A model generated the notes under the pieces. It was not told where the DNA came from. It searched no databases and saw only the letters and a list, made by a program, of their open reading frames with translations. Source: Cnuella takakiae (GTDB lineage Bacteria > Bacteroidota > Bacteroidia > Chitinophagales > Chitinophagaceae). From it: a stretch of DNA of 42,643 nt. This document shows positions 1-42,643 of this stretch, in pieces. How positions within the stretch are numbered: position 1 is the first letter of the stretch; each line of letters opens with the position of its first letter. The stretch covers positions 3,477,351 to 3,519,993 of the forward strand of contig NZ_MTFE01000010.1 in NCBI RefSeq assembly GCF_001953305.1, written 5' to 3'. The translations under genes and the position numbers were made by a program.

Positions 1-89
1 TGTTGAAGAACTGTTTCCCGTAACGCTGTATCGTTTTGGGAGTGCAAATATGAGTGCTCCAATTGAAACTTCCAAAAACTTTTTGAAAA

Positions 90-1361
90 TCAAATGGTCC
101 AATCAACAATTTTATTTGCCCACTCCGCACGGAATGGCGTACTGATGCGAATATAGTTATCTGTATAGCCTTCCATCATGCCGCCTTTTTCATGTCCCTC
201 AAACAAAACAGCACGTTTTTGTCCTGCATGTTGCTGGGTGAAATATTGCATCTTCATATAACTGAGGTTGCGCAAAGTTTTATTGCGTTCGTGGCGCACA
301 TGCACGGGCACTACCGGCTTTATTTCCAATGCCCTTGTGTTGTCTCTTTCCGAATAGGTAAACACGTGGAGGTACGAAACATCAAGGCTATGCAGGAAAT
401 CAAAGGTTTCTTTAAAATGCACTTCACTTTCTCCTGGGAAACCTACAATGACATCTACACCAATGGCACAATGCGGCATAAGGCTTTTTACAAGGGAAAC
501 ACGCTCTGCATACAGCTCGCGTCGGTAGCGGCGACGCATGGCGCCTAGAATATCATTACTGCCGCTTTGTAAAGGAATATGGAAATGGGGCATGAATTTT
601 TGGCTGCCGGCAACGAAGCGGATAATGCCTTCACTGAGCAGGTTGGGCTCAATGGATGATATACGATACCGCTGGATTCCTGCTACCTGATCGAGTTGCT
701 GAATGAGTTCGTAAAATGATTCTTCATTCCTTTTATTGCCATCAGGACCTTTTCCAAAGTCACCCAGGTTAACGCCGGTAAGTACAATTTCCTGTACACC
801 GGTAGCGGCCAGTTCCTGTGCATTGCGGACCACGTTTTCAATACTGTCGCTACGGCTTTTGCCCCGCGCCATTGGGATGGTACAAAACGAACAGGTATAG
901 TCGCAGCCATCCTGCACTTTTAAAAAAGTACGGGTACGGTCGTTAACACTCCAGGAGGAATGGAACCCCGAAACATCTTCAATATCGCAGCTGCTGATTT
1001 TGGCTGAATCGCCTTTGGCCAGTTCGCGCAGGTGTTGGGCCAGGTTAAATTTTTCGGCTGCGCCAAGAACCAGGTCCACACCAGGAATTTCAGAGATCTC
1101 TTTGGGTTTAAGCTGTGCATAGCACCCTGTAATCACCACCAGGCTTTCAGGCGCCTTCCGTTGAATGCGGCGCACCAGTTGGCGGCATTCCTTGTCCGCA
1201 TTATCGGTTACCGAGCAGGTATTAATTACATACACATCCGATACCTCGTCAAAATCCTTCTTCACAAAGCCTTCAGCCTCCAGGCTGCGCGACAGCATGG
1301 AAGTTTCCGAAAAGTTGAGTTTACAACCCAGGGTATGAAAGGCAACGGATTTAGGAACCAT
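90..1361 (-). CDS. mtaB: tRNA N6-threonylcarbamoyladenosine-37 methylthiotransferase
   Basis: Radical-SAM methylthiotransferase that converts t6A37 to ms2t6A37 in ANN-decoding tRNAs. The 423-residue reading has the UPF0004 domain with three cluster cysteines (C13 in TLGCKLN, C49 in NTCS, C80 in TGC), then the radical-SAM CxxxCxxC at C153/C157/C160 (CDYTCSFC) and a short TRAM-like C-terminus, the usual length for MtaB. The TLGCKLN start and the absence of an rRNA- or i6A-specific signature favour MtaB over MiaB or RimO; this is inferred from family resemblance. An upstream in-frame ATG at 1442 would add 27 residues without homologous character, so I chose the ATG at 1361, a few residues before the conserved start. 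It is the last minus-strand gene, separated from the his block by a repeat-rich gap. Confidence 0.9.
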   Translation of the reverse strand: MVPKSVAFHTLGCKLNFSETSMLSRSLEAEGFVKKDFDEVSDVYVINTCSVTDNADKECRQLVRRIQRKAPESLVVITGCYAQLKPKEISEIPGVDLVLGAAEKFNLAQHLRELAKGDSAKISSCDIEDVSGFHSSWSVNDRTRTFLKVQDGCDYTCSFCTIPMARGKSRSDSIENVVRNAQELAATGVQEIVLTGVNLGDFGKGPDGNKRNEESFYELIQQLDQVAGIQRYRISSIEPNLLSEGIIRFVAGSQKFMPHFHIPLQSGSNDILGAMRRRYRRELYAERVSLVKSLMPHCAIGVDVIVGFPGESEVHFKETFDFLHSLDVSYLHVFTYSERDNTRALEIKPVVPVHVRHERNKTLRNLSYMKMQYFTQQHAGQKRAVLFEGHEKGGMMEGYTDNYIRISTPFRAEWANKIVDWTI

Positions 1362-1503
1362 TTCCTTTGTTGGGGAAATCAGGCCGGTGCTGTTATGGTT
1401 TTCTACATGCATGTATGCGAAGCGGTTTGAATAAGGCGGCAAAGGTAGGAAACTGGAAGAGACGAATTTGTTAAGTAAGATGCTGTGCCGGATTGAGTCG
1501 ATA

Positions 1504-1581
1504 GGAACACGGATTGAACTGATAAAACGGATGGAAACGGATATCCGTACTAATCCCTTCCATCAGTTCAATCCGTGTTCC
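1504..1581. repeat. Intergenic inverted repeat, ACGGATT type
   Basis: A perfect 20-bp inverted repeat (ggaacacggattgaactgat at 1504-1523 and its complement at 1562-1581) encloses 38 bp that contain a second small palindrome (acggatatccgt). It lies in the roughly 410-bp gap between mtaB and the TlpA-like gene, which otherwise holds a second palindrome, a terminator and a G-rich repeat, and no convincing gene. Motifs of this ACGGATT kind are familiar as dispersed non-coding repeats in several bacterial genomes; I cannot count copies from one window. Confidence 0.75.
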
Positions 1582-1623
1582 TCTCCCCTTTGCTGCATAG
1601 CGAAACGAACTCCTAAGTGTGCG

Positions 1624-1644
1624 GCCCTGAAACAAGTTCAGGGC
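1624..1644. repeat. Small extragenic palindrome
   Basis: An 8-bp stem (gccctgaa / ttcagggc) with a 5-nt loop. The sequence resembles the widespread CCTGAACTTGTTTCAGG-type extragenic palindromes. It sits in the same repeat-rich gap upstream of mtaB. Confidence 0.55.
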
Positions 1645-1691
1645 AGGCTGCAACCTAAGCCTAATAGTAGCAATCCTGCTCGGTTCAAAAC

Positions 1692-1722
1692 AACAGAGCC
1701 ACCCAATTAGAGTGGCTCTGTT
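1692..1722 (-). terminator. Terminator after the his/TlpA operon
   Basis: An 11-bp perfect stem (aacagagccac / gtggctctgtt) with a 9-nt loop lies about 50 nt beyond the stop of the TlpA-like gene. On the minus strand the stem runs into a short TTTT. It most likely ends the hisH-A-F-IE-tlpA transcript. Confidence 0.55.
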
Positions 1723-1736
1723 CACAAAATTATTTC

Positions 1737-1773
1737 TGACCTAAGTTCCCACTCCAGGGGGACAGGGGGTGTT
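1737..1773 (+). repeat. G-rich dispersed repeat, copy A
   Basis: The element reads cctaagttccc, a short spacer, then agggggacagggggtgtt. It shares an identical 18-mer with copy C (11082-11115) and the same order of blocks with the inverted copy B (10917-10952). It ends one base before the stop codon of the TlpA-like gene. Confidence 0.7.
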
Positions 1774-1774
1774 G

Positions 1775-2854
1775 TTACTTCAGCAACTCCTCCAGTTTAG
1801 CATCCAGTGCCGCACCACGAAGGTTCTTGCCTACAATCTTACCATTTGGATCAACAAGAAAGTTCTGTGGGATGGCCTGCACCTTGTAAATAGCGGCAGC
1901 TTCGTTGTTCCAGAACTTCAGGTCGCTTACCTGTGTCCAGGATAAGCCATCTTTTTCAATGGCTTTTACCCAGGCATCTTTATCCCGGTCCAGGGAAACA
2001 CCCAAAACCGTAAAATTCTTGGGATTGTATTTCTGGTAGGCAGCTACCACGTTGGGATTTTCCATGCGACAGGGTTTGCACCAGCTGGCCCAGAAATCCA
2101 CCAATACATATTTGCCACGAAGGGAAGAAAGCTTAACAGGATTGCCGGTTACGTCGTTTTGTGTAAAATCAGGAGCATCGGTGCCTATTGCGCCAATTTT
2201 GGTATCGGCAATAAAGCCAGCCAGGCTTTTACCAATCTGCGAGTTGCGCACGGGCTCGGAAAGCTGGTTGAAGCGCTGCTCCATTACGGTTGGATCTTCC
2301 AGTATCTGGGCAGTAATGAAAAGCAGGAAAGGCGACACATAAGATGCAGGGCGGGCGCTGATGTATTTGCCTACTTCCGTATTCACCACGTTTTTCAGGG
2401 AATCAAAACGGCGCGACAGGTTGGCCTGTTCGGCGGCATCCTGGCTGCGCTCGGCTTTAGCCATGGTAGCTTGCAGCTCGCCAACCAGCGGGTTGAACCG
2501 GTCGCGGAATGCTTCAAAATCAGTATGGGCAGTAGAGCCTTCCACTTTCATGGTTTTCAACTCTTTTGCCTGGCCATTTACTTTGATGGCCGCATTTTCG
2601 AGGTAGATGTGCTGGGGCTGTTCTTTGCCTACTGTAAGGTAGTAGAGGCCTGGTTCTTCCAGCTTACCGGTAAGTTGGAAAGCACCGCCCTTTGCTGTTC
2701 CTTTTGCCAGCAATGCCGAACCTTCGTTGGCGCTGGTGAGCTTAACCTCAGAGCCGTCAGGCAAACCCGCTATTTTGCCGTTGAGTGTAAAACCCTTGTT
2801 CTGGGCAAACAAAAGCGTTGGGGCAAGAGCCAGGAGCAGAAAAATTCTTTTCAT
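1775..2854 (-). CDS. Periplasmic TlpA-family thioredoxin with DUF4369-like N-terminus
   Basis: Exported thiol-disulfide reductase of the TlpA/ResA/AhpC type. Residues 1-18 form a Sec signal (MKRIFLLLALAPTLLFAQ). Residues about 20-110 resemble the DUF4369 beta domain common in Bacteroidota TlpA proteins. The thioredoxin fold starts near 224 and has the active-site motif WCKPC with C259 and C262. It starts 2 bp after the hisIE stop, so it is probably co-transcribed with hisIE, although it has no role in histidine synthesis. Likely functions are reduction of periplasmic disulfides or cytochrome c maturation; the substrate is unknown. The DUF4369 assignment comes from overall character, not from a search. 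Confidence 0.85.
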   Translation of the reverse strand: MKRIFLLLALAPTLLFAQNKGFTLNGKIAGLPDGSEVKLTSANEGSALLAKGTAKGGAFQLTGKLEEPGLYYLTVGKEQPQHIYLENAAIKVNGQAKELKTMKVEGSTAHTDFEAFRDRFNPLVGELQATMAKAERSQDAAEQANLSRRFDSLKNVVNTEVGKYISARPASYVSPFLLFITAQILEDPTVMEQRFNQLSEPVRNSQIGKSLAGFIADTKIGAIGTDAPDFTQNDVTGNPVKLSSLRGKYVLVDFWASWCKPCRMENPNVVAAYQKYNPKNFTVLGVSLDRDKDAWVKAIEKDGLSWTQVSDLKFWNNEAAAIYKVQAIPQNFLVDPNGKIVGKNLRGAALDAKLEELLK

Positions 2855-2856
2855 AA

Positions 2857-3459
2857 TTATTTGGGTTGATGCCGCTGTTGGAGCACGTTCACCACATCTT
2901 CAAGCGAGCAATCCTTTGCCTGCAAAAGTATCAGATAATGAAACAGCAGGTCGGCGGCCTCGCCTAAAAATAGGTCTCTGTTAACATCCTTGGCCTCGAT
3001 CACCACCTCTACTGCTTCCTCTCCTACTTTCTGGGCAATTTTGTTGATGCCTTTTCCAAACAGCTTCTTTACATACGAGGTTTCATCGTTGCTGCCGCGG
3101 CGTAGCTTGATGATGTCTTCAAGATAATACAGAAAATCATCTTTGTGGTTGCGTTCGCTCCAGCAGGTGTCGGCGCCGGTATGACAAACGGGGCCTTTAG
3201 GATCCGCCTTGATGAGCAGGGTATCGTTGTCGCAGTCTACCAGGATCTGCCGCACCTGCAGGTGGTTGCCGCTCTCCTCTCCTTTTGTCCACAGCCGCTG
3301 CTTGCTGCGGCTGAAAAAAGTAACCAGGCCGGTCTCTTCTGTTTTTTTGTACGATTCCTCGTTCACAAAACCCAGCATCAGCACCTTGGCCGTATGGAAA
3401 TCCTGAACTACTGCAGGCACCAGTCCATCGGCATATTTAGCGAAATCAATTTTCATCAT
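2857..3459 (-). CDS. hisIE: Bifunctional phosphoribosyl-AMP cyclohydrolase / phosphoribosyl-ATP pyrophosphatase
   Basis: Catalyses steps 2 and 3 of histidine synthesis: PR-ATP to PR-AMP (HisE part) and ring opening to ProFAR (HisI part). Residues 1-105 are the HisI domain with the metal-binding DCDND (75-79) and GPVCHTGADTC (C92, C99). Residues about 108-200 are the all-helical HisE domain with KVGEEAVEVVIEA. The 200-residue length is normal for the fused enzyme. The start is a doubled ATG (MMK). It follows hisF after a 71-bp gap that carries a dispersed repeat, and it precedes the TlpA-like gene by 2 bp. Confidence 0.95.
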   Translation of the reverse strand: MMKIDFAKYADGLVPAVVQDFHTAKVLMLGFVNEESYKKTEETGLVTFFSRSKQRLWTKGEESGNHLQVRQILVDCDNDTLLIKADPKGPVCHTGADTCWSERNHKDDFLYYLEDIIKLRRGSNDETSYVKKLFGKGINKIAQKVGEEAVEVVIEAKDVNRDLFLGEAADLLFHYLILLQAKDCSLEDVVNVLQQRHQPK

Positions 3460-3469
3460 GTTTGTTTTG

Positions 3470-3506
3470 AACCACTAAGACAGGAAGGCACGAAGGTACA
3501 CGAAGG
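3470..3506. repeat. AACCACTAAG...CACGAAGG-type intergenic repeat
   Basis: The hisF-hisIE gap contains a run of degenerate units (ctaaga, aaggcacgaagg, acacgaagg). This resembles the CACTAAGACACGAAGG repeats found between genes in many Bacteroidota genomes. No coding potential or hairpin is seen in it. Confidence 0.5.
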
Positions 3507-3530
3507 AATAACTTATGCCTTTGCGGCAAT

Positions 3531-4313
3531 TTAAATGCGTACCGGAATGCCATATCCTTTGAGGTGTTGCTTCAAATCGGGAATGGCAATTTCTTTAAAA
3601 TGGAAAATGCTGGCAGCAAGTGCGGCATCGGCATGGGCATCCTGGAACACATCCACAAAGTGCTGCATATTGCCTCCGCCTCCAGAGGCAATAACAGGTA
3701 TGGGCAGGGCATCCGATAGCCTGCGGGTAATATCCAGTGCAAAGCCAGCCTTGGTACCATCGTGGTTCATAGAGGTGAGCAGGATTTCGCCTGCACCAAG
3801 ATCTACAGCCTTTTTGGCCCATTCAAAGCATTTCGCATCGGTTTTGGTACGGCCGCCATTGAGGTAAACATACCATTCACCATCATCCTCCAGGCGGGTA
3901 TCAATTGCCAACACCACGCACTGGCTGCCGGCAGCCTTGGCAATGCCCGCAATCAGTTCAGGATTTTGAAAAGCAGCCGTATTGATGGAAACTTTATCTG
4001 CACCGGAACCCAACAGCACGCTTACATCTTCTACGCTGCGGATGCCACCGCCAACTGTAAAAGGAATATTGATGCGGTGTGCAATGCGCTTCACCAAATC
4101 GGCGAGTGTTTTCCGCCGCTCAACGGTTGCGGTGATATCCAAAAATACCAGTTCATCGGCACCTTCAAGGGCATAACGGGCGGCAAGTTCCACCGGGTCG
4201 CCGGCGTCACGGAGCTCAACAAAATTGGTACCCTTTACCGTTCGCCCGTCCTTGATATCCAGGCAGGGAATGATGCGTTTGGCCAGGGCAGATATTGTAT
4301 TTGCAACAGGCAT
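3531..4313 (-). CDS. hisF: Imidazole glycerol phosphate synthase, cyclase subunit
   Basis: Uses ammonia delivered by HisH to turn PRFAR into imidazole glycerol phosphate and AICAR. It is a 260-residue TIM barrel. The catalytic aspartates are D19 ([12 protein letters not shown]) and D138 (VLAIDTR), and phosphate-binding loops lie at TVGGGIRS (86-93) and ASGGGG near 225. The first ten residues are slightly longer than in typical HisF, but no later start fits. The 82-bp gap to hisA holds only a small 7-bp hairpin (4359-4374) without a U-tract. Confidence 0.96.
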
Positions 4314-4395
4314 TGGTGATATTGTAAATTATTGATTACTGAATATTATTATCATCCCATCAGGGCACCCTGATTCATCCCTCGTCACTGCGCCC

Positions 4396-5115
4396 TCACT
4401 TATTCACTTCCTCCAACTGCTTCAGCGTAACCCGGCCTTCGTAGATAGCCTTACCGATGATCACACCCGCACAGCCTATTTCAGCCAACTGGTGTACATC
4501 ATCCAAATTGCTTACGCCGCCACTGGCAATGAACTTCAGTTTGGGAAATTCTTTGATGATGTTTTTATAGAGTTCGGTAGCAGGCCCCTGGAGTGCGCCA
4601 TCTTTGGCCACATCAGTGCAAAAGATCTGCTCTACGCCATGATCCATGTATTTGCGGATAAAATCATAAATCCATACATCGGTGGTTTCGAGCCAGCCAT
4701 GTACCGCCAGCTTTTCATCCTTAACATCGGCGCCCAACAGGAATTTGTTGGCTCCAAAATGGTCAAGCCAACTTACAAAAGTGGCCTCATCCTTAACTGC
4801 TATTGAGCCCACCGTAACCAGCGCTGCACCTGAATCGAGGATGATCTGTGCATCTTTTTGTGTTTTTACGCCGCCGCCAAAATCAATGATCATTTTGGTT
4901 TTAGCAGCAAGTGTTTCCAGCACTTTCCAGTTGCATACTTTTCCGGCCTTGGCGCCGTCCAAATCCACCAGGTGCAGCCGCGTAAGGCCTGCATCTTCAA
5001 ACTCCCGCGCTACTTCCAGCGGATGCTCGTTGTAGATGGTCTTTTGGTTGTAATCGCCCTGGGTAAGGCGTACGCATTTACCGTCAATAATATCAATAGC
5101 GGGAATGATCTTCAT
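4396..5115 (-). CDS. hisA: ProFAR isomerase (phosphoribosylformimino-AICAR-P isomerase)
   Basis: Isomerises ProFAR to PRFAR in histidine synthesis. It is a 239-residue TIM barrel homologous to HisF, with D8 (IIPAIDIIDG) and D130 (LLGADVKD) as the catalytic pair and glycine-rich phosphate loops at IDFGGGV (77-83) and IASGGV near 196. Its ATG overlaps the stop of the upstream GNAT gene in an ATGA tetranucleotide, which indicates translational coupling. Confidence 0.96.
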   Translation of the reverse strand: MKIIPAIDIIDGKCVRLTQGDYNQKTIYNEHPLEVAREFEDAGLTRLHLVDLDGAKAGKVCNWKVLETLAAKTKMIIDFGGGVKTQKDAQIILDSGAALVTVGSIAVKDEATFVSWLDHFGANKFLLGADVKDEKLAVHGWLETTDVWIYDFIRKYMDHGVEQIFCTDVAKDGALQGPATELYKNIIKEFPKLKFIASGGVSNLDDVHQLAEIGCAGVIIGKAIYEGRVTLKQLEEVNK

Positions 5116-5522
5116 AGTGTTACTTGCATTTTTACAAACTGATGCCCGTGCTGTTGCCAGGTTTCACCAATAGGCACCATACCAAACTGCTGGTATAAAG
5201 GTGCAGCAGCAGTCCGGGCATTGCACCAAATGGTGGCCAAGCCATCTGCCTTAGCCTGCGCAAAAACCTCTTGCAACAGGTGTTTGCCAAAACCTTTACC
5301 CTGGTGGGGCAACAAGGTGGCAAATTTGCGAAACTGCAGGCTATCGCCTTGTTGAAACAGGGAGATTACAGAACGCAATTCGCCTGCTGCAAACAAGCCC
5401 AGGTGCCGGCCTAAGGCATCATCCTCGAGCTTTACCTGCTCAATGGTATGCTCAGGATACATTACTTCCTGCCTGACTTGCCAGATAATTTCCAGTGGCA
5501 CTTGCTGTATGGTAAGGCTCAC
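5112..5522 (-). CDS. GNAT-family N-acetyltransferase inside the his operon
   Basis: A 136-residue GCN5-related acetyltransferase; the substrate is unknown. The acetyl-CoA loop is HQGKGFGKHLLQ (about 93-104, the usual Q/RxxGxG/A form), followed by the motif-B region around ARTAAAPLYQQFGM. The start is GTG, overlapping the hisH stop as GTGA, and its own stop overlaps the hisA start as ATGA. It is therefore embedded between hisH and hisA with 4-nt overlaps on both sides and must share their transcript. Whether it acts on a histidine-related metabolite or is a passenger cannot be told from sequence. Confidence 0.85.
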   Translation of the reverse strand: MSLTIQQVPLEIIWQVRQEVMYPEHTIEQVKLEDDALGRHLGLFAAGELRSVISLFQQGDSLQFRKFATLLPHQGKGFGKHLLQEVFAQAKADGLATIWCNARTAAAPLYQQFGMVPIGETWQQHGHQFVKMQVTL

Positions 5523-6160
5523 AGGGAAAGAAAATTATGAAGAATCCTGTCACCTGTATCCGCGCTCTTTTCGGTGTGAAACTGCACACCGTAGAAATTG
5601 TCTTTTTGTACAGCTGCTGCATAAGGCAAACCATAGTTGCAACGAGCAATGGTGTATTGGCTATCCGTAGCATAATAACTATGCACGTTATAGATATAGC
5701 TGCTATCAGGAATGCCGGAAAATAAAGGAGAACGCAGGTCGTAGATGGTGTTCCAACCCACTTGTGGTACTTTAAGGATCCCCTCACCAGCCTTAGTCAG
5801 TGTGGAGTTAAGAAACCCTTCGCCCTGCTGGTTGGATGTTGCCGGAAAGCGTTTTACCCCAACAGGTACGATGCCCAAACATTTCGTATCATTTTCTTCA
5901 GAGTGGTTGCACAGCAATTGCATACCAACACAGATACCCAGCACAGGTTGTTTCAGGTCTTTAATAACCGCATCCAGGCCATTTTCCTGCAGGCTTTGCA
6001 TGGCGCTGCTGGCTTCACCCACACCTGGAAAGATCACCTTATCGGCACTACGCAGGGCATCGGCATCACCGGTAACGGTGGCATTGATACCCAGTCTTTC
6101 CAGTGCGTACAGTACCGACTGGATATTACCGGCGTTATATTTTACAATCGCAATGTTCAT
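5519..6160 (-). CDS. hisH: Imidazole glycerol phosphate synthase, glutaminase subunit
   Basis: Class I glutamine amidotransferase that supplies ammonia to HisF. The catalytic Cys is C77 in GICVGMQLL, and the His/Glu pair is H195/E197 in VQFHTEKS. The oxyanion region is PGVGE (45-49). At 213 residues it is slightly longer than average (about 200). It is the first gene of the second his block. Only about 60 bp separate it from the divergent tRNA-Gly, and I see no leader peptide there. Confidence 0.95.
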   Translation of the reverse strand: MNIAIVKYNAGNIQSVLYALERLGINATVTGDADALRSADKVIFPGVGEASSAMQSLQENGLDAVIKDLKQPVLGICVGMQLLCNHSEENDTKCLGIVPVGVKRFPATSNQQGEGFLNSTLTKAGEGILKVPQVGWNTIYDLRSPLFSGIPDSSYIYNVHSYYATDSQYTIARCNYGLPYAAAVQKDNFYGVQFHTEKSADTGDRILHNFLSL

Positions 6161-6182
6161 CTCAGAATATTTACGGTACTTG

Positions 6183-6212
6183 TTGCTGCAATTACCGTTT
6201 TGAATTATTTTG
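6183..6212 (+). promoter_or_regulatory. Probable promoter of tRNA-Gly
   Basis: A TTG (6183-6185), a 19-bp spacer and ttattttg (6205-6212) match the Bacteroidota -33 / TAnnTTTG pattern with one mismatch. The -7 box ends 9 nt before the tRNA. Confidence 0.4.
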
Positions 6213-6221
6213 TCCCTGCCT

Positions 6222-6294
6222 GCGGAAGTAGCTCACCTGGTAGAGCGACAGCTTCCCAAGCTGTAGGCAGCGGGTTCGAGTCCCGTCTTCCGCT
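6222..6294 (+). tRNA. tRNA-Gly(CCC)
   Basis: A 73-nt cloverleaf. The acceptor pair is GCGGAAG / CTTCCGC with discriminator T, the D stem is GCTC/GAGC, the anticodon stem is ACAGC/GCTGT with loop TTCCCAA (anticodon CCC, reading GGG), and the T arm is GCGGG-TTCGAGT-CCCGT. The CCA end is not encoded. It stands alone on the plus strand between the convergent trpA and the divergent hisH. Confidence 0.96.
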
Positions 6295-6301
6295 CTTTTC
6301 C

Positions 6302-6337
6302 AAACCTTGAAGGTTTCTAAAACCTTCAAGGTTTTTT
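6302..6337. terminator. Bidirectional terminator between tRNA-Gly and trpA
   Basis: A perfect 15-bp inverted repeat (arms 6302-6316 and 6320-6334) with a 3-nt loop runs into TTT on the plus strand. It begins 7 nt after the tRNA and overlaps the trpA stop codon, so it can end both convergent transcripts. Confidence 0.85.
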
Positions 6338-7106
6338 ATCCCAGTACCGCCCCAATAAAATCATGGGTAGCAGCAGCTACATCCTCTTTGCCTTCCAGTG
6401 CTTTGATATAGGCGCTGCCGATGATGGCACCTGCACCATGCGCACTGGCGGCTGCAAAAGTTGCTTTATCCTTTACACCAAAGCCCACCAGCACGGGATT
6501 GCGTAAACCCAGCGACTGCAGCCGCTGAAAATAAGCGCTCTGGTCTTCCATCTTCTTGTCGCTCCCGGTGGTGGAAGAAGAAGAAACCGCATAAAGAAAA
6601 CCGGTGCTCAGGCCGTCCAGTTTCTGGATGCGTTCCACCGAAGTTTCTGGTGTCACCAGGAAGATGAAATCAAGACCATGCTTGCGAATGATTTCGCCGT
6701 ACATGGTTTCAAACTCGTACATCGGCAGGTCCGGCAGGATCAGTCCATCCACACCTACTGCTGCAGCGTCAGCGCAGAATTTTTCAAAACCATACTGCAG
6801 CACCTGGTTGAAATATCCCATCAGCACTACCGGCAGGTGTATATCCTGTCTAAAATTTTTGAGTTGCTGAAAAAGGATGGCGACTGTCATGCCATTGGCT
6901 ATTGCCTGGCTGCCACTTGCCTGAATCACCGGGCCATCGGCCAGGGGATCGCTATATGGAATTCCCAATTCAATGAGGTCGGCACCGCTTTCCTGCAATG
7001 CCGTCATCACGGAAAGGGTGCTGTTCAATTGTGGGTAACCCGCAGTACAGTACACATTGAGTACGTTCTTCTGTTTGCGGGCGAAAAGTTCTTGTAGTCT
7101 GCTCAT
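6336..7106 (-). CDS. trpA: Tryptophan synthase alpha chain
   Basis: Cleaves indole-3-glycerol phosphate to indole, which is channelled to TrpB. It is a 256-residue TIM barrel with the catalytic residues E46 (IELGIP) and D57 (SDPLADGP). The VGFGVKD phosphate-binding loop lies near 210. It is the last gene of the trp operon, 89 bp after trpB; that gap shows no promoter or hairpin I would trust. The stop codon lies in the tail of the terminator shared with tRNA-Gly. Confidence 0.96.
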   Translation of the reverse strand: MSRLQELFARKQKNVLNVYCTAGYPQLNSTLSVMTALQESGADLIELGIPYSDPLADGPVIQASGSQAIANGMTVAILFQQLKNFRQDIHLPVVLMGYFNQVLQYGFEKFCADAAAVGVDGLILPDLPMYEFETMYGEIIRKHGLDFIFLVTPETSVERIQKLDGLSTGFLYAVSSSSTTGSDKKMEDQSAYFQRLQSLGLRNPVLVGFGVKDKATFAAASAHGAGAIIGSAYIKALEGKEDVAAATHDFIGAVLG

Positions 7107-7195
7107 CGGGTTTAGCGATTTATTGCTGGCGGAAGGGTTTAGGGCTGATAAAGGAATTAACCTTTATTCTATTCCCTACGCTTTCATTGTATATG

Positions 7196-8413
7196 TTATC
7201 CGGTCACTTCGTTTCCTGCCACACCCATGGCTTTCATGTAGGTGCCCAGGTCTTTGTCGCCTCGGCCCGAGAGGTTAATCACCACCACATCGTCTGTCTT
7301 GAATTTCAGCTGGCTCAAAGCGGCTATGGCGTGGGAAGATTCCAACGCCGGAATGATCCCTTCCAGCCGTGCAAACTTGAAAGCAGATTGCAAGGCATCT
7401 TCGTCTGTTACGCTCAGGAAAGTACCGCGGCCACTGTCGAAAAGATGGGCATGCATGGGACCGATACCGGGATAGTCCAGTCCTGCTGAAATAGAATGGG
7501 GTTCTACCACCTGCCCGTCTGTGGTTTGCATCACCAGGCTCCGGCTGCCGTGAAGCACGCCTTCCCTTCCCAGGGCGGTTGTTGCAGCACTCAGGCCGCT
7601 GTTCACACCATGGCCGGCAGCTTCCACCGCCACGATCTGCACCGAAGGTTCATCCAGGAAATGGTAATAGGCACCAGCGGCATTGGAGCCTCCACCCACA
7701 CAGGCAATCACCGCAGTGGGCAGTTCGGTACCAACTTTTTCCTTCAACTGCCAGCGCACTTCTTCCGAAATCACGCTCTGGAACCTGGCTACCATATCGG
7801 GGTATGGATGCGGACCCACAACGGAGCCGATGATATAATGGGTATCAGATGGATTATTGATCCAGTCGCGGATGGCTTCGTTGGTAGCGTCCTTAAGGGT
7901 TTTGGAACCGCTGGTAGCCGGAATAACCGTTGCACCCAGCATCTTCATGCGGGCAACATTGGGCGCCTGGCGTTCGATGTCCTTTTCGCCCATGTACACA
8001 ATACATTCCAAGCCTTTCAGGGCACAAACAGTAGCGGTGGCCACGCCATGCTGGCCTGCACCGGTTTCGGCAATAATCCGCTTTTTGCCCAGGCGTAGGG
8101 CCATCAGGATTTGTCCAACAGTGTTGTTCACTTTGTGGGCACCGGTATGGCACAGGTCTTCGCGTTTCATGAATATGCGGGTGCCGTGTTGTTCACTCAG
8201 GCGTTTGGCATAATACAGGGGTGTAGGCCGGCCCACATAATCGCGGAGCAGTTCTTTAAACTCCTGTTGAAAAGCGGCTTCCCCCATGATCTCGAGGTAA
8301 CGGGTTTGCAGTTCCTCCACATTGCGGTGCAACATCTCAGGGATGTAAGCGCCGCCGAATTTACCGTAATACCCTTCTGCCGTTGGTTGCTTGTAGGATT
8401 GTGAAATGGCCAT
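7196..8413 (-). CDS. trpB: Tryptophan synthase beta chain
   Basis: PLP enzyme that condenses indole with serine to give tryptophan. It has 405 residues. The PLP lysine is K94 in HTGAHKVNN, the phosphate-binding loop is CVGGGSNAAG (about 239-248), and the C-terminal serine site is in NLSGRGDKD. This is the TrpB1 type that works with TrpA. It starts 51 bp after trpF. Confidence 0.97.
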   Translation of the reverse strand: MAISQSYKQPTAEGYYGKFGGAYIPEMLHRNVEELQTRYLEIMGEAAFQQEFKELLRDYVGRPTPLYYAKRLSEQHGTRIFMKREDLCHTGAHKVNNTVGQILMALRLGKKRIIAETGAGQHGVATATVCALKGLECIVYMGEKDIERQAPNVARMKMLGATVIPATSGSKTLKDATNEAIRDWINNPSDTHYIIGSVVGPHPYPDMVARFQSVISEEVRWQLKEKVGTELPTAVIACVGGGSNAAGAYYHFLDEPSVQIVAVEAAGHGVNSGLSAATTALGREGVLHGSRSLVMQTTDGQVVEPHSISAGLDYPGIGPMHAHLFDSGRGTFLSVTDEDALQSAFKFARLEGIIPALESSHAIAALSQLKFKTDDVVVINLSGRGDKDLGTYMKAMGVAGNEVTG

Positions 8414-8464
8414 CGTTATCTATTTGCAGCAGCAAAAACACTTTGCCGCCAAAATGGTTACTGT

Positions 8465-9094
8465 TTATTTTATGTGCGACACAAATTCTTGCACCAGTTC
8501 CAGATTCTTAATACCCGGGCTGAGTTCAAACTTGCTATTGATATCCAGCGCAAAAAGGTTTTTTGCTACCGAATCGTGTGTAAAGTTCCTGATCTTTTCC
8601 TCGTCGCCTTTTTCAATACCGCCACTCAAAAAGAAAGGCTTGTTAATCTGCTGTCCCTGCAAAACAGTCCAGTCAAACTTTTTTCCCGTGCCGCCGTAAC
8701 CGGCGCCCATGGTATCAAAAAGGTAGTGGTCGCAGACATCGTCAAAGGGTCGGGTCATCCATTCCACGCTGTCGTTATCACTCAGGCGGAATGCTTTTAC
8801 AACAGATACATAATCGGCCAGGCGGTCGCAATACTTGGGTGTTTCATCGCCGTGTAATTGTACCATCTGCAAACGGCATTCATCTACCAGGTGCAGCACT
8901 TCATCCATAGGCGCATTTACAAACACTCCTACCTTGTTGATGTTGTTAACCTTACGGATCTGCGTGGCGGTCATTTCGCGGAAGACGTACCGGGGACTTT
9001 TGGGATAAAAGATGAACCCGGCAAAGCTGACACCGAGGTCAGCCAGGCTTTCTACCTGGGTCTTCTGGGTCATTCCGCAAACCTTGATTCTCAT
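8465..9094 (-). CDS. trpF: Phosphoribosylanthranilate isomerase
   Basis: Amadori isomerisation of PRA to CdRP in tryptophan synthesis. It is a 209-residue TIM barrel starting with the family motif KVCGMT (C6 is the catalytic Cys). The substrate loop VQLHGDE lies near 78-84, the catalytic Asp region is LFDTMGAGYGGTG, and FLSGGI follows near 159. Its ATG overlaps the trpC stop as ATGA, so the two are translationally coupled. Confidence 0.95.
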   Translation of the reverse strand: MRIKVCGMTQKTQVESLADLGVSFAGFIFYPKSPRYVFREMTATQIRKVNNINKVGVFVNAPMDEVLHLVDECRLQMVQLHGDETPKYCDRLADYVSVVKAFRLSDNDSVEWMTRPFDDVCDHYLFDTMGAGYGGTGKKFDWTVLQGQQINKPFFLSGGIEKGDEEKIRNFTHDSVAKNLFALDINSKFELSPGIKNLELVQEFVSHIK

Positions 9095-9882
9095 ACGCTG
9101 GCTTCATTTAGTGCTGCAACAAACTTCATAAAGGCAAGCGCCGGATCGGGTTGCTTCATAAAGTTTTCGCCAATAAGGAAGCCCTTATAACCATACCTTT
9201 TCAGGTATTGTATGTCAGCTATGGAGTGGATGCCACTCTCCGAAATCTTTATCATGCCCGACGGGATTAGGCTGCTTAAATGTACGGAGGTTTCCAGCGA
9301 TACCTCAAATGTCTTGAGGTTGCGGTTGTTGACGCCTACCACATCCACAAAGTCGTTGATATGGCGCAGCTCGTCTTCCCCATGAATTTCCAAAATCACT
9401 TCCATACCTAATTCGTGGGCCTTGAGCGTGTATTCCTTTACCTGCCGGGGTGTGAGGATGGCTGCAATCAGGAGGATCACATCGGCACCCATGGCCTTTG
9501 CCTCGGTAATCTGGTAAGGATCTACAATGAACTCCTTGCGCAGGATGGGCACTTCATTGATGCGTGCCGCCACCAGGTCTTCGGCCGAGCCGCCGAAAGA
9601 TGGACCATCGGTAAGCACGCTCAAACCTGAAGCACCATTATTGGCATAAGCCGTTGTTACGTCCAACACATCGGCTGCACCATTGATCACCCCCTTTGAA
9701 GGCGACTGCCTTTTAAATTCGGCAATGATACCGGTTCGCTCCGCTTCCAGCAGGAAGCGCTTCAGCGAAAGGGCGGGCCGTAGAAAAAAAGGTTCCTGCT
9801 CCAATGCCGATTCGGGCACTTCGCCTTTGCTTTGGGCAACTTCAATGAGCTTATATCCTACTATTTCTTCTAAGATGTTCAT
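9091..9882 (-). CDS. trpC: Indole-3-glycerol phosphate synthase
   Basis: Closes the indole ring of CdRP to give indole-3-glycerol phosphate. The 263-residue reading begins MNILEEIV, as homologues do, and carries IAEFKRQSPSKG (catalytic Lys region), LRKEFIVDPYQI, ILEIHGE and VGVNNRNL. An alternative ATG at 9918 overlaps the trpD stop (TAATG) and would add 12 residues; that overlap makes coupled initiation there possible, and the sequence cannot decide. TrpC and TrpF are separate here, not fused. Confidence 0.94.
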   Translation of the reverse strand: MNILEEIVGYKLIEVAQSKGEVPESALEQEPFFLRPALSLKRFLLEAERTGIIAEFKRQSPSKGVINGAADVLDVTTAYANNGASGLSVLTDGPSFGGSAEDLVAARINEVPILRKEFIVDPYQITEAKAMGADVILLIAAILTPRQVKEYTLKAHELGMEVILEIHGEDELRHINDFVDVVGVNNRNLKTFEVSLETSVHLSSLIPSGMIKISESGIHSIADIQYLKRYGYKGFLIGENFMKQPDPALAFMKFVAALNEASV

Positions 9883-9917
9883 GGTCTTGTTCTGAGTCGG
9901 TAATGAGTATGCCGGCA

Positions 9918-10910
9918 TTATTGCAAAGCCACCAGCTTTTCCAAACAGGCGCTTGCTTTTCCGCTTTCCAGGCTTTCAACAGCGGCAGCATAGGCCGTGT
10001 CGTAGTCCTTGTACTTGCCGGTGCAATGCAGGGCCATGGCGGCATTGGCCAGCACCACGGCATTTTGTGCCCAGCTGCCCTTGCCGGAGATAATAGTCCT
10101 GAAAATACGGGCTGCTTCTTCCACGGTATTACCGCCATAGATATCCGAAGCCTGTACACTTCGTTTGCCCAACTGCAGCGGCGTCCACACCTGTTCGCCT
10201 TTGTTGGTGATTACTTTTGTGTCGTTGGTCAGCGAAATTTCATCGTACCCATCCAGGCTATGGATGATGGTAAAAGGTTTGCCGCTTTGCTGCAACAGGT
10301 AATTGTAAATGCGCGCCATCTCCAGGTTGTACACGCCTACCAACTGGTATGCTGGATCGGCAGGATTGACCATCGGACCAAGCATGTTGAAGAAAGTACG
10401 CAAGCCAAGATTTTTACGGATGGCCGCAACACTTTTCAGTGCCGGGTGAAACAAGGGTGCATGCAGGAAACAAATACCGGCCTCTTCCAGTTCACGCTGC
10501 AATACATCATTGCTGTTTTTAAACTTATACCCCAACTGCTCCATCACGTTGGAAGCACCGCTCACCGAGGTAGCGCCATAGTTGCCGTGCTTGGCCACCT
10601 TTTGCCCCGCACCTGCAACAATGAAACAGGCCAATGTAGATACGTTGAAGGTGTTTTTGCCATCGCCACCGGTACCTACGATGTCCATTACTTCATACCC
10701 ATTCAGGTCCACAGGTACACAAAGCTCCAGCAACCCCTCGCGGAAACCCTGAAGCTCATCGATGGTGATGCTGCGCATCAGGAATACGGTGATAAAGGCA
10801 GCGATCTCCGTTTCGTTGTATATGCCCTTTCCAATGCCTAAGATGGCCTCTTTCGCCTGTTGTTGCGATAGGGTTTTGTATTCAAATAAGTATTGTAAAA
10901 TCTTTTTCAT
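9918..10910 (-). CDS. trpD: Anthranilate phosphoribosyltransferase
   Basis: Transfers phosphoribose from PRPP to anthranilate. It has 330 residues with the PRPP loop DIVGTGGDGKNTFNVST (about 74-90), KHGNYGATS near 107, and the anthranilate-site Arg region around LGLRTFFNMLGPMVNP. The N-terminal helical domain (1-70) is complete. It is a stand-alone TrpD, not fused to TrpG. The G-rich repeat copy B begins 6 bp upstream of its ATG. Confidence 0.96.
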   Translation of the reverse strand: MKKILQYLFEYKTLSQQQAKEAILGIGKGIYNETEIAAFITVFLMRSITIDELQGFREGLLELCVPVDLNGYEVMDIVGTGGDGKNTFNVSTLACFIVAGAGQKVAKHGNYGATSVSGASNVMEQLGYKFKNSNDVLQRELEEAGICFLHAPLFHPALKSVAAIRKNLGLRTFFNMLGPMVNPADPAYQLVGVYNLEMARIYNYLLQQSGKPFTIIHSLDGYDEISLTNDTKVITNKGEQVWTPLQLGKRSVQASDIYGGNTVEEAARIFRTIISGKGSWAQNAVVLANAAMALHCTGKYKDYDTAYAAAVESLESGKASACLEKLVALQ

Positions 10911-10916
10911 ATCCAG

Positions 10917-10952
10917 CTCCCCCCTGTTCCCCTGACGGTGGAACTTAGGTCA
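10917..10952 (-). repeat. G-rich dispersed repeat, copy B (inverted)
   Basis: Read on the minus strand this gives tgacctaagttcc, a spacer, then aggggaacagggggg, which is copy A with a few changes. It lies 6 bp upstream of trpD. With copy C it forms imperfect inverted repeats of about 33 bp at the two ends of the 199-bp segment 10917-11115. Confidence 0.65.
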
Positions 10953-11081
10953 AACTACCTGCTCTACATTGAAATTGTTTTAAGCAGGTGGTGTGTTTGT
11001 TTTTTATTGTAAATGATGCAAAAAGAAACCTCGTTTTACAACTTCGCCAAAGTACATGTACACTTGATACAAGCACTCCGG

Positions 11082-11115
11082 CTTAAGTGCCCCGTTTAGG
11101 GGGACAGGGGGTGTT
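11082..11115 (+). repeat. G-rich dispersed repeat, copy C, overlapping the trpG 3' end
   Basis: Identical over 18 bp (agggggacagggggtgtt) to copy A and similar further left (ttaagtgcccc against ctaagttccc). Read on the minus strand it encodes the last residues (HPLSP) and stop of trpG, so the repeat appears to have supplied the gene's terminus. Confidence 0.7.
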
Positions 11116-11704
11116 TTAACCAGTTCCTTAAAATCGTTTCCCCTTCGGGTGTAAGCACACTTTCCGGGTGAAACTGCACGCCCTGTACATCGTAGTCCTT
11201 ATGCCTTAGGGCCATGATAAAACCATTGTTATCCAGCGCGGTAATTTCAAGCACTTCAGGGAAGCTTTCTTTGTCTACTACCCAGCTGTGGTACCGGCCC
11301 ACATCAAAGGTTTGGGGCAGGTTGGCAAAAAGGTTGGCTTTTTGATCACCTTCAGCTTTTGCTTTTTGATCTTCCAGTATTTGAACAGGCATAGCTACGC
11401 CATGGTATACCTCGCTCAGGTTGGTGAGTTTGCCGCCAAAAGCCTCGCCGATTGCCTGATGCCCCAAACAAACACCCAATATGGATTTGGTCGCGCCATA
11501 TTGCTTGATCAGGGGCAGCAAGAGTCCGGCTTCTTCCGGAACGCCCGGTCCAGGCGACAAAATGATTTTGTCGTATTCCGCAACCTTGTCCAATGAAATC
11601 TGGTCGTTGCGGTAAACATCTACCTTGGTTCCGGTGATCTTTTCTACCAGGTGCACCAGGTTGTAGGTAAAAGAATCGTAGTTATCGAAAACAAGAATTT
11701 TCAT
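11096..11704 (-). CDS. trpG: Anthranilate synthase component II (glutamine amidotransferase)
   Basis: Class I glutaminase that provides ammonia to TrpE. It has 202 residues with C79 in GVCLGHQ, H179/E181 in VQFHPES and the PGPG loop at 51-54. TrpG and PabA are hard to tell apart, and such subunits can serve both complexes; its place between trpE and trpD supports anthranilate synthesis. The last five residues and the stop codon are provided by repeat copy C. The 94-bp gap to trpE carries a short stretch of GGTGAATSG-like repeats (about 11738-11764). Confidence 0.93.
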   Translation of the reverse strand: MKILVFDNYDSFTYNLVHLVEKITGTKVDVYRNDQISLDKVAEYDKIILSPGPGVPEEAGLLLPLIKQYGATKSILGVCLGHQAIGEAFGGKLTNLSEVYHGVAMPVQILEDQKAKAEGDQKANLFANLPQTFDVGRYHSWVVDKESFPEVLEITALDNNGFIMALRHKDYDVQGVQFHPESVLTPEGETILRNWLKHPLSP

Positions 11705-11798
11705 GTTGATAGTTCTTTGGGCTTGAGGAGGAACAAAGGTGAATCGTCAATGGTGAATGGACTGTGTTTAAAAGATGCACCGGTTAACGTTTTACCTT

Positions 11799-13214
11799 TT
11801 ACGAAATCGTTTCCGCCAGTTTCAACGCCTGCTTCAAGGCATTCAGTTTATTTTCCACTTCCTGCAGTTCGCTTTCGGGGCGACTTGCGGCTACAACGCC
11901 GGCTCCTGCCTGGCAGTATAGGGTATTGTTCTTACTCAGGAATGTACGAATCATGATGGCATGGTTGCAACTGCCGTTGAAACCTACAAACCCAATAGCG
12001 CCGCCATAATAACTGCGGGACGTAGGTTCGTAGCTGTCAATGAGCTGCATGGCCTTGTACTTGGGCGCACCACTCAGTGTTCCTGCCGGAAAGGTTTTCG
12101 CCAACACCGCAAAAGGATTGGTACCGTCGGCTACCTTGCCTACCACTTCACTCACCAGGTGAATAACATGGGAATAGTAATGTACCTGGCGATAATGGGC
12201 TACATGCACACCTGTGCAGACAGTACTCAGGTCGTTGCGGGCAAGATCTACCAGCATCACATGTTCGGCGTTCTCTTTGGGATCTTTCAGGAGTGCTTCT
12301 GCGGCAGCTGCATCCACTGCATCGTCGCCGGTGCGGCGGAAGGTACCAGCAATGGGATGCACCACGGCTTCGCCATTGCGGATGATGATCTGCGACTCGG
12401 GTGAAGAGCCGATCAATTTATAATCGCCATAATCGAAAAAGAACAGGTAAGGTGAAGGGTTGATGTTACGAAGTGCGCGGTAAACATTGATCTCATCACC
12501 AATAAAGGATTGCTGGTAGCGGCGGCTCAGCACGATCTGGAAAACATCACCCCGGTGACAGCTCTGAATACCCTTCTTTACCATCTCCATATAAGCTGCA
12601 TCGCTCATATTGCTGGTTTCCTCTGATACAAGCTTGAAGGGATAAGCAGGTACATCCTTACTGCGGATGATGGATTCTACCAGCTGCAGTTCGCTATCAA
12701 CGCCATCTACGCTGTTTTCACACAACCATAATTCATCTTTGAAGTGGTTGATGGCAATCACGTATTGGTACAGGCGATAACGGGCAAGTGGAATATTGGT
12801 GGTATTGGCCGCATCCTTTTTAAAAGAAACGGTTTCAAAAAGCTGTACTGCATCAAAGGTGCAATAGCCATACAATCCCTGGGCAAATGCTGCTGCACGC
12901 GGGTCGGTGCTTTCTGTTTCAAAGCCCTGCAGAAAACCGTTCAATACATCTTCAATGCGCTGGCCAGCCAGAGCGGTCTTTTGCGGCTCTTGCCCGGGCA
13001 TCTTGTATTCGGCCACCCCGCCATCGCGCACTTCCATACCGGCAATGGCATTGATGCAAATAAAAGAGTAACTGTTCTCCGCTACATGGTGGTCGGTACT
13101 TTCCAGCAGAATGGTATCACGAAAGCGGTCGCGAAGACGCAGGTAAATACCAACCGGTGTGTACAGGTCGGCGAGCATCTTTTTTACCCCGGTCTTGATC
13201 AGCATTTTTTTCAT
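11799..13214 (-). CDS. trpE: Anthranilate synthase component I
   Basis: Converts chorismate to anthranilate with TrpG. At 471 residues it has the N-terminal Trp-binding motif LLES (36-39), which in the family marks feedback inhibition by tryptophan, and the C-terminal chorismate-binding domain with LIGSSPE, HPIAGTFRRTGDD and AGTLSGAPKYKAM. The start MKKMLIKTG fits homologues. It is the first structural gene of the trp operon. Its 196-nt leader holds a Trp-codon peptide and a terminator, so it should be controlled by both feedback inhibition and attenuation. Confidence 0.95.
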   Translation of the reverse strand: MKKMLIKTGVKKMLADLYTPVGIYLRLRDRFRDTILLESTDHHVAENSYSFICINAIAGMEVRDGGVAEYKMPGQEPQKTALAGQRIEDVLNGFLQGFETESTDPRAAAFAQGLYGYCTFDAVQLFETVSFKKDAANTTNIPLARYRLYQYVIAINHFKDELWLCENSVDGVDSELQLVESIIRSKDVPAYPFKLVSEETSNMSDAAYMEMVKKGIQSCHRGDVFQIVLSRRYQQSFIGDEINVYRALRNINPSPYLFFFDYGDYKLIGSSPESQIIIRNGEAVVHPIAGTFRRTGDDAVDAAAAEALLKDPKENAEHVMLVDLARNDLSTVCTGVHVAHYRQVHYYSHVIHLVSEVVGKVADGTNPFAVLAKTFPAGTLSGAPKYKAMQLIDSYEPTSRSYYGGAIGFVGFNGSCNHAIMIRTFLSKNNTLYCQAGAGVVAASRPESELQEVENKLNALKQALKLAETIS

Positions 13215-13293
13215 CTTGTTAATTCAGCTTTTGCCAGGCCCTATGCCTTGCACCTTTGGAATTGTATTTGAATGATGCTACAGATTAATGCAT

Positions 13294-13319
13294 AAAAAAA
13301 GCCCCGAACTCGTCGGGGC
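13294..13319 (-). terminator. trp attenuator terminator
   Basis: On the minus strand GCCCCGA (13319-13313), a 5-nt loop and UCGGGGC (13307-13301) form a 7-bp GC-rich stem followed by seven U residues. It lies about 80 nt upstream of trpE and 43 nt beyond the trpL stop. Confidence 0.93.
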
Positions 13320-13362
13320 CTGAATATCGTTGATGGAAACAGATAGGACAGTACAAACCCCG

Positions 13363-13410
13363 TTAAGCGTTTGAATGCCACCACCACTGAATATTGTTCA
13401 TCTGTTTCAT
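13363..13410 (-). CDS. trpL: trp leader peptide with three tandem Trp codons
   Basis: A 15-codon open frame reads MKQMNNIQWWWHSNA, with TGG TGG TGG at 13386-13378 and a TAA stop. Tryptophan is normally about 1% of residues, so three in a row in a short frame between a promoter and a terminator ahead of trpE is strong evidence for a regulatory leader peptide. The ATG lies only 7 nt after the predicted -7 box, so translation probably starts on a leaderless or nearly leaderless mRNA. Confidence 0.92.
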   Translation of the reverse strand: MKQMNNIQWWWHSNA

Positions 13411-13417
13411 CGTGTTG

Positions 13418-13449
13418 CAAATATGCGCCAGAGAATATTATTGAACAAA
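13418..13449 (-). promoter_or_regulatory. Promoter of the trp operon
   Basis: Minus-strand TTTG (13449-13446), a 20-bp spacer and CATATTTG (13425-13418) match the Bacteroidota consensus TTTG-N17-23-TAnnTTTG with one mismatch. It overlaps the upstream region of the divergent acetyltransferase gene. Confidence 0.65.
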
Positions 13450-13478
13450 TATTTTTTAGCTTTAAAAAATTCCTAACC

Positions 13479-13766
13479 ATGCAGATACAGCACCGCATTT
13501 CCGGAACCCATGGATTGTTTTATGTACCCGGCGAAGAAGACGAAGGCCCGCTTGCCGAACTGGTATATGCTACAACCAACGATGGCCAGATGATTATTGA
13601 GCATACCGAAGTGGATGAAGAACTCCGTGGACAGAACGTAGGCTATGAACTGGTACATGCCGCCGTGGAACATGCCCGTCAGTACGATATGAAAATAAGG
13701 CCGGTTTGCCCTTTCGCTAAAGCCATATTCGACAAGAAACCTGATTTTGCAGATGTGCTTGCGTAA
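13479..13766 (+). CDS. Small GNAT-like acetyltransferase (Acetyltransf_CG type)
   Basis: A 95-residue protein of the compact GCN5-related family (PF14542 style). The core runs from LVYATTNDGQMIIEHTEV through LRGQNVGYELVHAAVEHAR (acetyl-CoA loop) to the characteristic end KIRPVCPFAKAIFDKKPDFADVL. Substrates of this family are largely unknown. The ATG at 13479 is preferred; an open frame extends upstream through the trp leader but has no protein-like character. It is divergent from trpE, with 69 bp between its ATG and the trpL ATG, and is the only plus-strand CDS in the his/trp region. Confidence 0.88.
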   Translation: MQIQHRISGTHGLFYVPGEEDEGPLAELVYATTNDGQMIIEHTEVDEELRGQNVGYELVHAAVEHARQYDMKIRPVCPFAKAIFDKKPDFADVLA

Positions 13767-13880
13767 AGGTTTTTGGTTTAAATTTTTTTTATCGGGTAAC
13801 CACAAGCAGGTTATTTAAAACCATTAAGAGCACTTTGTCAACAGCAATATCAAGGAATTAACCTGGAACAGAAATAAAAA

Positions 13881-13910
13881 GAGGCTGTCTCAAACATATG
13901 AGACAGCCTC
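13881..13910. terminator. Bidirectional terminator, acetyltransferase / catalase
   Basis: A perfect 12-bp stem (gaggctgtctca / tgagacagcctc) with a 6-nt loop, flanked by CTTTT on the plus strand and TTTTTATTT on the minus strand. It lies between convergent genes. The rest of the 181-bp gap is AT-rich with no other feature seen. Confidence 0.88.
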
Positions 13911-13947
13911 CTTTTAATAAAACAACTAAAAACAAAAAACCAACAAC

Positions 13948-15576
13948 CTAGTAAGGCTTTGATTCTTTGGATTGGTCCTCTGCGGCTCTGACAGCATCGC
14001 CCGACTCGCTGGAACCAATAGGGCCATGTTGCCCGTTCGATCCCATTTTCCTGAGCCCTTCGGCAACCCTGCGGCCATAATCGGCATCACACTGGGTGAA
14101 CAGTTCGATCATTTTATCCTGTATAGGCTTAGCAGCAGGTGCCAGGGTATTCACCAGGTTTTTAATCAGGTCGTCCCTTTCCCAATCTTCGAAATTGCGG
14201 TAAGTTTCACCCGCCTGGCCAAAATTATTTTGGCGGTCTATTTTCTGGCGCACCTTGCGGGCATTGTAATGGGGCTCGTGGTCGGGACCGGTACGGGGCG
14301 CTTCCACATAACCGCCCATGCTGGAAGGTTCATAGTTTACATGTGGGTTTAAGCCCGGCATGATGTCCTGGCGGTAAGCCATCTGGCCATCGCGCTGGTT
14401 GGTTGCAACGTTTTTGCGCGGTGCATTGATGGGCAGTTGCAGGTAATTGGTACCAACACGGTAGCGCTGTGTATCGCTATAGGCAAAAGTTCGGCCGATG
14501 AGCATTTTGTCATCTGAGAAGTCAAGCCCATCCACCAAAACACCGGTTCCAAATGCGGATTGCTCTACCTCTGCAAAATAGTTGATGGGGTTGCGGTCCA
14601 GCACCATCCGACCTACAGGCAACCAGGGAAACTGCTCTTTAGGCCACAGTTTGGTATCATCCAACGGGTCAAAGTCCAGCTCAGCGTGTTCGTCATCGCT
14701 CATGATTTGGACAAACAGTTCCCATTCGGGGAATTGACCTTGCTGTATATGCTCAAATAGATCCTGGGTTGCGTGGTTGAAGTTTTTGCCCTGGATGGCT
14801 TCAGCCTGGTCCTGTGTCAGATTTTTGATGCCCTGTTTGGGTTCAAAATGGTACTTCACCAATACAGCCTCGCCCTTATCATTTACCCATTTGTAGGTAT
14901 TTACGCCACTTCCCTGCATCTGGCGGTAGTTGGCCGGAATACCGAAGGGCGAAAACAGGAAGGTGATCATGTGCATCGCCTCAGGCGTATTGCTGATAAA
15001 ATCAAATATGCGCTCGCCATCCTGGATATTGGTCACTGGGTCGGGCTTGAAAGCATGCACCAGGTCGGGAAACTTCATCGCATCGCGGATAAAGAAAACC
15101 TTGAGGTTATTGCCTACCAGGTCCCAGTTACCATCTTCGGTATAAAACTTAACGGCAAATCCACGTGGATCGCGCAAAGTTTCGGGCGAGTGCCCGCCAT
15201 GGATTACCGAGGAAAAGCGTACAAAGACAGGCGTGCGTTTGCCTTTTTCCTGAAACAGTTTGGCTCTTGTGTATTTGGACACCGGCTCCTCGCCTACCGA
15301 TCCGTAAGCTTCAAAATAGCCGTGGGCACCTGCGCCCCGGGCATGTACCACACGTTCTGGGATACGTTCGCGGTCGAAATGGGACATCTTTTCCAGAAAC
15401 TGGTAGTTCTCCAGTGTTGCCGGTCCGCGGTTTCCAATCGTGCGGATGTTTTGGTTATCTACTACAGGATGGCCCTGGCGGGTAGTAAGCTCCTGGGTGG
15501 GCTTGCCGGCGCCATTGCCGTTTTGCTTGCCATTCTGGTCTTCTGGCAGGCCAGGAATGATCTGGTTGTGGTGCAT
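13948..15576 (-). CDS. Monofunctional haem catalase
   Basis: Dismutates hydrogen peroxide. The 542-residue protein has the distal His H78 ([12 protein letters not shown]), Asn N156 (DLVGNN), the [13 protein letters not shown] segment (129-141) and the proximal haem ligand Y366 in [12 protein letters not shown]. The single-domain length without a C-terminal flavodoxin-like domain fits the small-subunit (clade 3) catalases. The open frame extends 51 codons upstream through the terminator at 15682-15714, so the ATG at 15576 (MHHNQIIPG) is the sensible start. About 50 polar residues precede the conserved core, and no signal peptide is seen. It sits between hisB and the trp operon with no pathway link. 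Confidence 0.95.
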
Positions 15577-15681
15577 AAGGGTGCATTTGGGTGAACAAAC
15601 GAACTGAAACCAAGGGTTCAGCGCATTGGTGCGGCAAACTTGGTGCCATGCCCCGATAGGTAGCCCTAACCAGTAGGACCA

Positions 15682-15714
15682 ATAAAAACAAAGCCCCGGG
15701 CCAAAGACCGGGGC
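15682..15714 (-). terminator. Terminator after the secreted 132-aa protein gene
   Basis: Minus strand GCCCCGG, a 7-nt loop, CCGGGGC, then TTTGTTTTTATT. It ends the upstream gene 20 nt after its stop codon and separates it from the catalase. Confidence 0.85.
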
Positions 15715-15734
15715 AACACACACAAGCAAAGGAA

Positions 15735-16133
15735 TTACATAGCTCTTTTCAGTTCTTCACGAGCCAGGATGTACCGGGTCATAAAGATGCCGAGGCTGTT
15801 TTGGTTGGGGCTCAGCGAAAGCGGGATGATCTGCTCCACCTTCCAGCCATCATTGGTATATTGTTTCAGGGTGCGCAGCACCTTGTCTTCATTCTCTTTG
15901 ATGTTTCCGAAATTGATACCAGCCATGCTGAACAGGTTGTTCAGTTCGGCCTCAGTTTGCGTACCATCGGGGTGGGTAACGATCATACGGGAGCGGCCAA
16001 GGCCTCCGGCCACCACCGACTCGATGGTAGTTACCTGCATGAATTGTTTGGGTACAGCGGGTTTGGTTTCCTGGGCAAAGGAACTTAGGCCCATAATGGT
16101 GATAAGCAGCAGCAAGAAAGAAAACTTTTTCAT
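15735..16133 (-). CDS. Small secreted protein of unknown function
   Basis: A 132-residue protein with a clear Sec signal ([21 protein letters not shown]). The mature part carries a segment [25 protein letters not shown] and a C-terminal block ([17 protein letters not shown] ... YILARE) that resembles short Bacteroidota proteins with a predicted alpha/beta fold; I do not recognise the family. An ATG 10 codons upstream (16163) is possible, but the signal peptide starts at 16133. It is probably monocistronic: a good promoter lies at 16188-16217 and a terminator follows directly. Confidence 0.8.
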
Positions 16134-16187
16134 AACGGTTGTTTGGTTTTGGGTGATAGCCACCTGCGTGGCTTTTTAATGCTGCAG

Positions 16188-16217
16188 CAAAACTAATGGC
16201 CCTAAAAAATGCAGCAA
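16188..16217 (-). promoter_or_regulatory. Promoter of the secreted 132-aa protein gene
   Basis: Minus strand TTG (16217-16215), a 19-bp spacer and TAGTTTTG (16195-16188) match the TAnnTTTG consensus exactly. The predicted transcript start is about 50 nt upstream of the ATG at 16133. Confidence 0.65.
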
Positions 16218-16270
16218 GGTCCGCATGTATGAACGGTGGAAACAATGGTATGAAGCAGGCAAATTGTAAA

Positions 16271-16323
16271 CTGCATTAACAAAAAAGCGGAAGCCCAGTG
16301 CTTCCGCTTTTTTGTTAATGCAG
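16271..16323. terminator. Long perfect hairpin downstream of hisB
   Basis: A 24-bp perfect inverted repeat (arms 16271-16294 and 16300-16323) with a 5-nt loop and an internal CGCTTTTTTGTT, the form of an intrinsic terminator whose U-tract is paired with the upstream A-tract. It lies about 150 nt after the hisB stop in a 338-bp gap, which also holds the promoter at 16188-16217 and nothing else I can identify. Confidence 0.8.
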
Positions 16324-16471
16324 GATTGAATAGTTGGTATCAGAAAGGTATATGTTGGTATGACCAAAGATGTCGAATAACAACAGAAGGCCGCGATTAG
16401 TCGCCAGCTGCCTATAGTCCATATTCCATGGTCTTGCAGTTTCCTGAACTTTAGATGAACTCTTTAAATGC

Positions 16472-17611
16472 TTAGAGTACACCTTTGGTACTGGGCAACT
16501 GGTTGCTCAGCGGATCACGTTTAACAGCCATCTTGATGGCTTTTGCAAAAGCTTTGAAAATTGCTTCAACCTTATGATGCTCGTTCTCGCCGCGGCATTC
16601 AATATTAAGGTTGCACTTGGCGGCATCAGAGAAAGACTTGAAGAAATGGAAGAACATTTCTGTTGGCATGTCCCCGATCTTTTCCCTGCTGAAAGAGGCA
16701 TTCCAAACGATCCAGTTGCGCCCGCCGAAATCAATCAGCACCTTGGCTTCGGCTTCATCCATGGGCAGGGCAAAACCGTAGCGTTCAATACCCCGTTTGC
16801 TGCCTAAAGCTTTTCCGATGGCTTCCCCCAAAGTGATGCCGGTATCCTCAATGGTGTGGTGTTCATCTATGTGCAGGTCGCCTTTTGCATGCACTTTAAG
16901 GTCCATCATACCATGGCGGGCAATCTGGTCGAGCATGTGATCAAAAAAGCCCAAACCAGTTTTGATATCTGCCTTTCCGGTACCATCCAGGTTAATAGTC
17001 ACCTCGATCTGAGTTTCGGAGGTATTGCGGCTATGCACCACTACCCTTTCTCCCAGTTTAAGATATTCATAGATGGCCTTCCAATCTGTTGTTTCCAAAG
17101 CCACCGATGGACGCAGTTCTTTGATGGCATCCTGCAGTTCACCCGCACCCAATGCCGGATCCTGGTTCAGCCAGATGGCCTTGCAACCCAGGTTCTTGGC
17201 CAGTTGCACATCGGTGATGCGGTCGCCGATAACATAAGAACCAGCGATATCGTATTGCGCAGGATCGAGGTACTGCATCAGCATACCGGTACCAGGTTTA
17301 CGGGTAGGCTGGTTTTGGTGCGGGAAACTGCGGTCGATATGCACGGCGCTGAAATGCACGCCTTCATTGGCAAAAGAAGTGAGGATATGCTGGTGCAGTG
17401 GAAGAAAATCAGCCTCTGGAAAACTATCTGTACCCAGGCCATCCTGGTTGCTCACCATCACCAGTTCAAAGTCCAGCTCGGAAGCAATCTTTTGCATGTA
17501 GGTAAATGCATAAGGGTAAAACTCCAGCTTTTCCCAGGCGTCTATCTGGTAGGTAGGCGGCGCTTCTTTGATGAGGGTACCGTCGCGGTCTATAAACAAA
17601 ACTTTCTTCAT
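16472..17611 (-). CDS. hisB: Bifunctional histidinol-phosphatase / imidazoleglycerol-phosphate dehydratase
   Basis: Carries out steps 6 and 8 of histidine synthesis. Residues 1-170 are a HAD phosphatase with the nucleophile motif DRDGTL (D8, D10) and the zinc-type loop around [18 protein letters not shown]. Residues about 185-379 are the dehydratase with [22 protein letters not shown] and the later [12 protein letters not shown]. The fused form is known from enterobacteria and many Bacteroidota. The start at 17611 ([11 protein letters not shown]) is chosen over an upstream ATG that adds 20 unrelated residues. It is separated from hisC by two unrelated genes and 82 bp after the cytochrome gene. 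Confidence 0.95.
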
Positions 17612-17693
17612 GAAGGTAGTTGGCGTTAGCAGTGAAATGATGATGGCTTGCCTATTTGGTGCGTAGCACAATTTTGAACAAGGCTTGCCTGGC

Positions 17694-18122
17694 TTATTTT
17701 TTACCTCTTTGGGCTTTTACTTCGGTAGGGGTTACAGCAGCGGCTTTGTTGCCAAATGAATTGCGCACATAAGTGAGCACATCGGCAATCTGCTGGTCGG
17801 TGAGGTGACTCATGGCAGGCATGGCATTGCTCCAGGTGTCGCCATCAATTTCCACTTTACCTTGTGAGCCGTTCAGCACAAGTTGTACCAGCCTGGGCTT
17901 GGGACCAGCCACCCACTCGTTGGGTGTAAGTGGCGGGTTTAGGTGCGGCACACCACTGCCGTCCACCTGGTGACAGGCGAGGCAAATGGATGTGTAAACC
18001 GTTTTGCCCCGCTCCATTACCGCGGCTGCAGGTTGTGCAGCTTTGGTTGCAGGTTTTTTTGTTTGGGCGTGGGCGCTGCTCAGCAACCCGGAAAACAAGA
18101 CAACAAAAAATATAGAACGCAT
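17694..18122 (-). CDS. Periplasmic c-type cytochrome
   Basis: A 142-residue monohaem cytochrome c. Residues 1-20 are a Sec signal (ends SSAHAQ). The haem motif is CLACH (C47, C50, H51), and M101 or M104 (NAMPAMSHL) is the likely sixth ligand. An Ala/Lys-rich linker lies at 21-35. It starts 3 bp after the sugar dehydrogenase gene, so it is probably that enzyme's electron acceptor, as in other dehydrogenase/cytochrome pairs; this pairing is inferred from gene order. Both genes interrupt the his genes between hisC and hisB. Confidence 0.9.
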
Positions 18123-18125
18123 GGT

Positions 18126-19397
18126 TTATTGTTTATAACTGATTTTCCAAACGGTACCCTTTGCATCATCGGTAACATAGAGGGCGCCATCGGGTCCCTG
18201 TGCCAGACCGCATGGGCGGTATTGCGCTTGGTTAGGTGTGGCAATTTCAGCGGCACCCATGAAGCCTTCGGCAAAAGTTTCCCACGGACCAGCAGGTTTG
18301 CCATCCTTAAAAGGAACAAAAGCTACAAAATAGCCCTTTTGCGGCAGGGGTGCCCGGTTCCAGGAACCATGGAAAGCGATGAAGGCACCGTTGCGGAAAC
18401 GCTCCGGGAACAAGGTGCCGGTATAAAACAAAAGGCCGTTTGGTGCCATGTGACCGGGGAACGCAATCACCGGCTGTTCTACGCCTGCACAACGATCCTG
18501 TTTTTTCCCGTCCCCACCGTATTCGGGTGCCAGCATTTTTTTGTTTTGCAGGGGATCGTAGTAGCAGTAAGGCCAGCCAAAATTGGCACCCGCCTGTTTT
18601 ACTTCAAACATTTCCTCGGCAGGCACTTCGGCACTCTTTGCCGAATCATACAATTCAGGAAAAAGATTACTGAGCTGGTCGCGGCCATGCTGCATTACAA
18701 ACAGTGAATTGGTTGCCGTGTTCCAATCAAGTCCAACCACGTTGCGCACACCCGTGGCATAACGCACCCCATCGGCATAGGTTTGATTGGGTTTATCGGC
18801 TTTGAACTGCCAGATGCCGCCGGCACTATCCAGTATGGGGCAGGGGTCCTGACCTGGTGAACCCTTGGTTCGGTCTTTTACCTGGCAGGCATTGGAAGGC
18901 GCACCAATATTCACGTAAATATTGCCGGCATTGTCCAGGGTCAACGATTTGGAATTATGTGTTCGCTTGTCCCACAGGCCTGTTACAATCAGCTCAGGTT
19001 TATCAATGTCGTTGATCTCGTTGCGCTCATTAAGCTTGTACCGGAAAATTTCGCTGTTGCTGGAAGCATACAGGTAACCATTTTTAATGACCATTCCCGT
19101 ACCGGGATACTCGGCAAACGAAGTGATCTTGTCGGCCTTGCCATCGCTGTTCAGGTCGCGGAGGCCAACAATGCCTTTGCCTTCTTTAAGCTTACCCAGT
19201 TTTACATAAATATCACCATTGCTGTTAACGGCAATGTGTCGTGCCTGGCCCAGGTTTTCGGCAACCACAGTTGCAGTAAAACCCTGTGGCAGGCTGATGG
19301 CAGCAGCCTTATTTACCATACGCGTAGTGTCGTTGGCAAAGGCAGTAGCTGATGCTATTACTGCGGCCAGCACACCGGCAAAGGATCGTAGTTTCAT
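18126..19397 (-). CDS. PQQ-type sugar dehydrogenase (sorbosone dehydrogenase family)
   Basis: A 423-residue exported beta-propeller of the soluble glucose/L-sorbosone dehydrogenase family. After a Sec signal (MKLRSFAGVLAAVIASATAFA) come blade motifs such as GFTATVVAENLGQARHIAV, YATGVRNVVGLDW, MQHGRDQL, ANFGWPYCYYDP, FIAFHGSWNR and GPDGALYVTDD. The substrate is not predictable. The ATG at 19397 fits the signal peptide; a TTG at 19418 overlapping the hisC stop would add seven residues and could allow coupling. No transcription stop is visible between hisC and this gene, so it probably depends on the his promoter. Confidence 0.87.
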   Translation of the reverse strand: MKLRSFAGVLAAVIASATAFANDTTRMVNKAAAISLPQGFTATVVAENLGQARHIAVNSNGDIYVKLGKLKEGKGIVGLRDLNSDGKADKITSFAEYPGTGMVIKNGYLYASSNSEIFRYKLNERNEINDIDKPELIVTGLWDKRTHNSKSLTLDNAGNIYVNIGAPSNACQVKDRTKGSPGQDPCPILDSAGGIWQFKADKPNQTYADGVRYATGVRNVVGLDWNTATNSLFVMQHGRDQLSNLFPELYDSAKSAEVPAEEMFEVKQAGANFGWPYCYYDPLQNKKMLAPEYGGDGKKQDRCAGVEQPVIAFPGHMAPNGLLFYTGTLFPERFRNGAFIAFHGSWNRAPLPQKGYFVAFVPFKDGKPAGPWETFAEGFMGAAEIATPNQAQYRPCGLAQGPDGALYVTDDAKGTVWKISYKQ

Positions 19398-19414
19398 ATG
19401 CTTTGTTTTTGCAA

Positions 19415-20476
19415 TCAAACAGTTGAAGCAGCAAATGTTTTAACCTGTTCCACCAATTCCCTGTTTTCGGCTTCGGTGCCGATGGTTATGCGGAGGCAGC
19501 CCACACACAACAACACACTGCTCCGGTTACGGACTATGATGCCTTTTTCAACCAGGAAGTTGTATAGGCCGTTGGCATCGGGCACTTTAACCAAAATGAA
19601 ATTGGCATCGGAGGGATAAACTTTTTCTACAAAAGACAATTCAGAAAAAGCTTTTGCTAGGTTTTCCCTTTCAGTTACCAGCTCCTGTATCATGGTGTTC
19701 ACCCCATCCAGGTTATCGAGTGCCTTCATGGCCAGTTCCTGCGTGGACTGGTTGATATTATAAGGCGGTTTGATCTTGTTGAGAACACTGATTATTTCAG
19801 TTGAAGCGATGGTCATGCCCAAACGAAGCGCTGCAAGACCCCATGCTTTTGAAAAGGTTTGCAGGATCACCAGGTTGGGATATTCTGCAAGGTCCTTGAT
19901 ATAAGAACGCTGCCGACTGAAGTTGATATAGGCTTCATCCACTACAACCAGTCCATCAAAGTTATTGAGGATCATTTCCACGTCCTCGCGGTACAGGCTA
20001 TTGCCGGTTGGGTTGTTGGGCGAACAAAGGAAGATCATTTTTGTTGCCGCATCCACAGCACCTTCAAGTGCTTCAAGGTCCAGTTGGAATGCAGGCGTAA
20101 GCGGAACGGCTTTGTAGGCCACATTGTTGATATTGGCATATACTTCATACATGCCATAGGTAGGCGGGCAAATGATGATATTATCCAACTGTGGTTCGCA
20201 GAAAGCACGAATCAGCAGGTCAATACATTCATCCGAACCATTACCCAAAAGGATGTTTTCAGGTTGGGTAGCCTTGATGCCGGCAATCTTTTTTTTCAAG
20301 TCCCACTGGAGCGGATCGGGATAGCGGTTGTACCACCTGGTGAGCGGGGAGCCCAGGCTGTTTTCGTTTGCGTCGAGGAATACACGGGCCTCACCTTTGA
20401 ACTCATCGCGGGCAGATGAATAAGGTTTTAGTTTCTTGATGTTATCGCGGATAAGATTGTTGATATCGAAGTTCAT
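19415..20476 (-). CDS. hisC: Histidinol-phosphate aminotransferase
   Basis: PLP-dependent step 7 of histidine synthesis. The 353-residue class I/II aminotransferase has LDANENSLGSP (34-44), LGNGSDE (77-83), CSPNNPTGN (151-159), VVDEAY (178-183) and the PLP lysine K210 in TFSKAWG. ATG at 20476 is chosen; another ATG five codons upstream is possible. A 121-bp gap to hisD shows no convincing terminator or promoter. Confidence 0.95.
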   Translation of the reverse strand: MNFDINNLIRDNIKKLKPYSSARDEFKGEARVFLDANENSLGSPLTRWYNRYPDPLQWDLKKKIAGIKATQPENILLGNGSDECIDLLIRAFCEPQLDNIIICPPTYGMYEVYANINNVAYKAVPLTPAFQLDLEALEGAVDAATKMIFLCSPNNPTGNSLYREDVEMILNNFDGLVVVDEAYINFSRQRSYIKDLAEYPNLVILQTFSKAWGLAALRLGMTIASTEIISVLNKIKPPYNINQSTQELAMKALDNLDGVNTMIQELVTERENLAKAFSELSFVEKVYPSDANFILVKVPDANGLYNFLVEKGIIVRNRSSVLLCVGCLRITIGTEAENRELVEQVKTFAASTV

Positions 20477-20597
20477 GATGATATTTTGCACGCAATGCTT
20501 TCTTAAACATCACGGATGATTAAAGGAATGACAGGATGGTATTGAAAGAAAGTAAGCTTTCCCTTAACAAGGTTAAGCATCACAGGTTGCAACCGCA

Positions 20598-21875
20598 TCA
20601 ATGTCGCACCCTGACCCTTACTGCTTCAGCATGTGCTTCCAATCCTTCCGCTTCGGCCATTGCCACAACCGTAGGTGCAATGGCTTGCAGCCCTTCCACG
20701 CTCAACTTTTGGTAGGTAATCTTTTTCACAAAAGAATCTACACTCACACCACTGTAAGCCCTTGCAAAAGCATTGGTGGGGAGGGTATGATTGGTACCCG
20801 AAGCATAATCGCCTGCACTTTCAGGCGAGTAGTTGCCTATAAAGACGGAGCCCGCATTGGTGATCCGGTCGCCAACTTCATCAGCTTTATCGGTGCAAAT
20901 GATCAGGTGCTCGGCAGCATATGCATTCACCATTGCCACGGCATCCTCCAGGTTGGCCAGTACCACAGCCTTGCTGTTATCGAGGGCCTTGGCAGCGAAG
21001 TCTTTTCGGGGCAGCCGTTCCAACTGGCTGGCCAGTTCGGCATTTACCTGATCCAACAAACCTGCAGCAGTAGTTACCAGCAGCACCTGGCTATCGGGAC
21101 CGTGTTCGGCCTGCGACAGGAGGTCGGCAGATATGAAGGCAGGGTTGGCAGTCTCGTCCGCCAGTACGCATACCTCGCTTGGACCTGCAGGCATATCGAT
21201 GGCAACACCCTGCATTTGTACCAGTTGTTTTGCAACTGTTACATATTGGTTGCCGGGTCCAAAGATTTTATATACCGAGGGAATGCTTTCGGTACCCAAA
21301 GCCATTGCGGCAATGGCCTGTGCTCCGCCCACTTTATAGATGCGGGAAACACCGGTTTGCTGTGCGGCAAACAGAACAGCAGGATGCACTTTGCCATCCT
21401 TGCCACAAGGGGTACACAATACCACTTCGCGGCAGCCGGCCAGTTTTGCCGGTATGGCCAGCATCAGCACGGTGGAGAACAGGGGCGCCGTGCCACCCGG
21501 AATATACAGGCCTACTTTATCGATGCCCACGCTCCTGCGCCAGCAATGAATGCCGGGCATGGTTTCCACCACTTCTGTTGTGGACAGTTGGCGGGCATGG
21601 AAAGTTTCGATATTTTTTTTTGCCTGCACTATTGCAGCTTTCAATTCTTCTGAAAGCTGGCCGGCAGCGGCAGCAATTTCTTCTGCGCTTACCTGCAGGC
21701 TGTCCAGGGCAACACCATCAAATTGTTGTGCAAAACCGTACAAAGCGGCATCGCCTTTTTCCTTAACCGCTGCCAGTATGTGTTGCACCGACTGCAATAC
21801 GGCGCTATTGTCAACATAAGGCCTTTGCAAAATCTGTAGCCATTGTTCCCGGCCTGGATTATCTAAAATCTGCAT
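20598..21875 (-). CDS. hisD: Histidinol dehydrogenase
   Basis: Zinc-dependent NAD oxidoreductase that carries out the last two oxidation steps to histidine. It has 425 residues. Family signatures are VGLYIPGGTAPLFSTVLM (about 124-141), KIFGPGNQYV, MPAGPSEV, the zinc/active-site region DLLSQAEHGPDSQ and, near the end, ASGTNHTLPT. The ATG at 21875 matches homologues; the frame stays open 27 codons further up through a TCACCA-type repeat and that part is not protein-like. It is followed by hisC and preceded by hisG after 103 bp. Confidence 0.96.
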   Translation of the reverse strand: MQILDNPGREQWLQILQRPYVDNSAVLQSVQHILAAVKEKGDAALYGFAQQFDGVALDSLQVSAEEIAAAAGQLSEELKAAIVQAKKNIETFHARQLSTTEVVETMPGIHCWRRSVGIDKVGLYIPGGTAPLFSTVLMLAIPAKLAGCREVVLCTPCGKDGKVHPAVLFAAQQTGVSRIYKVGGAQAIAAMALGTESIPSVYKIFGPGNQYVTVAKQLVQMQGVAIDMPAGPSEVCVLADETANPAFISADLLSQAEHGPDSQVLLVTTAAGLLDQVNAELASQLERLPRKDFAAKALDNSKAVVLANLEDAVAMVNAYAAEHLIICTDKADEVGDRITNAGSVFIGNYSPESAGDYASGTNHTLPTNAFARAYSGVSVDSFVKKITYQKLSVEGLQAIAPTVVAMAEAEGLEAHAEAVRVRVRH

Positions 21876-21883
21876 GTAGAAAC

Positions 21884-21933
21884 TGTGAAAGGTAAATGGT
21901 GAGTAAGGAAAGTGACTGGTGAGTAGTGATTGG
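21884..21933. repeat. Degenerate heptamer-like repeat between hisG and hisD
   Basis: The stretch has repeated GGTRAGTRR / GTGAYTGG units (ggtaaatggtgagtaagg, gtgactggtgagtagtg). A shorter relative occurs between trpE and trpG (about 11738-11764). Such GGTGAATGGTGAG runs are common between genes in Bacteroidota. Confidence 0.5.
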
Positions 21934-21978
21934 TTAAACCACTTTGCGCAAATCAATCCCTTTAATCACCGGTTCGGT

Positions 21979-22833
21979 TTACATGATCATCTTTTCAATG
22001 GGCACTACCAAAATGCCTTCTGCACCGGCGGCTTTCAGTTGCTCGATCTTATCCCAGAACGCATCTTCTTCAATCACACTATGTACCGAGCTCCAGCCCG
22101 ATTCGGCCAGGGGCAATACCGTGGGGCTGCGCATACCGGGCAACAGGCTTACAATGGTTTGCAGCGATTGCTCAGGCGCATTCAACAACACATATTTGTA
22201 GCGCTTTGCTTTGCGCACGGCACGTATGCGGAACACCAGTTGGTCGAGCAGTTGTTGCTGTTCGGCAGGCAGCTCCTTTCCTTTGATCAGCACCGCCTGG
22301 CTTTGCAGGATGGGCTGCACTTCTTTGAGGCCATTCATAAAGAGTGTTGAGCCGCTGCTCACCAGGTCGCACACCGCATCGGCAAGACCGATACCTGGCG
22401 CAAGTTCCACAGAACCGCTGATCTCGTGAATTTCGCAGTCTACGCCATTTTCTTTCAAAAACTGCTGCGTAAGAAAAGGATAGCTGGTTGCGATTTTTTT
22501 ACCCTGGAGAAACTGCGGACCGGTATACTCGTCGTTTTTGCCTACGGCAATAGAAAGGCGGCATTTACCAAAACCTACTTTCTCTACGATGTCTACCGTC
22601 TTGTTTTTTTCGTATAAAACATTCTCGCCAACAAAGCCGATATGGGCTACGCCATCTTCCACGTATTGCGGAATATCGTCATCGCGCAGGAAATACACTT
22701 CTACCGGAAAGTTCTCCGACATGCTCTTGAGCTGGTTGTGGCCGTTCTTTACATTGAGGCCACAATCGTTCAGCAGTTTCATCGAGTCGTCGTGCAGGCG
22801 GCCCGACTTTTGAATGGCTATTTTCAGTTTCAT
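21979..22833 (-). CDS. hisG: ATP phosphoribosyltransferase, long form
   Basis: First, committed step of histidine synthesis (ATP + PRPP to PR-ATP). The 284-residue length and a C-terminal region (about 210-284: LLNAPEQSLQTIVSLLPGMRSPTVLPL) match the long form with its own ACT-like regulatory domain, so no HisZ is needed and histidine feedback is expected. The catalytic core includes QKSGRLHDDS and the PRPP-binding segment SGSVELAPGIGLADAVCDLVSSGST. The correct ATG is at 22833. The frame is open to 22920, but that part is the his attenuator RNA. The start lies only 13 nt past the attenuator stem, with no Shine-Dalgarno sequence. Confidence 0.96.
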   Translation of the reverse strand: MKLKIAIQKSGRLHDDSMKLLNDCGLNVKNGHNQLKSMSENFPVEVYFLRDDDIPQYVEDGVAHIGFVGENVLYEKNKTVDIVEKVGFGKCRLSIAVGKNDEYTGPQFLQGKKIATSYPFLTQQFLKENGVDCEIHEISGSVELAPGIGLADAVCDLVSSGSTLFMNGLKEVQPILQSQAVLIKGKELPAEQQQLLDQLVFRIRAVRKAKRYKYVLLNAPEQSLQTIVSLLPGMRSPTVLPLAESGWSSVHSVIEEDAFWDKIEQLKAAGAEGILVVPIEKMIM

Positions 22834-22842
22834 AAAAACAAA

Positions 22843-22872
22843 ATAAAAAGGCCTACCTCGCGGTAAGCCTTT
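22843..22872 (-). terminator. his attenuator terminator
   Basis: Minus strand AAAGGCUUACC (22872-22862), the tetraloop GCGA and GGUAGGCCUUU (22857-22847) form an 11-bp stem with one G-U pair, followed by a U-rich tail that runs into the hisG start. Confidence 0.93.
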
Positions 22873-22904
22873 AGTTATGTAACAATACACAAAACACCAG
22901 CGGC

Positions 22905-22958
22905 TTACCCGGCAAGGCAAGTATGAGCATTGTGGTGGATATGTACGAGTGTGATCAT
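22905..22958 (-). CDS. hisL: his leader peptide with four His codons
   Basis: A 17-codon frame reads MITLVHIHHNAHTCLAG with His at positions 6, 8, 9 and 12 and a TAA stop that is part of the antiterminator arm. Four His in 17 codons, between a consensus promoter and a terminator just ahead of hisG, is the signature of a regulatory leader. The ATG lies 9 nt downstream of the -7 box, so the 5' UTR must be very short or absent. Confidence 0.92.
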   Translation of the reverse strand: MITLVHIHHNAHTCLAG

Positions 22959-22967
22959 TTTGTGCCG

Positions 22968-22998
22968 CAAAAATAAGGGCCGCAGCGGAAGCAGCAAA
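22968..22998 (-). promoter_or_regulatory. Promoter of the his operon
   Basis: Minus strand TTTG (22998-22995), a 19-bp spacer and TATTTTTG (22975-22968) match the Bacteroidota TTTG-N19-TAnnTTTG consensus at every fixed position. Confidence 0.8.
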
Positions 22999-23100
22999 TT
23001 TTTATTAGGCCGTAACAAAAAATTCATCTGCCGTCAATTTTGCAAAGTTGCAACGCCCAAAGCCGTTGCGCCGTCTTAACTTCCGTAACACAAAACATAG

Positions 23101-23511
23101 ATGGCAAAATTTTGTACCATAGTTATGCTCCTGCTGGCATCAACCGGGCTCCGGGCACAACAGGTAACGCAGGTAGTTTTCAACCTATATACCGACAGCC
23201 TAAAAAAAGGGTTTTACAATTATATATCTGTAGATGGCCAGTATGCCGATGGCAGGTGGCAGCCCCTGGACAGCACGCACCTGGTATTTAGCGCCAATAC
23301 CGGCCACTTCAAAGGCAACGACCTTTTTATAGACAGTACGTATACGTTTGATTCGGTGATTGTAAAAGTGAGCCTGCGCAGCAATCCTAAAGTGTGGAAA
23401 GAAGCAATCATCTATATCCGGAAAAGAGGATTTACGGAGCCATTGAAAAGTGCAGAAGAAATTATGGGCGAACCGAAACCAAGAAGCAGGAGAAAAACGA
23501 TGTTGTCGTAA
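23101..23511 (+). CDS. Small secreted protein of unknown function
   Basis: A 136-residue protein with a Sec signal (MAKFCTIVMLLLASTGLRAQQ). The mature part alternates polar and beta-like segments (VTQVVFNLYTDSLKKGFYNYISVDGQ in two adjoining pieces, then LVFSANTGHFKGNDLFIDSTYTF) and ends with a basic tail (EPKPRSRRKTMLS). I do not recognise a family. It is divergent from hisG, with the his promoter and leader in the shared 267-bp region, and convergent with the SRP RNA. Confidence 0.75.
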   Translation: MAKFCTIVMLLLASTGLRAQQVTQVVFNLYTDSLKKGFYNYISVDGQYADGRWQPLDSTHLVFSANTGHFKGNDLFIDSTYTFDSVIVKVSLRSNPKVWKEAIIYIRKRGFTEPLKSAEEIMGEPKPRSRRKTMLS

Positions 23512-23535
23512 AGGACAATAGGGGAATAAAAAAAT

Positions 23536-23630
23536 GGCAGGCTACTCACATCGCACCGCTACAACCGCCTACCCTTGCTACCTTCCGGTCCTGGGGGAGT
23601 TCAGCAGGAGCTGGCCGTATGAGACCTGCC
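23536..23630 (-). ncRNA. ffs: Signal recognition particle RNA, small bacterial type
   Basis: On the minus strand a 95-nt RNA is closed by GGCAGG (23630-23625) and CCTGCC (23541-23536). It contains the diagnostic SRP domain IV loop, GACCGGAAGGTAGCAAGGG (within 23572-23590), very close to the GGTCCGGAAGGAAGCAGCC of E. coli 4.5S RNA. A TTTTTTTATT tail follows at once and serves as the terminator. This RNA pairs with Ffh for co-translational membrane targeting. The exact 5' end may be a few nucleotides further out. Confidence 0.93.
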
Positions 23631-23634
23631 GCTG

Positions 23635-23664
23635 CAAATATAGGGAGCTGTAACTGATTACAAA
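23635..23664 (-). promoter_or_regulatory. Promoter of the SRP RNA gene
   Basis: Minus strand TTTG (23664-23661), an 18-bp spacer and TATATTTG (23642-23635) match the consensus exactly. The -7 box ends 4 nt before the closing stem of the RNA. Confidence 0.75.
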
Positions 23665-23673
23665 TCAGCAAGC

Positions 23674-24759
23674 TTAATTTTTTTTCAAAGCATTTGCAAA
23701 ACCGGGCTGCAGGTAATTCCGGATCCGGGCATAAGGCAGGTACAAAATGATCTCTCCCATCGCATAAGGCCCGATCTCGTAAGGCTGGTAGTTGAAGCCG
23801 AGGCCCTTTCCGGTAACAAAGAAATTATCTGTTGTTTTGAGCTTGTTCTCAAACAGGCCCCCTTCTGTCAGTGGCGTTGCAGCACTCAGCCCTTCTCTTT
23901 CCCGGAAGGCAGCAGCCAAGAGTTTAGAAAGCGCCTTAATGCCTGCAGGATTGAGCACATCCTTTACTTGCAATGCTTTGCCGGAGGCCAGATTGAAGCT
24001 TTGGAACTGCGTACCATAGTTACCGTGAGCACCCCCGGTGTAGGCATAAGTAAACAGCGAAAGGGACAAAAAAGCCTTGCCACTATAAGCAACCAAGGCT
24101 CTTTGGCTTTGATCGTTTGTAAAAGCGGCGGGCATTTCTTTTAGTTCTTCTTCTTTTGTTTGACCAAATTCTTTTCTGTAGGCGGCAAAGAGGTTCGATT
24201 GTGCCTGTTGCATCAGGGCAGCGGCCTCACCACCCTGGTTCCCTGACCCAACAAATTGCACCAGCCTTTTCCTGATGGCAGTTCCTACCCCATTACCACC
24301 AGTGGGCCATACAATAGCGGCATCGTAGGACACTCTCGGCGAGTTGGGCATTGATGCTTTTAATGGCTGGGCAGCTTTATGATTTAAATACTGGAATGCA
24401 GTTTGGGAAACTTGTTCTTTGGCAATAAATGGAAGCGTCTTTTGGTGGTCATCCAACTGCCAGTTGCCTTTTGCTGCGCCACCAATTAAGGTGAACTGGA
24501 AAAACTCTCCTTCTTTAGCACCACCACTGGTTACCATCAAGGTGACGGTGCCGGCAACACTGGTATCTTCTCCCATAATGGGCAGGGGCTGCTGGGTGCT
24601 TTGGTAATAATAATATCCGTTGTAGGTATGCCCTGCCTTGTGCAGGTGCATCACTACAGGGTAGTTGCCGATGGTACCGGCAAGCATCTTATACCAATTT
24701 TCCGCCTGGCCAGCTGCCTGAAGCGATAAACAAAGTAGACAAAAAAGAAGGCTGCGCAT
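23674..24759 (-). CDS. Exported DUF3298 (RsiV C-terminal-like) domain protein
   Basis: A 361-residue exported protein. Residues 1-18 are a signal peptide (MRSLLFCLLCLSLQAAGQ). The N-terminal half (20-150) is beta-rich with a small-molecule-cover look (WYKMLAGTIGNYPVVMHLH). The C-terminal half has the DUF3298 hallmark YTGGAHGNYGTQFQSFNL, then LQVKDVL and the ending GPYAMGEIILYLPY. The same fold forms the lysozyme-binding part of RsiV, but here no anti-sigma segment is present. The frame extends 34 codons upstream through the hairpin at 24780-24799, so the later ATG is chosen. Function is not known. Confidence 0.85.
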   Translation of the reverse strand: MRSLLFCLLCLSLQAAGQAENWYKMLAGTIGNYPVVMHLHKAGHTYNGYYYYQSTQQPLPIMGEDTSVAGTVTLMVTSGGAKEGEFFQFTLIGGAAKGNWQLDDHQKTLPFIAKEQVSQTAFQYLNHKAAQPLKASMPNSPRVSYDAAIVWPTGGNGVGTAIRKRLVQFVGSGNQGGEAAALMQQAQSNLFAAYRKEFGQTKEEELKEMPAAFTNDQSQRALVAYSGKAFLSLSLFTYAYTGGAHGNYGTQFQSFNLASGKALQVKDVLNPAGIKALSKLLAAAFREREGLSAATPLTEGGLFENKLKTTDNFFVTGKGLGFNYQPYEIGPYAMGEIILYLPYARIRNYLQPGFANALKKN

Positions 24760-24779
24760 GAACGCAAAAGAAAAAAGAA

Positions 24780-24799
24780 AAAGTGGCATATGCCACTTT
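24780..24799 (-). terminator. Terminator-like palindrome after the T9SS plug gene
   Basis: A 20-bp perfect palindrome (aaagtggcat / atgccacttt). On the minus strand it is followed by a T-rich run (TTCTTTTTTC). It lies 12 nt after the plug gene stop and separates it from the DUF3298 gene. Confidence 0.6.
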
Positions 24800-24811
24800 G
24801 CAAAGTTAGGC

Positions 24812-26074
24812 TTATAACCCACCCGGTCTTGCCACCAGCGAATTGACCGTGGTAGCACCAATCAGTTCATCGGCACGGGCACCAAAGGGCCGGAAGTAAA
24901 CCAGGATGGTATAGCTGTTTTCGGCATTCCAGAAATTCCCTTCTGTTTGGGTGAAATCAGGAAAAACCTTTTTACCTGCCGGCATGGTGGCGTAAGCATA
25001 ACTATAATAACCCTGTTTGAGCAGCAGCGTTTTTTCATATGCCCCCCGTTCGGCATTAAACTGCATCAGGGCCGATGTATCGGCAGCCCAGTTGGTAAAC
25101 TCACCAAAAATGTAGAGGTCCTGGCCGGGTAGCACCTTGTTTTCCGGAGGGAAGTAAGAAAAACGCACCGAAGCATAATCTGTTTGCCAGAAAGGATTGA
25201 TGTTTTCCAACGGCTCCAGGGTATAACTTCCGTTCAGGTCACGGTAGTAAACGTATCCAAGGTCCGCCCTTGTTTTGTCCGGGTTGATGGTTACAGAAGT
25301 TTTGTTGCCTACCACCTGGATGTCCTGCACCCTTTCGCTTTGCAGCCGGAAACTGCGTAGGTCGGACCAGCGAAACTCCCTGATGGAAGGCAATGCTGTA
25401 AAAGCTTCATCACTGTACTCGTAGTAATTGTTGCGGTAAATGGTTGGCCGGTCTATACCAAAGGAAGTTGTCCAGTTATTGTTTTGCAGCACTACCACCT
25501 TCAGGTCGGTTGGGCTCATCACTTTAACCCGGGCATCGGTATTTACAGCAACCACCAGCTTTTGCCCGGAGCGGTACAATTTCGCATTGAAAGGCTGCTG
25601 CACCTGTGCACCTACAGTCACTTTATTGTCGGTTACCACAAAGCGGCGGCGGAAAACCGTTTTGGAAGTGTCGCCGTTCAGGAAAACCTTCAGGATATAA
25701 TTGCCCGAACGGGTAGGCACCGAGTTGCGGTCGGGCAGTTGTGCCTGGTAGTGGGTGTACCGGGTATTGGAAAGGGAGGAGTTGCGGTAGGTAGTAATGC
25801 GCACATTCTGAAACCCTTTGATATAGTCGAAGGTATTCCAAAGGGCCGGCGACCAGTCGGCATTACACAACTGGAAGGCATAATAGTAGTTCTTTATGTC
25901 GGCGTCCAGGTCGTCGAAATGCAACTCCAACAGATCAGAGCCACCCAGTTGCAGGATGGGAAAAGTGGTTTGGTCGCCGGTGCGAAAAAGCTTGATGGAG
26001 TGAATATTCTGCGCTGCCGACCAATGGGTGGCCAACAGGAAAAGAAAAAGTATAAAACAAGCTATACGCTTCAT
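24812..26074 (-). CDS. Type IX secretion system plug protein (DUF5103)
   Basis: A 420-residue exported protein matching the DUF5103 / T9SS-plug family, which closes the periplasmic end of the SprA translocon in Bacteroidota. After the signal peptide (MKRIACFILFLFLLATHWSAAQ) come the family segments LLELHFDDLDADIKNYYYAFQLCNADW, split as LHFDDLDADIKNYYY and FQLCNADW, then YIKGFQ, YRNNYYEYSD, REFRWSDLRSFRLQSERV, and near the end LYIFGEFTNW and YTILVYFRP. Its presence implies a gliding/T9SS secretion apparatus elsewhere in the genome. It is divergent from the LolC/E-like gene across 111 bp. Confidence 0.88.
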   Translation of the reverse strand: MKRIACFILFLFLLATHWSAAQNIHSIKLFRTGDQTTFPILQLGGSDLLELHFDDLDADIKNYYYAFQLCNADWSPALWNTFDYIKGFQNVRITTYRNSSLSNTRYTHYQAQLPDRNSVPTRSGNYILKVFLNGDTSKTVFRRRFVVTDNKVTVGAQVQQPFNAKLYRSGQKLVVAVNTDARVKVMSPTDLKVVVLQNNNWTTSFGIDRPTIYRNNYYEYSDEAFTALPSIREFRWSDLRSFRLQSERVQDIQVVGNKTSVTINPDKTRADLGYVYYRDLNGSYTLEPLENINPFWQTDYASVRFSYFPPENKVLPGQDLYIFGEFTNWAADTSALMQFNAERGAYEKTLLLKQGYYSYAYATMPAGKKVFPDFTQTEGNFWNAENSYTILVYFRPFGARADELIGATTVNSLVARPGGL

Positions 26075-26111
26075 AACTGGATTGAAAATAAGTTTTTTAT
26101 GCCTGCGGCGT

Positions 26112-26119
26112 TATTTTTG
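26112..26119 (+). promoter_or_regulatory. Possible -7 element for the permease gene
   Basis: TATTTTTG matches TAnnTTTG exactly, 66 bp upstream of the permease start. No well-placed -33 TTG is visible (the nearest gives a 27-bp spacer), so this is tentative. Confidence 0.3.
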
Positions 26120-26185
26120 AGCGGCAGCAAAAGGCCGGCAACGGAAATTTCGGCGCCCCTTCATAACTGCATAACCCCCTAAATA

Positions 26186-27427
26186 TTGTCTTTGAACCTT
26201 TCCTCTTTCATAGCACGGCGTATTGCTTTCAACCAGCAGCAGTCATTTTCCAGGTTCATCATCCGCCTTTCCATTGGCGCTACCATCATTTCCGTGGCGG
26301 TGATGATCATCACCCTTTCACTGGTTAACGGGTTCCAGGAAACGGTGAGCCAGAAGGTCTTTTCATTTTCCGGGCATATCCGCATACAGGCCCGCCAACC
26401 CATGAAGGCCAATATTGCCGAAGATATTCCCATCGTTGCCGACAATAGGCTGGCCGCATCCATCCGCAACAATCCTGCCGTTCGGTCCATCCAGCCATTT
26501 GCCACCAAATACGCCATCCTGAAAACAAAGGAAGACATGGAAGGTGTGCTGCTGAAAGGGCTGCCGCCAGATTATGATTTCAGCCACCTGCAGGCATTTT
26601 TGAAAGAAGGCCGCTGGCTCCGGTACAACGACAGCAGCTATAGCAGGGAGATAGTACTATCGGCAAGCACGGCAGGCCAGTTGCAACTCAAACTGAATGA
26701 CCGCATCCTGATTTATTTTATCCGTCCGGATGGCAGCATGCGGCCCGACAGGCTCACGGTTGTAGGCATTTACAAAACCAGCATCGAGGAGTACGATAAA
26801 ACTTTTGCCCTTGGTGACCTGCGACTGATTCAAAGGCTGAATGGCTGGATGCCTTCTGAAATTGGCGGCTACGAAGTATTCCTGCAGGACTACCGGCAGA
26901 TGGATGCCGTAAGCAACGAAGTGTATGGGCAGGAAGGCTTCCCCCAATTATGGGAAACAAAAACAGTAAGGGAGATCATGCCCTATATTTTCGACTGGCT
27001 GGACATCCAGAACACCAACCAGGGCATTTTGATCGCTATTATGATCATCATTGCACTGATCAACCTTATTACCTGCCTGATCATCCTGGTACTGGAAAGA
27101 CTCCGGATGATCGGCATTTTAAAAGCCCTTGGGGCCAGCAACTGGACAGTACAAAAAATATTTCTCAACCACTCGGTGCTGATTACGCTTACCGGCATCA
27201 TCCTCGGTACCGCCTTTGCCTTGGGGCTGCTATGGCTGCAAATGGAAACGGGTTTTGTGCGGCTTAAAGAGGAAGCCTATTATATGGAAACCGCGGTTGT
27301 CATCATCCGCTGGGAGCAGGTGGTGGCAGTGGCCATAGGTACGCTGCTGGTTTCTTTTCTTGTATTGATGATACCCTCTTTCCTTGTACGAAGAATCCAG
27401 CCGGTAAAGGCTATTCGTTTCAGGTAA
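26186..27427 (+). CDS. FtsX/LolC-E-like ABC transporter permease
   Basis: A 413-residue inner-membrane protein of the MacB/FtsX fold, closest in style to LolC/LolE lipoprotein-release permeases. TM1 is near residues 26-50 (RLSIGATIISVAVMIITLSL), a large periplasmic domain spans about 55-270, and three more TM segments lie near 280-305, 325-350 and 375-400. The family sequence LERLRMIGILKALGASNWTVQKIF is present, as LERLRMIGILKALG and NWTVQKIF. No ATG fits; initiation must be at TTG 26186 or TTG 26192 (homologues start MNL...), because a stop lies just upstream in frame. The ATPase partner is not in this window. Confidence 0.88.
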   Translation: MSLNLSSFIARRIAFNQQQSFSRFIIRLSIGATIISVAVMIITLSLVNGFQETVSQKVFSFSGHIRIQARQPMKANIAEDIPIVADNRLAASIRNNPAVRSIQPFATKYAILKTKEDMEGVLLKGLPPDYDFSHLQAFLKEGRWLRYNDSSYSREIVLSASTAGQLQLKLNDRILIYFIRPDGSMRPDRLTVVGIYKTSIEEYDKTFALGDLRLIQRLNGWMPSEIGGYEVFLQDYRQMDAVSNEVYGQEGFPQLWETKTVREIMPYIFDWLDIQNTNQGILIAIMIIIALINLITCLIILVLERLRMIGILKALGASNWTVQKIFLNHSVLITLTGIILGTAFALGLLWLQMETGFVRLKEEAYYMETAVVIIRWEQVVAVAIGTLLVSFLVLMIPSFLVRRIQPVKAIRFR

Positions 27428-27439
27428 TACCCCTGGCCT

Positions 27440-28174
27440 TTAATGGAGATTTAGGTGCGATAAAATAATTCCTGTTGCCACGGCAGCATTCAAAGATTCC
27501 GCTTTGCCTTTGCGGGGGATGGTTATTTTTTGCGTCGCTCTTTCCATCAGGCCAGGTCCTAAGCCTTTCGATTCATTGCCGATCATAAGGATGCCGGTTG
27601 ATGGTACAGCTACTTCGTACAGCGACTGGCCATTTAGCGCAGCGGCCCAAACAGGAAGTTGCTGCTCCCCGATCCAGCTGCCCGTTTTGTCCACCCATAT
27701 ATTTACCCGGGCCAAGGAGGCCATGGTACTTTGTACCACTTTATTGTTGTACGGATCGGCGCAGCCGGGTGTACATACAATATGGGAAATGGCAAACCAG
27801 TCGGCAAGGCGGATGATGGTACCCATATTACCCGGGTCCTGTATGGTATCGAGGTACAATACCCAACCTTCTATATCGTTTGGAGCTTGCGAAGGGAACT
27901 GGCGCATGATGGCCAGCACCTGGTTGGGTGTTTGCAGGTTCGATAGCCTTTGGAGCATGCGTTCGTCCACGATGGTGAGGGGTAAGCCCTGGAATTGGGT
28001 GGCATTGGCTTCGGCCCAGGCTGGCAAAGCATAAATGGCTTCAATCTGGAAGGCTGCGGCAGCAATCATTTCCGCTACTATCTTCGGCCCTTCAGCCACA
28101 AAGAGGCGGGCCTCGTCGCGGTGCTTCTTGTCGCTTAAACTTTGAATATCTTTAACCACTTTATTACTGAGCAT
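27440..28174 (-). CDS. TrmH/SpoU-family RNA 2'-O-methyltransferase
   Basis: A SPOUT-class methyltransferase that uses SAM to modify rRNA or tRNA ribose. In 244 residues it has an N-terminal substrate-binding L30e-like domain (1-90) with FVAEGPKIVAEM and a C-terminal knotted domain with motif 1 LDTIQDPGNMGTIIRLADWF (about 108-127), motif 2 MIGNESKGLGPG and motif 3 ITIPRKGKAESLNAAVA. The exact RNA target is unknown. It is convergent with the permease gene (12 bp between stops) and divergent from tamL with only 19 bp between start codons. Confidence 0.92.
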   Translation of the reverse strand: MLSNKVVKDIQSLSDKKHRDEARLFVAEGPKIVAEMIAAAAFQIEAIYALPAWAEANATQFQGLPLTIVDERMLQRLSNLQTPNQVLAIMRQFPSQAPNDIEGWVLYLDTIQDPGNMGTIIRLADWFAISHIVCTPGCADPYNNKVVQSTMASLARVNIWVDKTGSWIGEQQLPVWAAALNGQSLYEVAVPSTGILMIGNESKGLGPGLMERATQKITIPRKGKAESLNAAVATGIILSHLNLH

Positions 28175-28193
28175 AGACGGGCCTTAATAATTT

Positions 28194-30500
28194 ATGTTGA
28201 ATTTCCAGGAACGACGATACCGGCAACCCTTTCTCGCCCCGCTCCTTTTATTACTGCTGTACTCCTGCACCACGCTGCGCAATTACCCTGCAAACAAACC
28301 TTTTGTTTACCAGACCAATATTGAACTGGAGGGCAAATTTAGCAAGGAGGAATCGAAACAGCTGACTGCAGATTTAACCCAACAACTCGACGACAGCATA
28401 CAGGTGCGTTCCGTTAGCAAGCTGGTTGGCTGGAAAAATGGTCCCCGGCTTTTTTATACCGAAATTGTCAACCCGCCTGTTTACGACAGTGCCAATGCGG
28501 CTCAGTCGGTGCAGTTTATGCGGGCCCTGCTCAATGCAAAAGGATATTTCCGCGACTCCATCAGTTTTGATACCGTTCAACAAATCAAGGAAGACCAGTA
28601 TCGTACTACTATCAATTTCAAGGTACTGCCAGGTAAGCTCATTGCCCTCGATTCGGTCCGGTATAATATGGGCGACGACTCCCTGCAACAGATCACCATC
28701 AACAGTTTGGCAGCCAGCCAGCTAAAAAAGGGAACAGCTTTTTCAAAAGCAGTGATCTCTGCAGAGTTGGACCGGCTGGTAAATGTGTACCGCAACAATG
28801 GGTATATGCGTTTTTCGTTCGAAAACCTGCTGGCGGTGTACGACACCGTTGGTGTTGCCCTGCTGCGCCCAACCTTTGACCCCATTGAACAGGCGCGCCA
28901 ACTGGAGGCACTGCGGCAGCGCCGTGAAAACCCCACTGCCGACCTGGAAATCAGGCTCAGGCCATCGGAAGACAGCGCACACCTCATTCGCTACCATGTA
29001 GGCAATATCACCATCTATCCCGACCTGTCTGTTGATACGGGCCGGTTTGTTTCCACCGTGGATACAGTCAGAGGCATTACCGTTATCAATTACCGCAATC
29101 TTTTCAAGCCACACATCGTTACGGAAAACATCTACCTGCGCCAGGGCAGGCTTTATAACAGGAATACATACCTGCGCACCCTCAACCGCCTGAACAGCAT
29201 CGGTGCCTGGCGCCTGGTGAGCATCGACCAGAACCCCAGAACTGGTACAGACACAGTGGATTTTGTTGTAAAGATGGTACCGGCACTCAAATACCAAAGC
29301 TCCATCAACCTGGAAGGCACCCAAAACCGGGGCAACCCATTTGTTGGCCAGTATGGCTTGGGTATCACAGCTGGTATCAATAACCGGAACATGGGCAGGG
29401 CTGCCAACCAGGCAAGCACCAATATCCGGTATGGTGTGGAACTGGGTGAACGTAATAATATCCAAACCCAGGTAATTTCGATCAACAACACTATTGTTTT
29501 CCCCAGGCTGATGCCCCATTTCCGGTTCATACCGGAAAACAGGCGGGATAATTTCCGTACCCTGCTCAACCTGAGTTTAAATAATACAGACCGGTTTGAG
29601 TTTTTCAACCTTTATGCCTTTAACCTGAGCTGGGGGTATGAATATACCTGGCGCAACAAACAACTAAACCTGCGTCTGCCCAACCTGGAGTATACTATTA
29701 TCAACAAAAGGCAATTGCTGCTGGACCTTGAAAAAGAGAACGCTTCCTACAAGTATATCTTTAACGATGGACTGGTGGCATCCACTTCGCTGGGCTATAC
29801 GGTAACGGGCGGCAACAAGGTTGTATCCAACCAAAAACGCATCAACCTGGAAGCTTCAGGCATGCTTACCGGGCTTGCCAAATCGGCCTTTATTGACAGC
29901 AATTTGTATCGCTTTGTAAGGCTGGATGCCGAATTCAGGCAAACGCATAAACTAGGTAAATCGGCATTTGCATGGCGCTTCTTTGGGGGCGCTGGTTTTG
30001 GCATTCCGCTTTTTGATGGCGATAACCGCAACCGGTACCTGCCCTTTTTCAAACAGTATATCGCCGGTGGCCCCAACAGCATGCGGGCATGGGCGCTGCG
30101 GAAACTGGGCCCAGGCTCCAACAATAAATCCACCGCCCAGAATATTGCCCCTGATCGTTTTGGTGACCTTCAATTGGAGGCCAATGCGGAGTACCGTTTT
30201 CCCTTGGCCAATATCGGCGGCGTATTGCTTAACGGCGCTGCCTTTACAGATATCGGCAATATCTGGTTTATCCGCAACAACCCCGATTTTACCAATGGCA
30301 ACCTTAAACTTTCCCGTTTGTGGACCGACCTTGCCATAGGCTCAGGCCTGGGGATGCGCATCGACTTTGGATTTTTCCTGGTGCGGTTTGATTATGCCTA
30401 CAAAATAAAGGACCCATCCAAACGGGGAAGCGATATTTGGCTGTACAACTGGAAGCCCCTGAATGGACAATTGCAGTTTGGTATTAATTATCCTTTTTAG
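28194..30500 (+). CDS. TamL-type Omp85 outer membrane lipoprotein (BamA/TamA family)
   Basis: A 768-residue Omp85 protein. The N-terminus is a lipoprotein signal with lipobox LYSC (C25), the feature that defines Bacteroidota TamL as against soluble-signal BamA. POTRA-like repeats follow to about residue 370 (for example GKLIALDSVRYN and HLIRYHVGNITIYPDLSVDTG). A C-terminal barrel domain comes next, with the surface-antigen motifs FRQTHKLGKSAFAWRFFGG, FKQYIAGGPNSMRAWALRKL (the conserved GG-x-S-R-AW-R region) and a final strand ending in F. It probably works with TamB in outer-membrane biogenesis. Its promoter must lie inside the divergent methyltransferase gene. Confidence 0.9.
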   Translation: MLNFQERRYRQPFLAPLLLLLLYSCTTLRNYPANKPFVYQTNIELEGKFSKEESKQLTADLTQQLDDSIQVRSVSKLVGWKNGPRLFYTEIVNPPVYDSANAAQSVQFMRALLNAKGYFRDSISFDTVQQIKEDQYRTTINFKVLPGKLIALDSVRYNMGDDSLQQITINSLAASQLKKGTAFSKAVISAELDRLVNVYRNNGYMRFSFENLLAVYDTVGVALLRPTFDPIEQARQLEALRQRRENPTADLEIRLRPSEDSAHLIRYHVGNITIYPDLSVDTGRFVSTVDTVRGITVINYRNLFKPHIVTENIYLRQGRLYNRNTYLRTLNRLNSIGAWRLVSIDQNPRTGTDTVDFVVKMVPALKYQSSINLEGTQNRGNPFVGQYGLGITAGINNRNMGRAANQASTNIRYGVELGERNNIQTQVISINNTIVFPRLMPHFRFIPENRRDNFRTLLNLSLNNTDRFEFFNLYAFNLSWGYEYTWRNKQLNLRLPNLEYTIINKRQLLLDLEKENASYKYIFNDGLVASTSLGYTVTGGNKVVSNQKRINLEASGMLTGLAKSAFIDSNLYRFVRLDAEFRQTHKLGKSAFAWRFFGGAGFGIPLFDGDNRNRYLPFFKQYIAGGPNSMRAWALRKLGPGSNNKSTAQNIAPDRFGDLQLEANAEYRFPLANIGGVLLNGAAFTDIGNIWFIRNNPDFTNGNLKLSRLWTDLAIGSGLGMRIDFGFFLVRFDYAYKIKDPSKRGSDIWLYNWKPLNGQLQFGINYPF

Positions 30501-30540
30501 AAGTTGATGCCAAATGTTGGAAAAAGATTTTTGAAAAAAA

Positions 30541-30581
30541 TAAAGCAGAAAGCGCACCCAATGGATGCGCTTTCTGCTTTA
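30541..30581. terminator. Bidirectional terminator, tamL / truB
   Basis: A perfect 16-bp stem (arms 30541-30556 and 30566-30581) with a 9-nt loop between convergent genes, flanked by A/T-rich sequence on both sides. Confidence 0.85.
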
Positions 30582-30640
30582 TAGGAAAACAATTTTCATT
30601 TAGCTACACAGGATGAAGGCAAAAAACCTAGGCTATGGTA

Positions 30641-31363
30641 CTACTCCCCTTTTCCTTCCTCCTGCCCTACTGATCCGGCCAGTCTTTCTGCCGGAATGGT
30701 TTGCTCCAGTTCTTCCACCGTTTGCGACTGGTTGAGGGTAAAGGCCCCAATACGGGTGCGGCAAAGCGCGCTTAAATGCCCACCAACACCCAGTGCGGCA
30801 CCAAAATCATTTGCCAGGCTGCGGATATAAGTACCGGTGCTGCACACCACCCGGAAGTGCACCAAGGGCATGTCGATTCCCGTGATCTCAAACACTTTGA
30901 TGGTTACAGGACGGGCTTCCATTTCTACTTCAATGCCTTTGCGGGCCAGCTCATATACCCTTTTCCCGTCCTTCTTGATGGCCGAGTGGATGGGTGGCTT
31001 TTGGTAAATCAAACCGGTAAAAGGCACGGTGGCTGCTTCAATATCACTTTCGGTAAGCTGGCTATAATCTTTGAAGTCCATCGGCTCACTTTCCAGGTCA
31101 AAAGTTGGAGTAACCGAACCTAAGGTAATGGTACCGGTGTATTCTTTTTCCTGCGCCATGTACTCATTGATCTTCTTGGTAAACTTTCCCGTGCACACGA
31201 TGAGCAGGCCTGTAGCCAGCGGATCAAGCGTACCTGCATGGCCTACCTTTTTGGTTTTGCTCAGGTAACGGATTTTGCTCACCACATTAAAAGACGTCCA
31301 CCGCAGCGGCTTGTTTACCAACAGCACCTTACCCTGTGCAAAAGGATTATCAATCAGGTTCAT
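30641..31363 (-). CDS. truB: tRNA pseudouridine-55 synthase
   Basis: Makes pseudouridine 55 in the T loop of tRNAs. The 240-residue protein has the N-terminal LLVNKPLRWTSFNVV, the catalytic motif KVGHAGTLDPLATGLLIVC (Asp in GTLDP, about D42), the KEYTGTITLG motif and a C-terminal SLANDFGAALGVGGHLSALCRTRIG, split here as SLANDFGAALG and GGHLSALCRTRIG. The protein is short and lacks a full PUA domain, as in many Bacteroidota. The gene stands alone; the 238-bp gap to proS contains the proS terminator. Confidence 0.95.
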   Translation of the reverse strand: MNLIDNPFAQGKVLLVNKPLRWTSFNVVSKIRYLSKTKKVGHAGTLDPLATGLLIVCTGKFTKKINEYMAQEKEYTGTITLGSVTPTFDLESEPMDFKDYSQLTESDIEAATVPFTGLIYQKPPIHSAIKKDGKRVYELARKGIEVEMEARPVTIKVFEITGIDMPLVHFRVVCSTGTYIRSLANDFGAALGVGGHLSALCRTRIGAFTLNQSQTVEELEQTIPAERLAGSVGQEEGKGE

Positions 31364-31543
31364 CGCCGCAAAAGTAGGATTGTTTCACGCAAAGGTGCGA
31401 AGCTGAAATGTTTCAACCTGTTTACCATTGTAACCAAGACAATGGTAAAACATGCAATTGCATCATACCAGTACTTATCAAATCCGAATCAGTCAGCCAG
31501 GTTTACCTGGCTTAACGAACACTGCTCTTATTTTGGGAAACAT

Positions 31544-31576
31544 AAAAAAAGCGCAAAGCCCTTTATTGCTTTGCGC
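31544..31576 (-). terminator. Terminator of proS
   Basis: Minus strand GCGCAAAGC, an 8-nt loop, GCTTTGCGC, then seven T residues. It lies 26 nt after the proS stop. The remaining gap to truB shows no other element. Confidence 0.9.
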
Positions 31577-31601
31577 CTGCTCGTATTTGCTTGTATAAAG
31601 A

Positions 31602-33080
31602 TTAGTATGCCCTTGCAAACAAAACCCGCTCTTTGGAAGGTTTGCCGGTAAGGATACATTTACCTTCTTCCTGTGTATTGTCCAACGGGATACAGCGGAT
31701 GGTAGCTTTTGTCTGCTCCTTGATGGCTTCTTCCGTTTCGGGAGTACCGTCCCAATGAGCCGCAACAAAACCGGCTTTCCCATCCAGTACCTGTACAAAT
31801 TCATCCCAGGTATCAGCATTGGTGATATTGGCCTGCTGGAAAGCTTTGGCTCTGTTGTACATATTTTCCTGGATGTCGGCCAGCAATTGCTGGATGTGCG
31901 CCACAATTCCCTCCAGTGATACGGTTTGCTTCTCCTTGGTATCGCGGCGGGCTACTTCCACAACGTTCTGTTCCAGGTCGCGGGCACCAAGTGCCAGGCG
32001 TACGGGTACTCCTTTGAGTTCGTATTCGGCAAATTTCCAGCCCGGACGGTTATTGTCGCTGTCGTCGTATTTTACGGAAATACCGAGCGCCTTCAGGCCT
32101 TTGGTGATCTCGGCAACCTTTGCATCAATTCTTTGCTTTTGTTCTTCTCCTTTAAAGATGGGCACAATCACCACCTGAAGGGGCGCAATGCGGGGAGGCA
32201 GCACCAGGCCCTCGTCATCGCTATGCGCCATTACCAGGGCACCAATCAGGCGGGTGCTCACACCCCATGAAGTGGCCCACACATATTCCTGCTTGTTCTC
32301 CCTGTTTAGGAATTTAACCTCGAATGCTTTGGCAAAGTTCTGTCCCAGGAAATGCGAAGTACCTGCCTGCAGGGCCTTGCCGTCCTGCATCAACGCTTCA
32401 ATGCAATAGGTATCTTCCGCACCGGCAAAACGTTCATTGGGCGTTTTCACCCCTTTGATCACCGGCAGGGCCATGTAATTTTCAACGAAATCGGCATATA
32501 CATCCAGCATCTTCCGTGTTTCTTCCACTGCCTCTTCCATGGTAGCATGGGCGGTATGACCTTCCTGCCACAAGAATTCGGCAGTGCGTAAAAAGAGGCG
32601 GGTACGCATTTCCCATCGCACCACGTTGGCCCACTGGTTCACCAGGATGGGCAGGTCGCGGTAGCTTTGGATCCAGTCTTTATAGGTATTCCAAATGATG
32701 GCTTCCGACGTGGGGCGCACCACCAGTTCTTCTTCGAGTTTAGCTTCAGGGTCCACCATCAGTTTGCCCTTGTTGTTGGGGTCCGACTTCAGGCGGTAAT
32801 GGGTTACCACGGCGCACTCCTTGGCAAAGCCCTCGGCATTCTTTTCTTCCGCTTCAAAAAGGCTCTTGGGTACAAACAAAGGGAAGTAGGCATTCTGGTG
32901 GCCGGTTTCCTTGAACATGCGGTCCAGCACATCGCGCATATTTTCCCACAGTGTGAAGCCATAGGGTTTGATCACCATGCAGCCGCGCACAGCCGAATAA
33001 TCGGCCAGGCCGCCGCGCAAAATAAGGTCGTTGTACCACTGCGAATAATCCTGTGAACGGGAGGTAATAGCTTTACTCAT
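31602..33080 (-). CDS. proS: Prolyl-tRNA synthetase, archaeal/eukaryote-like type
   Basis: Charges tRNA-Pro. At 492 residues it is the short ProS form without the bacterial editing insertion. Class II motif 2 is around [20 protein letters not shown], motif 3 lies further on, and [12 protein letters not shown] binds the substrate. An HGTP anticodon domain (about 290-390) and the C-terminal zinc-like domain of the archaeal type follow (ends [12 protein letters not shown]). This type is usual in Bacteroidota. A TAnnTTTG match lies about 90 bp upstream. Confidence 0.95.
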
Positions 33081-33170
33081 AACTTTGATTAAGCCTGCGT
33101 AGCTTTAGTATATGGTTAACAGCAAAAGGCTGTAATTTGATGTCATAAACAAGGAGCTACAGAAGCGCAG

Positions 33171-33178
33171 CAAAAGTA
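33171..33178 (-). promoter_or_regulatory. Possible -7 element of proS
   Basis: Minus strand TACTTTTG matches TAnnTTTG exactly, 91 bp before the proS ATG. No correctly spaced -33 TTG is seen, so confidence is low. Confidence 0.3.
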
Positions 33179-33205
33179 GCACCTTAACCAATTAAAATCT
33201 CTGCC

Positions 33206-33973
33206 ATGAAACTTGTTCTACCCATCCTTGCAACCGTGCTCCTGGCTACCAGTTGCACAACGGCGTACAAAAGCGGCCAGACTCCCGACGATGTGTACTT
33301 CTCGCCTGAAAGGAAGGTTTCGGGAAGTGAGTATGTGCAGCGCAACCGCGAAGACCAGCCTACTTACCGCAGCAATAACCGGAACAGAGATTACCGCGAT
33401 GACTACGCCTATTCCGATGACGACCGCTACCTCCGCATGAAGGTGCGCAACCGCAACAGGTGGAGCGACCTGGATAATTATTATAACGATCCTTATTTCG
33501 GCGGATATTATGCTCGCCCTGGTTTTTATGCGGGTGCTGGTTTGTGGGGTGGCAATTTTTACAGCCCATATAACTACTACAATAGTTTTAACAACTGGAA
33601 CTTTTACTACAACCCATATTACAACCCGTACAACAGGCCGTGGGGGCATAATGTGATCGTGGTAAATCCATCCACCCCCATTTACAACAGGCCCCGTACT
33701 TACAACCTGAACACGTTTAACCGCGGCGGCAACAGTTACTCTTCCCCCAAATCATCGGGTACCAATTACCAAAGTTTTGACAACAGGCCAACCCGCAGCG
33801 CCAACAGCTATGGCAATGACCTCCGTCGTTCTTTTGACAACAACAGCAGCAACAATAGCTATACGCCACCAAGCCGTTCCAGCAACAGCTCGAACAGCAA
33901 TAGCAGCAGTGGCGGCGGCTCGTCCTCTTCGGGCGGTAGCAGCCGTGGCAGTGCGCCAGTGCGTAAATTTTAA
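33206..33973 (+). CDS. Asn/Ser/Tyr-rich lipoprotein of unknown function
   Basis: A 255-residue predicted lipoprotein with lipobox LATSC (C17). The mature chain is of low complexity: an Arg/Asp/Asn-rich part (45-85), a Tyr/Asn/Gly/Pro-rich part rich in NYY, NPYYNPYN and FGGYYARPGF (90-155), and a Ser/Asn/Gly tail (195-250) ending SAPVRKF. Such proteins are common at the Bacteroidota cell surface, and their roles are unknown. It is followed by its own terminator and a FadL-like gene. Confidence 0.8.
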   Translation: MKLVLPILATVLLATSCTTAYKSGQTPDDVYFSPERKVSGSEYVQRNREDQPTYRSNNRNRDYRDDYAYSDDDRYLRMKVRNRNRWSDLDNYYNDPYFGGYYARPGFYAGAGLWGGNFYSPYNYYNSFNNWNFYYNPYYNPYNRPWGHNVIVVNPSTPIYNRPRTYNLNTFNRGGNSYSSPKSSGTNYQSFDNRPTRSANSYGNDLRRSFDNNSSNNSYTPPSRSSNSSNSNSSSGGGSSSSGGSSRGSAPVRKF

Positions 33974-33987
33974 ATAAAACACTATTG

Positions 33988-34033
33988 AAGCCTGGTGAAA
34001 CAGAGTCCGCATCCTGTTGCACCAGGCTTTTTT
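33988..34033 (+). terminator. Terminator after the Asn/Ser-rich lipoprotein gene
   Basis: A 10-bp stem aagcctggtg / caccaggctt, with four further inner pairs (aaca/tgtt), followed by TTTT. It starts 14 nt after the stop codon. Confidence 0.8.
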
Positions 34034-34074
34034 GTACCTGCAGGTACATACCTTCTTTTCAAAAGGCTTTGTTT

Positions 34075-35604
34075 ATGAAACGGATCTGTACACTTTCCCT
34101 TCTTTTATTCAGCGGTGTAGCATTTGGGCAGGAGCCAGCCGATGCACTGCGTACAGGCTGGCAGGTGCCCGGTGGCACGGCAAGGGTTCAGGCAATTGGC
34201 GGCGCCATGTGCTCATTGGGCGGCGATATCACGGCCACCTTTGTTAACCCTGCCGGTCTTGCCTTTTACCGAACCGGCGACCTGGTGCTCACGCCACAGG
34301 TACGATTTGGCACCACAAAGAGCACTTACCTAGGGACGCAAAAACAGGATAATACCAACAAGCTTACCTGGGGCACATCGGGATTTGTATTTGGCGGCGG
34401 CAGTAATACCGGCAATGTAAAAAGTGCAGCCTTTTCGCTGGCTTACAACCGTACGGGGGATTTTAATTCAGACATTTTTTATGAAGGCGCTAATCCAAAA
34501 AGTTCTTTTTCGCAGCGCTACCTGGAAGAAGCCCGCGGCCTGAACGCCAACGCCGTAGCCCAGGATTTTCCTTATGGCGCATCGCTGGCCCTCAACACCT
34601 ACTATATTGATACCACCCGGGCAGCCAACGGCTCCATCAATGGCTTTAAAACCCTGGCCAATTCGGCCACCGGTTTGCTGCAAAGGCAAACCGTTCAGAA
34701 CAGGGGGGGCATCGACGAGTTTGCCCTTGCAGGTGCAGCCAATATCAACGATAAGCTGATGATTGGTGGCACCCTTGGTTTTCCATACCTGCGCTATAAC
34801 AGGGAATCGCAGTTTATTGAAGCGGATGCTACCGATAATACCAATAATAATTTCGATGCAGCCGTTATCGAAGAAGACCTGCGCACCCGCGGATGGGGCC
34901 TCAATTTAAAGCTGGGGATGATTTATAAACCTGAAGATTCCTGGCGCCTTGGTTTCGCCTTTCACACCCCTACCCTATACAACCTCACGGACAATTATTT
35001 TGTACGGATGAATACCAACACGGAAAACTACCAGGGCGAATGGTCGCAAACCTCGGAGGACATTACGGGGGCCCGTTCGGATTTCCGGTATATGCTCATC
35101 ACGCCATACCGGTTGCTTGGTTCTATCTCCTACGTTCTGCGTGAAGTGGAGGACGTAAGCAAACAAAAAGGTTTTCTCACTGCCGATGTGGAATATGTAA
35201 ACTATAAAGCAGCCTCCTTCCAGACCGATGCTGATAATGGCAACGATCAATCTACCAAGGATTACCTGCGCTCACTGAATACGGCAATTGACAATGCCTA
35301 CAAAGGCGCCTTCAACTTTAAAGTTGGTGGCGAACTGAAGTTCACTACCCTGATGGTGCGTGCGGGTGCTGCATATTTCGGCAATCCTTACCAAGATATC
35401 AATGGAGAAAAAGGTAGCCGTACCAGTTTAAGTGGCGGGCTTGGTTATCGCAACCGTGGCTTTTTCATTGACCTAACTTATGTGCACGCCCTCAACCGCG
35501 ATGTGCATTTTGCCTACCGCCTCGAGAATCCGGCTTTTTATGCAGGTGCCCAGTTACGCCAGCAGATGAGTAATGCGGTGATGACCTTTGGATTTAAGTT
35601 TTAA
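34075..35604 (+). CDS. FadL/OmpP1-like outer membrane transport protein
   Basis: A 509-residue outer membrane barrel with a signal peptide (MKRICTLSLLLFSGVAFGQ). The family's N-terminal hatch is seen in GGTARVQAIGGAMCSLGGD and ATFVNPAGLAFYR. The rest is beta-rich with aromatic-ended strands, finishing in MTFGFKF, a typical barrel terminal strand. Members carry hydrophobic compounds in some bacteria; Bacteroidota relatives are often labelled hemin receptor without proof. The frame is open 30 codons upstream through the preceding terminator, so the ATG at 34075 is used. Confidence 0.85.
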   Translation: MKRICTLSLLLFSGVAFGQEPADALRTGWQVPGGTARVQAIGGAMCSLGGDITATFVNPAGLAFYRTGDLVLTPQVRFGTTKSTYLGTQKQDNTNKLTWGTSGFVFGGGSNTGNVKSAAFSLAYNRTGDFNSDIFYEGANPKSSFSQRYLEEARGLNANAVAQDFPYGASLALNTYYIDTTRAANGSINGFKTLANSATGLLQRQTVQNRGGIDEFALAGAANINDKLMIGGTLGFPYLRYNRESQFIEADATDNTNNNFDAAVIEEDLRTRGWGLNLKLGMIYKPEDSWRLGFAFHTPTLYNLTDNYFVRMNTNTENYQGEWSQTSEDITGARSDFRYMLITPYRLLGSISYVLREVEDVSKQKGFLTADVEYVNYKAASFQTDADNGNDQSTKDYLRSLNTAIDNAYKGAFNFKVGGELKFTTLMVRAGAAYFGNPYQDINGEKGSRTSLSGGLGYRNRGFFIDLTYVHALNRDVHFAYRLENPAFYAGAQLRQQMSNAVMTFGFKF

Positions 35605-35616
35605 TGTTTTACATAA

Positions 35617-35657
35617 AGAGAAAGGGGCTGTTGTGTTACACAATAGCCCCTTTCTCT
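35617..35657. terminator. Bidirectional terminator, FadL-like gene / miaA
   Basis: A 19-bp stem with a single G-U position (arms 35617-35635 and 35639-35657) and a 3-nt loop, between convergent genes. Confidence 0.85.
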
Positions 35658-35683
35658 TTGCATGCTGTATAAAATAAAATAGA

Positions 35684-36607
35684 TCAAGGATTGGCAGCCA
35701 TTTTATTGATAGCGGCTGTGGCAAACTGAACCATCCTTTCAAGGTCTTCCGGCAAAAACCAATGGAAAGCGGCATCTTTCCGGAACCAGGTCAATTGCCT
35801 TTTTGCGTATTGACGGGTATTAGATTTGATCTTTTCAACCGCTTCAACTAAAGAGATATGGTTATCAAAATACGCAAACAACTCGCGGTACCCAACAGTT
35901 TGTAAGGCGTTGAGATGCTGGTATGGCGACAGGGATCTAACTTCCGCTTCCAATCCCGATTCCATCATTGCATCAACCCTTTGGTTAATGCGTTGGTGCA
36001 GCATGGGTCGGGGCAGATCAAGTGCCAGTTTTACTACCTGGAAATTTCGCTGTGTCTTTTCACCTTTCCGGAAATTAAGGATAGAGTTCCCCGTTGCCAG
36101 GAATACCTCCAGAGCCCGCATCAATCGCTGCGGATTTTGGGTTTCACCATTTACAAAAAAAGAAGGATCGAGCCGGGCTACTTCAGCCTGTAACCACTCC
36201 AACCCATGGGTAGCATAGGCTTTGCGCACTTCCAGCTGTATTGCTTCGGGTACTTCGGGGATAGCATCAAAGCCATCGCAAAAAGCCTGAATATACAAGC
36301 CGGTTCCGCCTACCATCACTACCACATCGTTGTCCCGGAATAAGGTTTCGGCCTTCTGAAGCGCATACCCTTCGAAAGTGGCTGCGGTTATTTTTTCCTG
36401 GATGGAATGTGAAGCAATGAAATGGTGTGGTACGGCAGCCAGTTCGGCTGCAGAAGGCCGGGCTACGCCAATATTCATTTCCTGAAAACATTGCCTGCTG
36501 TCGGCAGAAATGATCTCCGTACGAAAGTGTTGCGCCAGCCTGATGGCAGCCGCTGTTTTGCCCGATGCTGTCGGGCCACCAACAATAATTACAGTTTTTG
36601 GGTGCAA
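35684..36607 (-). CDS. miaA: tRNA dimethylallyltransferase
   Basis: Adds the isopentenyl group to A37 of tRNAs reading U-starting codons. The 307-residue protein has the P-loop GGPTASGKT (10-18), IISADSRQ (34-41) and GGTGLYIQAFCDG, then the swinging-domain region QTVGYRE and TRQYAKRQLTWFRKD. Initiation is at TTG (36607); a stop codon lies four codons upstream in frame and no ATG is available before the P-loop. It follows the pRiA4b-like and cca genes on the same strand. Confidence 0.95.
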   Translation of the reverse strand: MHPKTVIIVGGPTASGKTAAAIRLAQHFRTEIISADSRQCFQEMNIGVARPSAAELAAVPHHFIASHSIQEKITAATFEGYALQKAETLFRDNDVVVMVGGTGLYIQAFCDGFDAIPEVPEAIQLEVRKAYATHGLEWLQAEVARLDPSFFVNGETQNPQRLMRALEVFLATGNSILNFRKGEKTQRNFQVVKLALDLPRPMLHQRINQRVDAMMESGLEAEVRSLSPYQHLNALQTVGYRELFAYFDNHISLVEAVEKIKSNTRQYAKRQLTWFRKDAAFHWFLPEDLERMVQFATAAINKMAANP

Positions 36608-36623
36608 GACTGGAAATTAAAAA

Positions 36624-36675
36624 GCCAAAATCAAAAAGTCACCAAGGTTTGTCGCCCGGCGCTTTTGATTCTGGC
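36624..36675. repeat. Imperfect inverted repeat upstream of miaA
   Basis: gccaaaatcaaaaag (36624-36638) and cttttgattctggc (36662-36675) are complementary apart from one mismatch and one extra A. They surround 23 bp in the 93-bp gap between miaA and the pRiA4b-like gene. AAAATCAAAAG motifs are common intergenic repeats in Bacteroidota. Confidence 0.45.
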
Positions 36676-36700
36676 CCGTTTATACAATCAGCAGTTAAGC

Positions 36701-37267
36701 TTAAAAATCTTCGTTGTGCTCCTCACTACCGTGATCTTCAGCACCATGGTCTTCGCCACTATCTTCGCCTTCGGTGCCAAAACCTTCGGCATCGCGGCTG
36801 AGGTCGTATTTCTCTTCTACATCGGCAAACTTCTCACCCAACAGGCTCTTGGTACCGTACTGGCTGGGCGGAATTCCTTCCTTACGCACCATGGCGGGAT
36901 AAGTAAGCTTCGGATTCTCTTCCTTGGAAACATTGATCAACTCCACGAGAAAGGACCAATTCTTTACAAAATCGTACAGGTATACAAAGCGCTGGTTTGG
37001 ATCCCTGATTTCGCTACCCACCGGCGTATCCTTCATCAATAATGGGGGCGCCTTGTATGCCTTATCATATACTTCAAGTGATATTTCGCGACCACGCTGC
37101 CAGTTGTCGTTGGAGCGAAAAAAAGTAGCGGCATGCTTACTGTCAAACTCAAAAGCCTTCAGGATAGCCGTATGCAGCTCCTGGAAACTTTGGGTATGGC
37201 GGATGGCCACATCACGATAAACGCTGTCGTCTTCTTCAAAATAAATCCGGAACCTCAGAATAGCCAT
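36701..37267 (-). CDS. Plasmid pRiA4b ORF-3-like protein
   Basis: A 188-residue protein with the pRiA4b ORF-3 / IS1096 passenger-like fold: FRIYFEEDDSVYRDVAI, the SFQELHTAILKAF helix, HAATFFRSNDNWQRGREI, FVYLYDFVKNWSFLVEL and ending KFADVEEKYD. Residues 158-188 form an acidic tail with three His (EGEDSGEDHGAEDHGSEEH). The family name comes from plasmids and an IS element, but here it lies between cca and miaA without any transposon features. Function unknown; the tail could bind metal or RNA-binding partners, which is speculation. Confidence 0.83.
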   Translation of the reverse strand: MAILRFRIYFEEDDSVYRDVAIRHTQSFQELHTAILKAFEFDSKHAATFFRSNDNWQRGREISLEVYDKAYKAPPLLMKDTPVGSEIRDPNQRFVYLYDFVKNWSFLVELINVSKEENPKLTYPAMVRKEGIPPSQYGTKSLLGEKFADVEEKYDLSRDAEGFGTEGEDSGEDHGAEDHGSEEHNEDF

Positions 37268-37310
37268 TAATTAGGGGCGTTGGTTTGCGTCAAAAATAAT
37301 CTTTTCACAA

Positions 37311-38732
37311 TTACTGTACCGGCTGTAGGTTTAGCTCGCGGCCTTTTTCCAGCATAAAGGCAAAAGCGGCTTCATACTCGTTTGGAATGACCCCGTCGAG
37401 GATGGCTTCCCTGATGGCTGTTTTAATATCCCCCACCGGCCGGGAAGGGCCGATGCCAAAGGTTTGCATGATCAGTTCGCCCGTAATGGGGGGCTGCCAG
37501 TTGCGTACCCGGTCGTTCTCTTCCACCTCGGCACAACGCTTGCGCACGAGGTTAAAATTTTCGAGGTAGCGCTTGACCTTGAACTTGTTTTTTGAAGTGA
37601 TATCCGACTCGCATAGGATCATGAGGTCTTCAAAATCTTCGCCCGCATCAAAAAGCAAACGGCGCATAGCAGAGTCCGTTATATCCTCCTTGGTAAGACT
37701 GATGGGCCGCAGGTGCAGTTCCACTAATTTTTGAACATACTTCATGGGCTCGCCCAGGGGCAGGCGCAACTTGTTAAATATTTTAGGCACCATGCGGCCG
37801 CCAACCACTTCATGCCCATGAAAGGTCCAGCCGTGTCCTTCTTCAAAACGCTTGGTAGCTGGTTTGGCTATATCGTGCAGGATGGCTGCCCAGCGCAACC
37901 ACAGTTTGTCGCTGCGCTGTGCTGCATTATCCAGTACCTGCAGGGTATGGTAAAAGTTGTCCTTGTGGCCTTTGCCATCGATATACGCTGCACCGGCAAG
38001 GTCCACCATCTGGGGGAAAATGAGTTGCAGCAATCCTGTTTTGTACAACAGGTCAAAACCGACGGAAGGTTTTGGACTCATCACGATTTTATTCAGTTCG
38101 TCGGTAATGCGTTCCTGTGTAATGATACTGATGCGCTCTTTGTTGCGGCTGATCGCTGCCAGGGTTTGCGACTCGATCATAAATCCAAGCTGCGCCGCAA
38201 ACCTGATGGCCCGCATCATGCGAAGTGGATCATCGCTGAAAGTGGTATCCGCATCCAGCGGTGTTTTGATGATGCCCCTTTCCAGGTCTTTTACCCCGTT
38301 GAAAGGATCAACCAGCCTGCCGTAATCGGCACTGTTGAGGGAAATGGCAAGCGCATTGATGGTAAAATCCCTGCGGTTCTGATCGTCTTCAATGGTGCCG
38401 GGAGCAACTTCAGGATTGCGGCTTTCGGGGGTATAGCTCTCCTTGCGGGCACCCACAAATTCAAGGTCAAAACCGTCTGCAATGCGGAACTGGGCAGTTC
38501 CAAAATGTTTGAAGAAATTGACTTTTGGAACAGGACGAAACAGCTGGGCGGCCTCCTGGGCCAGTACCATGCCATTCCCAACGCAAACAAAATCGGCATC
38601 CTTTGTTGGACGACCCAGGATCTTGTCGCGTACAAAACCGCCAATAAGATAGCAAGGCAGGTCGACCTTGGCTGCCGCACGGGCCACCTTTTTTAGCACC
38701 ATCAATTCATATTCATTGCAGGGTATATCCAT
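37311..38732 (-). CDS. cca: CCA-adding tRNA nucleotidyltransferase with HD domain
   Basis: Adds or repairs the 3' CCA of tRNAs; the two tRNAs in this window (Gly complete, Leu cut) show no encoded CCA in the complete one, so the enzyme is needed. The 473-residue protein has the class II nucleotidyltransferase signature [20 protein letters not shown] (GGxVRD and the metal-binding DxD), [29 protein letters not shown], and a C-terminal HD domain with [10 protein letters not shown]. The ATG at 38732 is used; a TTG three codons earlier is possible. It heads a cca, pRiA4b-like, miaA run. Confidence 0.94.
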
Positions 38733-38841
38733 CGGGGGCAAAAATAGGAACCGATGATGTGTAGAATAGAAAATGATTTATAAGGCTGAAAATGGAATAG
38801 AATTACAGGGCAAACAAAAACCCCAAAACATCCCTTTACTG

Positions 38842-39411
38842 TTATAAATACTCCTCCACTACAGGATTGCCCTTATTCCAATACAACACTTGCAGGTTAT
38901 GCGGCATAGCAGAATGAAGCACTTCCTGCCGGGTCACAGGGCTTTGCATTATGGGAAGTTCCACTGATGTTTGTTCGGGTTGAGCGTTTTGGAATCCTTT
39001 GGGGTCAAAGGGCGCTGCTACTATTGGTTTACGGAACCGCTTGACCAGATGGCGGCAAAACGCATCCCGGGTAAGGAAGATGAGCACAGACCCATCTGGT
39101 GCGGGCAGGTTGGAGGCAAAGCCCAAGCCATGTTCAAAAAGAATGGCTGTCGGTTTGGGCTGTTCTACTGCAAAGTCAAATACTAGGAGGTCCGCAGCGG
39201 CTACCCATTGCAGCACATCACGTTCTTCGGCCAGCAATACAGGAAAAGTTGATGCAGCTGATTTTGGCAAGTACCCTCGCAAAGCGTCCACCGCTTTTTC
39301 TTGGGTTGCATCACAACCAAGACAGCAGCCATATTCGGTGGAAAACTGCAGGATACCACCCGCATGCAATACCTGCAAACAATTCAGCATATCCTGTTCT
39401 GTATAATACAT
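38842..39411 (-). CDS. Diverged YrdC/Sua5-domain protein
   Basis: A 189-residue protein resembling the Sua5/YrdC threonylcarbamoyl-AMP synthase fold. It keeps the pattern of a start helix, an LQFSTEYGCCLGCDAT segment (in place of YPTDTVYGLGCDA), and later LIFLTRDAFCRHLVKRFRKPIVAAPF. It lacks the usual K-R-P-x-x-KP substrate loop after the GCDAT helix, where LPKSAASTFPVLL stands instead. It may have lost the canonical activity, or this may be a second, specialised copy. Its ATG overlaps the glycosyltransferase stop as TGATG, which fixes the start and indicates coupling. Confidence 0.72.
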   Translation of the reverse strand: MYYTEQDMLNCLQVLHAGGILQFSTEYGCCLGCDATQEKAVDALRGYLPKSAASTFPVLLAEERDVLQWVAAADLLVFDFAVEQPKPTAILFEHGLGFASNLPAPDGSVLIFLTRDAFCRHLVKRFRKPIVAAPFDPKGFQNAQPEQTSVELPIMQSPVTRQEVLHSAMPHNLQVLYWNKGNPVVEEYL

Positions 39412-40568
39412 CAAGCCAATAATTGTTCGTACACTTCCATTACCGATGCGCAGCATTTTTCCAAACTGAAATTCTGTGCATGTTGCCATCCTTTGTTTAC
39501 CAACGCCTGCCGCATTTCAGCATCATCCTGTATCCGAACAAGCGCTGCTGCCATTTCTGCTGTACTTGCCGGATCAATATATAAAGCACCAGCACCACCG
39601 GCTTCAGGCAGACAGGAAGTATTGGCGGTGATGACCGGAATACGGCTCCACAAAGCTTCCAGAACGGGTATGCCAAACCCTTCAAAATAGGAAGGATAAA
39701 CAAGTGCGGTTGCTGCCTGGTACAGGGCAGAAAGGTTTTCCGTTCGCCGGATATTGAAAGTCGCCGGCACTTCGGGATTGTCGGCTAAAAAGAAAACATT
39801 TTTCCCCAATCCTTTATTATCCATGTAGGCATTTACCTTTTTGCGGTAAGCTTTACCTGCACCTACAACTACCAGGGGCAGGTGTAAGGCTTCACCTGCT
39901 TCGTGCATTCCCTGCAGGATACCCAATAAGTTTTTGCGCTCAATGAGCGAACCAACATATAAAAGGAATTGGCTGGGCAACCCATAAGCTTCCAGTATCA
40001 GTTCCTTTTTGATCTCGCTATGCCGGCGGGCAAATACCGGGTCACAACTTTGGTAGCAAACAGAAATTTTTTCTTCAGGTACGCCATAAAGATTATGCAG
40101 GTCCGCTGCCGTTTGCTTGCTGATGGCAATTACATGGTTAGCATGTGCACAGGCATAGCGGATTTTTTTCCGGTGCATGTACACTTCGTAGGCTCCATAT
40201 TGTTTGGGGTACCGTTCAAAAATCAGGTCGTGCACCGTTACTACCGATTGCACACCCGAAGATGCAATACCAACAGGCAATTCATGGCTTAAGCCGTGAT
40301 ATATATCTACCCTTGCTTTTTTCAGATCGTCCACGATACCCCTGCTTCGCCAAAAGGAGGGCAGACTTTTGTACAGCCAATTTTGGGGCTGGGCCTCCGA
40401 CAAAGGCATGCCTTGCGGAACAGTATAATTATTTGCTGGCTTTGGGTTGAAAAGGGTATACTGGTTTTGCGGGTACAAACGGGCCAGTCCGTTTACCAGC
40501 GTGCGGCTGTAATTTCCCAGGCCTGTGTTGTTATGAAAATACCGCTTCGCATCAAAACCAATATGCAT
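39411..40568 (-). CDS. Glycosyltransferase, GT4-like (GT-B fold)
   Basis: A 385-residue GT-B glycosyltransferase. The N-terminal domain starts MHIGFDAKRYFHNNTGLGNYSR, in which the acceptor-side glycine loop is TGLGNYSR. The C-terminal domain has YVGSLIERKNLLGILQGM, YPSYFEGFGIPVLEALW with the E-x7-E motif of the GT4 family, and NTSCLPEAGG. Donor and acceptor cannot be predicted, and no other cell-wall or polysaccharide genes lie nearby. It is coupled to the YrdC-like gene by a TGATG overlap. Confidence 0.88.
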   Translation of the reverse strand: MHIGFDAKRYFHNNTGLGNYSRTLVNGLARLYPQNQYTLFNPKPANNYTVPQGMPLSEAQPQNWLYKSLPSFWRSRGIVDDLKKARVDIYHGLSHELPVGIASSGVQSVVTVHDLIFERYPKQYGAYEVYMHRKKIRYACAHANHVIAISKQTAADLHNLYGVPEEKISVCYQSCDPVFARRHSEIKKELILEAYGLPSQFLLYVGSLIERKNLLGILQGMHEAGEALHLPLVVVGAGKAYRKKVNAYMDNKGLGKNVFFLADNPEVPATFNIRRTENLSALYQAATALVYPSYFEGFGIPVLEALWSRIPVITANTSCLPEAGGAGALYIDPASTAEMAAALVRIQDDAEMRQALVNKGWQHAQNFSLEKCCASVMEVYEQLLA

Positions 40569-40588
40569 ATATGGAGTGTTAGAAAAAG

Positions 40589-40623
40589 TTGATCGCTGCT
40601 TTATTCCGCTTGGATTAAGTTTG
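40589..40623 (+). promoter_or_regulatory. Probable dapD promoter
   Basis: TTG (40589-40591), a 24-bp spacer and TAAGTTTG (40616-40623), an exact TAnnTTTG match, 55 bp before the dapD ATG. The spacer is slightly longer than usual. The -7 box directly abuts that of the opposing promoter. Confidence 0.5.
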
Positions 40624-40659
40624 CAAAATTATCGCTTCGGGCAGATAGTGCTGCCCCAA
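40624..40659 (-). promoter_or_regulatory. Probable promoter of the glycosyltransferase gene
   Basis: Minus strand TTG (40659-40657), a 25-bp spacer and TAATTTTG (40631-40624), an exact TAnnTTTG match, 55 bp before the glycosyltransferase ATG. It faces the dapD promoter with no base between the two -7 boxes. Confidence 0.45.
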
Positions 40660-40678
40660 CTGCTTAACAATATCAAAC

Positions 40679-41491
40679 ATGAATATTCAAGCCGCTATTG
40701 AACAAGCCTGGTCAAACCGCGAACTGCTCCAAAACGCAGACACGCAGGAGGCTATCCGCGCAGTAATTGAACAAGTTGACAAAGGCCAGCTTCGCGTGGC
40801 CGAACCCACCAATGATGGTTGGGTGGTAAACGAGTGGGTGAAGCAAGCCATCCTGCTTTACTTCGGCATCCAGCAGATGCAAACATGGAACGTAGAGCCC
40901 TTTGAGTTTTACGACAAAATGCTGCTGAAGAAAAATTACAAAGAACTGGGTGTGCGTGCTGTGCCCCCGGCAACAGCTCGTTATGGTGCATACATCGCCA
41001 AAACCGTTGTGCTGATGCCCTCTTATGTAAATATAGGTGCATATGTTGACGAAGGTACCATGGTAGATACCTGGGCAACGGTGGGCAGCTGTGCACAGAT
41101 AGGCAAAAATGTACACCTGAGTGGTGGCGTGGGTATCGGCGGTGTGCTGGAGCCCCTGCAGGCAGCGCCTGTTGTTATTGAAGATGGCTGTTTCCTAGGA
41201 AGCCGTTGTATTGTGGTGGAAGGTGTTCGTGTAGAAAAAGAAGCCGTACTGGGTGCCAATGTGGTACTTACCAAGAGCACCAAGATCATTGATGTAAGCG
41301 GTGATGAGCCTGTTGAATACAAAGGCGTAGTGCCTGCACGCAGCGTGGTGATTCCTGGTTCCATTACCAAGAAATTTCCCGCAGGTGAATACCAGGTACC
41401 CTGCGCCCTGATCATTGGGCAGCGTAAAGCCAGCACCGACCTGAAGACCAGCCTCAACGATGCGCTGCGCGACTTCAATGTTGCTGTTTAA
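40679..41491 (+). CDS. dapD: Tetrahydrodipicolinate N-succinyltransferase
   Basis: Succinylates tetrahydrodipicolinate in the succinylase branch of the lysine/diaminopimelate pathway. The 270-residue protein has an N-terminal helical domain (1-95) and a left-handed beta helix of hexapeptide repeats (about 105-235) with VNIGAYVDEGTMVDTWATVG, LSGGVGIGGVLEPLQA, and ending in YQVPCALIIGQRKASTDLK as two segments. Its presence indicates DAP synthesis by the succinylated route and not by DapL. It is divergent from the glycosyltransferase and followed by its own terminator. Confidence 0.96.
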   Translation: MNIQAAIEQAWSNRELLQNADTQEAIRAVIEQVDKGQLRVAEPTNDGWVVNEWVKQAILLYFGIQQMQTWNVEPFEFYDKMLLKKNYKELGVRAVPPATARYGAYIAKTVVLMPSYVNIGAYVDEGTMVDTWATVGSCAQIGKNVHLSGGVGIGGVLEPLQAAPVVIEDGCFLGSRCIVVEGVRVEKEAVLGANVVLTKSTKIIDVSGDEPVEYKGVVPARSVVIPGSITKKFPAGEYQVPCALIIGQRKASTDLKTSLNDALRDFNVAV

Positions 41492-41535
41492 TTCCATTAT
41501 TGCCGCTGTACCAAACAGCGTCCACTCCTATTCAG

Positions 41536-41570
41536 AAAACTGCAGCTTGCCCACCGGCGGCTGCAGTTTT
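41536..41570 (+). terminator. Terminator of dapD
   Basis: An 11-bp stem aaaactgcagc / gctgcagtttt with a GC-rich 13-nt loop, then TTAT. It begins 44 nt after the dapD stop and precedes the EamA gene. Confidence 0.82.
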
Positions 41571-41595
41571 TATTTCAACCCATTGCTCCTGCTAC

Positions 41596-42501
41596 ATGCG
41601 TCGTTTATTGCAACACCCTTCCGCTGGTTATGTACTTGCCTTGCTAGGCTCTCTGCTCTTTTCAACCAAGGCCATATTGGTTAAACTGGCATTTGCCGGG
41701 GCAAAAGTGGATGCCCTTTCGCTGCTCACCGTCAGGATGCTGTTTGCCTTACCTTTCTACCTGGTAGGCGCCTGGCTTATTGACCGCGATGCTGCCAATG
41801 TGCGTATGTCGCGCAACCAATGGGTGTTGGTGATTGTGCTCGGGCTTTTTGGCTATTACCTCAGTAGCCTTTTTGATTTTATGGGGCTGCAATATATTTC
41901 TGCGGGGTTGGAGCGGTTGATTCTTTTCTTATACCCTACCTTCTCTTTACTGATCAATGCTTTCGTATTTAAGCAGACATTGAGTCGGAAACAGATCATT
42001 GCGGTGGTGCTAACTTATGCGGGCATCCTGGTAGCCTATATCGGCGAATTGCAACTTGATAATAGCAATCCGAATTTTGTGTTGGGCAGCCTGCTGGTTT
42101 TCCTGTGCGCTATAACTTACTCAATTTATATATCAGGAAGTGGCCGCATCATTCCACAGGTGGGCGCCAACAAGTTCAACTCCTTTGCCATGCTGGCGGC
42201 AACAGGGGGCATATTCCTGCACTTTTTGTTCCGGGGCAATTACTCGATACTCACCGCATCCACAACCTTGTGGACGTATGGACCTGCGTTAGCCATTTTA
42301 TCTACAGTTATCCCCTCCTACCTCATTGCGGCGGGGATGAAAAAAATAGGCTCCAGCAATGTGGCCATTGTTTCCTCTATTGGCCCGGTCAGTACCATTT
42401 TACAGGCACATCTCTTTCTGGGCGAGCAGATATTTTTAGAACAAATTGTCGGCACCTGCCTGGTGTTGGCAGGTGTATTGATGCTGGGCGTAAAAAAGTA
42501 A
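41596..42501 (+). CDS. EamA-family (DMT superfamily) transporter
   Basis: A 301-residue inner-membrane protein with two EamA repeats of five TM helices each (first repeat about 10-145, second about 155-300). The repeat starts are LALLGSLLFSTKAILVKLAF and LGSLLVFLCAITYSIYISGS, and the typical ending SNVAIVSSIGPVSTILQAHLFLGE is seen as IVSSIGPVSTIL and FLGEQIF. The substrate is unknown (amino acids and other metabolites are known for the family). The frame is open 32 codons upstream through the dapD terminator, so the ATG at 41596 is chosen. Confidence 0.9.
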   Translation: MRRLLQHPSAGYVLALLGSLLFSTKAILVKLAFAGAKVDALSLLTVRMLFALPFYLVGAWLIDRDAANVRMSRNQWVLVIVLGLFGYYLSSLFDFMGLQYISAGLERLILFLYPTFSLLINAFVFKQTLSRKQIIAVVLTYAGILVAYIGELQLDNSNPNFVLGSLLVFLCAITYSIYISGSGRIIPQVGANKFNSFAMLAATGGIFLHFLFRGNYSILTASTTLWTYGPALAILSTVIPSYLIAAGMKKIGSSNVAIVSSIGPVSTILQAHLFLGEQIFLEQIVGTCLVLAGVLMLGVKK

Positions 42502-42518
42502 AAATATTTTTTGGGCAG

Positions 42519-42552
42519 TTTGTTCAAAATTCAAGACCAGCCCCTACATTTG
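42519..42552 (+). promoter_or_regulatory. Promoter of tRNA-Leu
   Basis: TTTG (42519-42522), a 22-bp spacer and TACATTTG (42545-42552) match the Bacteroidota consensus. The tRNA begins 38 nt after the -7 box. Confidence 0.65.
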
Positions 42553-42590
42553 CACTCCAATCGCTACAAAGCACTATGCTTCAAGCAGTT

Positions 42591-42643
42591 GCCCAGATGG
42601 CGAAATTGGTAGACGCACCGTCTTCAGGTGGCGGCGCCGCGAG
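42591..42643 (+). tRNA. tRNA-Leu(CAG), cut by the window end
   Basis: The first 53 nt of a tRNA: acceptor 5' strand GCCCAGA, TG, D arm GCG-AAATTGGTAGA-CGC, then anticodon stem CCGTC/GGCGG with loop TTCAGGT (anticodon CAG, reading CUG), and the start of a long variable arm as expected for tRNA-Leu. The T arm and 3' acceptor strand lie beyond the window. Confidence 0.92.

Follow-up and report, generated by a model that had tools for sequence, protein, structure and literature searches.

We begin by considering how hisG is controlled in Cnuella takakiae, and whether the short region before it holds a histidine attenuator. In enterobacteria, a leader peptide with a run of His codons precedes hisG, and its RNA forms alternative antiterminator and terminator hairpins. 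Attenuation upstream of hisG is stated for E. coli and S. enterica in PMC8305728. The window, that is the whole stretch of Cnuella takakiae DNA that was analysed (42,643 nucleotides), carries hisG on its minus strand. The original prediction placed a complete his attenuator at 22843-22964, immediately before the gene; these coordinates fit the layout given below, to which the strand and a promoter-like element (22975-22968), both absent from that claim, are added. The features are as follows, in the direction of transcription.

22995..22998, minus strand: candidate -33 element TTTG, read from the sequence, 19 nt upstream of the -7 element
22968..22975, minus strand: TATTTTTG, a match to the Bacteroidota -7 promoter element TAnnTTTG, its position conserved in relatives
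22959..22963, minus strand: predicted 5' UTR of about 5 nt, the putative start at 22963 taken from the placement of the element in F. psychrophilum
22905..22958, minus strand: leader ORF of 17 codons, peptide MITLVHIHHNAHTCLAG, with ATG at 22958-22956 and stop TAA at 22907-22905
22915..22921, minus strand: arm 1 (CUUGCCU), which in the fold, without a ribosome, pairs with 22910-22904, overlapping arm 2
22902..22909, minus strand: arm 2, GGUAAGCC (GG-UAA-GCC), on the leader stop codon; 5' strand of the antiterminator
22862..22872, minus strand: arm 3, AAAGGCUUACC; 3' strand of the antiterminator and 5' strand of the terminator
22862-22869, minus strand: GGCUUACC, the partner of arm 2 within arm 3
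22847..22857, minus strand: arm 4, GGUAGGCCUUU; 3' strand of the terminator
22834..22846, minus strand: T-rich tract UUAUUUUGUUUUU, up to the hisG ATG, read from the sequence
21979..22833, minus strand: hisG (Pfam HisG and HisG_C)
16472..21956, minus strand: rest of the presumed unit, by gene assignment hisD, hisC, a GSDH-like gene, a cytochrome c gene and hisB

The leader peptide has His at codons 6, 8, 9 and 12, in agreement with the 17-codon, four-His leader that had been proposed, and nine nucleotides lie between TATTTTTG and its ATG. The terminator, AAAGGCUUACC-GCGA-GGUAGGCCUUU (22872-22847), has 11 pairs, including one G.U, and a loop of four; the T-tract that follows is interrupted. The minimum-energy fold of the region (22834-22964) contains this terminator together with the 1:2 hairpin, a long hairpin in which the strand of the His codons pairs with the stretch after the stop codon. 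It also pairs the leader start with the T-rich tract, a pairing that the attenuator model does not need. The fold of the region is more stable than those of all 200 dinucleotide shuffles (200/200, z -3.94). The pairings behind the proposed competition between an 8-bp antiterminator and an 11-bp terminator, whose U-tract runs to the hisG start, are borne out by the sequence and by the conservation described below. At the level of sequence and pairing, the site combines the features of an attenuator: a run of codons for one amino acid, an intrinsic terminator, an antiterminator that excludes it, and biosynthetic genes for the matching amino acid.

The site is, in our judgement, very probably a ribosome-mediated transcription attenuator, whose RNA would begin at or near the leader ATG. 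RNA polymerase would start at the leader ATG or a few nucleotides from it, so that the ribosome would load at the very 5' end. When charged His-tRNA is scarce, the ribosome would stall on the His codons and open the hairpin that keeps arm 2 bound to arm 1 and to the His-codon strand. The freed arm 2 (GG-UAA-GCC) would then pair with arm 3, the terminator would be blocked, and hisG and the genes that follow would be transcribed. When histidine is plentiful, the ribosome would arrive at the stop codon and, since this codon is the core of arm 2, would cover that arm; arm 3 would pair with arm 4, and transcription would end before hisG. In the absence of a ribosome, the 1:2 hairpin should likewise favour termination. 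We infer the start site, and likewise that the leader is translated, that ribosomes stall on it and that histidine governs the outcome; the distances on the RNA agree with the scheme. Counted from the A of the leader ATG as +1, the His codons occupy 16-18, 22-27 and 34-36, arm 2 occupies 50-57, the stop codon 52-54 and arm 3 87-97. A ribosome covers about a dozen nucleotides ahead of its A site, so on any of the four His codons it would leave arm 2 free, and at the stop codon it would cover arm 2 but not arm 3.

The next question is "do other genomes keep the leader?" A hisG gene was detected in 90 of 148 related genomes, and 88 upstream regions were used (L009-L096; G041 and G049, with partial hisG matches only, were excluded). 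In 72 of the 88 regions (one of them, L095, is doubtful) the same strand carries, at most 350 nt upstream of hisG, an ORF in which four or more of eight codons are for His, compared with none of the 88 on the opposite strand. By the same criterion the next-commonest runs on the same strand are of Leu (23/88) and Ser (13/88); Met runs appear on the reverse strand of 43 of the 88 regions, and we take these as the complement of CAT runs. The 16 regions that have no ORF with four His in eight codons include two from the same genus, one in which no leader is seen (L042) and one whose leader has three His (L030). In a second collection of genomes a His leader precedes hisG at 67 of 80 loci and is absent at 13; 70 of these loci count as new, since a 180-nt piece of each has no exact match in the first set, and the leader is present at 59 of the 70. 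Short ORFs are common, and the leader could in principle be a chance ORF adjoining an ordinary terminator; this notion is contradicted by the strand comparison (72/88 and 0/88) and by the covariation of the terminator reported below, and we regard its probability as close to nil.

The closest named relative found, Paracnuella aquatica (HisG 89% identical), has the leader MINLVHIHHHAHTCLQG and the same GGTAAGCC at the stop codon. The leader peptide is conserved at the sequence level as well (HIHHH). The search was also extended over the phylum, where 213 genomes gave a hisG match and a sample of 64 loci (L177-L243 minus three repeats), 40 of them hand-chosen for spread over families, was examined. 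Here 45 of the 64 loci have an ORF with at least four His in eight codons within 400 nt, some of these ORFs being long and doubtful (L226, L227, L238); on the reverse strand four His are reached at a single locus of the 64 (L226). At three loci of the sample (L183, L187, L190) the leader peptide ends in HHFHHSS* and a GAG-rich stretch follows the stop codon, suggestive of another family with an antiterminator of different design.

We turn our attention to the pairings. A hairpin with a T-run lies between the leader stop and hisG in 71 of the 72 regions, and 70 of these are below -6 kcal/mol. The placement of the antiterminator on the stop codon can be followed across these loci with an 8-nt window that reaches from two bases before the leader stop to three bases after it (the stop register). 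This window pairs fully with the 5' arm of the terminator in 39 of 71 loci, compared with at most 9 of 71 for full 8-nt pairing at any other offset from -30 to +30. The stop codons of the 39 loci are TAA (19), TAG (15) and TGA (5). The UUA of arm 3 can pair with each of the three, in two cases via a G.U pair, and this tolerance can explain why arm 3 hardly varies. Pairing in the stop register is incomplete in the other 32 loci, 12 of which have 7 of the 8 pairs. In 11 of the 32, a full 8-nt arm sits 4-26 nt upstream of the stop register, often with the same GGTAAGCY or GGTGAGCC in another reading frame; since the stop then comes after the displaced arm, a ribosome ending there could still cover it.

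An alignment of 46 leaders (A1) was chosen from the 60 that hold CTTAC (60 of 71 terminators do). In A1 the terminator is 98.5% paired, and its covariation score is reached by none of 500 shuffles. The antiterminator reaches 98.1% pairing, compared with 54.8% or less in slid positions, a figure favoured by the selection of A1 from the CTTAC-holding set; its covariation score is reached by 10 of 500 shuffles, with little variation there to test. The 1:2 hairpin is 73.0% paired against at most 46.0% when slid, and in A1 its covariation does not exceed that of shuffles. From ATG to terminator, the leaders are moderately stable (median z -1.95, with 34 of 70 below -2), and RNAalifold predicts the terminator alone from the full alignment. 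When the arms are swapped between genomes, at least one of 69 foreign partners pairs with arm 3 as well as the genome's own does in 69 of 70 genomes, an uninformative outcome because the arms are nearly invariant. The DNA and its comparison among genomes provide the open reading frame with its run of His, the pairing of arm 2 with arm 3 and of arm 3 with arm 4, the register of the stop codon, and the spacing of the promoter element taken up below. The original prediction had named a comparison of hisG leaders in related genomes as a check, and the outcome favours it: the His ORF (72/88, then 59/70) and the pairing are kept in most relatives, the stop register pairs fully in 39/71, and the terminator covaries. 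Histidine attenuation ahead of hisG is to this extent supported by comparative evidence.

A profile search of the Cnuella takakiae genome with the model R1 gives one strong match, at the his site (87 bits, E 1.1e-14); the next one has 31.6 bits (E 0.019). At an E-value no higher than 0.01, R1 matches 167 of the 195 family genomes; the E-values are rough, the 195 include genomes used to build R1, and some of the matches are asd, aminotransferase or trpE leaders. The weaker R1 matches examined in 11 genomes lie at asd (7), aminotransferase (3) and trpE (1) genes.

Similar leaders are indeed found at other genes. The window itself contains a second attenuator-like leader, MKQMNNIQWWWHSNA, ahead of trpE (ATG 13410, minus strand), with a CAnnTTTG element 7 nt before the ATG and a terminator, GCCCCGACGAGTTCGGGGC plus a T-run, near 13300. 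A WWW leader precedes trpE in 29 of the best 30 trpE matches in relatives (in the control, two Trp in eight codons are reached on the reverse strand in 4 of 30), and in 24 of these 29 leaders an element lies 4-8 nt before the start, mostly CAnnTTTG and not the strict TAnnTTTG. A Lys-rich leader (KHTKRTKK-type) is found ahead of asd, the gene for aspartate-semialdehyde dehydrogenase, in 20 of the best 30 asd matches in relatives, where leaders were picked for Lys and Arg content and counted on the same strand alone; the script arrives at 21 by including L315, which is not Lys-rich, and at L302 the leader lacks the element. The asd leaders are accompanied by a loosely defined -7 element and a terminator. 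The one in Cnuella takakiae is MTIQKHIKRTKKHNSTGEGA, with an element spacing of 8 nt (L288, G000:C1 about 741160), and Lys-rich asd leaders with a near -7 element and a terminator are seen at L288 and L289-L311.

At four loci (L277, L281, L285, L322) a leader containing Lys and Tyr codons stands before an aminotransferase gene. The first three have a scaffold like GGTAAGCC/GGCTTACC in common with the his attenuator, as if a single scaffold had served twice. A general aminotransferase leader was dropped as a candidate, with 3 of 30 upstream regions passing the script and one of them plausible (L322). A 400-kb scan of the Cnuella takakiae genome revealed no further convincing amino-acid leader.

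These other leaders bear on the possibility that the terminator is under the control of a protein or RNA acting in trans, the His-rich peptide being a functional small protein, for example a metal-binding one. The conserved peptide sequence (HIHHH) would be expected of such a protein, and a trans-acting leader peptide is reported for S. meliloti in PMC7298713. The WWW leaders of trpE and the Lys-rich leaders of asd share a like layout, however, and the placement of arm 2 on the stop codon is a trait of RNA switching and not of a peptide, so we hold control in trans to be very improbable.

Returning to the attenuator itself, we consider where its RNA begins. The promoter consensus of Bacteroidota is TTTG / TAnnTTTG (PMC7366714). 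According to PMC9723704, the element spans -12 to -5 in F. psychrophilum, and leaderless mRNAs make up 5.5% of those examined; of the 5' UTRs of B. thetaiotaomicron, about 3.7% are shorter than 10 nt (PMC7366714). If the F. psychrophilum placement applies here, the start would be near 22963 and the 5' UTR about 5 nt long. For the leader start in relatives, the ATG nearest upstream of the His run was taken (failing that, GTG or TTG), a choice blind to promoter motifs. Among 80 leaders with at least three His, the strict TAnnTTTG ends 4-10 nt before the start in 51, for which the same placement predicts 5' UTRs of 0-6 nt; of the remainder, one has a spacing of 11 nt, 16 have 14-20 nt and 12 have no such motif within 45 nt. 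As background, 400 kb of the Cnuella takakiae genome were scanned; of 199 candidate first genes there, a single one has the motif 3-10 nt upstream and only 11 have it within 112 nt at all, counts that are blurred by the longest-ORF choice of start codons there. In the 80-locus second collection the spacing is 4-10 nt in 55 of 67 leaders; starts there were picked for the shortest spacing, and this figure is not counted as evidence.

Taken together, the transcript seems to begin almost at the first codon of the leader peptide, as read from motif placement. The alternative is that the attenuator is real, the TAnnTTTG near its ATG is not the promoter in use, and the RNA has an ordinary 5' UTR. The start at 22963 is indeed a predicted one, the strict motif is missing within 45 nt of the 12 leaders above, and many distant loci have a spacing of 16-26 nt (e.g., L192, L202, L208, L209, L213, L214), which means that short spacing is not universal in the phylum and is dispensable for function. 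Against this stand the 51 of 80 leaders with the motif at 4-10 nt, compared with 1 of 199 first genes at 3-10 nt, the similar, looser element close before the trpE and asd leaders, and the TTTG 19 nt further up in the window. We find an ordinary 5' UTR possible but rather unlikely, and retain the start at or near the leader ATG.

How does the site relate to known systems? The original prediction had pointed to the Rfam His_leader model (RF00514), and here it fails: there is no match at gathering score in the window and none to E 10 in 22780-23010. Over the whole Cnuella takakiae genome the best RF00514 match has 30.4 bits, and 0 of 18 matches lie at hisG; among 14 control genomes the model exceeds its cut-off in one. 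The T-box (RF00230) is absent from the two gathering matches of the window and from the nine matches to E 10 in 22780-23010. No Rfam leader family reaches threshold at the site, the best sub-threshold one being Phe_leader (28.1 bits compared with 55). These results support the view that the site works like a his attenuator yet is no member of RF00514. With the enterobacterial attenuator it shares the His-run leader before hisG and the alternative hairpins; it differs in its short putative 5' UTR and perhaps in an antiterminator arm built on the leader stop codon. The classical E. coli-type logic of attenuation looks genuine, judged from these pairings, in an RNA of different design.

Attenuators of the Rfam type are supposed in PMC3766115 to have possibly arisen in gamma-proteobacteria, with very few horizontal transfers. 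For Flavobacteriaceae, PMC9723704 (2021) describes a structured 5' element upstream of hisG with no Rfam match and strong clues for leader-peptide attenuation before amino-acid operons; owing to this element and these clues, the idea of leader-peptide attenuation is not new to the phylum. The flavobacterial element, compared by its description only, is like ours in phylum, in position and in the lack of an Rfam match. The attenuator RNA of S. meliloti trpL has its 5' end at the leader peptide ATG (PMC7298713) and is thus alike in being leaderless; it differs in phylum, in its amino acid, tryptophan, and in a 5' end that is known, whereas ours is deduced. In bacilli, His leader peptides with a premature terminator lie ahead of hisS/hisZ (PMC2965389, 2010), sharing the His run and premature terminator outside Proteobacteria but differing in gene and phylum; the main text of that paper has no occurrence of "Bacteroid-". 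Distant loci of family f25 have other leaders (QLHHHHFH-type) and, where the motif is found, a longer spacing. Among the literature matches listed, in which subscription papers are thinly covered, none describes an attenuator from Chitinophagaceae or a leader peptide before asd. Nor do those matches describe this his RNA design or its start beside the promoter element.

We would give even chances to a broader proposal: Chitinophagaceae, and some other Bacteroidota, may have a family of his, trp and asd attenuators with leaders on leaderless or nearly leaderless RNA, in which the his stop codon is the heart of the antiterminator and explains the near-fixed GGCUUACC. Bacteroidota are reported to lack Shine-Dalgarno sequences or to make little use of them. 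The site would let the coupling of leaderless translation to transcription be studied in a natural setting, in a phylum whose promoters are unusual, and it places a clear, widely conserved amino-acid attenuator in Bacteroidota, beyond the reach of the Rfam His_leader model. It suggests an annotation rule for the his leader family (TAnnTTTG, then 4-10 nt to the leader ATG, with the leader stop within the antiterminator), and it points to the Lys-rich leader ahead of asd, which has no description among the literature matches listed.

Finally, we examine which genes the attenuator would control. With a threshold of -9 kcal/mol, the scan detects no terminator from hisG to the end of hisB, one terminator follows hisB at about 16286, and one strict TAnnTTTG lies inside the presumed unit (19964, within hisC). 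The unit plausibly consists of hisG-D-C, the GSDH-like gene, the cytochrome c gene and hisB, ending at that terminator, its extent being drawn from gene order, spacing and the lack of a detected terminator; on the same grounds, the earlier suggestion that the genes inserted after hisC are included is plausible. Beyond hisB come a catalase gene, trpE-G-D-C-F-B-A and then hisH, hisA, hisF and hisIE. A His-run ORF is not seen just before hisH when the sequence is read by eye, and attenuation plausibly extends from hisG to hisB and leaves out the second his block.

Several smaller observations concern the neighbourhood. On the minus strand (2857-22833), the trp genes and the catalase gene split the his genes into two blocks, between hisB and hisH. 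The GSDH-like dehydrogenase gene and the cytochrome c gene lie between hisC and hisB (19418-17694, minus strand), and the ORF coordinates give the former a 4-nt overlap with the end of hisC. Between trpA and hisH the opposite (plus) strand carries a tRNA gene (6222-6294), and a Bacteroidales small SRP RNA (93.1 bits) is found at 23531-23638 on the minus strand.
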